Positions 1 through 64,000 of a DNA stretch of 64,000 nucleotides are shown here, piece after piece. How positions within the stretch are numbered: position 1 is the stretch's first letter; each line of letters begins with the position of its first letter. The notes beneath the pieces are model-generated. The model saw nothing but the letters and a program-made list of their open reading frames with translations. It had not been told where the DNA came from and ran no database searches. Position numbers and translations under genes: made by a program. The DNA comes from Nocardia sp. NBC_00403 (lineage in GTDB: Bacteria > Actinomycetota > Actinomycetes > Mycobacteriales > Mycobacteriaceae), in contig NZ_CP107939.1 in assembly GCF_036046055.1 (NCBI RefSeq), positions 7,812,001 to 7,876,000 of the forward strand, read 5' to 3'.

Positions 1-219
1 CCCCTCACCAACTACGACCAGGACAACCGCTCGGATCTGGTCCACACCCTGGAAACCTTCCTCCAGGCCTCCGGCTCCTGGACCAAGTCCGCCGATCTGC
101 TCCACGTCCACGTCAACACCCTGCGCTACCGCATCCAACGCATCGAAGAACTGACCGGCCGAGACCTCTCCCGTCTGGAAGACCGCGTCGACTTCTTCCT
201 CGCCCTCGCCCTGCGCTGA
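1..219 (+). CDS. PucR/CdaR-type transcriptional regulator, C-terminal end (partial)
   Basis: Open from the first base in frame 1 to TGA at 217-219, so only the last 72 residues are inside the window. The stretch TLETFLQASGSWTKSADLL followed by HVHVNTLRYRIQRIEEL is the C-terminal helix-turn-helix of the PucR/CdaR (HTH_30) family, in which 'N-T-L-R-Y-R' sits at the recognition helix. Such proteins are DNA-binding activators of catabolic genes. The effector domain lies upstream and out of view, so the ligand and target cannot be stated. Confidence 0.85.
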   Translation, partial: PLTNYDQDNRSDLVHTLETFLQASGSWTKSADLLHVHVNTLRYRIQRIEELTGRDLSRLEDRVDFFLALALR

Positions 220-368
220 TCACCCGGCCGGGTTGCGTGTCCCAGGCGGATGCGCACGCACCCGCCATACGAGTGTTGTCACTGGTTCCCGGCTTCGAGC
301 TCGGCCACCGGGGAGAGTACGCGTCGCGCCAACGTGAGCCATCGCTGCTGCTCGGCCGGGCGCTGCCG

Positions 369-1244
369 CTAATACCGCTTCGCGGTGGGCTGGAATGTCT
401 GACTCAATCGGGCATACGCTTCACGCACGTCATCCGGTATTTCCTGTTCCAGGATATGGCCTTCGCGGGGATACTCGTCCAGGCGTTTTATTTCGCCCAA
501 GATCGCCGACACAACCTCTTGCGGAACACGGGCTTCGTCAGGGATCGTCCTATAGCCGTAGCGGATGTAATTCTCCACGGACACGTCCGCCGTGACCATG
601 GCGACATGCTGCACGTCTGGGCACTGCTTCCTGATCGTGCTCTCGACACGACGTGCGTGTTGCGGTGTGCACACAGCAATGATCGATCCGACATCGCGGC
701 CGCGCTCTTTCAGTAGCGCCGCCGAGTTCACCGCATTCTGCCCGGTGTTCGTGGCCAGCGGCTCCTCGATGATCCGGTCGGAGTTCAAGCCGAGCTTCTC
801 CGCGACCAACCTGAATTTCGCGGCCTCGCCGTACGAGCCCGAGAACACCACGGGCATGTCACCTGGCCCGAGGTCGCGAACGAGGTTCGCGACAACGGCA
901 GAGCCGCCGATATCCTGACTGCCGAAAAAGACGACACCGCCATAGCTACGACCGGGATCGAGTTCCCACTTCGGATCGTGTCGGAGAAAATCCCATACCG
1001 TCGTCATGTCGGACATCATCCGGTCCGTATCCACCCCTTGGCCTTCCAGTTCCCGCATCCAGCAGGAGTAAGGGTCGCCATCCGGGCCCATGGGTTCGTG
1101 CAGCACCTGACCGTCCCGGTCGATCGATATCGCAATCCGCCGGTCGGCATCGGGAAAGACATCGCCGCCTTCCCGCACATCACTCGCGAAAGCATGCATA
1201 TGCTCGCTGCGACCCTTTCCGAGTGCGGCCACCGCACGGCTCAC
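369..1244 (-). CDS. YdcF/SanA/ElyC-like DUF218 family protein
   Basis: A 291-residue protein starting at GTG 1244. The core 'GGVVFFGSQDIGGSAVVANLVRDL' followed by 'MPVVFSGSYGEAAKF', 'IIEEPLATNTGQNAVNSA' and 'IIAVCTPQHARRVESTIRKQCPD' matches the Rossmann-like DUF218 fold: the acidic/Asn-rich EEPLATNT segment and the TPxHxxR segment are family hallmarks. No signal peptide or membrane helix is seen, unlike E. coli SanA or ElyC, so a cytosolic role is likely. The biochemical function of this soluble subgroup is not established. The start is uncertain because the GAGG upstream is very close to GTG; the ATG encoding MHAF at residue 16 is an alternative. It has no operon partner. Confidence 0.75.
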   Translation of the reverse strand: MSRAVAALGKGRSEHMHAFASDVREGGDVFPDADRRIAISIDRDGQVLHEPMGPDGDPYSCWMRELEGQGVDTDRMMSDMTTVWDFLRHDPKWELDPGRSYGGVVFFGSQDIGGSAVVANLVRDLGPGDMPVVFSGSYGEAAKFRLVAEKLGLNSDRIIEEPLATNTGQNAVNSAALLKERGRDVGSIIAVCTPQHARRVESTIRKQCPDVQHVAMVTADVSVENYIRYGYRTIPDEARVPQEVVSAILGEIKRLDEYPREGHILEQEIPDDVREAYARLSQTFQPTAKRY

Positions 1245-1770
1245 GGCCTCGATCGCCTAGCGACCGGCGGCGGCCGCAGGTCCGACGGGACCTGGCTCCA
1301 TTACCCCACACTCCCCTTATTCGGTCATGTCACCCATGGCAGGCCCGCTGATCAGAACAAGCCCCACCGCATCCCGACAATAGTCGACAATGGCTATCCA
1401 ACTTCACCCATTCGCCACTCGATTCGTATCGAAAACCATTGGCCGACAAGCCAACAGCGAAGGCGATAGAGTCACTCACCACACGTGGAACATACGTCGC
1501 GGACACCTCAGGGGGTTTTCGCCGGGCGAACCGACCCACAGGCCGGGTGGAGCAAGCCCGTCGAGGCGAAGCCCCTTTCTCCGATCCGAATAGCCTTGTC
1601 CCACAGATTCATCCCCCTGAACAGGATCGGACATTCCCGACAAGGTCGCGCGATCTCGCCACGCAAACGGCGACTGCCCCACATACTGTGCGGTATAGAT
1701 CTGGCAATCATCTGGACAACTCGCTCGAGCTAGCCATCCTCGCCCACCTCGATACGGAACGAGCACATCC
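1245..1770. other. 526-bp gap without a supportable gene
   Basis: Several open frames cross this stretch on both strands, but none has the G/C-rich third positions of the neighbouring genes or a convincing ribosome binding site. One plus-strand frame begins at TTG 1439 and ends in an ATGA overlap with the next gene, yet its codon use is poor. The region probably holds the promoter and leader of the 1771 gene. Confidence 0.5.
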
Positions 1771-2052
1771 ATGATTCTGACCGCCGCCTATGACGCCGTC
1801 CTCGCTCAGATCGGCAACCCGTCCCCCGAGGCGCCGCCTACTTCGGACAAGATCCTGCAGATGGTCCGGTACCTGAACTGGTTCGTGCTGCTGTCCGGTG
1901 TCTCCGGCATCACCTACGCGGGAGGGAGGTTCGCATGGGAGAAGTGGAGCGGCGGCCAGCTCGAATCACCGAAGATGATCGCGGGAGCGATGATCGGTGG
2001 CGTGGTGGCCACCAGCGCGGGCACCATCATGAATTCCGTCGTCGGCGCCTGA
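1771..2052 (+). CDS. small two-helix membrane protein, VirB2/TrbC-like in shape
   Basis: A 93-residue protein starting at ATG 1771 with GGAACGAG upstream. It has an amphipathic N-terminus ending in a proline-rich stretch (NPSPEAPPTSDKIL), a first hydrophobic segment (about residues 36-55, WFVLLSGVSGITYAGG), a short basic/polar loop (EKWSGGQLESPK) and a second one (about 70-92, IAGAMIGGVVATSAGTIMNSVV). This small-subunit architecture is shared by pilin-like components of actinobacterial conjugation loci, but no other transfer gene is nearby, so the link is only by shape. It could be a stranded piece of an integrative element or an unrelated small membrane protein. Confidence 0.5.
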   Translation: MILTAAYDAVLAQIGNPSPEAPPTSDKILQMVRYLNWFVLLSGVSGITYAGGRFAWEKWSGGQLESPKMIAGAMIGGVVATSAGTIMNSVVGA

Positions 2053-2106
2053 CCGCCGCCGAGGCGCCGCGCAGGGAAGCAGCCTCGTAGCAACCTACTT
2101 CGATCT

Positions 2107-2823
2107 TCATCCACCGAACGCGTCGAAGACTTCCTCCGCGCGATCGCGCGTTCGGTACATGCCCCATGCGGTGTTTGCGAGCCGATCGGGGTCGAGGGTG
2201 TGGCCGTCCGGGGAGCCGAATCGCTCCGGATCCGCGGTCACCATGGCGTGGATGTCGCCGTGTTCCACCAGTCCGCCGATGGTGAGCGTCCCCGCATAAA
2301 CACCCCGATCGGCCAGTGCGGCATGGAGAGTGAGCGCATAGTTCCGCAGCGCTGCCGAGGCCAGCACGAGTTGGCCGAGCATCGGCATGGGGCGCACGCT
2401 GGACAAACCGCCCGCGAAGAGCAGCCCACCGTCGCCGTCGTCGAGCATGCCCGGCAGCACTTCGCGCACCACGTCGACCGCGGGCCACACCCACTCGAAC
2501 GCCGATTGCGCTGTCGCCATGTCTATTTCGGTGATGGGCACCGGCTGCTGGGTCGGACCGGGTCCGTAGTAGGCCAGCGCGATGCCTCCGTCCCGCCCGA
2601 TCTCGGAGAGTACCGATCGCAGCCGGTCGCGATCGGTGACGTCGGCGGTGTGCGCGGTGGCATCGATCCCGAGGGATGCGAGATCGCGCAGATAGGTGCC
2701 GTGCCGCGCATCGCTGCGTGAGACAAGCGCGATGCGGAAACCTTCGCGGCCGAAACGCCGCGCCATGGACATGCCGAGACCGGGCCCGACGCCGATGATC
2801 ACTGCTGTTCGCGTGGTGGGCAT
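2107..2823 (-). CDS. SDR-family oxidoreductase lacking the usual Tyr-Lys pair
   Basis: A 238-residue protein; ATG at 2823 is preceded by AAGGAAT. The N-terminus TAVIIGVGPGLGMSMARRF is a variant glycine-rich NAD(P)-binding loop, followed by the basic LVSRSDA strand end and a TADVTDRD acidic motif. In the place of the catalytic YxxxK the sequence reads GQLVLASAALRNYA, so both the proton-donating Tyr and the Lys appear to be missing. A standard SDR reaction is therefore doubtful; a binding or regulatory role is possible. It is transcribed divergently from the TetR gene at 2912, and the two share an 88-bp gap with two matched palindromes, which suggests that the TetR protein controls it. Confidence 0.8.
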   Translation of the reverse strand: MPTTRTAVIIGVGPGLGMSMARRFGREGFRIALVSRSDARHGTYLRDLASLGIDATAHTADVTDRDRLRSVLSEIGRDGGIALAYYGPGPTQQPVPITEIDMATAQSAFEWVWPAVDVVREVLPGMLDDGDGGLLFAGGLSSVRPMPMLGQLVLASAALRNYALTLHAALADRGVYAGTLTIGGLVEHGDIHAMVTADPERFGSPDGHTLDPDRLANTAWGMYRTRDRAEEVFDAFGG

Positions 2824-2840
2824 GGGATTCCTTCCAAGAT

Positions 2841-2854
2841 TGAGGGGGGCCTCA
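2841..2854. promoter_or_regulatory. palindromic operator, copy 1 (TGAGG-N4-CCTCA)
   Basis: A perfect inverted repeat TGAGG-N4-CCTCA lies 18 bp upstream of the SDR start. Its geometry equals that of the second site at 2879-2892, which makes it a likely binding site for the TetR protein encoded at 2912. Confidence 0.6.
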
Positions 2855-2878
2855 TATTCGGCGAAGATAGCACGAATC

Positions 2879-2892
2879 CGAGGCACCCCTCG
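2879..2892. promoter_or_regulatory. palindromic operator, copy 2 (CGAGG-N4-CCTCG)
   Basis: A perfect inverted repeat CGAGG-N4-CCTCG lies 20 bp upstream of the TetR gene. Its centre is 38 bp from that of the first copy. Both sites have a GAGG-N4-CCTC core with a one-base change at the outer position. Confidence 0.6.
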
Positions 2893-2911
2893 ATTTTTGT
2901 AGAATGCGGGC

Positions 2912-3481
2912 ATGACCAGACCCCTGCGCCGGGACGCGGCCCGCAATCGCGAGAAGCTGTTGCGTGCGGCCACCGGTGTGTTCACCGAGCAGGGGCTCGA
3001 TGGTTCATTGGAGGAAATCGCACGGCGCGCGGGCGTCAGCATCGGGACGCTGTACAACCATTTCCCGCACCGCGATGCACTCATCGACGCGCTGCTGCCG
3101 CCGCGGCTGGCCGCGTTGGACGAATTCGCCGCCCGCGCCGCGAGCGAGCCGGACGCGTGGACTGCGTTCACCGGGTTCACCGAGGCCCTGCTCGACCAGC
3201 TCACCACCGACCGCGGATTACTCGAGGCCTTCACCGGCGACCATCCCGCCGCCGAGCAACTCACGCAGGCCTGCCATCGCGGAATGTCACACCTTTCGGT
3301 ACTGCTCGACCGGGCCCGCCGCTCCGGCGCGATGCGCGCAGACGCGCGAGACGAAGACGTCGTGAATCTGCTGTGGGCGCTGTCGCTACTCGGCGAGACT
3401 GCAGGGCCACCGGCCTGGCGCCGCTGCCTGGATCTGGTACTCGACGGCCTCCGACAGCCGCACGAGCAACCGACGGCCTGA
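2912..3481 (+). CDS. TetR/AcrR family transcriptional regulator
   Basis: A 189-residue regulator starting at ATG 2912. Residues 10-55 form the TetR DNA-binding domain: RNREKLLRAATGVF, then LEEIARRAGVSIGTLYNHF, where the second helix pair carries the recognition helix. The rest is a helical ligand-binding domain with no recognisable specificity. It faces the SDR gene at 2823 across two similar palindromes and runs 17 bp ahead of the alpha/beta hydrolase at 3499, so it probably represses both the SDR and its own operon. The inducer is unknown. Confidence 0.9.
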   Translation: MTRPLRRDAARNREKLLRAATGVFTEQGLDGSLEEIARRAGVSIGTLYNHFPHRDALIDALLPPRLAALDEFAARAASEPDAWTAFTGFTEALLDQLTTDRGLLEAFTGDHPAAEQLTQACHRGMSHLSVLLDRARRSGAMRADARDEDVVNLLWALSLLGETAGPPAWRRCLDLVLDGLRQPHEQPTA

Positions 3482-3498
3482 CACCGGAAGGAACCACT

Positions 3499-4284
3499 GT
3501 GCCCCACGCCAAGTCCACCGATGGCGTTCGCATCGCCTACCAAACACAAGGCGACGGCGCCCCACTGATCCTGCTTGCCGGACAGGCGAACAACCACCAT
3601 TGGTGGGACGGCGTTCGCGACGACTTCCACGCCCGCCACCAGACGATCACCTTCGACTATCGCGGCACCGGCGACAGCGACAAGCCCGATACGCCATACA
3701 GCACAACAGGATTCGCCGACGACGCCATCGCCGTCCTCGACGATCTCGGCATCGACAGCGCCGACGTGTACGGCACCTCGATGGGCGGCCGAGTCGCGCA
3801 ATGGCTGGCCGCCCGCCATCCGGATCGGGTGCGCGCCCTCGTACTCGGCTGCACCACACCGGGAGGACGGCACGCCATCGAACGCGACAACGAGGTCCGC
3901 CGCTCGCTGGCCGATCCCGATCCGGCGGCCGCCCGAGCGGCGCTGCTGGAATTGATGTACACCCCGACCTATTCGGCGACCACACCCGGACCGTTCAACA
4001 CCCTGGGCGACCCGACCATGCCTGCCTACGCTCGACGACGACATCTCCTCGCGAGCGCCAGGCACGACGCGTGGGATGCCCTGCCCGACATCGGCGTTCC
4101 CACGTTGGTCGTGCACGGCACCGACGACCGTTTCAATCCGGCAGCGAACGCAGCATTGCTCGCCGATCGCATCCCCGGAGCTCAGCTGCGGCTGATCCCG
4201 GGTGCCAGACACGCGTACTTCGACGAGTTCCGCACCACCGCAGGCCCGCTGGTCTCGGATTTCCTGAATTCGGTTCGACCGTAG
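3499..4284 (+). CDS. alpha/beta-fold hydrolase
   Basis: A 261-residue protein. The start is taken as GTG 3499 because GGAAGGAACCACT precedes it directly and the earlier open frame overlaps the TetR gene. It carries the nucleophile elbow YGTSMGGRVAQW (about residue 95), a GTDDRFNP acid region and a GARHAYFDEF histidine near the C-terminus, giving the Ser-Asp-His triad, plus an oxyanion-type LLAGQANN segment. The FDYRGTGDSDKP motif is typical of the BphD/esterase/haloperoxidase branch. It probably forms an operon with the TetR gene. The substrate cannot be deduced; a small ester or carbon-carbon hydrolase is possible. Confidence 0.85.
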   Translation: MPHAKSTDGVRIAYQTQGDGAPLILLAGQANNHHWWDGVRDDFHARHQTITFDYRGTGDSDKPDTPYSTTGFADDAIAVLDDLGIDSADVYGTSMGGRVAQWLAARHPDRVRALVLGCTTPGGRHAIERDNEVRRSLADPDPAAARAALLELMYTPTYSATTPGPFNTLGDPTMPAYARRRHLLASARHDAWDALPDIGVPTLVVHGTDDRFNPAANAALLADRIPGAQLRLIPGARHAYFDEFRTTAGPLVSDFLNSVRP

Positions 4285-4357
4285 AACCGGGAACGGCGTA
4301 AACCGGACGGCCCGAACAATCACCGCTCACCCCGCGGACGCATGCAAGACTGGGGCC

Positions 4358-5491
4358 GTGAGCGAGCTGAACGAAGGCAAATCGACGCCCGACCGCGGCG
4401 ATGTCATCGGCACCGGAGTGCTGTGGCTCGCCAAGTGGGCGGTGTGCATCGTCGCGATCGCGGCGGGCACCTGGGTAATCGGCTTCGTCCTCGCGAAGCT
4501 GTGGGTGGCGGTGCTGCCGGTCCTGCTCGCGATCGTCGTCACCACCGTGTTGTGGCCGCCGACGCGGTGGCTCACGCAGCACGGCCTGCGCCCGGCCGCG
4601 GCGGCCGCGGTCACCCTGGTCGGTTTCCTCGGACTGCTCGCCGGGATTGTGGCACTGATCGTGCCCTCGGTCGTCGATCAGGCCCCTGAGCTCGCCGACA
4701 AGTCGACAGCAGGCGTCAATAAAGTGCGCGACTGGCTGCAGGGTCCGCCGCTGAGAATCCAGCAGGAACAACTCGATTCCGGGGTCGACGCGATCGTGCA
4801 ACGGCTGCAGTCCAGCACCGAGCGGATCGCGACCGGTGTTTTCAGCGGGGTGAGCGCCGCGACGTCGGCGATCGTCACACTGGTCCTGGTGCTCACGCTG
4901 TCGTTCTTCTTCATCAAGGACGGGCCGCGCTTCATGCCTTGGCTACACAACACGCTCGGCAGCCGCACCGGCCGCCACCTAGAGGAGGTGCTGAGTCGAA
5001 TCTGGGTCACCCTAGGCGGTTTCATCCGCACCCAAGCGCTTGTCAGCTTGATCGATGCGATATTCATCGGTGCCGGGTTGGTGATACTCGGTGTGCCGCT
5101 TGCTCTTGTCCTGGCCGTGATCACGTTCATCGGTGGCTTCATCCCGATCGTCGGCGCCTTCGTCGCCGGTGCGCTCGCGGTGCTGGTTGCGTTGGTAGCC
5201 AACGGTTTGACCACGGCGCTGATCGTGCTCGGCATCATCATCGCGGTGCAGCAGCTCGAGGGCAATGTGCTGCAGCCGGTGCTCCAGAGCCGCAGCATGA
5301 AGCTGCACGCCGTCCTCGTGCTGTTGGCCATCACCGCAGGTGGATCGCTGTACGGCATCGTCGGAGCCTTCCTCGCGGTCCCCTTCGCAGCGGTCGTCGC
5401 CGTGACGATCCGCTACATCGGCGAGCAGATCGATGCGGCCACCACCCCACCACCCGAAGTCGGCGAGGAACTCGAACCCACCGCCGAATAG
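4358..5491 (+). CDS. AI-2E family transporter (PerM/YdiK-like permease)
   Basis: A 377-residue integral membrane protein starting at GTG 4358. Two hydrophobic segments lie near residues 20-75 and one near 80-105, then comes a soluble region (about 105-155) with amphipathic helices (DKSTAGVNKVRDWLQGPP). Further membrane segments follow, including the family motifs FIKDGPRFMPWL and FIGGFIPIVGAFVAG and the C-terminal VQQLEGNVLQPVLQSRSMKLH. These last motifs define the AI-2E/PerM family. Members have been linked to export of small signals or to Na+/H+ antiport, but most are uncharacterised. It stands alone; the next gene is convergent, 19 bp away. Confidence 0.88.
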   Translation: MSELNEGKSTPDRGDVIGTGVLWLAKWAVCIVAIAAGTWVIGFVLAKLWVAVLPVLLAIVVTTVLWPPTRWLTQHGLRPAAAAAVTLVGFLGLLAGIVALIVPSVVDQAPELADKSTAGVNKVRDWLQGPPLRIQQEQLDSGVDAIVQRLQSSTERIATGVFSGVSAATSAIVTLVLVLTLSFFFIKDGPRFMPWLHNTLGSRTGRHLEEVLSRIWVTLGGFIRTQALVSLIDAIFIGAGLVILGVPLALVLAVITFIGGFIPIVGAFVAGALAVLVALVANGLTTALIVLGIIIAVQQLEGNVLQPVLQSRSMKLHAVLVLLAITAGGSLYGIVGAFLAVPFAAVVAVTIRYIGEQIDAATTPPPEVGEELEPTAE

Positions 5492-5510
5492 CGGCTACCG
5501 AACGGACGAT

Positions 5511-6089
5511 TCACTGCGCCTCTTCGGCGCTGCGGCGAGCGCGGTGCGCGCGGACCCGACCACGGCTCGCACACGCGGGCGACGGACACCAGCGACGCCG
5601 GCCGTCCGGATCGATGAACACGCCGCGGCAATCGTGTTCCGGACAGCTGTTCAGCAATGCCCGGTCCGCACCGGTCAACTGGTCTGCGGCCTGGCGGGCG
5701 ATGCGGGCAAGGGCATCGGTCACCGTCGCGGGCGGCTCACGGCGCAACCGGTGGCCCGAGATCAACTGGACCGGGCGGTCGTGCTCGGCCAAGAAGGTGG
5801 ACAGCTCCGCGACAGCCGACGCAGGGGCCGGCTGCTGGTCGACGGTGGCCAATGCCAAGGTGCGCAGCGTCTCTCGCAGCTGCCAGGCCAGGTCCAAATC
5901 GTGCTGATCCGGAGTCCGGGCCGAGGCAAGGTCGCACAACTCCAGCCACTCGGCAAGCCGGTCCGGGGTCGCGATCCGCTCGACCGGACCAGCACTGAAC
6001 GTACGACCCTTCGTGGCGAGCAGGTTCAACCAGGTCGCGCCACAGTCGAAGCGAAAGGCGAACTTGTCCTCTTTGGTCACGACATGCAT
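5511..6089 (-). CDS. CGNR zinc-finger / ABATE domain protein, probable local regulator
   Basis: A 192-residue protein starting at ATG 6089. The N-terminal two thirds (about residues 8-140, FAFRFDCGATWLNLLATKG onward) match the ABATE domain, proposed to be a stress-ligand sensor. The C-terminus has the CGNR-type zinc knuckle: NSCPEHDCRGVF, then RRWCPSPACASRGRVRAHRAR, with four cysteines and a basic tail for DNA binding. It is divergent from the 6171 operon, and two identical palindromes lie in the 81-bp gap, one almost touching its own start codon. Autorepression and control of the neighbour operon are the simplest reading. Confidence 0.85.
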   Translation of the reverse strand: MHVVTKEDKFAFRFDCGATWLNLLATKGRTFSAGPVERIATPDRLAEWLELCDLASARTPDQHDLDLAWQLRETLRTLALATVDQQPAPASAVAELSTFLAEHDRPVQLISGHRLRREPPATVTDALARIARQAADQLTGADRALLNSCPEHDCRGVFIDPDGRRRWCPSPACASRGRVRAHRARRSAEEAQ

Positions 6090-6090
6090 C

Positions 6091-6109
6091 GTAACGCTTT
6101 ATCCGTTAC
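6091..6109. promoter_or_regulatory. operator copy 1, GTAACG-N7-CGTTAC
   Basis: A perfect 6-bp inverted repeat with a 7-bp spacer, one base upstream of the start of the CGNR gene. The arms and spacing are identical to those of the second copy at 6125-6143. Confidence 0.75.
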
Positions 6110-6124
6110 ATGTGTTAGTGTCTC

Positions 6125-6143
6125 GTAACGATCAGAGCGTTAC
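6125..6143. promoter_or_regulatory. operator copy 2, GTAACG-N7-CGTTAC
   Basis: Same arms and same 7-bp spacer as the copy at 6091, starting 34 bp further on, and 27 bp upstream of the 6171 operon. The pair probably binds the CGNR protein or another dimeric regulator and controls both directions. Confidence 0.75.
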
Positions 6144-6170
6144 AAGATTCGACGGAGCGAGGGCAGTGCC

Positions 6171-6605
6171 ATGACAACCGAACCAGCGACGAGCGACCGA
6201 GCATTGTCCGAGCGACTGGTGCCAGCACGGTTCGACCGCGCCGAGGGATACCGAATGCTCGACGCGCTCCAAGATGAGGCCACCCAGCTGGCCACGCTGC
6301 CCGGTCTCGAACAGCTCGCGCCCGGCTTCGCCGACTGGCTGGTAACGGCCCTGTTCGGCGGCACCTACCAACGCGAGGGGTTGTCGCTGCGCGACCGCCA
6401 GTTGATCAACCTGGCCGCGCTCACCGCGCTCGGCGGTGTCGACCCGCAGCTATCTGGGCACGTCAAAAGCTCACTGCGGGTCGGCATGACCCGCACGGAG
6501 ATCATCGAGGTCTTCGTCCACCTCGCGCCGTATATCGGCGTGCCGAAAGCGCTGGCCGGATTGCGGGTGGCGGCAACCGCTCTCGCCGACGCCGAGCAGC
6601 AATGA
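6171..6605 (+). CDS. carboxymuconolactone decarboxylase / AhpD-like protein
   Basis: A 144-residue all-alpha protein starting at ATG 6171. The central DRQLINLAALTALGGVDPQL with GHVKSSLRVGMTRTEIIEVFVHLAPYIGVPKAL is the CMD domain. The usual CxxC of peroxidase-active AhpD members is absent, so it belongs with the gamma-carboxymuconolactone-decarboxylase-like branch, whose reactions are mostly unknown. It overlaps the following hydrolase by 4 bp, so the two are translationally coupled. It is controlled from the palindrome-bearing gap shared with the CGNR gene. Confidence 0.85.
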   Translation: MTTEPATSDRALSERLVPARFDRAEGYRMLDALQDEATQLATLPGLEQLAPGFADWLVTALFGGTYQREGLSLRDRQLINLAALTALGGVDPQLSGHVKSSLRVGMTRTEIIEVFVHLAPYIGVPKALAGLRVAATALADAEQQ

Positions 6606-7501
6606 GTGCGGCCATCCGGACGGTGCTCGGCGATCTCCGACCGGAGCACCTCGGCGTCTGCGATGCCCATGACCACCTGTTCCTCAGCTCACCGATGTTG
6701 CCCGGCCAGGAACTCGACGATCGCGCGGCAGCGCTCGCCGAACTGAACGCCTTCGCCGCGCTCGGCGGCCGAGCGGTCGTGCAGTGGACGCCGTGGGGCA
6801 TGGGACCGCGGACCGAGATGCTGCGTGGCCTCTCCCGGCAATCAGGCGTGCAGATCATTGCGGCAACCGGCCTGCATCAAGCCAAACACTACAACCGCGA
6901 CGAGCTGGACCGCGTCTACGACGGACTGGCCGGATTGTTCGTTCACGAGCTGACCGGTCCCGGCGTGCGCGCCGGAATGATCAAGATCGCCGGCGCCTAT
7001 CACCGCATCGATGACCATGCCCAGTACGTCGCGACCGCCGCGGCCGAGGCACATCACGACACCGACGCACCCATCGGTGTGCACCTCGAAGCCGGATCCG
7101 CGGGCGTGGAAATGTTGAACCTCCTGTGCGGCACCCACGCCGTGCCGGCACACCGCGTAATCCTCGGACATCTACATCGGTTTCCCGACAATAGAATTCA
7201 TCGCCGAGTCGCCGAAGCGGGCGCCTTTCTGTCATTCGACGGCCCGTCCCGCGCCCACCACAGCACCGACTGGCGGTTACTCGACAGCATTGCCGCCCTG
7301 GTAGACGCGGGTTACGCGCACCAGATCCTGCTGGGTGGTGACACGGTGACCGCAACAGCCAGATCCAGCGCCGATGGCCCCGGCATGCCGTTCCTGCTGA
7401 GTGGGCTACGTCCCCGCATCACAAGGGAACTGGGCCCCGACATTGCCACCGCCCTCTTCGTCGACAACCCCGCCCGCGCGTTCGCGGCACACTGGCGATG
7501 A
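6602..7501 (+). CDS. phosphotriesterase-related amidohydrolase (PTE/lactonase-like)
   Basis: A 299-residue protein in an ATGA overlap with the upstream CMD gene. The metal ligands of the phosphotriesterase family can be followed in order: the HxH of CDAHDHLF (His23, His25), the lysine of AGMIKIAGAY (usually carboxylated), the histidine of GVHLEAGSAG, the histidine of ILGHLHRFPDN and the aspartate of LLGGDT. Such enzymes hydrolyse lactones, phosphotriesters or related esters. The coupled CMD-like protein suggests a lactone intermediate, but the substrate is not defined. Its length suits the family (about 290-330). Confidence 0.85.
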   Translation: MSAAIRTVLGDLRPEHLGVCDAHDHLFLSSPMLPGQELDDRAAALAELNAFAALGGRAVVQWTPWGMGPRTEMLRGLSRQSGVQIIAATGLHQAKHYNRDELDRVYDGLAGLFVHELTGPGVRAGMIKIAGAYHRIDDHAQYVATAAAEAHHDTDAPIGVHLEAGSAGVEMLNLLCGTHAVPAHRVILGHLHRFPDNRIHRRVAEAGAFLSFDGPSRAHHSTDWRLLDSIAALVDAGYAHQILLGGDTVTATARSSADGPGMPFLLSGLRPRITRELGPDIATALFVDNPARAFAAHWR

Positions 7502-7734
7502 ATCCGGGCCGGACTTCCGCATCCGCATCCAGGACGCCCGGTCGTTTGCTCGATCCGAGAATCACTGCGGCCCAAGTGAACTGTGATGACCGGTTGGCGA
7601 TGTCGGCGAATATGCACCGAACAGATACTCTTCCGGCACTCGACAGCCGATAGCTGTTCCCTCTCCTGAGCCACGCTCGACACTCACGACCGACCCACCC
7701 CCGCGGCCCGGTCGCTCAGGGAAGGAGCCGGGAC

Positions 7735-7923
7735 ATGACAGTACCGGCCCGACACATCCACATCGAATCCGGCGCACTGACTCTGGACTACCGCGCATCG
7801 CCCGAACAGGCCCAGAGCGTGGCCGATGTACTGGCCCAAGGTTTTCCGGAGCTCAGGGTCACCGTCGACGACGAGCTGCGCGACGATCTGCCACCACTGC
7901 CGTGTGCTCGATTGCGGGACTGA
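7735..7923 (+). CDS. small hypothetical protein (62 aa)
   Basis: I do not recognise it. It starts at ATG 7735 behind a strong ribosome binding site (GGAAGGAGCCGGGAC) and has moderately G/C-biased third positions. It is acidic and soluble ([32 protein letters not shown]), with no membrane helix. The strong start signal is the main argument that it is real. No gene shares an operon with it. Confidence 0.45.
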
Positions 7924-8264
7924 GGGACTCGCTCGGAACTGCAGGCCACCCGTGTTCGCCTGATTCACCAGCCGAGCAAACTGACACCACGCGACGGGAA
8001 TTGCTGGTCGCCGGGGATCCGGAATAGCCCGTTCGGCACCTGAATCCGCAGCGGCTCCAGCCACCAGGTGGTCTCGCTGGTCGAGGCCTCGGAGCACGCG
8101 AGTCGACCGGCCTGCCGAGGGTGCGAAGCAACACGCGGTAGACCCCACAGCGAAAGTTGGGGCCGCCCTTCCTAGAGTGGGGCAACAAAGAAGCAACTTC
8201 CCGAAGGACGGCTCGACTAAAGCAGCAGTGACGACCGATCGCGGTATCGGTGGATGGGTAGACG
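7924..8264. other. 341-bp gap before the NRPS fragment
   Basis: No frame with good codon use or start signal was found on either strand. It presumably contains old promoter DNA of the truncated synthetase. Confidence 0.4.
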
Positions 8265-9104
8265 ATGGTGATGGGCAGTAGTGGCGTTGAGCAGCGGCCG
8301 ATGAACCAACCGACACGCACGCGACCGGTCCGCTCGCGGCGACCACGGGTAGTCAATCTGCCGCGACTACTGGCGGCGGCCGTCGAGGCCGCTCCCGACG
8401 GTACTGCGGTGTCGTGCCGGCGATCGGAGCTCAGCTATCGCGAGCTGGATAGCGCATCCTCCCGATTGGCGCGATTGTTGATCGAACGCAAGGTCGGCCC
8501 TGGCGATCTCGTCGCGCTGGCAATCGGATCATCGATCGAGTCGGTGTCGGCCATGTGGGCGGTCGCGAAAACCGGCGCGGGATTCATTGTGGTCGACACG
8601 AACACCGCCGCCGAACATGTCGCCCAACTGCTGGCCGACTGGAAACCGGCGATCGGCCTGACCGCGGGCGCGGGCAACCTGCGCGGCTCGGCCCAGTGGC
8701 TGATGCTGAACGACCAGGATTTCCAGAACGAACTCGCCCTGTCGTCGGCCGACGAGGTGTCCCACCAAGAACGACTACGCCCGATCCGCGCCGAGGACAT
8801 CGCCTACGTGACCTTCTCCGTCGACGCGCCAGGGGTGGTCGACGCCGTCGCAGTGACCCAGGCAGCGGTCGCCGGAATCTGCGCCCGCCGGGGCGAACGC
8901 CTGCCGACCTCCGACTCGATGACGGTGTTCCTGTCCACCGCCTTCGCCTGCGGCACACCGTTCACCGTGCCGACGACGCCACTGCCCTGGACAGAACCCA
9001 TCCGAGAGCGCCCTGCCAGGATCGATGCCGTGCCCGACCGCGCGTTGGACATTCGGACCCACCGACTGGCCCGCAGACTGGTCACCATGTCCGCCGATCG
9101 ATAA
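8265..9104 (+). pseudogene. N-terminal fragment of an NRPS adenylation domain
   Basis: A 279-residue frame, far shorter than an adenylation domain of about 500 residues. The start RSRRPRVVNLPRLLAAAVEAAPDGTAV, the A1/A2-like LSYRELDSASSRLARLLIERKVGPGDLVALAI and the AVAKTGAGFIVVDTNTAAEHV segment are typical of the first module of a nocardial peptide synthetase. Where the ATP-binding A3 loop (TSGSTGxPKG) is expected the text reads AYVTFSVDAPGVVDAVAVTQAA, so the nucleotide site is lost, and everything after about A4 is missing. No condensation, carrier or MbtH-like gene is near. It is read as a decayed gene; a role as a short binding protein is not excluded. Confidence 0.75.
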
Positions 9105-9122
9105 ACGGCGCTACCGTCCGCG

Positions 9123-10082
9123 TCAGACCTGCTGCACGCGCGCGACCGGACGCCGGTATCGGCCTGGCGGAGTGCCGTATTCGCGTTTGAAGGCTTTGGC
9201 GAACGCGAATTCGGAGGTGTAACCGACCCGTCGGGCCACCGCGCTGAGCGGGGCGTCGGATTCGCGGAGCAGTCGTCCGGCGGTCGTCATCCGCCACCAG
9301 CTCAGGTAGGTCAGTGGTGGCTCGCCGACCAATGTGGTGAAGCGCTGGGCGAAGACCGAACGGGAGAGGCCGCTGCGCGCCGCGAGTTCGTGCACGGTCC
9401 ATGGATGAGCGGGTTGGGCGTGAATGCCTTGCAGGGCTCGTCCAATTGCCGGATCGGTCAGTGCCAGTGCCCATCCCGAGGATGCCGGGTCGCCGGTCTC
9501 GGTAACGGATCGGTCGTCTATCCATGCCCGCAGGATGTACAGCAGCATGGCGTCGATCAGCGCGGGCACGATTCCGTCACCCCCTGGTCGCCGACCCTCG
9601 AGCTCGGTGGCGAGCAGATCGATCAGGTGGCGCAGTTCGCTGTGCTTCGCCGACCGCGCCGGCAAGTGCACCAGATCGGGGAGCTCGTTCATCAATGGGT
9701 GCGACCGGGTTCGATCGAGTTCGTAAGCGCCACACAGCAGAACCGAGTGCGCCCCCGATCCGTCGATGCGGACCTGCCCGATCGTCGAGGAAGGGTCGGC
9801 ACGTTCGGGGACGAACTCGACCTGCGCGGTTGCCGGATCATCGGCGAGGGCGTGCGCGCTGCCGTTGCGAAGGAAGACCACATCACCGGGGCCGAGCGCG
9901 AGAGGTGTTGCCGCACCGTCGGACAGCAGCCAGCAGGTGCCCTGCATCACGACGTGAAAGGTGGTGCCGGTGACCGCGGGGAACCGCAACCCCCACGGTG
10001 CGCGCACGTCGGTACGCGCCGAACGGGTTTGCCCGGTCCGCATCGCGGCGAGGGCGTCGGAGAGGACATCCATACGCAACAT
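9123..10082 (-). CDS. AraC-family regulator with cupin N-terminus
   Basis: About 319 residues when started at ATG 10082 (ATG 10073 is a close alternative). The first half is a cupin ligand domain (FHVVMQGTCWLLSDG, LGPGDVVFLRNGSAHAL). The C-terminal hundred residues hold two helix-turn-helix units: WTVHELAARSGLSRSVFAQRFTTLVGEPPLTYLSWWRM and APLSAVARRVGYTSEFAFAKAFKREYGTPPGRYR, the AraC signature. It is divergent from the NmrA-like gene at 10213, which it probably activates, as is common for this 'AraC_binding_2 / cupin_6' group. Confidence 0.9.
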   Translation of the reverse strand: MLRMDVLSDALAAMRTGQTRSARTDVRAPWGLRFPAVTGTTFHVVMQGTCWLLSDGAATPLALGPGDVVFLRNGSAHALADDPATAQVEFVPERADPSSTIGQVRIDGSGAHSVLLCGAYELDRTRSHPLMNELPDLVHLPARSAKHSELRHLIDLLATELEGRRPGGDGIVPALIDAMLLYILRAWIDDRSVTETGDPASSGWALALTDPAIGRALQGIHAQPAHPWTVHELAARSGLSRSVFAQRFTTLVGEPPLTYLSWWRMTTAGRLLRESDAPLSAVARRVGYTSEFAFAKAFKREYGTPPGRYRRPVARVQQV

Positions 10083-10212
10083 TCTATGACCATCCATCCG
10101 GAGATCAGGACGAACAAGCATATTTTCCGGATTTTGCAGCATTGAGCATCCTGGCCACCAGCCATAAGTTGATCTCAGTACGGAAAACAACGAATGCACA
10201 GGGAGAACGACA

Positions 10213-11079
10213 ATGACTGTTCTGGTACTCGGAGCGACCGGCAAGACCGGACGGCCCGTGGTCGACGCACTGGTCGCGCGCGGCGTGAAAGTCGTTGCGG
10301 CCAGTCGAAATCCCGGCCGGGCAACCGACGGCATCGAGACCGTCCGATTCGACTGGGCCGATCGCACCACCTGGGAGCAGGCACTGGCGAACGTCGACGG
10401 ACTGTATGTGGTCGGCCCTTACGCCGAGCCGAACGGCGCGGTGCTCGTCCGCGAGTTGCTGTCCGCAGCACCACAGGTACAGCGGGTAGTCCTGCTCTCG
10501 GTCCTCGGCGCCGATCTACTTCCCGACGTGGTGTTGATGGCGGGCTGGGAGGCGGATGTCCGCAGCTCGGGCAAAGAGTGGACGATCCTGCGCCCCAATT
10601 GGTTCCAGCAGAACTTCGGCGAAGGGTTCGCCACGCCACTGCGCGAATACAGCACCCTCGAGCTGCCTGCCGCCGATGCCGCACTCGGCTTCATCGATAC
10701 CCGCGACATCGCCGAGGTGGCCGCCGCCGCCCTCACCGAGCCGGGGCACGCTGGACAGATACATGTCCTCACCGGCCCCGAATCTCTTAGCCACACAATG
10801 GTTATGGCAATTCTGGGCGCAGCAGCGAGCCGGGAATTCCGGTACACCGCGCTGACGGCCGATGAGTTCGCGGCGCGGCTGCGCGCCGCCGGTGCCGACG
10901 ACAACTCGATCACCTGGCAACTCGGCCTGTTCACCCTGATTCGCGACGGCGTGAACGCAATCGTCACCGACACCGTCGAGCGCATCACCGGCCATCCGGC
11001 CCGGTCGCTGGCGGCCTACGCCGCCGAGCACGCGGAAGCATGGCGGAAGGGTCCGGTCAACCGATCGGAACGACCGTAA
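10213..11079 (+). CDS. NmrA-like NAD(P)-binding protein, copy 1
   Basis: A 288-residue atypical SDR starting at ATG 10213 with GGGAGAACGACA in front. The N-terminus VLVLGATGKTGRPVVDAL is the GxxGxxG dinucleotide loop; 'AASRNPGRATDG' ends strand 2. The middle segments LLSVLGADLLP and WTILRPNWFQQNFGEGF are typical of NmrA/QOR2-type proteins, which reduce quinones or sense the NAD(P) redox state. It faces an AraC regulator. It is a clear paralogue of the minus-strand gene at 12054 (both contain WT-L-WFxQNFxEG and the same AALTExGHAG segment). Confidence 0.88.
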   Translation: MTVLVLGATGKTGRPVVDALVARGVKVVAASRNPGRATDGIETVRFDWADRTTWEQALANVDGLYVVGPYAEPNGAVLVRELLSAAPQVQRVVLLSVLGADLLPDVVLMAGWEADVRSSGKEWTILRPNWFQQNFGEGFATPLREYSTLELPAADAALGFIDTRDIAEVAAAALTEPGHAGQIHVLTGPESLSHTMVMAILGAAASREFRYTALTADEFAARLRAAGADDNSITWQLGLFTLIRDGVNAIVTDTVERITGHPARSLAAYAAEHAEAWRKGPVNRSERP

Positions 11080-11257
11080 TGGCTTGTTCCGCACTGCTGC
11101 CCAGGTACCAGGGCTTGCCGTCCGGGGATGCCGGGAGGGTCCAGGGGCGGCGGAGGTCGACGACGGTGCGAGCACGGGTGTCGATGCCAGAACTGTGGCA
11201 CCTACTTGGATGCTGACGTGGGCACGACTGCCATCCGGCGGAAACCGCCGGGCGATC

Positions 11258-11845
11258 TCAGCCGGCGGCCTGCATCCGGACACCCGGGTGATTGGCTCGA
11301 ACGTTCACCGCAGCGAGTTCGACCGTTCGTTTTATCCGGCGCTCCCTTGTATCCGTACGCTTGGCGGTGACTATCCATTCCAGGATCAGCCGCTTGGAGG
11401 AGGGCGGGAAGCTCTCGAAGTTGGTCCGAGCGGCGTCATTTCGGTCGAGCGACGCGCGCAGGTCATCGGGTACGGCCCAGCGCTCGCCGTCCGTGACCAC
11501 TTCCCAGGTTCCCTTGGCCTTGGCCAGCTCGATCAAGGCTTGACCGTGCTCGGTCATCAGCCCCTGCTCGATCATGTTCGCCGCGCGCTCCCTGTTCACC
11601 CGGCTCCATGTGCTGCGCGGGGTGCGCGGGCTGAACCGCAGCTGCGAGCTGTTCGCGTCGCGTCTGCGGTGCAGCCCGTCGATCCAGCCATAGCAGAGTG
11701 CGTGTTCGATCGCCTCGTGGTACCGCAGGCTCGGCACGCCGCTGTCCTTGTGGTGGATGACCAGCCAGATTTCCTTCTCGGACTGGCTGTTCTGGGCCAA
11801 CCAGGTACGCCAGTCGTCGATTGTGCTCGCGAAGAAAATGTTCAT
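11258..11845 (-). CDS. YdeI/OmpD-associated family protein
   Basis: A 195-residue protein. ATG 11845 is chosen because GGAGG lies nine bases upstream; ATG 11854 directly touches that GGAGG. The sequence DWRTWLAQNSQSEKEIWLVIHHKDSG, LRYHEAIEHALCYGWIDGLHRRRD and FSPRTPRSTWSRVNRERAANMI defines the YdeI family, whose C-terminal OmdA part ends in PPSSKRLILEWIVTAKRTDTRERRIKRTVE. Members have been linked to peptide and bacteriocin protection, with no known biochemistry. Upstream lies a perfect 12-bp inverted repeat, so the gene is probably repressed by an unlinked regulator. Confidence 0.88.
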   Translation of the reverse strand: MNIFFASTIDDWRTWLAQNSQSEKEIWLVIHHKDSGVPSLRYHEAIEHALCYGWIDGLHRRRDANSSQLRFSPRTPRSTWSRVNRERAANMIEQGLMTEHGQALIELAKAKGTWEVVTDGERWAVPDDLRASLDRNDAARTNFESFPPSSKRLILEWIVTAKRTDTRERRIKRTVELAAVNVRANHPGVRMQAAG

Positions 11846-11862
11846 GACAGCCATCCTCCAGC

Positions 11863-11891
11863 ACAAAGTGCTCACCAAATGAGCACTTTGT
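11863..11891. promoter_or_regulatory. perfect inverted repeat with 12-bp arms, operator of the YdeI gene
   Basis: The arms ACAAAGTGCTCA and TGAGCACTTTGT match perfectly and are separated by CCAAA. The repeat begins 18 bp upstream of the YdeI-family start codon. No poly-T follows on either strand, so an operator is more likely than a terminator. Confidence 0.7.
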
Positions 11892-11913
11892 TAGGACGAT
11901 CTTCAACGCGGAA

Positions 11914-11943
11914 AAAGGCCCGGTCCGTGTGGACCGGGCCTTT
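11914..11943 (-). terminator. rho-independent terminator of the NmrA-like gene
   Basis: A 13-bp perfect stem (AAAGGCCCGGTCC on the left) with a GTGT loop; read on the minus strand it runs into TTTTT. It ends transcription coming from the gene at 12054-12905. Confidence 0.8.
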
Positions 11944-12053
11944 CGAGCGGGACTGATGCATCAGCTTACGAACCGCGCGGTGCTATCGAAGGCTCTGAAA
12001 TCGTGGTCCGTGCGGTGGGCACCCGCACGACCGGACGCACTCGCAGCCGTTGG

Positions 12054-12905
12054 TCAGTCCTGTTTCCAGACACCCGACGCAACCGCCTCGCACACGAAAT
12101 CGGCGAAGTCGACCGGGTCACGACGCAGCAGACGACGGACGGGGTCGGTCACCTTTGCGTTAGGGCTATCCAGAAGCGTGGCGAAGATGTCGATCATCAC
12201 GGCCACCTCCTCATCCGGCATATCGAAATCCGAGGTCAGCACCGCACCGAACTGCCCACCCGTGACAGGAACATAGGCGACATCCCGGTTGGTCTCCTTC
12301 GCAATCGCCTCGGCCGTGTCACCGAAAGTCAGCAACCGGGGACCGGTCAATTCATAGTTCCTGCCCGCGTGCCCGTCCTCGGTCAACGCGGCGGCCACGA
12401 TATCCGCGAGGTCACCGGAATCAATGAAAGGCTCCCACACCTGACCAGCAGGGAGCGCGACCCCACCGGCGAACACCGCATCCGTGAACACACCCTCGTC
12501 GAAATTCTGGTTGAACCACGCCGCCTGCAGCACAGTCCATTCCGCACCGCTGTCGCGCACCGCCTGCTCCGCAGCAGCAGCCTGATCCTCACCGCGAGCC
12601 GACAGCAACACCAGCCGACCGACACCGTTCGCCACAGCCAGTTCACTGAACGCCCGAATGGTGTCGCCGGCGCGGGAGTCCCGATGTCCGGGGGTATACA
12701 TGAGGAACACCGCCCCCACATCCTCGAGCACCGCCGCCCAGGTGCTGCGGTCCTCCCACTCGAAAGCGACCTCCGCCGAACGGGAACCGCTACGGACTGG
12801 GAAACCCTTGGCCGCCAAGCGATCCGCCACCCGGCGACCCACCTTGCCGGTGCCCGCGGTCACAAGAACGGTCTGAGCTGCCGTCTGATTCATCGTTGAT
12901 GCCAT
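12054..12905 (-). CDS. NmrA-like NAD(P)-binding protein, copy 2
   Basis: A 283-residue protein if started at ATG 12905, or 279 from ATG 12893. It has the GTGKVGRRVADRLAAKG dinucleotide loop and FNQNFDEGVFTDAVFAGGVALPAGQVWEPFIDSGDLADIVAAAL, matching copy 1 at 10213 along its length. The two probably arose by duplication. Its start region overlaps a 26-bp imperfect direct repeat (12893-12948). A strong terminator follows at 11914-11943. Function as a quinone or redox-related reductase is by family only. Confidence 0.85.
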   Translation of the reverse strand: MASTMNQTAAQTVLVTAGTGKVGRRVADRLAAKGFPVRSGSRSAEVAFEWEDRSTWAAVLEDVGAVFLMYTPGHRDSRAGDTIRAFSELAVANGVGRLVLLSARGEDQAAAAEQAVRDSGAEWTVLQAAWFNQNFDEGVFTDAVFAGGVALPAGQVWEPFIDSGDLADIVAAALTEDGHAGRNYELTGPRLLTFGDTAEAIAKETNRDVAYVPVTGGQFGAVLTSDFDMPDEEVAVMIDIFATLLDSPNAKVTDPVRRLLRRDPVDFADFVCEAVASGVWKQD

Positions 12906-12948
12906 GCCCTGATCCAAATTTCTCGTTGATGTCACGCCCTGGTCCAAA
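12893..12948. repeat. imperfect 26-bp direct repeat over the start of the NmrA-like gene
   Basis: Two copies of a 26-bp unit beginning TCGTTGATG and ending TCCAAA lie at 12893-12918 and 12923-12948, differing at three positions, with a 30-bp period. The first copy includes both candidate start codons. It may be a duplicated operator or a duplicated 5' end. Confidence 0.6.
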
Positions 12949-13189
12949 CGCCGCAGGATCGCCAGATTATTGATGAAAGACTCAGCTCCGTGTCTCCACG
13001 TCGCAGCAGAATAACCCTCTCCCACAGCTCATCTCGCCGCTGGGCATAGTGCGAGAGGCTCCATGCCGTAGCCACGAACGGGGCTCGACGTCGGCTACGA
13101 AACCCTATGCGCCTCGGAGCCCGGTCGGAAAAGGTCGGCTCGCTAGCGATCTGAGTGATCCTGTGCTCGAAAGGATTTCGCTGCAGGTT

Positions 13190-13460
13190 CCTGGTCACGG
13201 AGACGTTCGACGTGTCGAACCAGGCCGAACTGCTCGTCTCGGGCGCTCTGGTGTGGGGCAAGTCGACGGGCGGAATGACCTGCTGGTCGAGAGCACCGGT
13301 CAGCCGATCCGGATCCTGGGCCTGGAGTCCGCGTCCCCGAAACAGCAGGGCACCGATCAGATCAGTAGGCAGGATGCGGCGGCGATCACGCCGGGGACCG
13401 TGTTGACCGTGGAGCCCCTGGATCGCGCGAGGGGGACGGTTCGACCTCCGCTGCGCCGGA
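13190..13460 (+). pseudogene. frameshifted remnant resembling an elongation-factor domain-2 beta barrel
   Basis: Two adjoining frames with strong G/C third-position bias make one sensible protein only if joined near 13262: FLVTETFDVSNQAELLVSGALV in one frame, then VDGRNDLLVESTGQPIRILG and later AAAITPGTVLTVEPLDRARG in the next. The pattern 'ETFDV...LLVSGxLV..G..D.LLVESTGQPIRILGLES' resembles domain 2 of translational GTPases (the V-F-x-I-x-G-R-G-x-V-x-G-x-V fold). No intact start or stop is left. Assignment by fold resemblance is tentative; that the gene is broken is clearer. Confidence 0.4.
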
Positions 13461-13477
13461 TTGATACTGCTGCGAGG

Positions 13478-13701
13478 ATGGCCATCCCGCTCAACCCGTC
13501 GGACTCCGGCTGGTTCCGGGGCGATATGGGAGGCGAATTCTCCACTTGCGGATCAACCCGGATTTCCCCAGTGTGCCGATCTATTCTCTGCTGGTGCAGG
13601 CCGACGAGGTGGTCACCTTCGACGACCTGCCCGCGGCCTGGACCCGCACCAACGACCTCACTTGGCCCGAGTCCGCCACCCGCCCGGACCACGACGACTG
13701 A
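13478..13701 (+). pseudogene. second frameshifted remnant, unrecognised
   Basis: Coding-like text switches frame near 13545: MAIPLNPSDSGWFRGDMGG in one frame, then LRINPDFPSVPIYSLLVQAD and EVVTFDDLPAAWTRTNDLTW in another, ending at TGA 13699-13701. The codon use of both parts fits this genome, which supports a recently broken gene. I do not recognise the family. Confidence 0.4.
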
Positions 13702-13713
13702 GCAGAGTCGTCG

Positions 13714-14070
13714 TCACCACGAGCCGCTGCCGGACCCACTTCCGGTGCCCGGCAGGCGCCAGCCGCCGTACCCGAGCCAACTCGGGTAGCCCGGATAACT
13801 CGGGTAGCTGGGGTAGCTCGGGAACAGCGGGTAGCTGGGGTAACTGGGGTAGCTCGGCTGGTTCCAGTAACCGTGACCATAACGGCCGTGGACCAGGTCG
13901 ACGTGCTCGGACTCGGCCACAGCCGAACCGGCGACGGCCGAATCAGCGACAGCCGAATCAGCGACAGCCGGGGCGACTGCGGCGGTAATCGGCATGAGCG
14001 CTATCGCGGACACCACCGCGATGCGGGCAACCACTGGCCAGGCACGCCCAGTGCGGTTTTCTCGACCCAT
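13714..14070 (-). CDS. secreted YPS-repeat protein
   Basis: A 118-residue protein starting at ATG 14070 after GAGGAAGTTCCC. Residues 1-37 form a signal peptide (basic RENRTGRAWPVVAR, hydrophobic IAVVSAIALMPITAAV, then AVAPAVADS). The mature chain begins with a short repeat (ADSAVADSAVAGSAVAES), continues with a tyrosine/proline array made of PSY units (about residues 71-95), and ends in GTGSGSGSGSW. Such low-complexity tails are seen in exported cell-surface proteins. No catalytic motif is present. Confidence 0.7.
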   Translation of the reverse strand: MGRENRTGRAWPVVARIAVVSAIALMPITAAVAPAVADSAVADSAVAGSAVAESEHVDLVHGRYGHGYWNQPSYPSYPSYPLFPSYPSYPSYPGYPSWLGYGGWRLPGTGSGSGSGSW

Positions 14071-14404
14071 GGGAACTTCCTCATTTCGGTACGAATAGCA
14101 ATCGACGATCTAGGCGGGCTCGAAGTCGATATCCTCCGCGGAGCGGAGCCGGGCCCATACGATCCAATGTACCGCTATCCAACGGCACGTTCAATAGGTC
14201 AATTTCTGCGGAACCCGCACCCGGGCAGCTCCGACGCCGTTGACCAGCGCACTTCGACTTCAAACGCGACATTTGTCATGCAAATAGACTAGCGGGCCAT
14301 TGGATAATGGCACATCAGAGGATGTCGTCAAGGGCTGAGAGTGGACCGCACCGTGGCCGAGGCGCGCGGACCCCGAACCAGCGCTCTGCCGACAGCCAGC
14401 ACTG

Positions 14405-14617
14405 TCATGCAGCCTGAACAGTCATCCGACGAGACCTGGCGTCGACCGCGAGTACACCCGAAGCGGCACCTGGAGTACTTGGAAAGGTAGCAAGATCAGG
14501 CAGGCCGGGGCTGTTCCTGTCAAGACTGGAACCACTGGCCAGGATTGCACCCACCTTGCCGATCGGCTCCATCAATGCCTTGACGTCAGTGAAGATTTCC
14601 TTCAGGTCGCTCAGCAT
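14405..14617 (-). CDS. possible small protein with amphipathic N-terminus (70 aa)
   Basis: The first 30 residues (MLSDLKEIFTDVKALMEPI and GKVGAILAS) have good codon bias and would form an amphipathic helix, the general shape of short cell-envelope peptides in mycolic-acid bacteria. The remaining 40 residues have weaker codon use, and no good ribosome binding site lies before ATG 14617. It may be real, truncated or noncoding. Confidence 0.25.
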   Translation of the reverse strand: MLSDLKEIFTDVKALMEPIGKVGAILASGSSLDRNSPGLPDLATFPSTPGAASGVLAVDARSRRMTVQAA

Positions 14618-14880
14618 TTCTGCGAATGAGAGACCGTCCCGTGCGATATGCCGCAGGGCGGCAGGAACGACATGTGCGGCGGCAGTTCGCCATCACAACA
14701 CTGTTGAGTGGTAGCCGGGCCACGCTACCACTCGCTCATCGGCGGTATCGAACTGGTCGCATCGCCAATCACGTTGCAGGGTGGGATCTTCCGCGGCCCG
14801 CCTGGGGTCCACGGCGACCATCTACCCCCCGATCGAACCCCGGAAACTGAATCGCACGTTCCGGAGTGCAAACGGGCTCA

Positions 14881-14970
14881 TAACACCTCCCATCGCCACG
14901 TCCGCGCCCGCATCGAACACCCCTTTGCCCGCAGGAAGACCTGGAAGACCCCGCGCGACTGGACGTGGTC
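14881..14970 (+). mobile_element. transposase C-terminal remnant (IS5/DDE_Tnp_4 type)
   Basis: One frame reads SHRHVRARIEHPFARRKTW and KTPRDW, which matches the conserved C-terminal segment of IS5-superfamily DDE transposases ('RRARVEHxFAxMKTWKILRDCR'), including the E of the catalytic triad within 'RARIEH'. The upstream D-D part and inverted ends are not found. This is a degraded insertion-sequence fragment. Confidence 0.55.
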
Positions 14971-15260
14971 AACGGCCAACGCGAGGCTTTCAAGCCCCGC
15001 GCTGCGGTCCAATCCATCGCAACGATCGAGCCGAACCGCAGGACGACGTCGATCGACGTGGCACCCAACGACCGCAACTTGCGTGGCGACGGATACCGCG
15101 TATCACCTTCGTCCCCATGGTATTTCGGCAGAAAGTCAGGTGATTGCGAACCCGAAGGCCTCCCCCGAACTCATCGGGTAATCATGACACGGCCCTACCC
15201 GGCCGAGCACATCGCCGCCGCAGGTGTCGACGCCGTCACCACACCACATGACGAAATACC

Positions 15261-15299
15261 ACCAATACCAGCATAATCGCTGGTACCGAGGGTATTGGT
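15261..15299. repeat. nested inverted repeats
   Basis: The outer arms ACCAATACC (15261-15269) and GGTATTGGT (15291-15299) are perfect. Overlapping them is an inner hairpin TACCAGC-N6-GCTGGTA (15266-15285). The two structures are mutually exclusive if transcribed. The GGTATTGG core also appears at 16338-16345, in the promoter gap of the HTH/hydrolase pair. Confidence 0.6.
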
Positions 15300-15756
15300 C
15301 AGTGGGCCCAACGCTCCACAACCTGAACACCCCGACGGCCGATAGACCAGAGATTCGGATCAGGCCGGTAGGCATTCGGCAGGTAAAAACCATGGCGTGA
15401 ACTGCTGAAAGTCACCGAGTTGTCGGCGATCGGCGCTGCGCTAGCGCATCGGAGACCACCGCGCACCACAAGCGTCGGCTAGGGTCGTTCGCTCGGTATG
15501 CGGCTATGAGCGGATGTCCAGTGGGCGTCCTTCCTTGCCCGATTTCCCGCACTGAGAGCTCGCTGATCTTGTTGCCGAGCCTTGACGCAGGCCCGCACAG
15601 CGAGCTTGCGAGCTGGACCGGGGACCCAGGATCTGCAAACGGCGTGGGTGACCAGCAGCGAATCGCTTGCAACAATCGAAGTTTCAATCCGTCGCGATAC
15701 CTGGGGCCCGTAGTCCCGAAGCTGTCGGCGTGCCGGGTGCGGCGAACGTAGCACTG

Positions 15757-16299
15757 TCAGCTCGGCGATGCCGGTTTCTCGCCTGGGAAAAGGATCGGGC
15801 TGATCAAGTACGGTCTGCGGCCCGGCCCGGGCTGGTTCGCCGCGAGGGGTGCGACGAGGTCGCGGAAGCCGGTGAGCATGGTGTCGAGCTCCTCGGGGCT
15901 GAGCCAGAGCGTGGCTTGGCGGTAGCCGACCGCGTCGGCGCCGGGGTCGGCGTCGGCTTGATCGAGGTAGGCGTTGAACTCGGCGATCAGGACGGCCATG
16001 GCGGCCGCGAACCCTTGGCGGTGATCATGCGCGGTCATCGCGCTGCTCGCCTCGGGGGAGACGGTCGGGCGGTCGGGTCGCAATCGGTAGGAACGTTCCA
16101 CCGCGCCGCGCACGCGTCGCTCGTCAGCGATCTCGAGCATTTCGCCCTCCATGAGCAGGCCGAGCTGCCGGTAGACGCTAGTCCGGGGCACATCAGGCAT
16201 GCGGTCGCACAACTCTCCTGCGGTGCGTAATCGGCCGCCCGACAGTGCGTGGATGATGCGCAATCGCACCGGGTGGAGCAGCAACTCGGTCGGGTCCAT
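15757..16299 (-). CDS. winged-helix transcriptional regulator (ArsR/HTH_20-like)
   Basis: A 180-residue protein from ATG 16299 (ATG 16317 would add six residues). The N-terminus MDPTELLLHPVRLRIIHAL followed by LRTAGELCDRMPDVPRTSVYRQLGLLMEGEML is a winged helix-turn-helix with the dimerising first helix of ArsR-type and PadR-like regulators. The C-terminal half is helical and acidic, and is probably the effector part. No metal-binding cysteine pair is seen. It is divergent from the hydrolase at 16364; the gap carries a GGTATTGG motif also present in the inverted repeat at 15291. Confidence 0.8.
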   Translation of the reverse strand: MDPTELLLHPVRLRIIHALSGGRLRTAGELCDRMPDVPRTSVYRQLGLLMEGEMLEIADERRVRGAVERSYRLRPDRPTVSPEASSAMTAHDHRQGFAAAMAVLIAEFNAYLDQADADPGADAVGYRQATLWLSPEELDTMLTGFRDLVAPLAANQPGPGRRPYLISPILFPGEKPASPS

Positions 16300-16363
16300 A
16301 TCGCAACTATCCCACATATGGTACCGTTCCCAAAGTTGGTATTGGATGGGAAGGGTGACCGCG

Positions 16364-17194
16364 ATGCGGGATGTTCCTGGGCGTCGAATGATGGTGAACG
16401 GCACCGAGATCTACTTCGAAGAGTCCGGCACCGGGGACACCTGGGTGGTGTTCGAATCCGGTGGGGGCGCCGGGCGGACGCTCTGGGATCGGGTGGTCCC
16501 GTTACTGGGGGAAATCGCGCATACCGTCGTCTACGACAGGGCCGGTCGCGGCCGCAGTGGCAGCGCCGCCGAACCGCAGACCATCGACGACATGGCGGCC
16601 ACCCTGGTGGCGTTGGTCCAGGCGCTCACGCCGGGGCGGGTGATCCTGGTGGGCCACAGCATGGGTGGGCTGATCGTCCGTCGCGCCGCCGAAACGCTGT
16701 CGCCAGCTGGGCTCGTCCTCCTCGACCCGACACCGGAAGCCGCTCCGAACTACGACAATTGGGCGCCGACCGCCAAGAAGACCGACCGCATCCTCGCCGT
16801 GCAGCAGGCACTGAGCCACTTTCCACCGCTCATGCGGATGCTGACCCGCTCCTACGGGCGCAAGTTCCCCGCCGACAGCTACGCGACCATGCTGGCCGAG
16901 GACTTCACCCCCGCCGGGCTCGCCACAACCCGGCACGAGATAGCGGCCGTCACGGCGGCGATCGACGAATTCCGCCGCCACCCACCAGAACCGCCGAAAT
17001 CCGGCATCATCGTCATCTCGGCGATCCACGCCGCCCGCTACCAGGCCCGCAATCTCGACCTCATGCGCGAATACCAGAACAGGTACGCCGAACAGGTCGG
17101 CGGGCAATACGAGGACGCCGTCTCCGAGCACATCATCCCCGCAGAGCGACCCGAGCAAATCGCTGCCGCGGTTCGCCGACTGGTGAACGCTTAG
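16364..17194 (+). CDS. alpha/beta hydrolase
   Basis: A 276-residue protein starting at ATG 16364, behind GGGAAGGG. It shows the oxyanion strand VVFESGGGAGRTLWD, the YDRAGRGRSG motif, and the nucleophile elbow LVGHSMGGLIVRR (Ser of GHSMG); the late histidine is in SEHIIPAERPEQIA. It starts an operon with the carotenoid oxygenase at 17212, only 17 bp downstream, and is divergent from a winged-helix regulator. The neighbours suggest a role in processing an apocarotenoid or related ester, by context only. Confidence 0.85.
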   Translation: MRDVPGRRMMVNGTEIYFEESGTGDTWVVFESGGGAGRTLWDRVVPLLGEIAHTVVYDRAGRGRSGSAAEPQTIDDMAATLVALVQALTPGRVILVGHSMGGLIVRRAAETLSPAGLVLLDPTPEAAPNYDNWAPTAKKTDRILAVQQALSHFPPLMRMLTRSYGRKFPADSYATMLAEDFTPAGLATTRHEIAAVTAAIDEFRRHPPEPPKSGIIVISAIHAARYQARNLDLMREYQNRYAEQVGGQYEDAVSEHIIPAERPEQIAAAVRRLVNA

Positions 17195-17211
17195 CATCTC
17201 GGGAGCAGGCG

Positions 17212-18585
17212 ATGGAGCAATCCGGCAAAACCGAGAACCCACGACACCAATCACCCGAGTTCAAGAGCGAAACGTCCCTTCCGAGCTACATGGCCGGTCC
17301 CTACGCACCGGTTGATAACGAGATCGATTCGATCGAATTGGAAGTGGCCGGTGCATTGCCCGCCGAGCTGGATGGACGGTACTTCCGCAACGGGCCGAAT
17401 CCGTTGCCGGGCGAAATAAGCCCCCACTGGTTCGTCGGCGACGGCATGCTGCACGGCGTGCGGCTGCGCAATGGACGGGCACAGTGGTACCGCAACCGGT
17501 GGGTGCGCACGCTGAAGCTCGACCGGGGTTCGCCGCTGCGCGAGGACGGCAGTCTCAATCGGGCCTACAGCACGGCCAACACGTCGATCATTCGCCACGG
17601 CCGACGGCTGCTTGCACTGGTGGAAGGCAGTTTTCCGATCGAAGTCACGCCAGATCTGGACACCGTCGGCGCGTGCGACTTCGCGGGCGCCTTGACCACC
17701 GCTATGACGGCGCATCCGAAGCAAGACCCGATCACCGGGGAATTGCACTTCTTCGGCTACGACATGCGACCACCGTTCGTCACCTACCACCGGCTTTCCG
17801 CCGCGGGCGAATTGGTGTTCAGCACCCCGGTCGACGTGCCCGGGCCAACCATGATGCACGACTTCGCGATCACCGAGAACCACGTAATCTGGCTGGATCT
17901 CCCTGTCACCCTTCAGTTCTCGGGAAAAGGCCTGCCTTTCCAGTGGAGCGACGACTACGGCGCACGCATCGGTGTGATGAGCAAGAACGGCGGCCCCGTG
18001 CGCTGGTTCGAGGTGGAACCCTGCTACGTCTTCCACGTCGGCAACGCCTGTGAAGACGGCTCGGGCCGCATCATCCTGGACGCGATCCGATACGACGCGA
18101 CGGCATGGAACTCCACGTGGCCCGCTTTGGCAGGAGAAACCCCCTCGCCGGGTACCGGCCGCGGTCAGCAGCTCTACCGCTGGACGCTCGACCTCGCGAC
18201 CGGCCGGGTCGCCGAACAGCCGCTCGACGATCGGTCGGTGGAGTTCCCGACCGTCCACGCCCACCACGTCGGCCGCCCGAACCGGCACCTCTACGCGGTC
18301 GAGTGCGAAACCATCGTCAAGTATGACGTCGATACCGGCAAATCCACTGTGCACCAGCTCGGTTCGGGCTGGAACGCGGGCGAAGCGGTGTTCGTCCCCG
18401 CGGCCGACGCGCACAGCGAGGACGAGGGCTGGCTGATATCCCTCGTCATCCACGACGACACGAACGTGCCCTCGCAGCTGCGGATTCTCGACGCCACCGC
18501 CGTCGAAACCGGGCCGGTAGCCGCCGTGCGCCTGCCCCGGCGAGTGCCAATCGGATTCCACGGCAACTGGATCACCGAGGAGTAA
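17212..18585 (+). CDS. carotenoid oxygenase family protein (RPE65/CCD-like)
   Basis: A 457-residue protein starting at ATG 17212 after GGGAGCAGGCG. It begins with LPAELDGRYFRNGPNPLPGE and GDGMLHGVRLRNGRAQWYRNRWV, the standard entry to the seven-bladed propeller. The four iron-binding histidines can be placed in MTAHPKQDP, TMMHDFAIT, VFHVGNACED and the final PIGFHGNW. These non-haem iron enzymes cleave or isomerise C=C bonds of carotenoids, stilbenes or phenylpropenes with O2. It forms an operon with the hydrolase at 16364, and a hairpin terminator follows at 18602. Confidence 0.9.
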   Translation: MEQSGKTENPRHQSPEFKSETSLPSYMAGPYAPVDNEIDSIELEVAGALPAELDGRYFRNGPNPLPGEISPHWFVGDGMLHGVRLRNGRAQWYRNRWVRTLKLDRGSPLREDGSLNRAYSTANTSIIRHGRRLLALVEGSFPIEVTPDLDTVGACDFAGALTTAMTAHPKQDPITGELHFFGYDMRPPFVTYHRLSAAGELVFSTPVDVPGPTMMHDFAITENHVIWLDLPVTLQFSGKGLPFQWSDDYGARIGVMSKNGGPVRWFEVEPCYVFHVGNACEDGSGRIILDAIRYDATAWNSTWPALAGETPSPGTGRGQQLYRWTLDLATGRVAEQPLDDRSVEFPTVHAHHVGRPNRHLYAVECETIVKYDVDTGKSTVHQLGSGWNAGEAVFVPAADAHSEDEGWLISLVIHDDTNVPSQLRILDATAVETGPVAAVRLPRRVPIGFHGNWITEE

Positions 18586-18601
18586 CGGCAGGCAGTACCG
18601 G

Positions 18602-18627
18602 GCTCGCTCAACTCGGCATGAGCGAGC
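18602..18627 (+). terminator. hairpin after the carotenoid oxygenase operon
   Basis: A perfect 9-bp stem (GCTCGCTCA / TGAGCGAGC) with an 8-nt loop, followed by GTTTA. It begins 16 bp after the stop codon at 18585. Confidence 0.6.
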
Positions 18628-18732
18628 GTTTACCCCCGCCTGCCCGGAGTGTGTCGGGCCTTGAAGGCCCTGGATAGCTCGGAACAAGCGACGCTGAATC
18701 ACCGCAATGTATTCGCGCAATGCCACACAATA

Positions 18733-18765
18733 GCGAAGCCGCAGGTCGATGACCTGCGGCTTCGC
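18733..18765 (-). terminator. terminator of the tmRNA gene
   Basis: A perfect 15-bp stem (GCGAAGCCGCAGGTC on the left) with a GAT loop, placed 8 nt past the tmRNA 3' end. On the minus strand it is followed by TATTGTGT, a weak U-rich tail. Confidence 0.8.
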
Positions 18766-18772
18766 TGTTCAG

Positions 18773-19142
18773 TGGAGCTGCCGGGAATCGAACCCGGGTC
18801 CTCCGCCGCGTCTTCAGGGCTTCTCCGTGTGCAGTTCGCTAGGTCTCTGCTCGGATCTCCGGGTCTCGCGAACAAGCTCGGATGACGATCCCAGTCACTG
18901 TTCGATGTCCCGTCCGACTCCGTGACCGAGCCGAACGGTAATTCCCTCTAGCTGATGCCAGTACCCGGGTCGAGGGACGAACCCGGACTGACAGAGACGA
19001 CCTGGCTACTTAGGCAGCGAGGGCGTACTCGCGCTGATTGGAATCGGCGCTTAATTGGTTGCAACGACGCTTACGGTGGTCTCTTGCCTGCACCGACACG
19101 CTTCCCCTAAATCTACGTACAAAGTCGAAACCGTTCAGCCCC
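18773..19142 (-). ncRNA. ssrA: transfer-messenger RNA (tmRNA)
   Basis: About 370 nt on the minus strand. The 5' end GGGGCTGAACGGTTTCGACT (19142 downward) pairs with CAGCTCC at the 3' end to form the tRNA-Ala-like acceptor. The 3' part holds GGTTCGATTCCC, the T arm. The resume codon opens a reading frame at 19048-19010 that encodes ADSNQREYALAA and then stops; the tail YALAA is the degradation tag end used by ClpXP-type proteases. The terminal CCA is not encoded. It rescues stalled ribosomes together with SmpB, encoded nearby at 20089-20562 on the same strand. Confidence 0.97.
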
Positions 19143-19228
19143 ATACGTCCCGACACCTTGTCGGGCTAGTCATGTTAACACTCGGCGATGCCTGATTCAT
19201 TCCATTATCCGGGTGGGTCCTGTGGTGG

Positions 19229-20092
19229 TCAGTTCGCAGCGATGAGGCCGACCGCGACGAGCGCGAGCAACATGCCGACCTGCTGCATGCGACCCACCCG
19301 TTCGCCGAGCAACACCATCGCCAATAGCACGGTCGCGGCCGGATAGAGCGAACCGATCACACTGACGAGCGACAGCAGCGATCCATGGAAGGCATACAGC
19401 AGCGCCGCGTTGGCGATGGTGTCGAGGACGCCGATGTAGGCCGCCAATCGCAGTGGTTCGCCGCGCAACGTCTGGAACTCCCCGGCGGCCAGCGCGGTCA
19501 GCCACACCACGGTGGTGGCCGCGACACGCTGTGCGACCAGTGGCCATAGCCCCGCGCTCGCGTGCGTTTCGTGGAGAAAGAAGAACGCGAAGCCGAAGGC
19601 CGCACCCGATCCGACGGTCAACAGCGCAACGCTGCGGGTGAATCGCAGCTCGCGACCGCCGGTGATCTCCTCGGTGACATCATCCGGCGCTTCCCGGCTG
19701 ACCAGCACGACGGCCAGCAGCGCGAGCGCGATGCCGCCGAAGGCGAGCGCGCCGGGACGTTCCCCGATCACCAGACCGGCCAGCACCGGAATACCCGCAA
19801 CCAGTACCGCAGTCAACGGCGATACCACCGCCATCGGGCCGCGTGCCAACGCCGCGTAGAACCACCACACCGCCAAGCCGCTGGCCACTCCCGCCGCCAG
19901 GCCCCAACCCATCGACGCAAGGTCCGGGTTGCCGCCGACCAACGGCGCGAGGGCAAGCACCAACAGCCCCGAAATCGGATAGGAAACAACGACTATCCGC
20001 AGTGCGGTTACCCGCCGTGCCGCCACTCCGCCGAAGAAGTCGCTGACTCCGTAGCCGGCAGCAGCAACCAACGCCAGCAGGACAGCTGTCAC
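19229..20092 (-). CDS. DMT-superfamily (EamA) transporter
   Basis: A 287-residue membrane protein with about ten helices in two EamA repeats: the first opens [20 protein letters not shown] and the second [19 protein letters not shown]. The motif [33 protein letters not shown] and its later echo [31 protein letters not shown] are the family signature. It starts with GTG 20092 in a GTGA overlap with the smpB stop, so it is coupled to smpB. The substrate is unknown (amino acids or metabolites in other members). Confidence 0.88.
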
Positions 20093-20562
20093 CGCATGCC
20101 TTTGACCCGCCGCCCCAGCTCGCGAGTGACCTCACGCTCGGCTGTGCGCCTGGCGAGATCTTGCCGCTTGTCGTAGTCCTGTTTGCCCTTGGCCAGCGCG
20201 AGCTCGACCTTCACCTTGCCGTCGGAGAAGTACATCGACAACGGCACCAGTGTCTGGTTGCCCTCACGCGACTTGCCGACCAGCCGCTCGATCTCGCGCT
20301 TGTGCAGCAACAGCTTGCGTACCCGGCGCGGCGAGTGATTGGTCCAGGTGCCGTGGCTGAACTCCGGAATGTGCAGCGCGCGCAGCCACACCTCACCGTT
20401 GTCGACGGTCGCGAAGGCATCCACCAGCGAGGCCTTGCCCTCGCGCAGGCTCTTGACCTCGGTACCCACCAGCGCGATCCCGGCCTCGAAGGTTTCCAGG
20501 ATCGTGTAGTTGTGCCGCGCCCGGCGGTTGGTCGCGATGACCTTGCGCCCTTGTTCCTTCAT
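20089..20562 (-). CDS. smpB: SsrA-binding protein
   Basis: A 157-residue protein started at ATG 20562 ([19 protein letters not shown]). It has the OB-fold core [38 protein letters not shown], the conserved [22 protein letters not shown], and the basic C-terminal tail [28 protein letters not shown] that enters the decoding centre. It binds tmRNA, whose gene lies 0.95 kb downstream. It overlaps the DMT transporter by 4 bp. In mycobacteria smpB follows ftsX directly; here recQ, phoA and a phosphatase lie between. Confidence 0.97.
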
Positions 20563-20634
20563 AACGAGAAGCTTAAAGTGACGCCGCAACGGGATTATTC
20601 CCAGGTCGTAACCCGCTGGCTACCGCGGCGCGTG

Positions 20635-20883
20635 CTATCCGCCCGGTCGCAGCATCAGGTACACCAGCAGCACGGCGACGAAGGCGGCCACGAGTAGGAC
20701 CGTCGAGGCGCGCGGCAGGGCAGGATGGCGGCGCAGCGGTGGCGGACGATGGCGCAGCCACACCGATTCGACCGAGGGGTCGTGGGTGCTGCGTTGATAC
20801 GGCAGCGCATCCCCGGCATCGCGAGCAGGGTAGTCGACGGAGCCGCCGGACGCGTCGTCCGCTGGGCCATCACCGGTTGCCAT
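20635..20883 (-). CDS. small C-terminally anchored membrane protein (82 aa)
   Basis: It starts at ATG 20883. The first 55 residues are polar (DGPADDASGGSVDYPARD, SVESVWLRHRPPPLRRHPALPRA); a single hydrophobic helix (STVLLVAAFVAVLLVYLML) ends the protein. This is a tail-anchored topology. It lies 72 bp upstream of smpB on the same strand. I do not recognise the family; its position upstream of smpB is the only context. Confidence 0.6.
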   Translation of the reverse strand: MATGDGPADDASGGSVDYPARDAGDALPYQRSTHDPSVESVWLRHRPPPLRRHPALPRASTVLLVAAFVAVLLVYLMLRPGG

Positions 20884-20950
20884 ACGCAGCACCGTAGCCG
20901 CCGGACCGAGGCTGCGCCGGAATTACCGGGTGGCGCAATGCGATGGGAAC

Positions 20951-22057
20951 TCAGGCGAGACGGCGGGCGAATGCCTCGTCGGCTCCACCATTTGCGAGGT
21001 CGACGGTGACAATCCTCAGGTCGGCCGTGCTCGCGGTGAGTTCCATGACCATGTAGCCGAGCTGGTGATAGTTCTCGAACAGCACAGGATGGGTGCCACC
21101 CGGAGTCAGCTTCGGCTCCGCGCCAACGGTTTTGGCGGCGGCGCCGGAGATGATCTGCCGGGTGCCCTTCGATTCCGAGGTCGGCTCGAGCACCTGCAGC
21201 GAGTGGTCGTGTCCGGACAGAATGAAGTGGCACTTGCCGACGACATGGTCCTCGAAGAACCGCTTGGCGTGGATGCCGTTCAGCGGCTCGATCGCAAGCC
21301 CCTCATAGCGGCCGGCGTCGCCGCGCGGACCGTTGTTGAGGTAGGGCTGGTGGGTGCAGGCGATCTTCCACTTCGCAGGGGACTCGGTGATGGCGCGATC
21401 CAGCCAGGCGCGCTGCTCGTTCATGAACTGACCGTCGACCGTCCAATACGGGTCGAACAGCGGCGGGATGTAGGAGGCCAGCGGATTGATGTCGAGGACG
21501 AAGAACTCGACCACCGGATTCTCTTCGGGTAGCCGCACCGAGTAGTACCGGCTCGGCATCCACCAGCGTGCGGAGTGCGCGTGATACTCGACCTCGTTGT
21601 TGCCGCGCAGCAACCAGCCGCCGTCGCCGCCGAAGATCGAGCTGGTGTCGTGGTTGCCGAGCACCATCAGCCACGGGAAATCCAGTCCGGCATTGGGGTT
21701 CTCGAACTTGTCCGCGAACTGGACGTCGACACCGCTGTTGGGGCCGCTCTCGTAGATGTTGTCGCCGAGGCCGAGCGCCAGCGAAAACGGTTGGCGGCGA
21801 TGGTGTTCGCGCATGGCGTCGGCGACGGCCCACTGGCTGCGGGTGCCGGTGCCCGCATCACCGGTGACGAGCACACGCACGGTGCGCTCGGCAGGAAAAG
21901 CGAATTTGGACACGCCCGCCTCGACCGGCACGGCATCGGCGGGCGAAAGACCCACCAGCGACGCACCCGCCGCAGCGGTCGCCGCGCCCGCTAGAAAGCC
22001 CCGTCGCCCGATCCTGCTGTCACCCGTCACGCGCTGTCCTCCACTCATGATCGACAC
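20951..22057 (-). CDS. Tat-exported metallophosphatase (purple acid phosphatase-like)
   Basis: About 368 residues from GTG 22057 (ATG 22048 is equally possible). The N-terminus has the twin-arginine motif RIGRRGFLAGAATAAAG and an ADAVPVEA cleavage region. The metallophosphoesterase motifs appear in order: VLVTGDAGTG, LGLGDNIYESG, WLMVLGNHDTSS, IACTHQPYLNN and ILSGHDHSLQVLEP, which supply the Asp, Asn and His ligands of the dinuclear metal site. It probably releases phosphate outside the membrane. It is followed by phoA-like phosphatase 110 bp upstream on the same strand, suggesting a phosphate-scavenging pair. Confidence 0.88.
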   Translation of the reverse strand: MSIMSGGQRVTGDSRIGRRGFLAGAATAAAGASLVGLSPADAVPVEAGVSKFAFPAERTVRVLVTGDAGTGTRSQWAVADAMREHHRRQPFSLALGLGDNIYESGPNSGVDVQFADKFENPNAGLDFPWLMVLGNHDTSSIFGGDGGWLLRGNNEVEYHAHSARWWMPSRYYSVRLPEENPVVEFFVLDINPLASYIPPLFDPYWTVDGQFMNEQRAWLDRAITESPAKWKIACTHQPYLNNGPRGDAGRYEGLAIEPLNGIHAKRFFEDHVVGKCHFILSGHDHSLQVLEPTSESKGTRQIISGAAAKTVGAEPKLTPGGTHPVLFENYHQLGYMVMELTASTADLRIVTVDLANGGADEAFARRLA

Positions 22058-22167
22058 CAGATGTCCCGGCGCCCATCCTCACCTATGGCGAAGGAGGATG
22101 GGCACGCGGTCCCGCAGCACTCGGTGCATCGATATTCCAGTAGTGGATCCCGCGGTCGCGCGAGGCG

Positions 22168-23655
22168 TCATTTGCCGATGGCCGGCTGCTTGTTCCGATC
22201 CAGACCGAGCGCGTCGGAGATGGTGAAGAACATGTCGGTCTGGTCGGTGAGCCCGACAACATTCGCGGCGCGCGGACCGTAGGCGGCGACTCGCACCTGG
22301 GTACCGGTGTGCTCCTGGGAACTGCCTTCTTCACCGTTGCCGTAGGAGATGCCGATCTCGGCGCCGTCCTTGGTGAAGACCTTGCTGGTCAACGAGGCGG
22401 ACTTGGTGTCGAGCGGCACGATTTGGCTGGCCTGCGCGTGGTCGGCGGTGACGATCACCAGGGTATTGCCGTCGTTCTCGGCGAATTCGAGAGCCGCCTG
22501 CACCGCCTCGTCCAGATCGACGGTCTCGCCGACCTGCCCGCACGGGTTCGCGGCATGGTCCTGCTTGTCGATCGAGGCGCCCTCCACCTGGAGGAAGAAG
22601 CCGTCCTTGCGGTCCTTCAGCAAGTCGATCGCCTTGCGGGTCATGCCGGCCAGATCGGGCTGAGTGGCGGGCCGGTTCGCATTCGGGTGGCAGGTCTGCG
22701 CGGGCAGGTTCAGCCCGTCGCGCACGGCCTTCGCGCCGTCCCAGCGGATCGGCAGATTGCCCGGGGCGAACAGACCGAGCAGCGGTGTGTCCTGGTCGGC
22801 CTTCGACACCGCCTCCAAACCGGCGCGATCGGCGACGAGGTTGTAGCCGCGCGCCTTGGCTTGATCGTGCAGCGTCTGTCCCTGCCATTGGCCGGCAGCA
22901 GCCTTCTGTTCGAAGCTCTTCGCGCCACCGCCCAGTGTGATGTCGGCGCGGGTGTTGAGCAGCTGTTCACTGATCGAGCCGAGGCCGCCCTGCTCGAGCG
23001 CGTTGGTCGGGCATTGCAGCGCCGTTTCCTCGGGGCCATAGCACCTGCGGTAGGTGACGTGCGCGCCGAGCACAGCGGGTGTCGCGTCCTGGAGCTCGGC
23101 GGTGGTCACGTTTCCGGTGGCCTTGCCGTTGGCCTTAGCGATCTCCAGCAGATTGGCCCGTGCGGCGCCGTGGAGGTCGACACCGATGGCTCCGTTGTAC
23201 GTCTTGGTCCCGGTCGCCCAGGCGCTGCCGCTCGCCGCGGAATCGGTGGCGTAGTCCGGCTTTCCAGTGGCCTTGTCGAGGGAATAGTGCGTATAGGAAC
23301 CGGTGAGCGGCAGCGCGTCGATGCCCTTGAAGTAGCCGCCCGCGCCCTCGGCTACGTTGCGCGCCACCGTGATTTCCGAATCGCCCATGCCGTCACCGAT
23401 CAACAGGATGACGTTCTTGGCCTGATTGCCGTTGAGTGCGGCGCGCAGCGCGTCGGTGCGGTCTCCCGTGGTCCGACGAGCGCCGCCGTGCTGACTCGGG
23501 TCGCCGGTGGCAGCAGGGGTGATGAGCTCGCCGTTGCCTCGGCTCGTGGATTCGGAGGACCCGCAGGCGGCCAGCACCCCGACGAGAACGGCGGCACCGA
23601 TGACAGCACCGGCACGGAGCCGACGAGGCGTGGAGGGCGACCAGACAGCGGGCAT
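22168..23655 (-). CDS. phoA: alkaline phosphatase, lipoprotein form
   Basis: A 495-residue protein from ATG 23655, with GATGGAG upstream. The signal ends in [11 protein letters not shown], a lipobox, so it should be anchored as a lipoprotein. The PhoA-type active site is clear: [20 protein letters not shown] (Asp metal ligand), [16 protein letters not shown] (nucleophile Ser), [21 protein letters not shown] (metal ligands), [14 protein letters not shown] and [14 protein letters not shown] (last His). It hydrolyses phosphomonoesters. It sits directly beside another exported phosphatase (20951-22057), and both are probably phosphate-starvation genes; no Pho box was recognised with confidence. 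Confidence 0.93.
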
Positions 23656-23889
23656 AAGCGAAACTCCATCGTGTTCGTAGATAGCTCGGACGCGCCGAGC
23701 TCGGTGATGTCGCAGGAACGAAGAGACACCATCGGCAATCAGTCGGTTACCGAGCGGTTGGCCACTCAGCGCCGCGACTACCTGCGCCGATTGCGGTCGG
23801 CATCCGAAATATTCAGCAGCACAGCCACTTTCAGGTGATCCGAGGAGCGGAACCCGCGCCATGCGTAGATGGTCATGACGTGCAGAATG

Positions 23890-25809
<1,920 letters not shown>

Positions 25810-25994
25810 CCTACGAGCGCCGTCCGCCGGCGAAGGCCGCACACCGGGCCCGAACGCGAGTGACACTGCCGGTACTCCACATGTGCACAACGAATCTCGT
25901 CATCCGCGCTGTCGGCTCCGCCAAACCGCGGAACGCCGGAACCCAAGGGGCGGACTCTGCCCCACAGATCCCGGCGTGCACGGAGGTCACGACG

Positions 25995-26900
25995 CTATTC
26001 GCGGACGTAGTAGCGCAGCGTGGCGTAGGCGGTGACAGCGGCGAAGACCACACCGATCGGGGCGATGGTCAGCGCGACCACCGCGATGTCGTCCCCGGTG
26101 ACATGCGGAAAGACATTGCTGTCGAACAGCTGCCCGAGCGCCCGATCGACCACCATGGGACGCGCGATGAGCAGGCCGAGGATCGCGAGCACCGAGCCGA
26201 TGACCGCCGCAACGACCGCCTCCAGCAGGAACGGCAGCTGTGTGTACCAGCGCGTCGCGCCGACCAGCCGCATGATCCCCACCTCCTCGCGGCGGGTGAA
26301 CGCAGCGATCTGCACCATATTCGCGATCAGCATCAGCGCCGCGAGCGCCATCACAAGAGCCAAACCGAATGCCGCGTTGCGCAGCCCGTCGAAGATGCTG
26401 ACCAGCCGGTCGACGATCTCCTTGTCGTTGAGGACCTGCTGCACACCGGGCCGCGCATGGTACGTCTGGAAGATCCGCTCGTACTGATCGGCATCGGTCA
26501 TCTTCACCCGCAACGAGGCGGGCAGCCGGGTGTCCTGGATCATGTCGATCATCTCGGGCTGGCCCTTGAAGGTCACCTCGGTGGCTTCCTTCATCGCTTC
26601 CGTGCTGTTGACGAACTGGACCGACACCACGCCGCCGGTCTTCTTGAGTTCCGACATCAGCGACTGGCAGGGCGCCTGGGAGCACTCGAGGTCACTCGCC
26701 GAGACATCGTCGGTGAGATACAACCGTATCTCGACCCGATCCATGAAGTAGTTCTCGGTCTTGTCGGCGATCCGCACCGCGAGCAGACCACCGCCCAGCA
26801 TGGTGAGCGACACCGCGGTGGTGAGGATCATCGCGATGGTCATCGTGACATTGCGGCGCAGGCCGGTGATGACCTCGCCGAACAGGAATCCGAAGCGCAT
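25995..26900 (-). CDS. ftsX: cell division membrane protein FtsX
   Basis: A 301-residue protein from ATG 26900, sharing one base with the ftsE stop (TAATG). A first helix follows [40 protein letters not shown]; the extracellular domain (about residues 45-165) holds SQAPCQSLMSELKKTGG with a cysteine pair; three more helices form the C-terminal FtsX domain (ALVMALAALMLIANMVQIAAFTRREEVGIMRLVGATRW). It is the permease-like partner of FtsE, driving peptidoglycan hydrolase activation at the septum. Confidence 0.97.
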   Translation of the reverse strand: MRFGFLFGEVITGLRRNVTMTIAMILTTAVSLTMLGGGLLAVRIADKTENYFMDRVEIRLYLTDDVSASDLECSQAPCQSLMSELKKTGGVVSVQFVNSTEAMKEATEVTFKGQPEMIDMIQDTRLPASLRVKMTDADQYERIFQTYHARPGVQQVLNDKEIVDRLVSIFDGLRNAAFGLALVMALAALMLIANMVQIAAFTRREEVGIMRLVGATRWYTQLPFLLEAVVAAVIGSVLAILGLLIARPMVVDRALGQLFDSNVFPHVTGDDIAVVALTIAPIGVVFAAVTAYATLRYYVRE

Positions 26901-27589
26901 TACCGGCCCACCCCGTAGACACCGGTCGCGTCATCGCGCACCAGACGCCCGCGATCGAGCTCGACCACCCGCCTGCGCATCGCATCGACGATGTGGTTGT
27001 CGTGGGTGGCCATCACCACCGTCGTGCCGGTGCGGTTGATCCGCTCCAGCAGCAGCATGATGTCGCTGCTGGTGTCGGGATCGAGATTGCCGGTCGGCTC
27101 GTCGGCGAGCAGCACGAGCGGATGGTTCACGAACGCCCTGGCGATCGCCACGCGCTGCTGCTCACCACCCGACAGCTCGCTGGGCAGCCGATCGGCCTTA
27201 CCGCCGAGACCGACCATGTCGAGCACCTCGGGGACCGTGCGGTCGATGAACTGCTGGCGCTTGCCGATCACCTCCAACGCGAACGCGACATTCTGCTGGA
27301 CGGTCTTCTGCTGTAGCAGCCGGAAGTCCTGGAACACGCAGCCGATGCGCTGGCGCAACTTCGGCACCCGCCGCCCCGGCAACCGGTCGACCCGGAAGTC
27401 GGCGACCTGTATCTCACCGGAGGTGGGCGCCTCCTCCTTGAGGAGCAGGCGCATGAAGGTCGACTTGCCGGAACCGGACGGTCCGATGATGAAGACGAAT
27501 TCGCCCTTGTCCACATCGACGGTGATGTTGTCCAGCGCGGGTCGCGTCGAGGTCTTGTATGACTTGGTGACGTTCCGCATGGTGATCAC
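26900..27589 (-). CDS. ftsE: cell division ATP-binding protein FtsE
   Basis: A 229-residue ABC ATPase. GTG 27589 is chosen because it gives the conserved M-I-T-M-x-x-V-T-K-x-Y start and the family length. Walker A is [19 protein letters not shown]; the Q loop is [12 protein letters not shown]; the signature is [15 protein letters not shown]; Walker B is [13 protein letters not shown]; the switch histidine is in [11 protein letters not shown]. It pairs with FtsX and links ATP hydrolysis to cell-wall cleavage at division. Between it and mscS lies a tiny membrane ORF. Confidence 0.97.
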
Positions 27590-27674
27590 GGGGAGCCAGT
27601 GTAACCAGCAACCGGCTGACCACTGCATGGCCGAGGACCGTCCACGGTGTGCGGACGCTGCCCGCGCCTCGGCC

Positions 27675-27833
27675 TCATCGGGTGGGTACTGCCGGAAGCA
27701 CTCCTGCCGGAACGATGTTCAGAGTGGGATTAGATCCGGCTGGAATGGGATTATCCGGCTTGACGAACACATACAGCACGAATGTGACGACCCAGGTTGC
27801 CATCAGGATCGCCGTGGATCTACGAGGTCTCAC
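27675..27833 (-). CDS. very small membrane protein between mscS and ftsE (52 aa)
   Basis: A minus-strand frame starts at GTG 27833 behind GGGAGGGAATCA, inside the last codons of mscS (14-bp overlap), and ends at TGA 27675. It encodes a basic start (RPRRSTAIL), one hydrophobic helix ([14 protein letters not shown], about residues 11-24) and a proline-rich tail ([20 protein letters not shown]). In M. tuberculosis a proline-rich membrane protein gene occupies the same slot between the MscS-like gene and ftsE, which supports a conserved function near the FtsEX complex. That homology is by position and composition only. Confidence 0.65.
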
Positions 27834-28683
27834 TGATTCCCTCCCGGCGCAACGCCGCGGCTACTCGCACCCGCAGTTCGCGACCGACTTCGAATTGTTT
27901 ACCCGGCAACGTGCGGGCAACCATTCGGATGTTCATCTGGTCGACCGTCAGGTCTTCGACACCCATCACGCTGGGCTCGTCGAGTAGTAGCGGCCGCAGT
28001 CGACTATCTTCGTACGCCTGTGTACCGACCGCGTGCAGGATCTCGTTGACCCTGGTGATGTCGACGCTCGCGGCCACCGGCACGTCGATCGCGGCGCGGG
28101 CCCAATCCTTCGACAGATTCGTCACTTTCACGATCTGGCCGTTGGGCACGGTGATCACTTCACCGTCCGCGTTACGCAGCGTGGTGATCCGCAGCGTGAC
28201 ATCCTCGACCGTACCCTCGGCCTGCTCTGCGGATCCAGTCACCGCGATGCGAACCACGTCACCGAACCCGTACTGACGCTCGGTGATCAGGAAGAACCCG
28301 GCGAGAATGTCCTGCACGATGCGCTGCGCGCCGAAACCGAGTGCGGCACCGAGCACGGCGGCGGGCGCGACGAGTCCGGTCACCTCGAACCCCATGCGCC
28401 GCAGCACCTCGATGCCGACCAGCACATACACGATGGTCAGTACGACCCAGGTGACCACCTGCGCCAGCGCGTGCCGATGTTTGGCCGCTTCGGTCCGCAC
28501 CAGCGCATCGCTGCTGCGGAATCCGGCGTCGATCTTGCGCGTGATCCGATCTCTGATGAAGGTCGCGAACCGGCTGAACAGGACTGCGCCGAGGAGGTAG
28601 AGCACGATCTCCAGGCCCGAGGAACGCAGCCAGGTCGTGAAATCGGTGGACGAGGCGAATGCCTGGATCCCCGCGACATTCAT
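27820..28683 (-). CDS. MscS-family small-conductance mechanosensitive channel
   Basis: A 287-residue protein whose ATG follows the prfB stop without a gap (TAAATG). Three transmembrane helices: LEIVLYLLGAVLFSRFATFI, VVTWVVLTIVYVLVGIEVLRRM, and the pore-lining TM3 in VAPAAVLGAALGFGAQRIVQDILAGFFLITERQYGFGDVV, which is the MscS signature. The beta domain follows (VEDVTLRITTLRNADGEVITVPNGQIVKVTNLSKDWARA) and then the C-terminal alpha/beta portion. It opens on membrane tension. It is co-transcribed with prfB and the 27675 ORF. Confidence 0.92.
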   Translation of the reverse strand: MNVAGIQAFASSTDFTTWLRSSGLEIVLYLLGAVLFSRFATFIRDRITRKIDAGFRSSDALVRTEAAKHRHALAQVVTWVVLTIVYVLVGIEVLRRMGFEVTGLVAPAAVLGAALGFGAQRIVQDILAGFFLITERQYGFGDVVRIAVTGSAEQAEGTVEDVTLRITTLRNADGEVITVPNGQIVKVTNLSKDWARAAIDVPVAASVDITRVNEILHAVGTQAYEDSRLRPLLLDEPSVMGVEDLTVDQMNIRMVARTLPGKQFEVGRELRVRVAAALRREGISETS

Positions 28684-29799
28684 TTAGCTTGCCTGCTCTC
28701 GCATTCGCCAGCGGATTCCGGATTCGATGAAACCATCGATGTCACCGTCGAGCACAGCGGACGGATTATTGACTTCGTAGTTGGTCCGCAGATCCTTGAC
28801 CATCTGGTACGGGTGCAGCACGTAGGAGCGCATCTGGTTGCCCCAGGACGCGCCCTCGTTCGTCTTCAGCGCGTCCATCTGGGCGCGTTCCTCCTGGCGC
28901 TTGCGTTCCAGCAGCTTGGCCTGCAGCACGCGCATCGCCGAAATCTTGTTCTGCAGTTGGGATTTCTCGTTCTGGCAGGTGACGACGATGCCGGTCGGGA
29001 TGTGTGTCAGCCGGACTGCGGAGTCGGTGGTGTTGACGCTCTGGCCGCCGGGACCCGACGAGCGGTACACGTCCACCCTGATCTCGGTGTCGGGGATCTC
29101 GATGTGGTCGGTGGTTTCGACGACCGGCAGCACCTCGACCTCGGCGAAGGAGGTCTGGCGCCGGCCCTGGTTGTCGAACGGGCTGATGCGCACGAGCCGG
29201 TGTGTGCCCATCTCCACCGAGAGGGTGCCGTAGGCATACGGTGACTTCACCGCGAAGGTGGCGCTCTTGATGCCCGCTTCTTCGGCGTAGGAGGTGTCGT
29301 ACACCTCGACCGAGAACTTGTGCCGGTCCGCCCAGCGGATGTACATGCGCATCAGCATCTCGGCCCAGTCCGCGGCGTCGACGCCGCCCGCACCCGATCG
29401 GATGTTGACCAGTGCGTCGCGCTTGTCGTACTCGCCCGACAGCAGCGTGCGAACCTCCATGGCCTCCACGTCACCGTGCAGCGCGGCACGTTCGGCGTCG
29501 GCGTCGGCCAGCGCGGAAACCTGCGCCTCGCCTTCCTCGCCCTCGGCCAGCTCGTAGAGCACGGGCAGATCTTCCAGCCGCTGGCGCAGTTCCTCGACCC
29601 GGCGCAGTTCGCTCTGCGCGTGCGACAGCTCACTGGTGACCTGCTGCGCGTGATCCTGGTCGTTCCACAGGTCCGGGTCGGCGGCCTGATGTTCCAGTTC
29701 GTCGATACGGCGACGCAGCTCCTCGATGTCGAGGACCGACTCGACCGTCTTGAGGGTGGCGTCGAGTTCGGCGAGATCAGCGGAGACGTCAGGATGCAC
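28684..29799 (-). CDS. prfB: peptide chain release factor 2
   Basis: A 371-residue protein from GTG 29799. It has the stop-codon-reading tripeptide SPF ([15 protein letters not shown]) and the peptidyl-release GGQ loop ([28 protein letters not shown]). It recognises UGA and UAA. The frame is open throughout, so the autoregulatory +1 frameshift found near codon 26 of many bacterial prfB genes is absent here; this is usual for mycolic-acid actinobacteria. It heads the mscS-ftsE-ftsX group. Confidence 0.97.
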
Positions 29800-29974
29800 G
29801 ATGTCCTAGCCTACTGTGCTGCTCCGCCTGCCCCTAAACCCAGCGCACCACTGAGCGCGACAGGGCTTCGGCGCGGCGGGCCTGCCCGTCGGCGCACACC
29901 CGGGTTCGTGGTGACCGCGTACTCACGCGATCGGTCATCGCGCGCGGGACCAGTAGCGTCGCCGAGTAGCGCAA

Positions 29975-30832
29975 TCAGCTCGATACCGCGCGCAGACCGC
30001 CGGGGCGGCGGCCCGCGAGCGCATCGAGGGCGTGCGCGGTGGAGTCGTCGGCGGGCAGGTAGACGATCAATTGCTGGTCGTCGTCGGCAGACAGTTCCAG
30101 GGTCTCGTAGGACAGCCGCAGGTTGCCCGCGTCGGGATGCACGAGGCGGGTGATGCCCGTGGCGGCGGCAAGACCGGGCACAGACTCCACCCGTCGGGTG
30201 AACTCCGCGCCTGCGGCGACAGTGAGTTCATCGGCCAGTGCGGCAATGTGCGGATCGGCGCGGAACGGGCCCTGCTTGAGCGCGGCAACCACCTCGTCGG
30301 CGATGTGGTCCCAATCCGGGTACACGGTGCGGGCGCGCCGATCAGTGAACACGAACAGCGCGAGATTCGCCCAGCCCTCGTCGTCGAGCAGCCCGGTCGG
30401 CGCCATGAGACGTTCATAGCCTTCGGTCCAGGCGAGCGGTTCGCGCAGTCGATTGACCACGACCGCGGGCGCGGGCTCCAAGCGGTCGAGGACGGCACGG
30501 ACCGTGGGGCGCACTTCACGCGGCGGCTGTGCGGTGCCCATGCAACTGAATCCGGCATCGGCGGCCTTGGTCAGCCGGTACAGGTGAACGCGCTCACTCG
30601 GCGCGAGGTGCATTGCGTCGGCAAGCGCGCCGAGCACCGGTGGCGAGGGACGACGATCGCGCCCCTGCTCGAGGCGGGTGATGTATTCGACACTCACCCC
30701 GGCGAGGGTGGCCAGCTCGGCGCGACGCAGTCCTGGGGTCCGGCGTCGAGCACCGGTCGGCAGTCCGACCTGGGCCGGGGTGACCGCCTCGCGCCGGCTG
30801 CGCAGGAAAAGTCCCAACTCGTTGTCGCTCAC
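29975..30832 (-). CDS. XRE-type HTH regulator with MmyB-like ligand domain
   Basis: A 285-residue protein from GTG 30832. The N-terminus LGLFLRSRREAVTPAQVGLP plus TPGLRRAELATLAGVSVEYITRLEQGRDRRPSPPVLGALADAM is the XRE helix-turn-helix of this large actinobacterial group. The second half (PAVVVNRLREPLAWTEGYERL, NLALFVFTD, RLSYETLELSADDDQQLIVYLPADD) is the MmyB-like ligand-binding domain, which binds fatty acids in a characterised relative. It is divergent from the FMN reductase at 30984 and probably regulates it. Confidence 0.9.
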   Translation of the reverse strand: MSDNELGLFLRSRREAVTPAQVGLPTGARRRTPGLRRAELATLAGVSVEYITRLEQGRDRRPSPPVLGALADAMHLAPSERVHLYRLTKAADAGFSCMGTAQPPREVRPTVRAVLDRLEPAPAVVVNRLREPLAWTEGYERLMAPTGLLDDEGWANLALFVFTDRRARTVYPDWDHIADEVVAALKQGPFRADPHIAALADELTVAAGAEFTRRVESVPGLAAATGITRLVHPDAGNLRLSYETLELSADDDQQLIVYLPADDSTAHALDALAGRRPGGLRAVSS

Positions 30833-30937
30833 CCTTCGAACGGTACAAGCGTCGGCCGTCGCGAGGGTGACCCTGCCACTACCACTCTCCGCGCGGTCTT
30901 CCTGGCAACCGCGGCGGGCAGCAGATTAGGACATGCG

Positions 30938-30955
30938 ACGACCGAACCTGGTCGT
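30938..30955. promoter_or_regulatory. inverted repeat ACGACC-N6-GGTCGT
   Basis: Perfect 6-bp arms in the gap between the divergent XRE/MmyB regulator and the FMN reductase, 29 bp upstream of the reductase start. It is a candidate operator for the neighbouring regulator. Confidence 0.45.
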
Positions 30956-30983
30956 GGCGATGGTTCCTACGAAGGAGAACGGC

Positions 30984-31574
30984 ATGTCCACACTGAAGCT
31001 CGCGGTAATCGTCGCAAGCGTGCGCGAAGGACGCTTTGCCCCCGTGGTGACCTCGTGGTTCACCGAACATGCCGAGCGGCACGGCGGATTCGAGGTCGAC
31101 GTGATCGACCTGGCGGATTTCGAACTGCCGCTGGCGCTGCCCGCGGTCTCCCCCGCGCTCGACCCGAACCCACCGCGCCCGGCCGGTATGACCGACCTCA
31201 CCCGACGACTGACCGCAGCCGATGCCTTCGTCATCGTCACCCCCGACTACAACCGCAGCTTCCCCGCCTCGATCAAGGCCGCCATCGACTGGCACTTCAC
31301 CCAGTGGGACAGCAAGACGATCGGCTTCGTCGGCTACAGCGGCGCCAGCGGCGGCCTGCTCGCCATCGAAGGCCTCCGCCAGGTGTTCAACGAACTCAAC
31401 GCCCACACCGTCCGCAACTACGTCTCTTTCCCCCGCTACTACCTCCTCTTCGACGCCGAAGGCCGCCTCCTCGCCCCCGAAGAACCTGCGGCAGCCGCCC
31501 AAGCCATGCTCGACCAACTCCACTGGTGGGCGACCGCCCTCACCGCCGCACGCGCCGCCACCGTCGCCGCGTAA
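30984..31574 (+). CDS. NADPH-dependent FMN reductase family protein
   Basis: A 196-residue flavodoxin-like protein from ATG 30984 with GAAGGAGAACGGC in front. VIVASVREGRFAPVVTSWF is the phosphate-binding loop, and VIVTPDYNRSFPASIKAAIDW is the family motif that contacts FMN (usually P-E-Y-N). FVGYSGASGGLLAIEGLRQVF follows. It probably reduces FMN or quinones/azo compounds with NAD(P)H. An XRE/MmyB regulator gene faces it. Confidence 0.9.
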   Translation: MSTLKLAVIVASVREGRFAPVVTSWFTEHAERHGGFEVDVIDLADFELPLALPAVSPALDPNPPRPAGMTDLTRRLTAADAFVIVTPDYNRSFPASIKAAIDWHFTQWDSKTIGFVGYSGASGGLLAIEGLRQVFNELNAHTVRNYVSFPRYYLLFDAEGRLLAPEEPAAAAQAMLDQLHWWATALTAARAATVAA

Positions 31575-31676
31575 CCGCCGACCTCGAATGCGAGTGGCAC
31601 ATCGCGGTGGGACCGACTCGACGTTTGCCGCACGTGCCACTCACCGAGCCGATCGGCGGGTGGCTAGGGTTCGGGG

Positions 31677-32459
31677 GTGGATTCTTCCGATCTCGAACTT
31701 GCCCTGCGGCTGGCCGATGAGGCCGACGCGATTACTCGGGCGCGCTTCGGTGCGCTGGATCTGAAGGTTGATTCGAAACCCGATCTGACGCCGGTCTCCG
31801 ACGCCGATCTGGCGGTAGAGAAGGCGATCCGGCAGGTGCTCGGGCAGGAGCGCCCCGGCGATTCGGTGCTCGGCGAGGAATTCGGCGGGGACGCGGAGTT
31901 CACTGGACGGCAGTGGGTGATCGACCCCATCGACGGCACCAAGAATTTCGTGCGCCGGGTGCCGATCTGGGCGACGCTGATCGCATTGCTCGAAGACGGG
32001 GTGCCCGTTGTCGGCGTGGTGAGCGCTCCTGCGCTGACCCGCAGGTGGTGGGCAGCGGCGGGGGCCGGCGCCTGGTCCACCTTCGATCAGCAAGCGCCGA
32101 AGGCGATTTCGGTGTCCGCGGTGGCCGAGCTGAGCTCGGCGAGCCTGGCGTTCTCCAGTCTGTCGGGTTGGCGCGAACGCGGTCTACGCGAGCACTTCCT
32201 TGCCCTCACCGACGACGTCTGGCGCGTCCGCGGCTACGGCGACTTCCTCACCTACTGCCTGCTCGCCGAGGGCGCGGTGGACATCGCCACCGAGCCCGAG
32301 GTCTCGCTGTGGGATCTCGCCGCCCTCGACATCCTGGTGCGCGAGGCGGGCGGCCGCTTCACCTCACTGCACGGCGCGCCCGGCCCGCACGGCGGCGACG
32401 CCATCGCCACCAACGGTCTGCTGCACGATGAGGTGCTTGCCCGCCTCGGCGCCGACTGA
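31677..32459 (+). CDS. hisN: histidinol-phosphatase, inositol-monophosphatase family
   Basis: A 260-residue protein from GTG 31677. The metal-site motifs are [51 protein letters not shown] and, near the end, [17 protein letters not shown]. The DPIDGTKNF variant with following VRRVP is the form seen in actinobacterial HisN, which dephosphorylates L-histidinol phosphate in histidine synthesis. A broader phosphatase role (inositol or fructose phosphates) cannot be excluded. It is not linked to other his genes here. Confidence 0.82.
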
Positions 32460-32467
32460 TTCTCGGC

Positions 32468-32986
32468 TCAGTTCGGCGTGAGCCGCTTCTGCATGAGGAC
32501 CACACGGGCGGTGCCGTGGAACTGTGGCGGCAGCTGTGTTTCCCGCACCTCGCGGAAACCCTGTGCGGCGTAATACTCGCGCAGCACCGGGTTGTCCGCG
32601 GCGGCATCGAGTCGTTGCACCGTAACACCCTGGGCCAGGGTGTATTCGGCGCAGAATCGGATGATGCGGGAGCCGAGATCGCGACCGCGATACTCCGGGG
32701 CGACCATGAGCCCGTGGATGTATCCGGCGTCGGCGTCGTCCGCGCCCCAGAAGTCCGGATCCCGCCAGACGATCCGGACCGCGGCGGCCAATTCGGTCGG
32801 GGTATCGCGCCACACGAACCATTCACCCCGGGTCGCCTCTTCGGCCACCACCGCGGCGGGGTACTCGCCGGGCAACCATTGCGCGATACCGTTGCCGACC
32901 ATCCATTCGGCGAGGCGATCGCGTAGGTGCGCGATGTCGGATGCGTCAGCGGGAGTCGCCACGACCATGGGGGCAGCTTCGGGCAC
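32468..32986 (-). CDS. GNAT-family N-acetyltransferase
   Basis: A 172-residue protein; GTG 32986 is chosen because GAAGGAGAGCAC precedes it. The acetyl-CoA loop is in YIHGLMVAPEYRGRDLGSRIIRFCAEYTLAQGV (motif A, R-G-x-x-L-G). VQRLDAAADNPVLREYYAAQGFREV is motif B. It may modify small molecules or antibiotics; the substrate is unknown. It is convergent with hisN, 8 bp away. Confidence 0.88.
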   Translation of the reverse strand: MPEAAPMVVATPADASDIAHLRDRLAEWMVGNGIAQWLPGEYPAAVVAEEATRGEWFVWRDTPTELAAAVRIVWRDPDFWGADDADAGYIHGLMVAPEYRGRDLGSRIIRFCAEYTLAQGVTVQRLDAAADNPVLREYYAAQGFREVRETQLPPQFHGTARVVLMQKRLTPN

Positions 32987-33029
32987 GTGCTCTCCTTCGG
33001 TGTTTTTCAGGATCATTGACGAGCCGGGG

Positions 33030-34574
33030 TCAGCCGAGATGCTTCAGCTGCGGCCATAGCTCCGGCCAGGCCGCGCGCGGCTCGCGGCAACGGAAGATCG
33101 GTCGGCCCTGCTCGTCGTTGTCGATGTCGAAGCCATTGTCGATTCGACCCGCCGGTTCGATGTCGCGAAAGTAGCGAACCAACTGATCACGTTCGATGCC
33201 GACGGCGATCACCACAGCAGCGGCAGCACCCGGCGGGCCCCACCACCAGTAGGCGTTGTGCCCGCTGTGCGGTGTCGGCAGTCCGTATTGCCCGCCGAAA
33301 CGCTCGATGGCGCCCGCCGCACCGGAGTCGGCGGTGAGCACAGCGACATCGGCTCCGAGTCCGGCGCGCGCGTCGGCGACCTGGTGCACGAATTCCGGCC
33401 AGCCGATGGTCTCGCCCGCGTCGTAGTTGACTGCGAGCACCGGCGAGTTCGGCAGCGCCGAAATCGGCAACACCGGCAGGAACAATACTGCCGAGACGAG
33501 AGCATTCACCGCGAGTGCCGAACCCACTGCCGCCCAACGCATTCGTCGAAGGCCCAGCCATGCCGCGACCGGCACCGCGGCGGCAGCAAGCAGAATCGGA
33601 TACATCCCGCCCATGTAGTAGGCCTTGCCGCCGGTGGCCACGAACACAACGAACATCAGCGCGTACCCGACCGCGAAAGCTCGGTAGCGGACCGCACGCC
33701 ACAGCCGCCACAGCCCGAATATCCACAGCGGCACCAACAATGGCCCCATCAGACCGAATTGCAGCAGCACGAACGCCGCGGGCGAATCCGAGGTGCCCGA
33801 GGAGCCGCCGGCGATCGCCCGGCCCATTTCCCATTGCGGCCAGCCGTTCTCGGCCTGCCACCACAGGTAGGGCAGCCAGATCAGCGCGGCGATACCGACC
33901 GCCACAGGAAAGAACTTGGTAGCGAAGATCTTTCGTGGTCCGACCAGAACCAGCGCCAGCACGAGCGCACCGACGGGGAAGATCACCAGCAGTTTGTTCT
34001 GGAGCCCGACCCCGATTACGAGCCCGATCAGGAGCCACCATCTCGGGTCGGCACCGCGCCGCCCTCGAGCGTTGCCGACCCGGTCGGCCGCGCTGTCGGT
34101 CACCCCGTCGCCCGCGGGATCACGCAGCAGTTTCAGCACCAGCAGGCATATCGACGACCACACGGCCATATCGAGCGACGTAGTGGTGAGCAGGTGCCCG
34201 ACACCCATCACCAGCGCCGCGGCGGCCACCGACGCCGACGCGAGGGCCTGCGCACCGCGCCCGCCGCGGAATTCGCGTGCCATCAGACCCGCGCAGACCA
34301 CGATGAACGTGGCGACCACGATCGACGGAAGGCGCAGCAGCAGTAACGAATCGGGATCGATTGCCGACATCGTGCGAGCGAGCAGCGGCGTCAGCGGCGG
34401 CTGATCCGGGTATCCCCAATCGAGGCGCCTGCCCACGGCCAGAAAGTAGAGCTCGTCGCGGTGATACCCGTAGCGCGCGGCGAACGCGATGAGTAGAGCA
34501 GCGAACAGTCCCGCGACGATGGTCAGCTGCCGCATCGCGACAGCGGGCACCTGTCGCACCGCGACGATGGGCAC
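33030..34574 (-). CDS. GT39/PMT-like GT-C glycosyltransferase
   Basis: A 514-residue polytopic protein from ATG 34574. RYGYHRDELYFLAVGRRLDWGYPDQPPL is the first outer loop, with the acidic D-E of the ArnT/PMT_2 group; about ten hydrophobic segments follow (IVVATFIVVCAGLM, LLIGLVIGVGLQNKLLVIFPVGALVLAL, and others). The C-terminal 130 residues are soluble and outside. Such enzymes transfer sugars from polyprenyl-phosphate donors to envelope glycans or proteins. The gene is divergent from fadE24 across the tandem palindromes, so the two may share control. Confidence 0.8.
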   Translation of the reverse strand: MPIVAVRQVPAVAMRQLTIVAGLFAALLIAFAARYGYHRDELYFLAVGRRLDWGYPDQPPLTPLLARTMSAIDPDSLLLLRLPSIVVATFIVVCAGLMAREFRGGRGAQALASASVAAAALVMGVGHLLTTTSLDMAVWSSICLLVLKLLRDPAGDGVTDSAADRVGNARGRRGADPRWWLLIGLVIGVGLQNKLLVIFPVGALVLALVLVGPRKIFATKFFPVAVGIAALIWLPYLWWQAENGWPQWEMGRAIAGGSSGTSDSPAAFVLLQFGLMGPLLVPLWIFGLWRLWRAVRYRAFAVGYALMFVVFVATGGKAYYMGGMYPILLAAAAVPVAAWLGLRRMRWAAVGSALAVNALVSAVLFLPVLPISALPNSPVLAVNYDAGETIGWPEFVHQVADARAGLGADVAVLTADSGAAGAIERFGGQYGLPTPHSGHNAYWWWGPPGAAAAVVIAVGIERDQLVRYFRDIEPAGRIDNGFDIDNDEQGRPIFRCREPRAAWPELWPQLKHLG

Positions 34575-34624
34575 TCGTCCAGCCTGACACAGATCGGCGG
34601 CGTAAGCTGCACCTCGACGGGGTT

Positions 34625-34666
34625 CTTACTCTGGAGTAAGATAGCCTTACTCTGGAGTAAGATAGC
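34625..34666. promoter_or_regulatory. two tandem copies of a palindromic operator, CTTACTCTGGAGTAAG
   Basis: A 21-bp unit, made of the perfect palindrome CTTACTCTGGAGTAAG plus ATAGC, occurs twice without change (34625-34645 and 34646-34666). The period of 21 bp is two helical turns, so two dimers would bind the same face. It lies 38 bp upstream of fadE24 and 50 bp from the divergent GT39 start. The regulator is not in the window; a TetR-type fatty-acid regulator is the usual candidate. Confidence 0.8.
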
Positions 34667-34703
34667 TGGGATAAGACCTCACCCCACCCACCCGAGAAAA
34701 CAG

Positions 34704-36098
34704 GTGATGATGAGCACTCGAGACAGCGCAACGACGCGACGTCCAGACACGTCCGCTGTTGGCCTGAACCATCCCAAGCGGGACTGGATGGGCACGGCCA
34801 TGCGGATCATGACGACCTTCACCGGGTCGGAGCTCGCCGAGAAGTACAACCTGCGCAAGCCGATCGAGCGAGTCACCTATGAAGGCACCAAGACCGGCTT
34901 CCGCACCCTCGGCGCGGCCACCCGCGCGTTCGCCAAGGTCGCGGGCAACGGCACACCGAAGCGGCTGGCGGACAACGAGTCGAAGAACAAGGATTTCTTC
35001 GACCTCACCCCCAGCGACGAGCAGCAGATGATCGTCGAGACGGTGAAGGAATTCGCCGCCGAGATCCTGCGCCCGGCCGCCTACGAAGCCGACGGCGCCG
35101 CGAAGGCCCCGCGCGACCTGCTCGAGCGGGCCGCCGAACTCGGCATCACCCTCATCAACGTGCCCGAGGAGCTCGAGGGCGCGGCCGCCGAGCGTGGCGC
35201 GGTCACCAACTCGCTGGTCGCCGAGGCTCTCGCGCACGGTGACATGGGCCTCGCCCTGCCGATCCTCGCGCCGAGCGGTGTCGCGGTTGCCCTCTCCCAG
35301 TGGGGCACCGACGCTCAGCAGCAGACCTACCTGCCCGCCTTCACCGGCGAGAACGTTCCGCAGGCCGCCGTCGTGATCAGCGAGCCGCGGGCCCTGTTCG
35401 ATCCGTTCGCATTGCAGACCAAGGCGACTCGCTCCCCCAGCGGCTACCGCCTCAACGGTGTGAAGAGCCTGGTGCCCGCCGCCGCGGATGCCGAGCTGTT
35501 CCTCGTCGCCGCTGAGCTGGACGGTCGGCCCGCCCTGTTCATCGTGCCGTCCGACACCCAGGGCCTGGTCGTCGAGGCCGACCCGAGCATGGGTCTGCGT
35601 GCCGCGGGCCTCGGCCGCCTGATCCTCGACAATGTCGCGGTCGGCACCGACGCCATCCTCGGCGACAGCGATGCCGTTCAGCGCGCCGAAGAGTACGCGG
35701 ACGCAGTACGTCTCGCCCGCCTCGGCTGGGCCTCGCTGGCCATCGGCACCGGCCAGGCGGTGCTGGACTACGTGATTCCGTACGTGAACGAGCGTGAGGC
35801 GTTCGGCGAGCCGATCAGCCACCGCCAGGCGGTCGCCTTCATGGTCGCCAACATCGCCATCGAACTCGACGGCCTTCGGCTCGTGACCCTGCGGGGTGCG
35901 TCACGCGCGGAGCAGGGCCTGTCGTTCGCGCGCGAAGCGGCGCTGGCGAGAAAGCTGGCCACCGACAAGGGCATGCAGATCGGTCTCGATGGCGTGCAGC
36001 TGCTCGGTGGCCACGGCTTCACGAAGGAACACCCGGTCGAGCGCTGGTACCGCGATCTGCGGGCCATCGGCGTCGCCGAAGGTGTCGTGCTCATCTAA
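34704..36098 (+). CDS. fadE24: acyl-CoA dehydrogenase subunit, FadE24-like
   Basis: A 464-residue protein. GTG 34704 is followed by ATG at 34707 and 34710, and any of the three may be used. It has the acyl-CoA dehydrogenase layout, with DLTPSDEQQMIVETVKEFAAEILRPAAYEAD, GDMGLALPILAPSGVAVALSQWG and GVQLLGGHGFTKEHPVERWYRDLRAIGVAEGVVLI. The C-terminal segment lacks the catalytic glutamate motif E-G-T, which its downstream partner keeps. That matches the non-catalytic subunit of heterotetrameric mycobacterial FadE pairs. It forms an operon with fadE23, 34 bp downstream, behind tandem palindromes. Confidence 0.85.
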   Translation: MMMSTRDSATTRRPDTSAVGLNHPKRDWMGTAMRIMTTFTGSELAEKYNLRKPIERVTYEGTKTGFRTLGAATRAFAKVAGNGTPKRLADNESKNKDFFDLTPSDEQQMIVETVKEFAAEILRPAAYEADGAAKAPRDLLERAAELGITLINVPEELEGAAAERGAVTNSLVAEALAHGDMGLALPILAPSGVAVALSQWGTDAQQQTYLPAFTGENVPQAAVVISEPRALFDPFALQTKATRSPSGYRLNGVKSLVPAAADAELFLVAAELDGRPALFIVPSDTQGLVVEADPSMGLRAAGLGRLILDNVAVGTDAILGDSDAVQRAEEYADAVRLARLGWASLAIGTGQAVLDYVIPYVNEREAFGEPISHRQAVAFMVANIAIELDGLRLVTLRGASRAEQGLSFAREAALARKLATDKGMQIGLDGVQLLGGHGFTKEHPVERWYRDLRAIGVAEGVVLI

Positions 36099-36132
36099 AC
36101 CGGCTGGTTCCTTACCTTCCAGGAGACATTCC

Positions 36133-37362
36133 ATGATCAATCTCGAACTCCCCAAGAAGCTGCGGGCCAGCGCCAACCAGGCCCACCAGGTCGCCTCGGA
36201 AATCTTCCGTCCGATCTCGCGCAAGTACGACCTCGGCGAACACGACTACCCGGTCGAGCTGGACGCCATGGCCGCCATGGTCGAGGGCCTTGCCGACTCC
36301 GGCACCCAGAAGATCGGCGGCGCGGCCGGTGGCCGTTCGCATGACAGCGAGTCCGACAGCCACGCCACCGAGTTGCTCGGAAACAGCAACGGCGGCAATA
36401 TGTCCGCACTGCTGAACGCCCTGGAGACCTCCTGGGGCGACGTCGGCCTCATGCTCTCGATCCCTTACCAGGGTCTGGGAAACGCAGCCATCGCGGCCGT
36501 CGCCACCGACGAGCAGCTGAAGCGTTTCGGCAAAGTGTGGGCCTCGATGGCCATTACCGAGCCGTCTTTCGGCTCGGACTCGGCCGCCGTCACCACCACC
36601 GCCGTTCTCGACGGCGACGAGTGGGTTCTCAACGGCGAGAAGATTTTCGTGACCGCGGGCCAGCGCTCCACCCACATCGTGGTGTGGGCGTCGGTCGACC
36701 GTAGCCTCGGCCGCGCCGCGATCAAGTCGTTCGTCGTGCCGCGTGAGGCCCCCGGCCTTTCGGTGGCCAGGCTCGAGCACAAGCTCGGCATCAAGGCGTC
36801 CGACACCGCCGTGCTCCTGCTACAGGACTGCCGGATTCCGAAGGACAACATCCTCGGCAGCCCGGAAGTCAACGTGGAGAAGGGCTTTGCCGGGGTCATG
36901 CAGACCTTCGACAACACCCGCCCGCTCGTTGCCGCCATGGCCGTCGGTGTCGCCCGCGCCGCCCTCGAGGAGCTGCGCGCGATCCTGACCGATGCCGGTG
37001 TCGAGATCTCCTACGACACCCCGGCCAACAATCAGCACGCCGCAGCCGCCGAATTCCTGCGCATGGAAGCCGATTATGAGTCCGCCTACCTGTTGTCGCT
37101 GCGCGCCGCGTGGATGGCCGACAACAAGAAGCCGAACTCCCTGGAAGCCTCCATGTCCAAGGCCAAAGCGGGCCGTACCGGCACCGACGTGACCTTGAAG
37201 GCCGTCGAACTCGCAGGCGCCATCGGCTACTCCCAGCGCACCCTGCTCGAAAAGTGGGGCCGCGACTCGAAGATCCTGGATATCTTCGAAGGCACCCAGC
37301 AGATCCAGCAGCTCATCGTGGCGCGCCGGGTCCTCGGCAAGACCAGCGCCGAGCTGAAATAG
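36133..37362 (+). CDS. fadE23: acyl-CoA dehydrogenase subunit, FadE23-like
   Basis: A 409-residue protein from ATG 36133 after AGGAGACATTCC. EPSFGSDSAAVTTTAVLDGDEWVLNGEKIFVTAGQRSTHIVVWASV is the FAD/substrate region, and SKILDIFEGTQQIQQLIVARRVL carries the catalytic glutamate (FEGT). Together with the FadE24-like protein it should oxidise an acyl-CoA to the trans-2-enoyl-CoA in beta-oxidation, with FAD shared between subunits. It ends at a 13-bp-arm terminator. Copies of its 3' end recur at 39260 and 40195. Confidence 0.88.
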   Translation: MINLELPKKLRASANQAHQVASEIFRPISRKYDLGEHDYPVELDAMAAMVEGLADSGTQKIGGAAGGRSHDSESDSHATELLGNSNGGNMSALLNALETSWGDVGLMLSIPYQGLGNAAIAAVATDEQLKRFGKVWASMAITEPSFGSDSAAVTTTAVLDGDEWVLNGEKIFVTAGQRSTHIVVWASVDRSLGRAAIKSFVVPREAPGLSVARLEHKLGIKASDTAVLLLQDCRIPKDNILGSPEVNVEKGFAGVMQTFDNTRPLVAAMAVGVARAALEELRAILTDAGVEISYDTPANNQHAAAAEFLRMEADYESAYLLSLRAAWMADNKKPNSLEASMSKAKAGRTGTDVTLKAVELAGAIGYSQRTLLEKWGRDSKILDIFEGTQQIQQLIVARRVLGKTSAELK

Positions 37363-37374
37363 CAAGTCGCACAG

Positions 37375-37420
37375 CAGAAAACCGGTGTCGGTCCACTGTG
37401 GGGCAGGCACCGGTTTTCTG
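37375..37420 (+). terminator. terminator after fadE23
   Basis: Perfect 13-bp arms (CAGAAAACCGGTG / CACCGGTTTTCTG) with a 20-nt loop, 12 bp after the stop. The right arm contains TTTT. A decayed copy of the same hairpin lies at 40302-40339. Confidence 0.75.
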
Positions 37421-37535
37421 TCTGGCGACGTCGGTCACCGGCGAACTGTGACGTCGGTCGACGGGATCCGAGATCGGTTACGAGGCGCAGGTCTCTGCGC
37501 CGCGACCGGTGGACCACGCCGCGATGGACGGCAGA

Positions 37536-38966
37536 TCACCGTCCGCCGGGTGTCGCGGCACATGTTCCGGTCGCGGGCACACCGCGCAATCGTTGATCAA
37601 GCCAATCCATGGTCGCGCCATAGGAGCTGACATAGGCTGCCAGATGTTCACCGCCGACGATATTCTTCGTCGCCGCCACCCCCAGAGCACATTGCTCGCG
37701 CCACAACTGCTCGGCCTCCGGCACGGGAATCCAAGGATCGTTGATACCGTGGTAAATGAACAGCGGCACTCCCGATTTCCGGCCGTTCATACTCAGATGT
37801 TGGAAGATAGCCTCGGCCGATTCGCTGTCGAGCGCCTTATCGATTGTGGCCATCGTGTCGATCGGGATGGGCATTATCCCGAGTGCACCGAAACTACCGC
37901 TGCAGATATCTTTGATGGGGGACGTCGCCACCCATTGCGCCGCATGGTTCATGAGGCCGAGGATTTCTGGGTGCTCCCTGCCGAGCGCGAGCACGGTGGT
38001 GAGCAGGAACGCGGAGATGTAGGAACCATCGAAGGCGTGGGCGAACCGGCGATAGTCGGTGACCAATCCGCCGAAACTCGCGCCGGCGAAATACGGGAGC
38101 AGTTCCGGTGCGTATTCCTGTACCAGCATGGCCGCGGCATGGGAAGCGACGGCACCGCCGGAGTAACCGGTCGAGGCGAAACGGCTCTCGCCGAACTGAT
38201 CCGGGGCGAAATTGCGGACCGCGCGGATGGAGTCGAGCAGGTTGTATCCGGCCACGGCCGGCTCCGAGTAGGCCATCAGGGGGCCCTCGTGGTCGGGGAT
38301 AATCAGCGCGTAGCCGTGCTCGATCGCCCAGGCGGTCGGCGACGGTGTGAAATCGTTGCCGGTCGGGACTTCCATGCCGTGGGAGAGCACGTAACCGGGG
38401 GTGCAGCGCTTGTTGAGCGCGTTGATGGCTTGCGCGTTCACCAAGACGGGCTGGTTGCCGGGCCCGGTCCACGCCTTGGGGGGAAGGACCAGCGTCGCGG
38501 TGCCGATGGAGGGCTCACCGGCGGAGTTGGTGGTGCGGAATTTCAGGAGAGTGGCGTGGGAAATGGCGGTGAGGTTCAGGAGAAGCATCGTCGGCGTGGC
38601 CGACGCCGTCACATCCCGCCATTCCAGAATGTCGCCGGGCGCATAACGGGCGAGATCCGCCGGCCAGGTGTCGAACAGTGGGTCACCGGTCGGCGCGGAC
38701 TGCACAGCATCCCAAAGCGCGATCAGTTCCTGCGGCAGATCACTCGGCGCCGCAAGGGGCCGCGACGCTCGCGGTAGCATCTTCATCGGCGCGGGAAGAT
38801 GGGAATCGATCCACTGCTGCAGCGGGTTCGGACCCTCCTGTACACCAACGGACGGGTCAACCGACACCGAAGATTCCGGCGGATCCGCCTCCGCCCGGAC
38901 AGGTATCTGCCCCATTGTGATCGAAAGACCCAGGACCATCATGGCCGCAGTCAACAGATGCTTCAC
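37536..38966 (-). CDS. secreted lipase (Lipase_LIP family)
   Basis: A 476-residue protein from GTG 38966. The N-terminus KHLLTAAMMVLGLSITMGQIPVRAEA is a Sec signal peptide. The mature part has YAPGDILEWRDVTA, LLKFRTTNSAGEPSIGTATLVLP, the nucleophile elbow FASTGYSGGAVASHAAAML (Ser of GYSGG), the acid region VPLFIYHGINDPWIPV and the late histidine VGGEHLAAYVSSYGA. This is the LIP family of secreted triacylglycerol lipases. It lies between fadE23 and a copied fadE23 3' end (39260-39309), so it may be part of an inserted cassette. Confidence 0.88.
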   Translation of the reverse strand: MKHLLTAAMMVLGLSITMGQIPVRAEADPPESSVSVDPSVGVQEGPNPLQQWIDSHLPAPMKMLPRASRPLAAPSDLPQELIALWDAVQSAPTGDPLFDTWPADLARYAPGDILEWRDVTASATPTMLLLNLTAISHATLLKFRTTNSAGEPSIGTATLVLPPKAWTGPGNQPVLVNAQAINALNKRCTPGYVLSHGMEVPTGNDFTPSPTAWAIEHGYALIIPDHEGPLMAYSEPAVAGYNLLDSIRAVRNFAPDQFGESRFASTGYSGGAVASHAAAMLVQEYAPELLPYFAGASFGGLVTDYRRFAHAFDGSYISAFLLTTVLALGREHPEILGLMNHAAQWVATSPIKDICSGSFGALGIMPIPIDTMATIDKALDSESAEAIFQHLSMNGRKSGVPLFIYHGINDPWIPVPEAEQLWREQCALGVAATKNIVGGEHLAAYVSSYGATMDWLDQRLRGVPATGTCAATPGGR

Positions 38967-39259
38967 GATTCATCAAGTTACGACATGAAAGCGCGCAAAC
39001 GGGGGATTTAAGAGCCCGTTCATTCATGAACTTGTGATAATCGGCTACTACTAGTGAGAACGCGCAGAATGCGCCATTACCGTGCGTTCGGATGGCCCTG
39101 CAACGCCTCGACCCATGCGTATCGACAGTTGTTGCCGAATTCCGCCGAGGCCGTGCGAGGCCCAGCAGCGGCCGGAACGGGCGAGAACTACAAAGAACCC
39201 TTCGCACAGCTCAACGCGCATTTTCGCAATCTTTCACCAGGACAACGCAATTCGCCTGG

Positions 39260-39309
39260 AAGGTCCTGGATATCTTCGAAGGCACCCAGCAGATCCAGGA
39301 GCTCATCGT
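39260..39309 (+). repeat. 50-bp copy of the fadE23 3' end (scar 1)
   Basis: It matches fadE23 positions 37270-37319 with two mismatches in 50, including the codons of LDIFEGTQQIQ. The frame ends in TGA straight after, and nothing upstream resembles the rest of fadE23. Confidence 0.8.
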
Positions 39310-39610
39310 CTGACAGCACAGATGGGAGCGGGAATCGCCCAGTCGGTGACCGAGTTGCCGAATATCCTTGTTGGCGTACACATGTTGGTCGCTGCGCTGG
39401 TGTTCATCGGGGCAATCCCGGTGTTCCTTGAAACTTCTCCGAACTCTCAACCCGGCAGCCGACACACCACCGAGCGCCACCTGTGACGCTGCGCTCTCGG
39501 CGTGACAGCCTCGGATCATCTCCGACCTCCGCAAGCGCGGCACCGGATTCCACTTCCGATCCCCGCACGAACCTTCGGCAGCACTCGGCACGGTCGAAAC
39601 AGAGGTTAGA

Positions 39611-39688
39611 GGCGGTCAGAATTCGGGGACTCGAACCCCGAACCCGCTGATTAAAAGTCAGCTGCCGACCGCACACCTTGTGACCGCC
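39611..39688 (-). pseudogene. damaged tRNA-Lys(UUU)-like sequence
   Basis: On the minus strand GCTGA-CTTTTAA-TCAGC is a tRNA-Lys anticodon arm (anticodon UUU) and CGGGG-TTCGAGT-CCCCG a perfect T arm. The outer ends GGCGGTCA and TGACCGCC pair over 8 bp. The D arm has lost about five bases (GTCGGCAGC in place of GTCGGTAGAGCAGC) and five or six extra bases separate the T arm from the acceptor. It is therefore probably a non-functional tRNA or a tRNA 3' end left by an integration event. Confidence 0.6.
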
Positions 39689-39790
39689 GAAGTGGTTGGT
39701 ATGCGGGTCTTATCGGCGGCCAGAACGCGGATTCGTCCGAGAACCTCGTTGCCTGTATCGAACGGTGACCAGGTACGGTGTGAGATCGAG

Positions 39791-39817
39791 AGGTCCGCTC
39801 AGGTGAGTCGCGGACCT
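39791..39817 (+). promoter_or_regulatory. hairpin in the leader of the 39844 gene
   Basis: A perfect 8-bp stem AGGTCCGC / GCGGACCT with an 11-nt loop and a following TTCTGTTGG, ending 27 bp upstream of the start codon. It may be an attenuator, an upstream terminator or an operator. Confidence 0.4.
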
Positions 39818-39843
39818 TCTGTTGGAAGCTACTCGAGGACGTC

Positions 39844-40161
39844 ATGATCAAGCTCTTCTCCGCTGTTCTGCTGACCGCGACGGCGGCCGCCGCCCTACAG
39901 GTCCTGCCCGCCGCGCCCGCACATGCGAAGTCCCCCAGCTGCGCCAAAGCCATCGAGCTGATCAACGCCGCGATTGCCATCAGCGGCGACACCCTGGACG
40001 ATGCCACCCAGCAAGCTTTGTCCGACAGGCTGTCGGGCCTGGCCGCCCTGGCCGTTGGCGAAGAAAAGGCTGCTATCACCGGCTATGCCAACGCCTTGGT
40101 CGATGACAACATCACCGACCTGGACCCCGCCACGAACGAACTCAACCGCGTCTGCGCCTGA
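39844..40161 (+). CDS. small secreted protein (105 aa)
   Basis: It starts at ATG 39844 with GAGGACGTC in front. Residues 1-28 are a signal peptide (KLFSAVLLTATAAAALQVLP, cleavage after PAHA). The mature 77 residues are helical and acidic (CAKAIELINAAIAISGDTLDD, AVGEEKAAITGYANALVDDN) with one cysteine near each end, probably joined by a disulfide. I do not recognise a family. It lies between two copied fadE23 3' ends, so it may be cargo of an inserted unit. Confidence 0.75.
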   Translation: MIKLFSAVLLTATAAAALQVLPAAPAHAKSPSCAKAIELINAAIAISGDTLDDATQQALSDRLSGLAALAVGEEKAAITGYANALVDDNITDLDPATNELNRVCA

Positions 40162-40194
40162 ACCGTCGGGGCATTGCGGCCTGAAACCTGCTGC

Positions 40195-40339
40195 AAGATC
40201 CTCGACATCTTCGAAGACACCCGAGCAGATCCAGCAGCTCATCGTGGCGCACCGGGTCCTCGGCAAACCAGCGCCGAGCTGAAGTAGTAAGTGCCGCAAC
40301 CGAAACCGGTGCGGGTCGACAATGACTCGCACCGGTTTC
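40195..40339 (+). repeat. 145-bp copy of the fadE23 3' end and its terminator (scar 2)
   Basis: 40195-40290 matches fadE23 from 37270 with about eight differences, among them a one-base insertion and a one-base deletion that break the frame. The copy goes on through the stop codon into a version of the fadE23 terminator (arms GAAACCGGTGCG and CGCACCGGTTTC). So the copied unit includes the gene end and its hairpin. Confidence 0.85.
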
Positions 40340-40380
40340 TATTGTGCGCCAACGCACGGTGGCGAGCGCCGGGTGTCGCG

Positions 40381-40619
40381 CTAGTCGAAGATCACCAGAT
40401 CTGGGACGACGGCACCGCCGAAACTTCCGGATGCGCCCGGGTATACCACCAGCTGGGAGCCCGCGCGGCCGGCTGCACTGCCCAGCGTCGCGCTGGCGTT
40501 CGTTTGAGTGAGCACGTGCATGCCCCACCGACAAGCATGAACCTTTCGCCACTCGGCGGATCGCAGAGGGTGAAGTCGTCACCTGACGCATTGACGTAGC
40601 TGAAATCGCCTGTAGCCAT
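40381..40619 (-). pseudogene. small protein gene with a frameshift at a G run
   Basis: ATG 40619 has GGGAGTTCC upstream. The first frame reads ATGDFSYVNASGDDFTLC and then DPPSGERFMLVGG. Shifting one frame at GGTGGGG gives HVLTQTNASATLGSAAG and SQLVVYPGASGSFGGAVV followed by PDLVIFD and a stop at 40381. Both parts have matching composition, so one gene of about 79 residues was intact until a one-base change, or a sequencing error in the G run. The product looks like a small beta-rich protein; the family is unknown. Confidence 0.6.
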
Positions 40620-40759
40620 GGAACTCCCGTACTACCGCGCCAATGCATGCGCGGACGAAAGACCTCAGCTTTCGACGATCCCCACTCCCGCGACAGCCGA
40701 ATTCTTCCGGATTTTCCGAGGGACATGCCCACCCGGTGCGGCCGTTCGACAGCGCAATC

Positions 40760-40800
40760 CGTTACGTTGCTGCACACGCACGGGTTTGACTAACGTAACG
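40760..40800. promoter_or_regulatory. spaced inverted repeat CGTTACGTT / AACGTAACG
   Basis: Perfect 9-bp arms with a 23-bp spacer, ending 75 bp upstream of the secreted-protein gene at 40876. It is a candidate regulatory site around its promoter. Confidence 0.5.
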
Positions 40801-40875
40801 CTGCGTGTTGAGTCCGAAGAATTCAGCGGACGAATTTCCACCGAGCTGTACCAAGACCCCTCAAGGAGACTGGTT

Positions 40876-41511
40876 ATGCAAAAGTTGGGTTTGATACGTC
40901 GCTTCACCGCCGCACTCGCGGCAACGACCGCAGTCGCTGTCGTATTCGCAGGGCAGGCCGCCGCCGATCCGGTGCAGGTCGACTGGAATACGGCGGTTCA
41001 GAAACTGCGTTCCGCGGCCGCGGGCGATCCGGCGGCCGAGCAGGCCGTGGATCGGCTGATGGCCTCCGGCGGCCAGGTCACCACTGCCGAGCAGGTGGCA
41101 TTGCCCGCACAGCCGTTCCAGATGCCGGCGCAATCCGATATCGGCCGTGGTGGCGGCCCCGGCGCATACGGCACCGGCCTCGCGCTCGGCATCGACGGAT
41201 TCCGGCTCGGATTCTTCGGCGGCCCAGGCATGATCGCGCCGGACCAGAGCGGAGCCAGGCTCCAGGCGACCTGGGTCAACCTGTCCAATGGCCGTAGCGG
41301 CACCGAGTTGCTCACCGAGCACAACAATGCCCCCGTGGACACCACCATTCGCACCCGAGCCATCAACACCGGCGGCGGCATGATCGTGGCCGCGGTGTAC
41401 GGAACCCTGTGGCACCGCTGGCCGGTCCCGGTCAGCGAGGCGAACCCCGACGGATACCAGTACCAGCTCGGCACTATCTCCACGCCATCCTTCGGCGCCG
41501 TCTACAACTGA
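40876..41511 (+). CDS. secreted protein of unknown function (211 aa)
   Basis: It starts at ATG 40876 with AAGGAG upstream. Residues 1-31 form a signal peptide (LIRRFTAALAATTAVAVVFAG, cleavage at QAAADP). A helical stretch follows (VDWNTAVQKLRSAAAGDPAAEQAVDRLM), then a glycine-rich beta part (RGGGPGAYGTGLALGIDGF, LGFFGGPGMIAPDQSGARLQATWVNLSNGRSG, INTGGGMIVAAVYGTLWHRWPVPVSE). No catalytic motif or anchor is seen. A strong terminator follows at 41529. It may be an extracellular or cell-surface protein. Confidence 0.8.
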   Translation: MQKLGLIRRFTAALAATTAVAVVFAGQAAADPVQVDWNTAVQKLRSAAAGDPAAEQAVDRLMASGGQVTTAEQVALPAQPFQMPAQSDIGRGGGPGAYGTGLALGIDGFRLGFFGGPGMIAPDQSGARLQATWVNLSNGRSGTELLTEHNNAPVDTTIRTRAINTGGGMIVAAVYGTLWHRWPVPVSEANPDGYQYQLGTISTPSFGAVYN

Positions 41512-41528
41512 GCGTCCCAACCCACACT

Positions 41529-41571
41529 CGAGAGCCGATGCGAGTCCGTCCTGGACTCGTATCGGCTCTCG
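41529..41571 (+). terminator. long-stem terminator
   Basis: A 19-bp stem with a single G-U pair and a GTCCT loop, 17 bp after the stop of the secreted-protein gene. The left arm begins CGAGAGCCGATG. Confidence 0.8.
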
Positions 41572-41628
41572 CCTGTTACAACCTGCCGAAACACACGGCC
41601 AGGGCGCAGAGGTGTCCTCTTGTCCGGC

Positions 41629-41646
41629 ATTACGTAGTTCCGTAAT
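41629..41646. promoter_or_regulatory. palindrome ATTACG-N6-CGTAAT, probable autoregulatory operator
   Basis: Perfect 6-bp arms that end eight bases before the GTG of the winged-helix regulator at 41655. The position would block its translation or transcription start. Confidence 0.65.
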
Positions 41647-41654
41647 TTTGGGGC

Positions 41655-42152
41655 GTGGGTCTAGAGGAACGGGTTGCGGAGCTGGAGCGACGGCTCAGCG
41701 CGTTGGAGGCAGGCGGCAGCCGGGGCGCGGACGCATCGTCGGATAAGTGGGCGGTGCAACGGCTGCAGGAGGATTTCTCCGACGCCGACGAGCCCAACGG
41801 CGGGGTGTTGTTCGCCGGGTCGGTGCGGCTACCTACCGATGAGCATTACGGGTGGCAGGCACGGTTTACCACCGGTGAGATCATCGAGGACGACTGGTCC
41901 GAGGCAGCCGAATGTCTGGCCGCCCTCGGCAGTCCGGTACGACTGCGGCTGCTGCGTGAGGTGATGGGTGGCCGCAGGACCGCGGCCGAACTCGTCGGGC
42001 TCGAAGGGGTCGGAACCTCTGGTCAGGTGTATCACCATCTGCGGCAGTTGGCCGCCGTCGGCTGGCTACACACCGCCGGCCGTGGGAGTTTCGAAGTGCC
42101 GGAGGGCCGGGTCGTACCGCTGCTGGTCGCGCTGGCCAGCGCGCGGCGCTGA
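41655..42152 (+). CDS. ArsR-like winged-helix regulator with N-terminal coiled coil
   Basis: A 165-residue protein from GTG 41655. Residues 3-20 (LEERVAELERRLSALEAG) form a short coiled coil. The C-terminal 85 residues (AAECLAALGSPVRLRLLREVMGGRRTAAELV, SGQVYHHLRQLAAVGWLHTAGRGSFEVPEGRVVPLLVAL) are an ArsR-type winged helix. The middle GGVLFAGSVRLPTDEHYGWQARFT segment may be a ligand part. A palindrome just before its start suggests autorepression. The effector is unknown. Confidence 0.8.
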   Translation: MGLEERVAELERRLSALEAGGSRGADASSDKWAVQRLQEDFSDADEPNGGVLFAGSVRLPTDEHYGWQARFTTGEIIEDDWSEAAECLAALGSPVRLRLLREVMGGRRTAAELVGLEGVGTSGQVYHHLRQLAAVGWLHTAGRGSFEVPEGRVVPLLVALASARR

Positions 42153-42300
42153 CGCGTTCCGCGATCAAATCACTTACGGGATAAGAGAAGTCGCGGCCGG
42201 CAACACCACGCTTTCTGCTGCCGGACATCGGACCGCGCCCGGACTGCGCTTCGGGTTGCCGATGCGGATCCGACCACACACGAGTCGGCGCCGGCCGCCG

Positions 42301-42972
42301 CTAACAGCCGAACAGCACGCCCGCGTTGTCGTTCGGGGTCACCACCTGCTGCTTCAGACACCCGAACGGGATGACGCCTGCATCGCTCATCTGCACGCCC
42401 GAGCCCGCCTCTGGGTTCACACAGGTGAGGCCGCTGGCGTCCATGCGACAGGTGAAGTCGCGAATGGACAGCGCACTGCCGTAGGGTAATTCGGGACCGC
42501 GCCCCTGCACGAACGGACCCGGATCGCCCCGGAATGCGCCGACGGTCAGCTTGCCGCCGGTGTAGCGGATCCAGCCACCCTTCCAGTTGCCGATGCCGTC
42601 GTGGGGTTCGGCGGGCGGATTCTTCAACTCGACGAGGCATACGACGCCCCGATCACCGTGCTCATAATCGGTGATACAGCTGATCTTTCCCGAGGGACTG
42701 GTGAAGGCGCGGTCGCTCTTCAGGTCGGTCACCGCGCCACTGCCCAGGCGTGCGGTGCGGTACCCCACCGGATCGGCCGCACTACCCGCCCGGGTCCACG
42801 ACTCCAGATCCGCCACCGACGCGCCGCTGGTCGGAGCCGACCGTGTCGACGATGCCGACGGCCCGACCGACGCGACGCCGGCGGAGCTCGGGGCGGCAGC
42901 CGACCGATGATTCGTTTCCGCAGCACAACCGGCCGATAGCAGAACGATGGCCGTGACGGCCGCGATACGCAT
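42301..42972 (-). CDS. lipoprotein of unknown function (223 aa)
   Basis: ATG 42972 gives the signal RIAAVTAIVLLSAGCAAE, with the lipobox LSAGC, so the mature protein is lipid-anchored at Cys19. A Ser/Ala/Thr-rich linker follows (residues 25-55). The folded part has paired cysteines (SPSGKISCITDYEHGDRGVVCLVE, FTCRMDASGLTCVNPE, FGCLKQQ, LFGC), consistent with a disulfide-bonded extracytoplasmic domain that may bind a ligand. The family is not recognised, though this cysteine pattern is common in nocardial and mycobacterial lipoproteins. Confidence 0.8.
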   Translation of the reverse strand: MRIAAVTAIVLLSAGCAAETNHRSAAAPSSAGVASVGPSASSTRSAPTSGASVADLESWTRAGSAADPVGYRTARLGSGAVTDLKSDRAFTSPSGKISCITDYEHGDRGVVCLVELKNPPAEPHDGIGNWKGGWIRYTGGKLTVGAFRGDPGPFVQGRGPELPYGSALSIRDFTCRMDASGLTCVNPEAGSGVQMSDAGVIPFGCLKQQVVTPNDNAGVLFGC

Positions 42973-43045
42973 GCCTCGAACCTTAACGGCCCGCCGTGCG
43001 ACGGCGTGTTGTGAACGGTGGCTCACGCCATAGTTGGACCATCGG

Positions 43046-43063
43046 ATGTCGGTTTATCGACAT
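43046..43063. promoter_or_regulatory. inverted repeat ATGTCG-N6-CGACAT
   Basis: Perfect 6-bp arms in the gap upstream of the first fadD gene and of the divergent lipoprotein; its far end is 107 bp from the fadD start. It is a candidate operator. Confidence 0.45.
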
Positions 43064-43170
43064 TGTGTGATCCATCCCACTACCGCTGATACGGTGGGCT
43101 GGCATATACGCCCGTTCGATATCGCTAGGTCGAGAACCGACGCGAGTTTGTTGGTGGAGGTGTTCGACGG

Positions 43171-44796
43171 ATGAAGTTGGCGCATGCCTTGGAAACAATC
43201 AAGGCGATGGGAGTGCTGCGGGCCCGCGGAGTCAGCGATCCGCGCAGGCCGGGCGAGGCACTGCGGACAATGAAAGAGTCCCAGATATACGGCCCACAGG
43301 CGACATTGATACGGCACTCTGCGCGCATCGCACCGAATGCGCCCGGGCTGGTGGACGAGCGCGGCGAGCTGAGCTACCGCGAACTCGACGAGCAGTCGAC
43401 CGCCATCGCGCGCGGGCTGCAGCCCGCCGGCCTGATCGAGGGCTCGGTGATCGGCGTCCTCGCTCGCGACCATCGCGGCCTGATCCTTGCCATGGCCGCC
43501 GCGGGCAAGCTCGGCGTTCGGGTCGCGCTGATGAACACCGGTTTCGCCAAGCCGCAGTTCGCCGAGGTCTGTGAACGCGAGAAGGTCAAGGCGGTGCTGC
43601 ACGACAGTGAGTTCCTCGGCCTGCTCGACGCGCTGCCCACCGACCTGCCGCGCTACCTCACCTGGGTCGATGAAGGCACCACGCTGCCGGACGGCGCGCA
43701 GACGCTCGACGATCTCATCGCAGCCAACTCGACCGAACCGCTGCCCGCGCCGAGCAAGCCCGGCGGCTTCGTCATCCTCACCAGCGGCACCACCGGCCTG
43801 CCGAAGGGTGCACCACGCAGCAAGGTGACCCCGCTGGCCACCGCCCAGATGGTCGATCGAATCCCGTTCCCGGTCAGGGGAACCCAGGTCATCGTGTCGC
43901 CGATTTTCCACAGCACCGGCCTCGGCACCTACCTGGTCGCCTCGGCGATGACCAACAAGGTGGTGGTGCGGCGCCGGTTCGACGCCGAAGCGACGCTGAA
44001 GATGATCGCCGACCACAAGGCCGAAATGCTGGTGGCGGTGCCGACCATGCTGCACCGGATGACCGAGCTGCCCCCCGAGATCCGCGCCGAATACGACACG
44101 TCCTCGCTGAAGTGCATCCTGTTGGCAGGCTCGGCGCTCTCGCCGGAGCTGTGCGTCAAGGCCACGCAGGTATTCGGGCCCGTCCTCTACAACCTGTACG
44201 GCTCGACCGAATGCGCGGTCGCCACCGTCGCCAACCCGGAGGATCTGGCGCTCGCGCCCGGCACGGTCGGCCGGGCGCCGATCACCTGCGAGGTGCGGCT
44301 CTACGACGACAACGACAAGCAGGTCACCGGGATCAACAAGACCGCCCGCATCTTCATCCGCAGCGGTGCGCCTTTCGAGGGTTACACCGATGGTCGTCAC
44401 AAGCAGATCATCGATGGCTATATGTCCAGTGGCGATGTCGGCCATTTCGACGAGCACGGGCTGCTGATGGTCGACGGCCGTGATGACGACATGATCGTCT
44501 CCGGCGGCGAGAACGTCTTCCCGCAGGAGGTCGAGAACCTGCTGCTGGAGCGTCCCGATGTCTTCGATGCCGCGGTCGTCGGCGTCGACGATGTCGAGTT
44601 CGGTAAGCGGTTGCGTGCCTTCGTCGTTCCGGAACCCGGTCGAACTCCGGACGGCGAGGAAATCAAGACCTACGTGAAGAACAATCTCGCCAGGTACAAA
44701 GTGCCGCGCGAAGTGGTGTTCCTCGACGATCTGCCCCGCAACCCCACCGGCAAGCTGCTGCGCCGCGTGCTCGTCGAGTACGAGGTACAGACCTGA
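43171..44796 (+). CDS. long-chain acyl-CoA synthetase (FadD-like), copy 1
   Basis: A 541-residue adenylate-forming enzyme from ATG 43171 with GGTGGAGG upstream. VILTSGTTGLPKGAPRSK is the ATP-binding P-loop; NLYGSTECAV is the A5 motif; YMSSGDVGHFDEHGLLMVDGRDDDMIVSGGENVFPQEVEN gives A7/A8; NPTGKLLRRVL supplies the catalytic lysine. It activates fatty acids as acyl-AMP and then acyl-CoA. It is about 60 percent alike to the next gene by eye (shared LMNTGFAKPQFA, KAVLHDSEFL), so the two are tandem duplicates. The 12-residue insertion before the A domain (KESQIYGPQATL) is common to fadD12-type proteins. Confidence 0.9.
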   Translation: MKLAHALETIKAMGVLRARGVSDPRRPGEALRTMKESQIYGPQATLIRHSARIAPNAPGLVDERGELSYRELDEQSTAIARGLQPAGLIEGSVIGVLARDHRGLILAMAAAGKLGVRVALMNTGFAKPQFAEVCEREKVKAVLHDSEFLGLLDALPTDLPRYLTWVDEGTTLPDGAQTLDDLIAANSTEPLPAPSKPGGFVILTSGTTGLPKGAPRSKVTPLATAQMVDRIPFPVRGTQVIVSPIFHSTGLGTYLVASAMTNKVVVRRRFDAEATLKMIADHKAEMLVAVPTMLHRMTELPPEIRAEYDTSSLKCILLAGSALSPELCVKATQVFGPVLYNLYGSTECAVATVANPEDLALAPGTVGRAPITCEVRLYDDNDKQVTGINKTARIFIRSGAPFEGYTDGRHKQIIDGYMSSGDVGHFDEHGLLMVDGRDDDMIVSGGENVFPQEVENLLLERPDVFDAAVVGVDDVEFGKRLRAFVVPEPGRTPDGEEIKTYVKNNLARYKVPREVVFLDDLPRNPTGKLLRRVLVEYEVQT

Positions 44797-45028
44797 GCAT
44801 TCGGGCGGGCGCGATCGCGCCGACGTGTCAGTGCTGGGAAGGCTGCTGCGCCGCAACCTGATCAGCACTGCCCCGGAAGGCTGTATGAGCTGGCCCAATC
44901 CTCGGATTGAGATACATGACACACCGAGTCACAGTCGCTTGCTATTGTTAGCGGCAGCACTGGATCTCGAAGTTGCGGTCCACACCACCCCCGGTCCCGG
45001 TGGGGCGGACCGCGGAAGGCGTTGTCGA

Positions 45029-46687
45029 ATGTCTCTATCCCTGCCCGCGTTGAATGGCTCCGTCCGAAAGGCGGGCGATTTCGCCCAGGGCGTGAATGTC
45101 ATGGTCAAGCGGCACCTGTTCAATCCGCTCCGGCCCGATCACGCAGCGCGATCAGCGTTCAACGTGCTCAAGTTCGGCCCGTTCGCCGGTGTCGTGATGC
45201 ACGCGGCCCAGACCCGACCGAGCGCAGCCGCCATCGTCGACGAACGTGGCGAGATGACCTTCGGTCAGCTGAACGAGCAGTCGAGCGCACTGGCGCGCGG
45301 CCTGGAGTCGCAGGGTATCGAGCCCGGCGACGTGGTCGCATTGTTGGCACGCGACCATCGCGGCATGGTACTGAGCCTGCTCGCCACGGGCAAGCTCGGT
45401 GTCCGCACGGTCCTGATGAACACCGGCTTCGCGAAACCGCAGTTCGCCGACGTCTCCGAGCGCGAGAACGTCAAAGCGGTACTGCACGACAGCGAATTCC
45501 TCGACCTGATGAGCGCCATCCCCGCCGAGATCCCCCGAGTGCTCACCTGGGTCGACGAGAAGGACAACGCCGATCCGTCGATCCCCACTATCGAAGCTCT
45601 GATCGCGGGTCGCTCCACCGAACCGCTGCCCGCCCCCGCCAAGCCGGGCGGCATGGTCATCCTGACCAGTGGCACCACCGGCACCCCCAAGGGTGCGCCG
45701 CGCGACCGGGTGAGCCCGTTCGCCTCGGCTCAGTTCGTCGACCGGGTCCCGCTGCCCAACAACGGCACCATGATCATGGCGGCGCCGATCTTCCACGGCA
45801 CCGGGCTCTCGCAGTTCACCATCGGTCTGGCCCTCGGCAATCGGGTGATCTTCCAGCAGCGCCGGTTCGACCCGGAGCAGACGCTCGCGAATATCACGCG
45901 GTACCGGGCGGATTCGCTGGTCGTGGTTCCGACCATGCTGCAGCGCATCCTCGATCTCGGCGACGACGTGCTGGCGAAGTACGACCCGAGCACCATCAAG
46001 GTGATCTTCGCGGCGGGCTCGGCGATCGCTCCGGATGTTGTCACTCGCACGCTCGACTACTTCGGCGACAGCCTCTACAACCTCTACGGCTCCACCGAAT
46101 GCGCCGTCATGACGGTCGCGACCCCAGAAGATCTGCGCAAGGCTCCGACCACCGCGGGCAAGGCGCCGGTCGGCATCCGCATCGTGCTGCTCGACGAGAA
46201 CCGCAAGCCGATCACCGAGCCGAACGTCACCGGCACCATCTTCGTGGACAACGGCTTCGCCTTCACCGGCTACACCGACGGCCGCACCAAAGAGATCGTG
46301 GACGGCATGATGTCCAGCGGCGATGTCGGGCACTTCGACGCCGACGGCCTGCTCTACATCGATGGTCGTGACGACGACATGATCGTCTCCGGCGGCGAGA
46401 ACGTCTTCCCGCTCGAGGTCGAGAACCTCATCGCGGGCCGCGAGGACATTTTCGAGGCCGCCGTGGTCGGTGTCGACGACCGAGAATTCGGAAAGCGGTT
46501 GCGCGCGTTCGTTGTTCCGGGTCCGGAATCGAAGCGCGACGCCCAGGAAATCAAGGACTTCGTCAAGGTGAACCTGGCCCGCTACAAGGTGCCGCGCGAG
46601 GTGATCTTCCTCGACGAGTTGCCCCGCAACGCCACCGGCAAGCTGCTGCGCAAGCCGCTCATCGAGATGGTGGTCGACGGCGGGTAG
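45029..46687 (+). CDS. long-chain acyl-CoA synthetase (FadD-like), copy 2
   Basis: A 552-residue protein. ATG 45029 is preferred because GCGGAAGG lies upstream and the longer frame has no family match. Motifs are as in copy 1: VILTSGTTGTPKGAPRDR, NLYGSTECAVMTVATPED, MMSSGDVGHFDADGLLYIDGRDDDMIVSGGENVFPLEVEN and NATGKLLRKPLIEM. The N-terminal 40 residues (MSLSLPALNGSVRKAGDFA, VMVKRHLFNPLRPDH) resemble FadD2-type proteins and may contact the membrane. The 232-bp gap to copy 1 may carry its own promoter. Confidence 0.9.
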   Translation: MSLSLPALNGSVRKAGDFAQGVNVMVKRHLFNPLRPDHAARSAFNVLKFGPFAGVVMHAAQTRPSAAAIVDERGEMTFGQLNEQSSALARGLESQGIEPGDVVALLARDHRGMVLSLLATGKLGVRTVLMNTGFAKPQFADVSERENVKAVLHDSEFLDLMSAIPAEIPRVLTWVDEKDNADPSIPTIEALIAGRSTEPLPAPAKPGGMVILTSGTTGTPKGAPRDRVSPFASAQFVDRVPLPNNGTMIMAAPIFHGTGLSQFTIGLALGNRVIFQQRRFDPEQTLANITRYRADSLVVVPTMLQRILDLGDDVLAKYDPSTIKVIFAAGSAIAPDVVTRTLDYFGDSLYNLYGSTECAVMTVATPEDLRKAPTTAGKAPVGIRIVLLDENRKPITEPNVTGTIFVDNGFAFTGYTDGRTKEIVDGMMSSGDVGHFDADGLLYIDGRDDDMIVSGGENVFPLEVENLIAGREDIFEAAVVGVDDREFGKRLRAFVVPGPESKRDAQEIKDFVKVNLARYKVPREVIFLDELPRNATGKLLRKPLIEMVVDGG

Positions 46688-46862
46688 GTGACCATCGCCC
46701 ATGGGCCTCGGCTGATTTCCTGCACCTGAACCGTCTGTGTTCGGTGTGCGGGAAATCCGATAGGGGCACAATTATTTCCAGATGGAAGCTGCGGATTCCG
46801 TGAGATTTCGGGTGTCGACTATCTCGAGATCCGGCACGTTACCTGTCAGTTATCATCAGCGG

Positions 46863-47426
46863 GTGAGTATCGAGTCCGGCCGCGCCGTTGCGGGGAAACG
46901 CAGTGCTGTCGCGCGGTTGCGCGGCGCTGCGGCCGGATCGATCTCGGGGGCCGTTTCGGTTGCGGCACACGGGTGGGCATCCGGCGGAATGACGCCGGAT
47001 GGCACCACGTTGGCGCTGCTGGCCGCCGCCGCCGCGGTGATCGGCGCGCTGGTGGCCGGCCTCCCGCTGCTGCGTGACACCTCGACCGGTCTTGTCGCGG
47101 CACTCGTCGCAGGTCAGCTGCTCGGCCATCTCTCCATGGGCTGGAGTTCGGGGCATATGCATCACGGCGATGCGCAGCTCACCCCCGCCATGTTCACCGC
47201 GCATGCCATCGCCGCTGCGCTGGCCGCCATCGTGATCCGCGGCGCCGAGGCCGCCTATCTGATCGGCTGCGCCGTGCTGACGCGCGTGCTGCCGATGCGC
47301 CACCACCCACCTGCGATCAACGGTCCCGCGCAGCTGCGCGGGACCCATCGCGACCGTGTCATTCTGCGGGTCTTCGCCGCCGAATCGCTACGGACCCGCG
47401 GTCCCCCACTCGCGGTTCGTCTCTGA
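46863..47426 (+). CDS. His-rich four-helix membrane protein
   Basis: GTG 46863 gives 187 residues. Four hydrophobic segments: GAAAGSISGAVSVAAHGWA, TTLALLAAAAAVIGALVAGLPLL, TGLVAALVAGQLLGHLSMGW, and PAMFTAHAIAAALAAIVIRGAEAAYLIGCAVLTRVL. The loop WSSGHMHHGDAQ is rich in histidine and suggests metal binding. A cytosolic tail follows. It stands upstream of the PepSY protein at 47734, which also carries a His-rich loop; a shared role in copper or haem handling is an inference from these features. Confidence 0.65.
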   Translation: MSIESGRAVAGKRSAVARLRGAAAGSISGAVSVAAHGWASGGMTPDGTTLALLAAAAAVIGALVAGLPLLRDTSTGLVAALVAGQLLGHLSMGWSSGHMHHGDAQLTPAMFTAHAIAAALAAIVIRGAEAAYLIGCAVLTRVLPMRHHPPAINGPAQLRGTHRDRVILRVFAAESLRTRGPPLAVRL

Positions 47427-47733
47427 CCAACTCCTTCACTCGGTGCACGAGCCGCGTTGCTCGTGCGTCGCCGCTGCCGCCTCGGCAAACTTCCAGCTGC
47501 GGGCCGATGTCCTCCCGTCGTGGCTTCGCATAGTCGTCGCGCACGCCGAAAACATCGGCCTTGGACGGTCATTCGGCGCAGGTGCACACCCGCCGCCGGT
47601 GCGAAGCCATCGACCATCGCCGTCGGCAGCCGACTTCTGACGAGCCGCAAGCGTGCGGCCGACATGCTGTCGGGCTCCTCGACGGTGCAGCGGCAGGCAT
47701 CCGGGTTCCCTGAACTCCAGAAACGAATCGAAA
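47427..47733. other. 307-bp gap without a supportable gene
   Basis: Open frames exist on both strands, but none has codon bias or start signals like the neighbours. The start of the PepSY gene at 47734 has no clear ribosome binding site. Confidence 0.35.
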
Positions 47734-49212
47734 ATGAGCATCATCGACGCCAGTCCTCCCGATACCGAATCGGGGGCGCCACCACCGGAATCCAGCACAC
47801 CGGAAAAATCCACCCGCCGCAACGGTCTCTACCCGCTTGCCATGCGGCTGCATTTCTATGCGGGCGTCTTCATCGCCCCCTTCATCCTGATCGCCGCGAT
47901 CACCGGGGCGCTCTACGCGATATCACCGACGCTCGAATCGATCGTTTCGCGCGATCTGCTCCAGGTCGACCCGGGTGGCACCCCGAAGCCCCTGTCGGAA
48001 CAGATCAATGCGGCCGTCGCGACCCAACCGAATCTGGCGCTGGTCGCAGTCGCCCCCGCACCGAGTTCGCACGACACCACCCGGGTGATCTTCAGCGACC
48101 CGTCGCTCGGTGAGTCCGAGCGCCGCGCGGTGTTCGTCAATCCCTACACCGCACAGCCCGTCGGCGACTCGGTCGTCTACGGCAGCTCGGGCGCACTGCC
48201 GCTGCGCACCTGGATCGACCAGCTACACCGGGATCTTCACCTCGGCGAGCCGGGCCGCATCTACAGCGAGCTCGCGGCGTCCTGGATGTGGATCATCGCG
48301 CTCGGCGGGCTGGTGCTGTGGTTCCGTCGGGTCCGCAGTCGCCGTAACCGCAATTCGGCGAGCTGGCTGCTGGTTCCCGACCGTTCACAGGGCGGCCGCG
48401 GCAGACGACTGAACTGGCATGGCGCCGTGGGTGTCTGGATTCTGCCGGTAGTGCTGCTGTTGTCGGCGACCGGTATGACCTGGTCCACCTATGCCGGTGA
48501 GAACATCACCGAATTGCGCCAGCAGCTCAGCTGGACCACCCCTGCTGTAAGCACCGCGCTGCCGGGCGCGGACACCCGGTCGCCCGCTCCCGCTGCGGGC
48601 GGCGATCACCACCACGGCGGCGGTCACGAGATGCCCGCGCCTGTCGATCCGAGTAATCGAATCGCTCAGGTCGATCGGGTCTACGACGTGGCCCGTGCCA
48701 ATGGTGTGACCGAAGCGGCCGAGATCAGTATCCCGGCCGAGCCAGGTAAGGCGTTTGCGGTGAAGGAACGACGAATGCCCGGCGTGTATACCGTCGACGC
48801 AGTCGCCGTTGAAGGCGCCACCGGCACGGTCACCGACAAGCTGGCCTATGCCGACTGGCCGCTGATGGCCAAGCTCACCAACTGGGGCATCCAGTTCCAT
48901 ATGGGTCTGATGTTCGGTCTGCTCAACCAGCTGCTGCTGCTCATGGTGATGATCGGCCTGATCACCGTCGTCGTGCGCGGCTATCTGATGTGGTGGAACC
49001 GCAGGCCGACCCGCGATGGATCGCGGATCGTCCTTGGCCGCGCCCCACGCCGCGGCGTGCTGCGCAAAACCTCGCCGTGGCTGGCGGTCCCGCTGGTCGC
49101 CGCCGCGCTGGTGGTCGGCTGGTTCGTCCCGATGGTCGGGCTGAGCCTGCTCGCCTTCCTCGCGATCGATCTGGTGATCGGTCTCGTCGGACGCGTTCGC
49201 GCCACCTCATAA
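47734..49212 (+). CDS. PepSY-associated TM (DUF) protein
   Basis: A 492-residue protein from ATG 47734. RLHFYAGVFIAPFILIAAITGALYAISP is the first helix of the PepSY_TM family, followed by a periplasmic PepSY-like region, then ASWMWIIALGGLVLWF, WHGAVGVWILPVVLLLSATGMTWSTYAGENI, and the late helices GIQFHMGLMFGLLNQLLLLMVMIGLITVV and LAVPLVAAALVVGWFVPMVGLSLLAFLAIDLVIGLV. Conserved histidines in the helices (HFYAG, QLHRDLH, NWHGAV, FHMGL) fit the iron/haem reductase-like members of the family. The GGDHHHGGGHEMP loop (about residue 290) is a metal-binding insert. Confidence 0.85.
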   Translation: MSIIDASPPDTESGAPPPESSTPEKSTRRNGLYPLAMRLHFYAGVFIAPFILIAAITGALYAISPTLESIVSRDLLQVDPGGTPKPLSEQINAAVATQPNLALVAVAPAPSSHDTTRVIFSDPSLGESERRAVFVNPYTAQPVGDSVVYGSSGALPLRTWIDQLHRDLHLGEPGRIYSELAASWMWIIALGGLVLWFRRVRSRRNRNSASWLLVPDRSQGGRGRRLNWHGAVGVWILPVVLLLSATGMTWSTYAGENITELRQQLSWTTPAVSTALPGADTRSPAPAAGGDHHHGGGHEMPAPVDPSNRIAQVDRVYDVARANGVTEAAEISIPAEPGKAFAVKERRMPGVYTVDAVAVEGATGTVTDKLAYADWPLMAKLTNWGIQFHMGLMFGLLNQLLLLMVMIGLITVVVRGYLMWWNRRPTRDGSRIVLGRAPRRGVLRKTSPWLAVPLVAAALVVGWFVPMVGLSLLAFLAIDLVIGLVGRVRATS

Positions 49213-49567
49213 CCCAGTTCTGATCCGCCGGAGCCTCGGCCGTCAGCGGCCGGGCAGCGACTCCGGTGCTACCGAAACGACCTAATTCGCCATTCCAGAA
49301 ATGAGCTGACCTGCGATAATAGGTTGATTCAAGAGTCTGATCAGCAGCTTTGAAGTCAGTGTGATCCAGACCATAACGACCCTCGGTGGGGAGTGAATTT
49401 CTCTCACTCGTCACCGGGGGCCGTCGTCGTGTCCCCAGCGGTGGTGGTTGGTTGGCAAGCCCCAGAGGGGCGCGGCAGTACTGTGGGACCGGCGTGAACC
49501 GGGGGTGAATGGTTCATGTCCCCGGCAACAGCACGGTACGAGTGTCGGCGGGTTGCGGCCACGAATC
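49213..49567. other. 355-bp leader region with hairpins
   Basis: A hairpin CGGCCG-TCAG-CGGCCG (49237-49252) begins 24 bp after the PepSY stop. Further on are a GCCCC-AGA-GGGGC hairpin and a G-rich segment containing ACCGGGGGTGAATGG (about 49496-49510), close to the start of the next gene. The DNA reads like a structured 5' leader rather than coding sequence. No known riboswitch could be fitted with confidence. Confidence 0.4.
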
Positions 49568-50155
49568 ATGTGGGAGGACATCATCAATACTTCTTCGCGT
49601 TTTGGCGCCGCGCTGGGCTGCGCGGCGGTGGTCTCGACTCTTGTCGGCTGGTCGGGTTCCGGCTCGGCCACCGCTCTGCCGGTCACGGGATCGGCCGGCG
49701 GCATCGATGTGGCCATCACCGCACAAAGCCCGACCATTGTCCGGCCAGGTGCAGCGCCGATGCGCTTCGATGTCACATTGGTCAACACCACAACCATCGA
49801 CGATGCTCAGGTGGGTTTGGTGGTGTCGCTGGGTCACTGCACGTGCAATCCGGGCCCTCTCAAGATGATGCCCAACGGGTCGATGCGCATGCTCGACGCC
49901 GGCACCAACACGTGGCAGACGGTGCCCTACGTGACAGAAGGGGGTGGCACGGATTTCCTCACCCGAGCTCTTGTCGCGCCGTTCGCGCTCGATCACGGGC
50001 AGACCACCACCTACCAACTGGAGTTGGAGCTCGACGCCGACCATCCCGTCGACGCGGGTGAGTCCGCCATCGACGTGACAATGACCGACGTCTCCACCAA
50101 CAGGCCGATCGGCGCAAGCCCCACGGCATCCTTGCCCATCACCGTTGAACCGTAG
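49568..50155 (+). CDS. secreted protein of unknown function (195 aa)
   Basis: From ATG 49568: MWEDIINTSSRFGAALGCA then AVVSTLVGWSGSGSATALPV, a signal-like hydrophobic segment. The mature part is beta-rich (IDVAITAQSPTIVRPGAAPMRFDVTLVNTTTIDDAQVGLVVSLGHCTCNPG) and looks like an immunoglobulin-like or DUF11-type fold. A good Shine-Dalgarno (GGGAGG) lies after the ATG, six bases before ATC 49583, so the real start is unclear. It is otherwise isolated, and its function is unknown. Confidence 0.65.
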   Translation: MWEDIINTSSRFGAALGCAAVVSTLVGWSGSGSATALPVTGSAGGIDVAITAQSPTIVRPGAAPMRFDVTLVNTTTIDDAQVGLVVSLGHCTCNPGPLKMMPNGSMRMLDAGTNTWQTVPYVTEGGGTDFLTRALVAPFALDHGQTTTYQLELELDADHPVDAGESAIDVTMTDVSTNRPIGASPTASLPITVEP

Positions 50156-50610
50156 CCCAGCAAGGCCTTTCGTTGCGGCGGCCGGTCCGCAGCCTCTATA
50201 CCCGCGGAGACCGCATGCTCGGACTGGCCGTGGCTGGACCGCCGATCAGACACTGGGGGCAGCCGAATCCGGCACAGCGGAGGACCGGTACAGGCAAGGC
50301 ATCCGGTGGAGCAGGACGCCTTCCATGATTACGTCCATGACGGTGAGCAACTGGCGATTGGCTCGCGACGACGAACGGGTAACCAGCACCCACCGCTTAC
50401 CCTCCGGCGCGGGCTCAGCCAGACCGGCCACGAGATCCTTGTAACCGGGACGCTGCTTGACCGTGTGCCTTGTAGCGCCGATATCGGTATCAGTGGTCAC
50501 GCGCGGATCCGCCCACCCGAAGCGGGCGCACTCCCCGCGCCCCCACTTCACTTGCTGCGGCACCGACAGGCCCTGGGCAGTAGCCCGGCCATCGAGACCC
50601 GGAGGAAACT
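50156..50610. other. probable remnant DNA between two genes
   Basis: A minus-strand frame here (50246-50710) has reasonably G/C-rich third positions over GYKDLVAGLAEPAPEGKRW and VLVTRSSSRANRQLLTVMDV, but it has no recognisable family or start signal and overlaps the Rpn fragment. I regard it as possibly a broken gene. Confidence 0.3.
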
Positions 50611-50611
50611 G

Positions 50612-50883
50612 ATGTCCATGGATCTGTCGTTCTTCCGCCCGGAAACGTCCCAGCGCCTGCGCGCGGAAGGTGTCGAGAAAGGGCGCGCTGAAGGCATCGC
50701 CCAGGGCCACGCTGAAGGCATCGCGGACGGCCTGCTGCGTGTGTTGGATGTCGCGGCATCGTCACCGATGACAACGCACGCGCCCGGATCAAGGCTTGCA
50801 CGGACCGAGACCAGCTCAACACCTGGCTCGACCGATCCCTCACCGCGACCACGATCACCGACCTCTTCAGCGAAGAGACCTGA
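50612..50883 (+). pseudogene. C-terminal fragment of an Rpn/YhgA-like (PD-(D/E)XK) protein, frameshifted
   Basis: ATG 50612 has GGAGGAAACTG before it and opens MSMDLSFFRPETSQRLRAEG plus VEKGRAEGIAQGHAEGIADGLLRVLDV. The typical continuation, RGIVTDDNARARIKACTDRD then QLNTWLDRSLTATTITDLFSEE, is present but one base out of frame from about 50752. This is the C-terminal tail of actinobacterial Rpn-type proteins, whose nuclease domain lies upstream; that domain is absent. So the gene is truncated and frameshifted. Confidence 0.6.
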
Positions 50884-50889
50884 CGAACC

Positions 50890-51141
50890 TCACACCTCAG
50901 CTGACGAATCCTCCTCGGCGATCGGAGGTTCGGGGTTCGGCGGGACGACCGGCCGTAGTAGCACCCACACCAGGAAGGCGAGGGCTACTGCGGCCATTCC
51001 TATGCCGGACCAGATGTTGATATTGATGCCGCCGGTTTTGGCTTCCTCGGCGGCGGTGTCGTGGACGAGGCCGGTGATGATGAGGATGACGCCGTAGCTG
51101 CCGAGCAGGGCGCCGACGATGGTGCGGATATCGAAAAGCAT
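50890..51141 (-). CDS. small two-helix membrane protein next to the sodium symporter
   Basis: An 83-residue protein (MLFDIRTIVGALLGSYGVI). Two helices: TIVGALLGSYGVILIITGLV and IWSGIGMAAVALAFLVWVLL; the tail VVPPNPEPPIAEEDSSAEV is acidic and cytosolic. It lies 12 bp downstream of the symporter gene and on the same strand, an arrangement repeated in other actinobacteria. It is probably an accessory subunit of the symporter, by context. Confidence 0.75.
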   Translation of the reverse strand: MLFDIRTIVGALLGSYGVILIITGLVHDTAAEEAKTGGININIWSGIGMAAVALAFLVWVLLRPVVPPNPEPPIAEEDSSAEV

Positions 51142-51153
51142 CGGCTGGCCTCC

Positions 51154-52968
51154 TTATCCGACGATGATGTTGAGGGCGATGACCAGGGCGAAGGCGATGC
51201 CGGCGAGCAGGACCGGGCGCTGGTACCAGGGGAGGAAATCGGACTCGGGATCGGTGCGCATTTCCTTCGGGGTTTCCGAGTAGACCAGGCCGACGAGTTC
51301 GGCAGCGGGCTTCGGCTGGGTCACCATGGTGACCGCGACACTGACGGCGATGTCGACGAAGAAGGCGACAGCGGCGGCGACGAAACTCGATCCCTGGCCG
51401 GATAATTCGAAGACGTCGGTCTTGTGTAGTACGAAAACCACAATGGCCGAACCGGTTCCGGAGACCAGGCCCATCCAGCCCGCGGTCGGTGTCATCCGTT
51501 TCCAGAACATGCCGAGGATGAACGTCGCGAACAACGGCGCGTTGAAGAAGCTGAACAACGTCTGCAGGTAGTCCATCATGTTGCTGAAATTTCCCGCGAT
51601 GAACGCGGTGAAGATCGCGGCGACGGTGGCTCCGACGGTGGCCAGGCGGCCGACGTCGAGGTAGTAGTGGTCGGGCTGATCACGGCGGACATACTGCTGC
51701 CAGAGGTCGTAGCTGAATACCGTGTTGAAGGCGGAGATATTGGCGGCCATGCCCGCCATGAACGCCGCGAGCAGGCCGGCGAGCCCGACGCCGAGCAATC
51801 CGTTCGGCAATACGTCTTTCATCAGATACAGCAGCGCCTGGTTGTAGGTGACATCCCCGGTGTAGTCCGGATTCGCGGTGACCTGATTTTTGTACTCGGC
51901 CATCTGCGGCACCAGAACGGCGCTGATCATGCCGGGGATCACCACGATCAGCGGGATGAACATCTTCGGGTAAGCACCGATGATCGGAGTGCGCCGCGCG
52001 GCCGAGATGGAGTGCGTCGCCAGCGCCCGCTGCACCTCGACGAAGTTGGTGGTCCAGTATCCGAACGAGAGCACGAACCCGAGCCCGAACACGATGCCGA
52101 CCACGGAGAGGAAATTGTTGGAGAAGCCGCTGAGCGCATTGCCCGGCCACGACTCCAGCTGTGCCGCACCGCCCGGCGACGTGGTCACCTTGTCGCGCAA
52201 CCCCTCCCAGCCGCCGACCTTGTGCAGACCGACCAACGTGAGCGGCAGCAACGCGGCAACGATGACGAAGAACTGCAGCACCTCGTTGTAGATCGCCGCG
52301 GACAACCCGCCGAGGGTGATGTAGGACAACACGATCACCGCCGCGACGATCACCGAAACCCACAGCGGCCAACCGAGCAGCACATTCACGATGGTGCCGA
52401 GCAGATACAAGTTCACCCCGGCGATGAGCACCTGCGCGATCGCGAAGCTCAATGCGTTCACCAGGTGTGCACCGGTGCCGAACCGCCTGCGCATGAACTC
52501 GGGCACACTGCGCACCTTGGAGCCGTAGTAGAACGGCATCATCACCACGCCGAGGAACAGCATGGCCGGCACCGCGCCGATCCAGAAGTAGTGGAAGGTC
52601 GGGAAGCCGTACTCCGCGCCATTGGCCGACATGCCCATGATCTCGACAGCGCCGAGGTTGGCGGAGATGAAGGCGAGGCCGGTCACCCAGGCGGGCAGCG
52701 AACGACCCGACAGGAAGAAGTCGATGCTGGAGGAGACGCGCCGCCTGGCCAGCAGCCCGATGCCGATCACAAAGACGAAATACAACGCGACCAGGGCGTA
52801 GTCGACGGGATTCGCATCCAGTTGCAGGCTCGATGCCGCGTCGAGATGCACAGTCGATGCGGTCGGCCGCAGAGTCGCGACGTCCAGCGCGGAGTGGAGC
52901 ACGGGTGAATCGGCAAGCGGCACAGCGTCGTCCCTCCAGGCGATGAAACCGAGCGTCGAGCGAGTCAT
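51154..52968 (-). CDS. sodium:solute symporter, probably for galactose or glucose
   Basis: A 604-residue protein from ATG 52968. After a 50-residue leader, NPVDYALVALYFVFVIGIGLLARRRVSSSIDFFLSGRSLPAW is the SSS-family first helix, and FISANLGAVEIMGMSANGAEYGF holds the Na+-site helix. Twelve to fourteen further hydrophobic segments follow (for example GLGFVLSFGYWTTNFVEVQRALAT, LLAAFMAGMAANISAFNTVFSYDLW). This SGLT-type sequence, together with galK 115 bp upstream on the same strand, points to galactose uptake driven by Na+. The small membrane gene at 50890 follows. Confidence 0.88.
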   Translation of the reverse strand: MTRSTLGFIAWRDDAVPLADSPVLHSALDVATLRPTASTVHLDAASSLQLDANPVDYALVALYFVFVIGIGLLARRRVSSSIDFFLSGRSLPAWVTGLAFISANLGAVEIMGMSANGAEYGFPTFHYFWIGAVPAMLFLGVVMMPFYYGSKVRSVPEFMRRRFGTGAHLVNALSFAIAQVLIAGVNLYLLGTIVNVLLGWPLWVSVIVAAVIVLSYITLGGLSAAIYNEVLQFFVIVAALLPLTLVGLHKVGGWEGLRDKVTTSPGGAAQLESWPGNALSGFSNNFLSVVGIVFGLGFVLSFGYWTTNFVEVQRALATHSISAARRTPIIGAYPKMFIPLIVVIPGMISAVLVPQMAEYKNQVTANPDYTGDVTYNQALLYLMKDVLPNGLLGVGLAGLLAAFMAGMAANISAFNTVFSYDLWQQYVRRDQPDHYYLDVGRLATVGATVAAIFTAFIAGNFSNMMDYLQTLFSFFNAPLFATFILGMFWKRMTPTAGWMGLVSGTGSAIVVFVLHKTDVFELSGQGSSFVAAAVAFFVDIAVSVAVTMVTQPKPAAELVGLVYSETPKEMRTDPESDFLPWYQRPVLLAGIAFALVIALNIIVG

Positions 52969-53029
52969 GCGTGTGGCGGTGCGATCTGTCCTGTCGCCCG
53001 CCGATGGTGTCGGCTACTACCTACTGTCG

Positions 53030-53061
53030 GTGATTGTGCCGCATCACCGCAGCACAATCAC
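53030..53061. promoter_or_regulatory. perfect inverted repeat in the galK-symporter gap
   Basis: 10-bp arms GTGATTGTGC / GCACAATCAC with a 12-bp spacer. It begins 62 bp upstream of the symporter start and ends 22 bp after the galK stop. It could be an operator of a sugar-responsive repressor or an RNA hairpin that separates expression of the two genes. Confidence 0.55.
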
Positions 53062-53083
53062 GTACAAAAACCTGGACGGTCGC

Positions 53084-54202
53084 TCAATCGACGCGGTGTG
53101 CGCCAGGGCCCGGCACCACGACGAAGGTGCGCGGATCGGCGAAACCCGCACGGACGAATCGATTTCGCACCGCATCTGCGACGGCCGCCGTGCGCTCACG
53201 ATCCACGAGCGCAATAACGCTGCCGCCGAACCCGCCGCCGACCATGCGCGCGCCGTGTGCTCCCGCATCGACCGCCGCGGCGGCAGCCGCGTCCAGAGCA
53301 GGCGTGGAGACTTCGAAATCGTCACGCAACGAGGCGTGCCCGGCACTGAGGATAGGGCCTATCGAGCGCGGATCGGCACCATCGCGCAAATTCTCGGCAA
53401 CCGTCAAAACGCGCGCGTTCTCGGTGACCACGTGCCGGGCCCGGCGTCGCAGTATCGGGTCGACGATGCGTTCGAGCGCGTCGATGGTGTCGATATCGCG
53501 GAGCGCGGGCACGCCGAGTTCCGCGGCCGCCGCATCGCATTGCGCGCGCCGGGCAGCGTAGCCCCCGTCGACCAACTCGTGTGCCTGCCCGGTATCGATC
53601 ACGAGCAATTCCAACCCGAAACGGTCCAGATCGAAGGGGATCTGTTCGTGCGTGGCGCCACCGGCCATGTGGGTGAAGCGGCGTACGTCCAGAAACAGCG
53701 CGTGACCTGCCGTGCACAGGATCGATGCCGACTGATCGAGCAGTCCGGTCGGCACACCGGCGTAGTCGTTCTCGGCGGCACGGGCGATATCGATCAGTTC
53801 CCGATCAGTGACCGTGGGCGCGAACAGATCTCGCAGCGCGACTGCCACCGCACACGACAGCGCCGCCGACGAGGACAGCCCGGCACCGATCGGCACCGCA
53901 CCGTCGAGCTCGATGTCCACTCCGGCGATCCGATGCCCGCGTCGCACGAATTCGGACACAACGCCCAGCGGATACCGCGACCAGGCAGGCACTCGATCCC
54001 GTTCGGCGGCAAGCGCGCCCACCCCGGCGAGCACCCGATCCCCTGGCCGCTGACGCGAGACCACCCGCACATCCCCAGTGTCGAGCACTGCGGCGAAACA
54101 CTCGACAACCAGCGGTAATGCGATGGGCAACACAAAGCCTTGGTTGTAGTCGGTGTGCTCACCGATGATGTTGACCCGCCCCGGCGCCACCCACTTCTGC
54201 AC
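53084..54202 (-). CDS. galK: galactokinase
   Basis: A 372-residue GHMP kinase; GTG 54202 is chosen because GCGAGGATCA precedes it and the family motif starts soon after. WVAPGRVNIIGEHTDYNQGFVLPIAL is the galactokinase signature. IGAGLSSSAALSCAVAVALRDLF is the ATP-binding GHMP loop. MVGGGFGGSVIALVD is the third motif. It phosphorylates galactose to galactose 1-phosphate in the Leloir pathway. galT and galE are not in the window. It is grouped with a sodium symporter downstream. Confidence 0.95.
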   Translation of the reverse strand: MQKWVAPGRVNIIGEHTDYNQGFVLPIALPLVVECFAAVLDTGDVRVVSRQRPGDRVLAGVGALAAERDRVPAWSRYPLGVVSEFVRRGHRIAGVDIELDGAVPIGAGLSSSAALSCAVAVALRDLFAPTVTDRELIDIARAAENDYAGVPTGLLDQSASILCTAGHALFLDVRRFTHMAGGATHEQIPFDLDRFGLELLVIDTGQAHELVDGGYAARRAQCDAAAAELGVPALRDIDTIDALERIVDPILRRRARHVVTENARVLTVAENLRDGADPRSIGPILSAGHASLRDDFEVSTPALDAAAAAAVDAGAHGARMVGGGFGGSVIALVDRERTAAVADAVRNRFVRAGFADPRTFVVVPGPGAHRVD

Positions 54203-54379
54203 TGATCCTCGCTTCGTCGATTCGGAGTGTGTCTGACGGCTCGCCGGCACACGTTACGAGACACGCCGCAGGAGCACTGCTTTCGGGCGGTGCGCGTGCG
54301 CGATCGACATTCGTGACGCAGAGTCGATTTTGACGCAATATCGGCCTGCAAAATCGGCAGGGAGTTTCGGGAGGGCATT

Positions 54380-54970
54380 ATGATTCCTACGACCCCACGC
54401 AGCGGCCTACTCGGGCTGCAGTGGATCGATCGACTGCTCCCGCCCCTCGGTAGGCCGGATCGCGACGACCGGCAATTGCCAGAGGCACCACTGACGATCG
54501 AGATCGGCGCCGCGACCGGGGTAGGCCCGACAACCATGTCGGCCTTCGATGCGGCACTGCGCGATCTGGGAGTGGGTGATGCCAACTTGATTCGCCTGTC
54601 ATCGGTGATTCCACCGCACGCCACCCTGGAGCGCACCGCCCGCGTCCGTAAGCCGATACCCTGGGGTGATCGGCTCTACTGCGTCTACGCGGCACAGCAC
54701 GCGATCGGCAACGGCAGACGGGCCGCGGCGGGCATCGGCTGGGTGCTGCGCGACGATCATTCCGGTGCGGGACTTTTCGTCGAGCACGAGGCGGAGACCG
54801 CCGAGGAGGTCGAGCTGCTGATCCGGTCCAGCCTCGCCGATATGACCGCCAACCGGCCCGAACGCTTCGGACCGATCCAGCTGTGCACCAGCGAGACCCG
54901 CTGCGAGGGCGACCCGGCCTGCGCCATTGTGCTCGCCGCCTACCACACCACGCCGTGGACCAGACGATGA
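54380..54970 (+). CDS. pyruvoyl-dependent arginine decarboxylase family protein
   Basis: A 196-residue protein from ATG 54380 behind GGGAGGGCATT. IEIGAATGVGPTTMSAFDAALRDLGVGDANLIRLSSVIPPHATL is the PvlArgDC signature: autocleavage between the two serines of L-S-S-V-I-P-P creates the pyruvoyl group. The rest (PWGDRLYCVYAAQHAI, AAAGIGWVLRDDHSGAGLFVEHEAETAEEVE) keeps the family fold with the acidic EHE region. It should convert arginine to agmatine and CO2. It heads a tightly coupled operon with a 190-aa protein and a GGDEF protein; the N-terminal 35 residues are an extension. Confidence 0.88.
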   Translation: MIPTTPRSGLLGLQWIDRLLPPLGRPDRDDRQLPEAPLTIEIGAATGVGPTTMSAFDAALRDLGVGDANLIRLSSVIPPHATLERTARVRKPIPWGDRLYCVYAAQHAIGNGRRAAAGIGWVLRDDHSGAGLFVEHEAETAEEVELLIRSSLADMTANRPERFGPIQLCTSETRCEGDPACAIVLAAYHTTPWTRR

Positions 54971-55539
54971 ACGAGCTGCACGTCACTGTCGAAACCACGA
55001 TCCCCGACGACCGGATCGATATGTTCCACCTGCTCTACGAGGAGGCCTTCGGCCCGCTGCGCACCAAGGCCATCGCCCGGCAGGTGCTGCACCATGCCGA
55101 GTTCCGCGCGGAGATGGTCGACCCCCGCGTACTCAAGCACGTCGCGCGCACCACCGCAGGAGAGCCCATCGGAGTGACGACGCTGACCAGGCATCTGGAG
55201 ACAGTGCCGTGGATCAGCCCCGATTATTTCGCCGCGCGCTATCCGGAGCATGCCGCACGCAATGCGATCTACTACGCCGGTTTCACCCTTGTTGCATCAA
55301 GTGCCCGACAAGGGGCCGCGTTCCATGCCATGATCAAATCAGTTGTCCAGGTGCTTGTGGCCGAGCGCGCGGCGGTGGGCTGGGACATCTGCTCGTACAA
55401 CAACACTCGGTTCTCCTTCGCCGACAGCATCCGAGCAGTGCTCGATGAGCAAGAGGCGAACGTCGAAGTCGCGGTGGAAGATTCGCAGACCTACTATGCG
55501 GCTCGATTCACAGGGGATGGAGCGACAAAGGGGGGCTGA
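54967..55539 (+). CDS. 190-aa protein, possibly GNAT-fold
   Basis: ATG 54967 overlaps the decarboxylase stop (ATGA), so translation is coupled. The sequence (ETTIPDDRIDMFHLLYEEAFGPLRTKAIARQVLHHAEFRAEMVDP, then TTAGEPIGVTTLTRHLETVPWISPDYFAARYPEHA and NAIYYAGFTLVASSARQGAAFHAMIKSVVQVLVAER) has the strand-helix order of an N-acyltransferase, but without the clear R-G-x-G acetyl-CoA loop. I do not recognise it firmly. A role in acylating or sensing the decarboxylase product is possible. It shares one base with the GGDEF gene. Confidence 0.6.
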   Translation: MNELHVTVETTIPDDRIDMFHLLYEEAFGPLRTKAIARQVLHHAEFRAEMVDPRVLKHVARTTAGEPIGVTTLTRHLETVPWISPDYFAARYPEHAARNAIYYAGFTLVASSARQGAAFHAMIKSVVQVLVAERAAVGWDICSYNNTRFSFADSIRAVLDEQEANVEVAVEDSQTYYAARFTGDGATKGG

Positions 55540-57071
55540 TGACACTGACCGAAGAGCAGTCGACGAGCCGACGCCATAATGTCGGATTACGGTGGTATGC
55601 AGTATTTTTCGGTGTCGGCTCGGCCGCGATCGGGCTGAATATCGCCGTCGATTCGCAGTTGCTCTCGCTGGTGACGATGCTGGCTGTGGTGGTAGGAGCC
55701 CTTGCCATGATCGGCCTCGGCCTGCGGCGTCATCGCCCGCCGCAGCCGCTGCCCTGGTATCTGATCGCGGCGTCGGCGCTGTTGTTCGCCACCGGCACCG
55801 TATTGCGCGGCATCGACGAGCATTCGATGCACCCCATCGACGATTTGTTCACGCTGGCCGGTTATTTCGCCGTCGGCGTCGCGGCCACCCTGTGGCTGCG
55901 GCCGCGCCAGGTCCAGCACAACTACGACCTGCTGCTGGACTCCGGGCTCATCGGACTCGGCGCACTGCTGGCCTCCTGGACCTTTCTCATCTCGCCGATT
56001 CTGCAGTCACATGCCACCACCATGAACACCGTTGTGGCGGCGATCTACCCGATACTCGACGCACTACTGCTGACCATGGTCGCGCATTCGGTGGCGACGG
56101 CGACCCGCTCGGAGACCTCGCTGCGGCTCCTGCACGTCGGCCTGATTGCGGTACTGCTCGGCGATCTCGGCTACAGCCTGGAGACCGTCGGCACCGCGAC
56201 GATCGGGCGGGAAGTGTTGCTCACGCCGCTGCTGGCCGCCTACATCACCGTCGGGGTCGCGGCGCTGCATCCGACCATGGCCTGCCTCGGCGCACCGCGC
56301 CGCATCCATCCCCATCATTCGCGTCAGCGCGCCAGTGTCATCGCGGTCGCACTGATCATGGCGTCGCTGGTTCCGGTAGTGGGGTCCAGCCTCGACACCC
56401 TCGACCGCGCGGTCGTCTCTTCGCTGTTCGCGCTCTTGCTGATCGGCGTCCTGGCACGCAGCGAACGTGCCATCGTGCGCAGCGCCCGCAGCGAACGCCG
56501 CGCGCAGTATCAGGCCGACCACGACATGCTGACCGGACTGCTGAATCGGTCCGCCCTGCTGCGCGCGCTCAATCGCAATCACGAGCACTGGCTCGAACAA
56601 CCGCTGAGCCTGTTGTTCATCGACCTGGACGGCTTCAAGATGGTCAACGACAGCTACGGCCATGCCGTCGGCGACGAGCTGATCGCGAACGCGGCCTCGC
56701 GCATTCGGCGGGTGATCCGCCGCGAGGACGTAGTGGCGCGCTACGGCGGCGACGAATTCGTGGTGCTCGCGCCGCTGGGCAGACAAGAGGCAGCCACGCT
56801 CGCCGAACGACTATTGGGCGCGTTCGTGCGCCCCTTCGAATTGAGCGCGGGCGAGATCCCGATCACCGCGAGTGTCGGGATCGCCTGCGGCAGCCCGCGC
56901 AGTTACGACGCCAGCATCTACGACCTCATCCGAGACGCGGATTCGGCGATGTACCACGCGAAGGAGTACTCGCTCGGCTACGCGTTCCACGACGAAGTGC
57001 GGCATGGGGCCCCCGATGCGGGGCGCCGGACTTGGCGCCCCGCCAATCGGTCGACGAGCACCGCCGTCTGA
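55539..57071 (+). CDS. membrane-bound diguanylate cyclase (GGDEF)
   Basis: A 510-residue protein whose ATG shares its A with the upstream TGA. Eight to nine hydrophobic segments (residues 15-310, for example WYAVFFGVGSAAIGLNIAV, LLSLVTMLAVVVGALAMIGLGL, LGALLASWTFLISPIL) make an MASE-like sensor. The GGDEF domain begins at DHDMLTGLLNRSALLRAL, has LLFIDLDGFKMVNDSYGHAVGDELI and the intact active site RYGGDEFVVLAPLG, then SVGIACGSPRS. It should make cyclic di-GMP. No EAL domain is fused. The ITASVG and DADSAMYHAK ends are standard. Confidence 0.92.
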   Translation: MTLTEEQSTSRRHNVGLRWYAVFFGVGSAAIGLNIAVDSQLLSLVTMLAVVVGALAMIGLGLRRHRPPQPLPWYLIAASALLFATGTVLRGIDEHSMHPIDDLFTLAGYFAVGVAATLWLRPRQVQHNYDLLLDSGLIGLGALLASWTFLISPILQSHATTMNTVVAAIYPILDALLLTMVAHSVATATRSETSLRLLHVGLIAVLLGDLGYSLETVGTATIGREVLLTPLLAAYITVGVAALHPTMACLGAPRRIHPHHSRQRASVIAVALIMASLVPVVGSSLDTLDRAVVSSLFALLLIGVLARSERAIVRSARSERRAQYQADHDMLTGLLNRSALLRALNRNHEHWLEQPLSLLFIDLDGFKMVNDSYGHAVGDELIANAASRIRRVIRREDVVARYGGDEFVVLAPLGRQEAATLAERLLGAFVRPFELSAGEIPITASVGIACGSPRSYDASIYDLIRDADSAMYHAKEYSLGYAFHDEVRHGAPDAGRRTWRPANRSTSTAV

Positions 57072-57872
57072 TCAGTCGGTCAGTTCCTCGAGCAGGCGCT
57101 TGGCCTCCTCCAGCTCGGCCGCCAGTTGTGCGACCTTGACCTGCTGTACCTCGCGCGCCGCGTCGAGAATTCCGGCGACCACCTCGGCCACCTCCGGATG
57201 CAGCACCTTGGCGGCCTGCGCCACCGCGGAGCTTGCCACCGGCAGACCGCGCACGGCCCGCTTCTTGCCGCTGATCACATCGACCGACCACTCGCCGTCG
57301 GCAGTCCCGGTCAGCGTCACAGTGACCTCCGGCGCCTTCGCCTTGCGCGCGGCAGCGGGCGCCTTTGTGGCGGGCTTCGCGCCGGGCGCGCCCGCGGCGG
57401 GCTGCTTGGCCGCGGCGGACTTGGCGGCGTTGTCGGCTTCGCTCGTTCCCGAGGCGACCGGGCCCGGCTTGGGCACCGACGGTGCCGCCGCGTTGGTTCC
57501 GAGCGAGCCGGGACTCGGGGTGGACGGTGTCGCAACGCTCGTCAAGGTCGACGGCTGGGTCACGGGGGATTCCTTCCTGGTTGTCGACTTCGGCTGGGCT
57601 GTGGAAGCGGTCGCCGTGCGGGGCGGCTTGGTCAACGTCACTTCGGTCGGAGAAAAGGACAGTACATCCTTCGATCCGGTCGGACGGACCCGCAGGAAGT
57701 CTCCTACGGACGGATCATCGAGTTCGACCACCTTCCCCGACCGACCTTCCGGCACGCCCACCGCGGCAGCGGTGAACCACACCATCGGCGGTCGGCCGCC
57801 GGCAATGTCCGTGGCGATCTGCTGAATCTCAGTGTCCGACAAGGGCTGTGGTTTGGTTCTGGACGAGGGCAT
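57072..57872 (-). CDS. DUF6319-like Ala/Pro-rich protein
   Basis: A 266-residue protein from ATG 57872. The N-terminal 80 residues are folded (LSDTEIQQIATDIAGGRPPMVWFTAAAVGVPEGRSGKVVELDDPSVGDFLRVRP). A low-complexity Ala/Pro/Thr/Lys linker follows (residues 90-185). The C-terminal 80 residues (EVTVTLTGTADGEWSVDVISGKKRAVRGLPVASSAVAQAAKVLHPEVAEVVAGILDAAREVQ) end in a coiled coil (VAQLAAELEEAKRLLEELTD). The linker is lysine-rich and could bind nucleic acid or the envelope. Function is unknown. It meets the GGDEF gene stop to stop. Confidence 0.6.
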   Translation of the reverse strand: MPSSRTKPQPLSDTEIQQIATDIAGGRPPMVWFTAAAVGVPEGRSGKVVELDDPSVGDFLRVRPTGSKDVLSFSPTEVTLTKPPRTATASTAQPKSTTRKESPVTQPSTLTSVATPSTPSPGSLGTNAAAPSVPKPGPVASGTSEADNAAKSAAAKQPAAGAPGAKPATKAPAAARKAKAPEVTVTLTGTADGEWSVDVISGKKRAVRGLPVASSAVAQAAKVLHPEVAEVVAGILDAAREVQQVKVAQLAAELEEAKRLLEELTD

Positions 57873-58024
57873 GGTGACTCCGAGCGAATTCGTGGATGGC
57901 TGCGTGCACAGATGATGCCGCACGCTACCGACAGATTCGCAAGCTGCCACCAATTCGACTCCGGGAAACACCAGGGCCGCAACCCCAGCGAACCCTGAGC
58001 TACATTCGAGATCCCGCGCCGAGG

Positions 58025-58651
58025 CTACCTTTCCCGCGGCGCTTGCAGGGCCGGAAACCAGATGTCGGCGAGGACGTCCGCGGCCTGGTCGGCCGTGACA
58101 TCGATGGTGCCCTGCATGGCCCAGCGGGTGAAGAAGCGTTCGAGTTGGGCGACAAGCAGTTCCACCCGCAGGCGGGCCTCTTCCTGACGGTCGGCAGGCC
58201 AGCGCGCCAGGTAGGACGTCATCGCGTTGGGTAGGGCCGCGATGCCCTGGCGGGCGATGTCACGGAATTCCGGTTCGAGCGCGGTAGCCTCGTCCCACGC
58301 GGGCAGCAGGTCCTTGTATTCCTGGAACCAGCCGATGGCGCGGGTCATCCAGCCGACGAACTCGGCGCGCGAACCGGTGTCCAGGACTCGGTCCAGATCC
58401 TCATAGAAGTACAGCGCACTCGGCGCGGTGCTCTGCTCGGCGACCGCGCGCAGCACCTCGAGCTTGCTGGCGAAATGCAGGTAGAACGTAGCCCGGCTAC
58501 AGCCCACGGCGGCAGCGATGTCGTCGACCCGGACGGCCGCGTAACCCTGGGTGCTGAACAGGTTCTTCGCACCCTCCAGCAGCTTGGCCCTGGTCTGCAG
58601 TTTCTGTTCGTCCCGCAGGCTGGTGCCGGCCCGTTTCGACTTCGTTGGCAT
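58025..58651 (-). CDS. TetR family regulator of the monooxygenase cluster
   Basis: A 208-residue protein from ATG 58651. QTRAKLLEGAKNLFSTQGYAAVRVDDIAAAVGCSRATFYLHFASKLEVLRAV is the TetR DNA-binding domain. The rest is a helical ligand domain (WMTRAIGWFQEYKDLLPAWDEATALEPEFRDIARQG). It is divergent from the flavin monooxygenase at 58883, and the 231-bp gap contains the repeated TTCACTAGACA sites. It is probably the repressor of the whole catabolic run, induced by a pathway substrate. Confidence 0.9.
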   Translation of the reverse strand: MPTKSKRAGTSLRDEQKLQTRAKLLEGAKNLFSTQGYAAVRVDDIAAAVGCSRATFYLHFASKLEVLRAVAEQSTAPSALYFYEDLDRVLDTGSRAEFVGWMTRAIGWFQEYKDLLPAWDEATALEPEFRDIARQGIAALPNAMTSYLARWPADRQEEARLRVELLVAQLERFFTRWAMQGTIDVTADQAADVLADIWFPALQAPRER

Positions 58652-58743
58652 GGTGAGCGGCTACCTCGCATAGGTCGGGAAACTATTGCTGACGTGCGAC
58701 TTCCGGTGAGCAAGTGTACGTCCGACCCGGGCGGGCCGCGGTC

Positions 58744-58773
58744 TTCACTAGACATTCTGTCATTCACTAGACA
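58744..58773. promoter_or_regulatory. direct repeat TTCACTAGACA with central palindrome
   Basis: TTCACTAGACA occurs at 58744-58754 and 58763-58773, a 19-bp period. The small palindrome GACA-TTC-TGTC lies between (58751-58761). Both sit in the TetR/monooxygenase promoter gap and are candidate operators. Confidence 0.6.
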
Positions 58774-58882
58774 CGGAGTCCAGTCAGTGTTACGTTGTTG
58801 CCTACGTCACTCCGGAGCGCCACGGCTCCGGACACTCGCCCGCCGTGTCCGGCGCCACTGCGAGCCGTGACGGCAGCTTCGA

Positions 58883-60265
58883 ATGAGGACTACTGAATTG
58901 ACTCCACGCACACTTCCCAAGGTCTGCGTCATCGGCGCAGGCCCCTCGGGTATCACCACCGCCAAACGCCTGCAGGACTTCGACATCCCGTTCGACGTCT
59001 TCGAGGCGTCCGACGAGGTGGGCGGCAACTGGTACTTCAAGAACCCCAACGGCATGTCGGCCTGCTACCAGAGCCTGCACATCGATACGTCCAAGTGGCG
59101 CTTGGCCTTCGAGGACTATCCGGTGCCCGAGGACTGGCCGGACTTTCCGCACCACTCGCAGTTGTTCCAATACTTCAAGGACTATGTCGACCATTTCGGT
59201 TTCCGCGACAAGATCCTGTTCGACACCCTGGTGACCGCCGCCGAACGGCAGCCCGACGGCCGGTGGCTGGTGACCTCCAGCGACGGTCGCACCCGCGACT
59301 ACGACGCCCTGATCGTGTGCAACGGCCACCACTGGGATCCCAATACCCCGGACTATCCCGGCGAATTCGATGGCGTGCTCATCCACAGCCACGCCTACAA
59401 CGATCCGTTCGACCCGGTCGACATGCGCGGCAAGAAGGTCGTGGTCGTCGGGATGGGCAACTCCGGGCTCGACATCGCCTCCGAACTGTCCCAGCGCTTC
59501 ATCGCCGAGCGGCTGACCGTGTCGGCGCGGCGTGGCGTGTGGGTGCTGCCGAAATACGTCCACGGCAAGGTCGGCGACAAACAATCGGTGCCACCGTGGA
59601 TTCCGCGCAAGGTGAGCATGAAGCTCAAGCAGCGGTTCGTCCGAAAGTTCCGCGGCGACATGGAGTTCTACGGGCTGCCCAAACCCGATCACCAACCGTT
59701 CGAGGCACACCCTTCGGCCAGTGAGGAGTTCCTGCACCGGGCGGGCTGCGGTGACATCGCCTTCAAGCCCGCCATCACCGGATTGGCGGGCAAACAGGTG
59801 CGGTTCGCCGATGGCAGCACCGAAGAGGTGGATGTCATCGTCTGTGCGACCGGCTACCACATCAGCTTCCCGTTCTTCTCGGATCCGGAACTGGTGCCCG
59901 ACAGCAGCAATCGCATCCCGCTGTTCAAGCAAATGATGAAGCCGGGTATCGACAATTTGTTCTATATGGGCCTCGCACAGCCGCTGCCTACCCTGGTGAA
60001 CTTCGCCGAACAGCAGAGCAAGCTCGTCGCCGCTTACCTGACCGGCGCCTACCTCCCGCCATCGGAGCCGCAGATGCACGAGGTGATCCGTGCCGCCGAG
60101 CAGCGCCGCAGCGGCCGCTACTACGACTCACCGCGCCACACCATCCAAATCGAATTCGAGGCCTATGTGCGCGATATGAAGCGCGAAATGGCCAGTGGCG
60201 CAAAACGTGCCGCGGCAACCGGCAACGCGTTGCCGGTGCCTGCCCGAGTACTCGAGCACGTGTGA
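58883..60265 (+). CDS. flavin-containing monooxygenase (Baeyer-Villiger/FMO type)
   Basis: A 460-residue protein from ATG 58883. KVCVIGAGPSGITTAKRL is the FAD loop; FEASDEVGGNWYFKNPNGMSACYQSLHIDTSKW follows; GKKVVVVGMGNSGLDIASELS is the NADPH loop. FDGVLIHSHAYNDP holds the FMO/BVMO fingerprint (usually F-x-G-x-x-x-H-x-x-x-Y). VDVIVCATGYHISFPFF is the ATG motif. It inserts oxygen into a ketone, amine or sulfide with NADPH and O2. The three genes downstream fit oxidation of a ketone to an ester. M. tuberculosis mymA is a similar enzyme in a similar cluster. Confidence 0.9.
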   Translation: MRTTELTPRTLPKVCVIGAGPSGITTAKRLQDFDIPFDVFEASDEVGGNWYFKNPNGMSACYQSLHIDTSKWRLAFEDYPVPEDWPDFPHHSQLFQYFKDYVDHFGFRDKILFDTLVTAAERQPDGRWLVTSSDGRTRDYDALIVCNGHHWDPNTPDYPGEFDGVLIHSHAYNDPFDPVDMRGKKVVVVGMGNSGLDIASELSQRFIAERLTVSARRGVWVLPKYVHGKVGDKQSVPPWIPRKVSMKLKQRFVRKFRGDMEFYGLPKPDHQPFEAHPSASEEFLHRAGCGDIAFKPAITGLAGKQVRFADGSTEEVDVIVCATGYHISFPFFSDPELVPDSSNRIPLFKQMMKPGIDNLFYMGLAQPLPTLVNFAEQQSKLVAAYLTGAYLPPSEPQMHEVIRAAEQRRSGRYYDSPRHTIQIEFEAYVRDMKREMASGAKRAAATGNALPVPARVLEHV

Positions 60266-60272
60266 GGCGGCG

Positions 60273-61424
60273 ATGACAACGACGATGGGATTCTGCGCCG
60301 ACCGTTTCGCGGGCGTGCGAGAGGAACTGGAGAATCGGATCGCTGCGGACGAGGAGCTCGGCGCGGCGATCTGTGTGACCGTCGACGGCGAACCGGTCGT
60401 CGATATCTGGGGTGGACACCGCGATATCGAGCGCACCACGCCATGGACCGAGGACACCCTGGTCAACGTCTTCTCCATCAGCAAGACCATGACGGCACTG
60501 TCCGCGCTGCTGCTGGTGGATCGCGGCGAGCTGGATGTGCGGCAAAAAGTCGCGCACTACTGGCCGGAGTTCGCCGCAAACGGCAAGGGCGACATCGAGA
60601 TTCGTCAGCTGCTCGGACACACCTCCGGTGTCTCCGGTTGGCAGCGGCCGATCGAGCTGGCCGATATCTACGACACCGAAGCGGCCAGCGCCCGCCTCGC
60701 GGCCCAACCGCCGTGGTGGGAGCCGGGCACCGCGTCGGGCTACCACGCCCTGAACTACGGACATCTGGTCGGCGCGGTTATTCGCCGCATTACCGGCCGT
60801 AGCCTCGGGCAGTTCTTCGCCGAGGAGCTCGCCGGACCGCTGGCGGCCGACTTCCACATCGGCACCGGTCCAGAGCACCACCACCGCATCGCACCGTTGG
60901 TGCCACCGCCACTACTGGAATTCGATATGGCCTCGCTCGATCAGGAGAGCATCCTGGTCAAGACGCTCACCAGCCCGTTGCTGGACATTCCGGAGGCCAA
61001 TAGCGCCGCATGGCGGCAGGCGGAGATCGGCGCGGTGAACGGCCACGGCAACGCGCATTCGGTGGCGAAGGTGCAGTCGCTCGTATCCTGCGGCGGCGAG
61101 CTGAACGGCCGAAGGCTGTTGTCCGAGAAGACGATCGACCTGATCTTCGAACAGCAGTCCGATGGTGCGGATCTGGCGCTGCTGCTTCCGCTGCGCTTCG
61201 GCATCGGCTACGGCCTGCCTCAGCCGCAGACCGCTCCGGAGGTCCCGGACGGGCGCGTCTGCTGGTGGGCCGGGTTTGGTGGGGCCATCGTTGTCAACGA
61301 CCTGGAGCACCGAGTCACCTTCGCCTACACCATGAACAAGATGGCGCCGGGGCTGATCGGCTCCGACCGCGCCGATGCCTACCTGCGCTCGGTGTTTTCG
61401 GTAGTGCGAGGAGATCGCTCATGA
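60273..61424 (+). CDS. serine hydrolase (beta-lactamase/esterase family)
   Basis: A 383-residue protein from ATG 60273 after GTGAGGCGG. VNVFSISKTMTALSALLLVDRGELDVRQKV carries the S-x-x-K nucleophile (SISK). The tyrosine motif region is ASGYHALNYGHLVGAVIRRITGRSL. VCWWAGFGGAIVVNDLEHRV is the third box. This is the class-C/EstB-type esterase fold. It lies 7 bp after the monooxygenase and overlaps the alcohol dehydrogenase by 4 bp. In the cluster it would cleave the ester formed by Baeyer-Villiger oxidation; lactonase activity is an alternative. Confidence 0.87.
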   Translation: MTTTMGFCADRFAGVREELENRIAADEELGAAICVTVDGEPVVDIWGGHRDIERTTPWTEDTLVNVFSISKTMTALSALLLVDRGELDVRQKVAHYWPEFAANGKGDIEIRQLLGHTSGVSGWQRPIELADIYDTEAASARLAAQPPWWEPGTASGYHALNYGHLVGAVIRRITGRSLGQFFAEELAGPLAADFHIGTGPEHHHRIAPLVPPPLLEFDMASLDQESILVKTLTSPLLDIPEANSAAWRQAEIGAVNGHGNAHSVAKVQSLVSCGGELNGRRLLSEKTIDLIFEQQSDGADLALLLPLRFGIGYGLPQPQTAPEVPDGRVCWWAGFGGAIVVNDLEHRVTFAYTMNKMAPGLIGSDRADAYLRSVFSVVRGDRS

Positions 61425-62464
61425 TGCGGGCGCTGCAACTCACTGATCCCGGTGTGCTGGAACTGCGTAAAATTCCGGTCCCCGAGATCGGCCCCACCGA
61501 TCTGTTGCTGCGTGTCGGTGCGGCGGGCATCTGCCACTCCGATCTGCATGTGCTGCATATCCCCTTCAAGATGCGCGACGAGCCGCTGACCCTCGGACAC
61601 GAGGTCGCGGGCACCATCGAAGCCGTCGGCAGCGCTGTCGAGGGCCGGTCGACCGGTGAGCGCGGCATCGTCTACCTGTGCTGGTCGTGCGGGGTGTGCC
61701 GGGAATGTGTGAGCGGCAACGAGAATGTGTGCCGCGCCGCAGGGCGCACTGCGATGCCGCCGTGCCCAGGTCTGGGGCCGGACGGTGGGATGGCCGAGTA
61801 CATCAGGATTCCGGCCGCCTCCTTCGTGCCGATCGGTGACTTGGATTTCCTCCAGGCCGCGCCGCTGGCCGACGCCGCGCTGTCGAGCTATCACGCGATC
61901 AACGGTGCGCGTGCGCAGCTGCAGCCGGGTTCGGTCGCGGTGGTCATCGGCATCGGCGGGCTCGGCCACGTTGCGGTGCAGATCCTCGCCGCGACCAGTG
62001 CAGCGCACGTGATCGCGGTCGACGTGAGCGCGGACAAACTCGACCTCGCCGCCCGCTGCGGCGCGGCCGAAGGACTCATCGGTGGACCCGACACCGCCCG
62101 CGAGATCCTCGACCGCACCGGAGGGCGTGGCGCGGAGGCGGTGTTCGACTTCGTCGGCACCGATCACACCGCGACCCTGGCCGTGGAATCGGTGGCGCCC
62201 AACGGCGCCTATCGCATGATCGGACTCGGGGGCGGCGCACCGGAAATCACCGCGGGCCCGGCCGGTGGACCCGGCTGGCCGTGGGGCGCATCGATCCGAA
62301 AGTCCTACGGCGGCACCAAATCCGACCTGATCAGCTCCGTCGCGCTCGCGCAGGCGGGCAAGCTCAGAGTCGAAGTCGAACGCTATGACCTCGCCGAGGG
62401 CCGCGAGGCGCTCGACCGGCTGGAACGCGGGCTGGTCACCGGCCGTGCGGTCCTGGTGCCGTAG
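61421..62464 (+). CDS. zinc-dependent alcohol dehydrogenase
   Basis: A 347-residue protein in an ATGA overlap with the hydrolase. Catalytic zinc ligands are in [11 protein letters not shown] and [14 protein letters not shown]. The structural zinc site is [18 protein letters not shown]. The NAD loop is [20 protein letters not shown], with AVDVSADK after it giving NAD preference. It is close in layout to secondary-alcohol dehydrogenase ADH-A of Rhodococcus (SYHAI, FVGTDHT-like segments). It should interconvert alcohol and carbonyl products made by the cluster. Confidence 0.9.
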
Positions 62465-62498
62465 GCAGGTCCGATCAAATGTTGAGGAAGGTCATGTC

Positions 62499-64000
62499 AT
62501 GACACAGCCTTTGGACCCGCAGGCCATGGCGGCCGCGGCAATCGCTCGGCTGACCGGGCCCGGCGGACAGTTCGAAATGGTGGTCGAGGAGGTGCTCGGC
62601 GCACCGATGCCGGTGATGCGGCATCGCGGCCGCTCGCTCGGCGAAGTGCTCGCGGCATCCATCGGGTTGGCCGACCGCGACTACCTGGTCACCGAGGACC
62701 GCAGGATGTCCTACACCGAGCACGCGCACGCAGTCGGCGCGCTGGCCCGCGCCCTGCGCGACCGGTATGGCGTCGGAAAGGGCGACCGGATCGGCATCCT
62801 GGCGGCGAACACGCCGGAATGGGTCGTCGCGTTCTGGGCGGCACAGACCCTCGGCGCCATCGCCGTCGGGTACAACGCCTGGTGGGCACCCCGCGAAATC
62901 GCGTACGGCATCGACCACACCCGGCCCGCGGTGTTGATCGTCGACGTGAAGCGGGCCGCACAGCTGACGGACCTGGACATCCAGGTCCCGGTGCTGACCA
63001 TGGAGCAAGACCTCCCCGCCCTGATCGCCGCATTCGACGACGGCGAGCTGCCGCGCACGCCGGTGGCCGAGGACGATCCTGCGGTCATCCTCTACACCAG
63101 CGGCACGAGCGGACGCCCGAAAGGCGCGGTGCACACCCAGCGAAACCTGTTGGCGGTCATCGACTATCACCGTTTCAACGACGCATTGGCCGCCGCCTTC
63201 CAAGGCCGCGCCGACGACGGCAGCCCGAAAGGCAGACGGTTCCTGCTCACCTCGCCGCTGTTCCACATCGCCAGCCTGCACAACCTGGTGATACCGCGGA
63301 TGGCGACCGGCGATACCACCGTCATATACCAGGGTTCGTTCGACGCCGATCGCGTACTGCAGTTGGTCGAACGCGAACACATCACCAACTGGGGCGCGAT
63401 GCCGACGATGGCAAGCCGGATGCTCGAAACCGATCTGTCCCGCTACGACCTGTCCTCGCTGACGTCGTTCTCGCTCAACTCGGCGCCGTCCTCGGCCGCA
63501 CTGCAACACCATCTACGCGAACAACTTCCGGTGGCGAAGACCGCACTCGTGACCAGCTACGGCCTCACCGAATGCAGTACCGCCGCCACCCTGGCGGCCC
63601 CCGCCGAGCTGGCCGCGTTCCCGGATACCGTCGGCCGCCCCGTCGTCGGTGTCACCATCGAAATCCGGGACGCCGCGGGCAATGCCGTCCCCGAAGGCAC
63701 CGAGGGTGAGATCTGCGTGCGCAGCCCCTACGTAATGCTCGGCTACTGGGAGGACGAGGCCGCGACAGCCGCCGCCATCACTCCCGACCGCTGGCTGCGT
63801 ACCGGCGATATCGGCGTGCAGGAGCAGGGCCGGCTTCGCCTGTCCGGCAGGCGTTCCGATCTCATCCTGCGCGGTGGCGAGAACGTCTATCCCACCGAGA
63901 TCGAGCAGTGTCTCGAGGAACACCCCGCGGTGCGTGAGTGCGCCGTCGTCGGCGTGCCCGATGCCGATCTCGGCCAGCAGGTCGCCGCGGTGGTCGTCGT
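62499..64000 (+). CDS. acyl-CoA synthetase / adenylate-forming enzyme (partial)
   Basis: It starts at ATG 62499 with GAGGAAGG upstream, and remains open to the window end, so the C-terminus is missing. 500 residues are visible. [22 protein letters not shown] is the P-loop; [14 protein letters not shown] is A5; [38 protein letters not shown] gives A7/A8. It activates a carboxylic acid to acyl-CoA, the last step needed before beta-oxidation of the cleaved product. It is 34 bp after the dehydrogenase and closes the cluster seen here. Confidence 0.9.

Follow-up and report, generated by a model that had tools for sequence, protein, structure and literature searches.

Why does the 3' end of a fadE23-like acyl-CoA dehydrogenase (ACAD) gene occur three times within a few kilobases of a Nocardia chromosome, with small genes between the copies? 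The question is raised by the window, a 64,000-nucleotide stretch of Nocardia sp. NBC_00403 (NZ_CP107939.1, positions 7,812,001 to 7,876,000), whose features around the locus are listed in Table 1. The initial annotation had noticed the repetition and offered two readings: elements that insert at the gene end and rebuild it each time, or serial tandem duplication followed by decay. Sequence comparison and a search of the same genome confirm the copies where it had placed them. The gene end at 37270-37362 recurs at 39260-39309, with the 2 mismatches previously counted over the 50 positions aligned to 37270-37319, and at 40195-40345, where the copy does run through the stop codon and terminator and has decayed by small indels. 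All three are direct copies, and the terminator accompanies the outer two. When the genome was searched with 37200-37440, the third copy was returned at E=2.4e-35 and the middle copy at E=2.7e-17, and hence their resemblance is more than chance; among the 40 of 60 first-look candidates that were scored, the sole further match was the terminator's own inverted repeat. This search found no decayed full-length fadE paralogues around the scars. The neighboring upstream gene is called fadE24-like on our assumption that the two correspond to the mycobacterial fadE24-fadE23 pair.

Table 1. Features of the fadE23-like locus (window coordinates)
Feature	Position	Strand	Basis
fadE24-like acyl-CoA dehydrogenase gene, upstream context	34776..36098	+	Pfam PF00441, PF02771, PF02770
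fadE23-like acyl-CoA dehydrogenase gene, putative target, intact, 409 aa	36133..37362	+	PF00441 E=1.5e-34, PF02770; ORF
Putative attL-type proximal copy, Lys codon of K-I-L-D-I-F-E-G-T to stop, 30 codons plus stop	37270..37362	+	
AGAT-N7-ATCT inverted repeat, proposed core (crossover) site	37271..37285	.	sequence motif
Terminator-like inverted repeat (I3) 3' of proximal copy, element-type UTR	37366..37429	+	
Secretory lipase gene, interval 1	37536..38966	-	PF03583 E=1.2e-34
Element right-end DNA before middle copy	39148..39259	+	71% to G070 element right end
Middle copy, putative attR-type scar, truncated after 50 bp	39260..39309	+	93% over 39253-39309; base alignment
Fragment of a tRNA-Lys gene (43 bp, from anticodon arm to T arm), not a gene	39623..39665	-	95% identity
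Small ORF, 105 aa	39844..40161	+	N-terminus signal-peptide-like by eye
Third copy, putative displaced native fadE23 3' end, small-indel decay, AGAT-N7-ATCT at 40196	40195..40287	+	E=2.4e-35
Terminator-like inverted repeat (I9) 3' of third copy, presumably native	40297..40344	+	
Native right flank, soon 3' of fadE23 in relatives	40820..42160	.	similarity to G082, G017, G008, G009, G171

A second copy of the fadE23 3' end is present in at least 16 of 150 genomes of the genus, on one contig with fadE23 and 1.7 to 18.4 kb away in 14 of them and on another contig in two. These relatives differ in the occupancy and content of the site, and an old, fixed arrangement shared among them was not seen. 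In four genomes (G147, G152, G156 and G135) homologues of int, xis, rep and tra lie between the two copies, making up what are by gene content near-complete AICEs with a tyrosine integrase, an HTH excisionase, a RepSA-type Rep and an FtsK-type Tra (Pfam names from the G152 set). The integrase stop codon is 93 to 94 bp from the fadE23 stop codon at loci L044, L051, L055 and L079, and the integrase of L047 matches PF00589. The Rep of L047 matches PF20199 (RepSA, E=1.2e-99; under the NCBIfam equivalog cut-off) and its transfer protein PF01580 (E=1.3e-11; under the NCBIfam TraB cut-off), with homologues of both at L044, L051 and L055. Direct-repeat att sites flank the fadE23 elements of relatives. 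Base-by-base alignment places the start of the distal copy at the same Lys codon in 13 of 15 fadE23 pairs and in 6/6 fadE25-like pairs, this border being absent from the other two fadE23 distal copies. The proximal copy in the window starts at the position (37270) that coincides with this border.

Our results suggest that the fadE23-like 3' end is very probably the attB of an AICE family and that the window holds two decayed insertions at this site. A tyrosine integrase would recombine attP with attB in the K-I-x-x-I-[FY] codons of the ACAD signature K-I-L-D-I-F-E-G-T. The incoming element would carry a copy of the last 30 codons and the stop codon, which would rebuild the gene and leave the native end beyond the element's other border. 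The window would have undergone two such insertions at one site (accretion), both since decayed. The proximal copy would then be attL and element-borne, the middle copy would close the first element on its right, and the third copy would be the displaced native end. We infer both the exact crossover position and the order in which the window's elements arrived. The support that comes directly from comparison between genomes consists of the near-complete elements at the site, the shared border, the element flank of the middle copy and the exchange of UTRs in two relatives.

With a profile of the right ends of 13 other elements, the 40-bp flank of the middle copy scored best of 127,920 window positions. 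The left flank of the third copy does not match this profile (29,575 of the 127,920 positions score equally well), and neither do L055 and L057 in leave-one-out tests. The proximal UTR of the window (37366-37429) is 84% identical to that of G009, a scar genome, and 80% to that of G024; the third UTR is nearest, weakly, to those of the single-copy genomes G068 (74%) and G080 (73%), with others at 72%. In G070, the proximal UTR is 89% identical to the proximal UTR of G171 and the distal one 86% to that of single-copy G005, and the distal UTR of G171 is 79% identical to that of single-copy G082. For G070 and G171, comparison at this level shows a proximal end of the element-borne type and a distal end of the displaced native type. 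Serial tandem duplication of the fadE23 end, with decay and genes moving in later, would account for three copies in one orientation, the outer two with a terminator, but not for a sharp left border at one codon common to several genomes, an element right end before the middle copy, proximal UTRs in G070 and G171 that do not come from the host lineage or integrases at the same site in relatives. We rejected it on the border alignment, the flank profile and the UTR comparison, and find it scarcely credible. The other reading of the initial annotation, insertion with rebuilding of the gene end, is the one supported by the integrase-bearing elements at the site, the common start codon, the middle-copy flank and the UTRs.

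No int, rep or tra gene was recognized in the window by tblastn with 12 AICE proteins (best E=0.29), and nothing in the genome matches the L047 integrase at E<=1e-40, in keeping with the earlier remark that no integrase is visible. With no relic of these genes in the window, we judge the class of its elements from their neighbors, and since only scars remain there the window itself is not filed as an AICE. The lost elements were presumably AICEs. It is also conceivable, if unlikely, that the att site is real and the window's elements were small islands or satellites that carried an integrase and shared the site and tail. The lack of AICE genes in the window would fit, as would the islands at the fadE23 site in G070, G171, G119 and G024, which contain integrase relics and non-AICE genes (and, in G024, a second tyrosine integrase), but the DNA flanking the middle copy is similar to the right ends both of the G147 and G152 AICEs and of the small islands.

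The contents of the intervals bear on a related issue. The first does hold a secreted lipase, as described previously (PF03583), and this gene and the small ORF may have been cargo of the window's elements; for the lipase, cargo and later arrival are both possible. Homologues of the lipase (83 to 89%) lie away from fadE23 in G027, G068 and G158, and 39740-40171 is 93% identical to a segment of G080 that is away from its fadE23. As these homologues lie away from fadE23, both genes may have come by another route. The AICE scars could thus be real and the lipase and small ORF host genes brought in afterwards by ordinary recombination, an alternative that we take seriously while leaning against it: both intervals have a G+C content of 62.4%, versus 65.6 to 65.7% in the flanks (window, 65.4%), and in relatives, repeats of this kind as a rule enclose accessory cargo. 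The 105-aa product has no match in Pfam, NCBIfam or PADLOC.

The initial annotation considered an integration site in an ACAD gene end unusual, which is right but understated. An integrase lies behind an ACAD gene in 18 of the 23 genomes with integrase matches, and 22 of 26 integrases in the named set (>=52% identity) have an ACAD stop codon within 22 to 96 bp. The ACAD-site integrases form one clade (35 tree rows; SH-aLRT, 81), within which the target has switched at least three times from fadE23 to another ACAD or back; relatives behind other ACAD paralogues are joined at the same codons. The lineage as a whole appears, from these placements, to use the 3' ends of ACAD paralogues. Could this adjacency be a sampling effect of inheritance, with one old insertion kept by descent? 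Near-identical integrases do occur in related species (L084, L088, L096 and L098), but the target varies in the clade among fadE23, fadE25-like and other ACAD genes, and direct repeats of 58 to 85 bp with 94.6 to 100% identity mark separate insertions in five genomes. We consider such inheritance very improbable. ARAGORN found no tRNA gene at the ACAD att sites and a tRNA near the integrase 3' end at 1 of 80 named loci (L153), and the idea that the sister integrases target tRNA genes was rejected. A plasmid or phage home for the integrase was also rejected: 18 plasmid and 695 phage records match, all at <60% identity, the best listed plasmid place being 44%. L073 (G164), a candidate ACAD site outside the clade, was kept apart, as tblastn finds only a tail of ~35 residues adjoining the integrase.

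The AGAT-N7-ATCT repeat is present in 27 of 29 ACAD targets examined and, within the 64-kb window, occurs at 37271 and 40196 only. We tentatively propose, with slightly less than even confidence, that this AICE integrase lineage may be addressed to a protein motif. With high-G+C codon choice, the K-I-x-x-I-[FY]-E-G-T codons would spell the AGAT-N7-ATCT core and the two variable codons would form the overlap that sets the paralogue; a few changes in att bases could then give access to a new ACAD gene, the last ~30 codons always being rebuilt.

Tyrosine integrases are known to follow conserved tRNA genes. The lineage described here appears instead to track a conserved protein signature through the paralogues of an enzyme family and to rebuild the gene end at every insertion. 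In a published AICE survey, tRNA 3' ends are the sites of the vast majority of elements with a tyrosine integrase, the pSLS subfamily excepted (PMC3218068). The fadE23-site elements resemble the pSAM2-like AICEs of that account in their terminal tyrosine integrase, HTH excisionase, RepSA-type Rep and FtsK/SpoIIIE-type transfer protein, and further in a GntR regulator, direct-repeat att sites, decay and tandem integration; they differ from most in that the target is an ACAD 3' end and not a tRNA gene, a non-tRNA site being shared, by its description only, with the pSLS subfamily (PMC3218068). One study of Streptomyces AICEs reported 36 tRNA, 14 protein-gene and 1 intergenic sites, with accretion at one site and remnants in which two direct repeats and part of an integrase are left; the window fits this account of decay. 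Its text names rlmN as a protein-gene site, and we noticed no ACAD in it (PMC9513070). The HE-PICI integrase clade likewise prefers one class of protein-coding sites, as described in PMC10111431, but these are diverse prophage late genes, whereas the ACAD lineage uses homologous codons of paralogous host genes. At a pseudo-attB of Streptomyces rimosus, phiC31 also integrates into an acyl-CoA dehydrogenase gene, but through a serine integrase at a secondary site, with the gene disrupted and not rebuilt (PMC7890619). PAISt at the bacA 3' end is another actinobacterial element at the end of a protein gene, differing in its 8-bp palindrome and its gene (PMC4057263). In the open-licence literature, without supplements, we found no report of an AICE or tyrosine integrase using ACAD 3' ends.

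If the proposal is true, integration sites would be predictable from a protein motif, and Amycolatopsis, Prauserella, Nocardia and related genera would have a new family of integration sites, with possible use as tools and a natural series for relating paralogue target change to changes in integrase and att. In these genera, whatever lies behind fadE23 and fadE25-like genes should be read as possible insertion cargo, and the ends of ACAD enzymes can be replaced by foreign DNA.

The second interval had been said to hold a damaged tRNA-Lys, which stands in part. No tRNA is called at 39623-39665 by ARAGORN or by Rfam at E<=0.01, and Rfam reports no RNA family in 37200-41700 at this threshold. The segment matches, at 95% identity, the stretch from anticodon to T arm in a tRNA-Lys(CTT) gene elsewhere in this genome and is possibly the att remnant of a tRNA-Lys-specific element.

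The literature already describes AICEs (actinomycete integrative and conjugative elements), gene-end rebuilding, accretion and decay, as set out in PMC3218068 and PMC9513070. Prophage late genes provide a known case of an integrase clade that favours one kind of protein-coding site (PMC10111431), and the sites of Mycobacterium abscessus prophages also include one seven codons from a stop (PMC8092301). The literature searched did not describe any AICE or tyrosine integrase that uses the ends of acyl-CoA dehydrogenase (ACAD) genes. The AICE kind itself being known, it is this use of ACAD gene ends that we call new.

The fadE23 end (query 37240-37362) was detected in 147 of 150 genomes of the genus, and the search was repeated on the 51 with two or more matches. 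In at least 14 genomes another copy follows downstream, on the contig and strand that carry the first. Overall, at least 16 of 150 genomes have a second copy, a minimum since scoring covered only part of the candidates; other weak matches were the conserved ACAD motif elsewhere or short stretches. The initial annotation had proposed comparing these downstream regions across the genus, and their occupancy does differ, with other cargo between the copies. Compared base by base, the distal (downstream) copy begins at the identical Lys codon in 13 of 15 proximal-distal pairs; in the two exceptions, an indel shifts the start (L055) or the copy is truncated (L036). In the G032 assembly (L037, L038), the far-copy contig starts within the repeat and the fadE23 contig stops within the integrase.

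Features of the window and of compared loci (window coordinates unless a locus is named)
Feature	Genome or locus	Position	Remark
fadE23-like ACAD gene	window	36133..37362 (+)	
Proximal copy	window	37270-37362	at the intact gene
Left flank of middle copy	window	39148-39259	
Middle copy	window	39260-39309	
Adjoining stretch	window	39310-39444	135 bp directly after middle copy; 84% to a place in G092 (L196 3392-3526) away from its fadE23
tRNA-Lys fragment	window	39623-39665 (-)	43 bp, anticodon arm to T arm
Third copy	window	40195-40345	
Second copy, same contig	window genome, G070, G147, G171, G119, G152, G115, G135, G112, G024, G009, G083, G156, G123		
Second copy, different contig	G136, G032		2 genomes
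Further partial copy	L038 (G032)	792-835	
Island at fadE23	L035 (G024)	2721-9818	
ACAD tail	L073 (G164)	4350-4454	
Haemolysin-III family	L108, L112, L117, L119	about 4250-5700	sister integrase at 3' end
Aldehyde dehydrogenase	L110, L113	about 4250-5700	sister integrase at 3' end
Methionine synthase, NusG, dioxygenase, MBOAT	L126, L127, L111, L120, in that order	about 4250-5700	sister integrase at 3' end

Integrase, excisionase, Rep and Tra all have homologues in the 9.5-18.4 kb between the copies of G147, G152, G156 and G135. The Pfam domains of the G152 element (Phage_integrase, HTH_17, RepSA at E=1.2e-99, FtsK_SpoIIIE, DUF2637 and GntR) make up the AICE gene set, as given in PMC3218068. The integrase stop is 93-94 bp behind the fadE23 stop, the genes standing tail to tail, and seven genomes (G171, G119, G115, G112, G032, G070, G024) carry integrase pieces at the same place with different genes behind. 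The G024 island also encodes another tyrosine integrase, of 300 aa, and an Mrr/ResIII helicase protein of 1344 aa that has ten helicase-associated domains; the best PADLOC match of the latter is a type IIG restriction enzyme.

The integrase was matched at E<=1e-40 in 23 genomes of the genus: it lies behind fadE23 in 10, behind a fadE25-like ACAD in 7, behind a third ACAD in 1 and next to an ACAD tail fragment in 1; no ACAD motif was found at the integrase in the other 4. A purE-like gene is nearby at the fadE25-like sites where neighbours were read. At five of these sites there are direct repeats on the distal side, 58-85 bp long and 94.6-100% identical, and four of the five also have short inner repeats (19-23 bp), possible arm sites; identity starts at the same codon as at fadE23 in 6 of 6 compared pairs. 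Scanning 84,980 species genomes yielded 245 confirmed relatives; the figures that follow cover the best 80, with identity measured to the G152 integrase. At >=52% identity (26 relatives), an ACAD stop lies 22-96 bp from the integrase stop in 22, and at 509, 1046 and 1954 bp in L082, L101 and L083; at L102 the contig ends. Below 52% (54 relatives), it lies at 48-114 bp in L103, L104 and L105 and at 1333 bp in L106, and no ACAD stop was found within the flank examined in 50. A second, order-level draw of 30 loci, its genomes partly the same, gave an ACAD within about 100 bp in 5 of 8 at >=52% identity and at 1214 bp in one, with none in 1.5 kb at L161 and L164; below 52% the count was 0 of 22. 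Tree building with 88 rows, among them one identical pair, placed the ACAD users in a single group of 35 that includes L102 (SH-aLRT 81), with an inner group of 29 rows at 100. The fadE23 label requires at least three changes, gains or losses being alike possible. Integrases outside the group adjoin the 3' ends of other conserved protein genes where identified, those named in the table. L073 is the only ACAD-associated integrase outside it; this 42%-identical integrase adjoins roughly 35 residues of ACAD tail with the gene body absent, possibly the scar of a fourth ACAD target.

Codons spell AGAT-N7-ATCT at 27 of 29 ACAD targets. The motif occurs in the window only at 37271 and 40196, and at 125 sites in the 1.44 Mb of selected and overlapping DNA compared, 114 of them in I-[FY]-E-G-[TA] coding context. 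We propose that it would be the core site of the integrase, as a hypothesis and not as proof, because amino acids and codon choice partly force it; the start of identity at this motif in both paralogue groups supports the proposal.

The UTRs behind the stop sort into types. The proximal UTR of G070 is 89% identical to the proximal one of G171. The distal UTR of G070 has 86% identity with that of single-copy G005, but just 59% with the proximal UTR of the same genome; the distal UTR of G171 is 79% identical to single-copy G082. Such matches in G070 and G171 identify the distal copy as the native end in a displaced position. For the window's proximal UTR, the closest are the proximal UTRs of G009 (84%) and G024 (80%), both second-copy genomes. 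The third-copy UTR appears nearest to single-copy G068 (74%) and G080 (73%), a weak affinity because others reach 72%.

All three copies annotated initially in the window are present. When 37200-37440 was searched against the window's genome (a single 8.7-Mb contig), with scores computed for 40 of the 60 initial candidates, the matches were the gene, the middle copy at E=2.7e-17, the third copy at E=2.4e-35, and the inverted repeat of the terminator itself; the elements' integrase had no match there at E<=1e-40. The repeat unit comprises 30 codons, from the Lys codon of K-I-L-D-I-F-E-G-T up to the stop; the middle copy breaks off after 50 bp, and the third has small indels and retains stop and terminator. 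Against a profile of the 40 bp preceding 13 distal copies from other genomes, the middle-copy flank scores highest among 127,920 window positions on both strands (one other position ties in a 30-bp version), and the longer stretch 39148-39259 aligns at 71% with the G070 element's right end. Score and alignment together indicate that the middle copy is an element end. The third-copy flank does not fit, 29,575 of these positions scoring as well; 2 of the 13 members also fail when left out. Taken as a whole, the arrangement fits best with two insertions that accreted and decayed. Interval 1, between the first two copies, holds the predicted secretory lipase on the minus strand. For interval 2, a damaged tRNA-Lys and a small secreted protein had been predicted; a 105-aa ORF is present, and the tRNA-Lys sequence is there as a 43-bp fragment, which looks as if it were an att remnant of another, tRNA-Lys-specific element nested within this interval.
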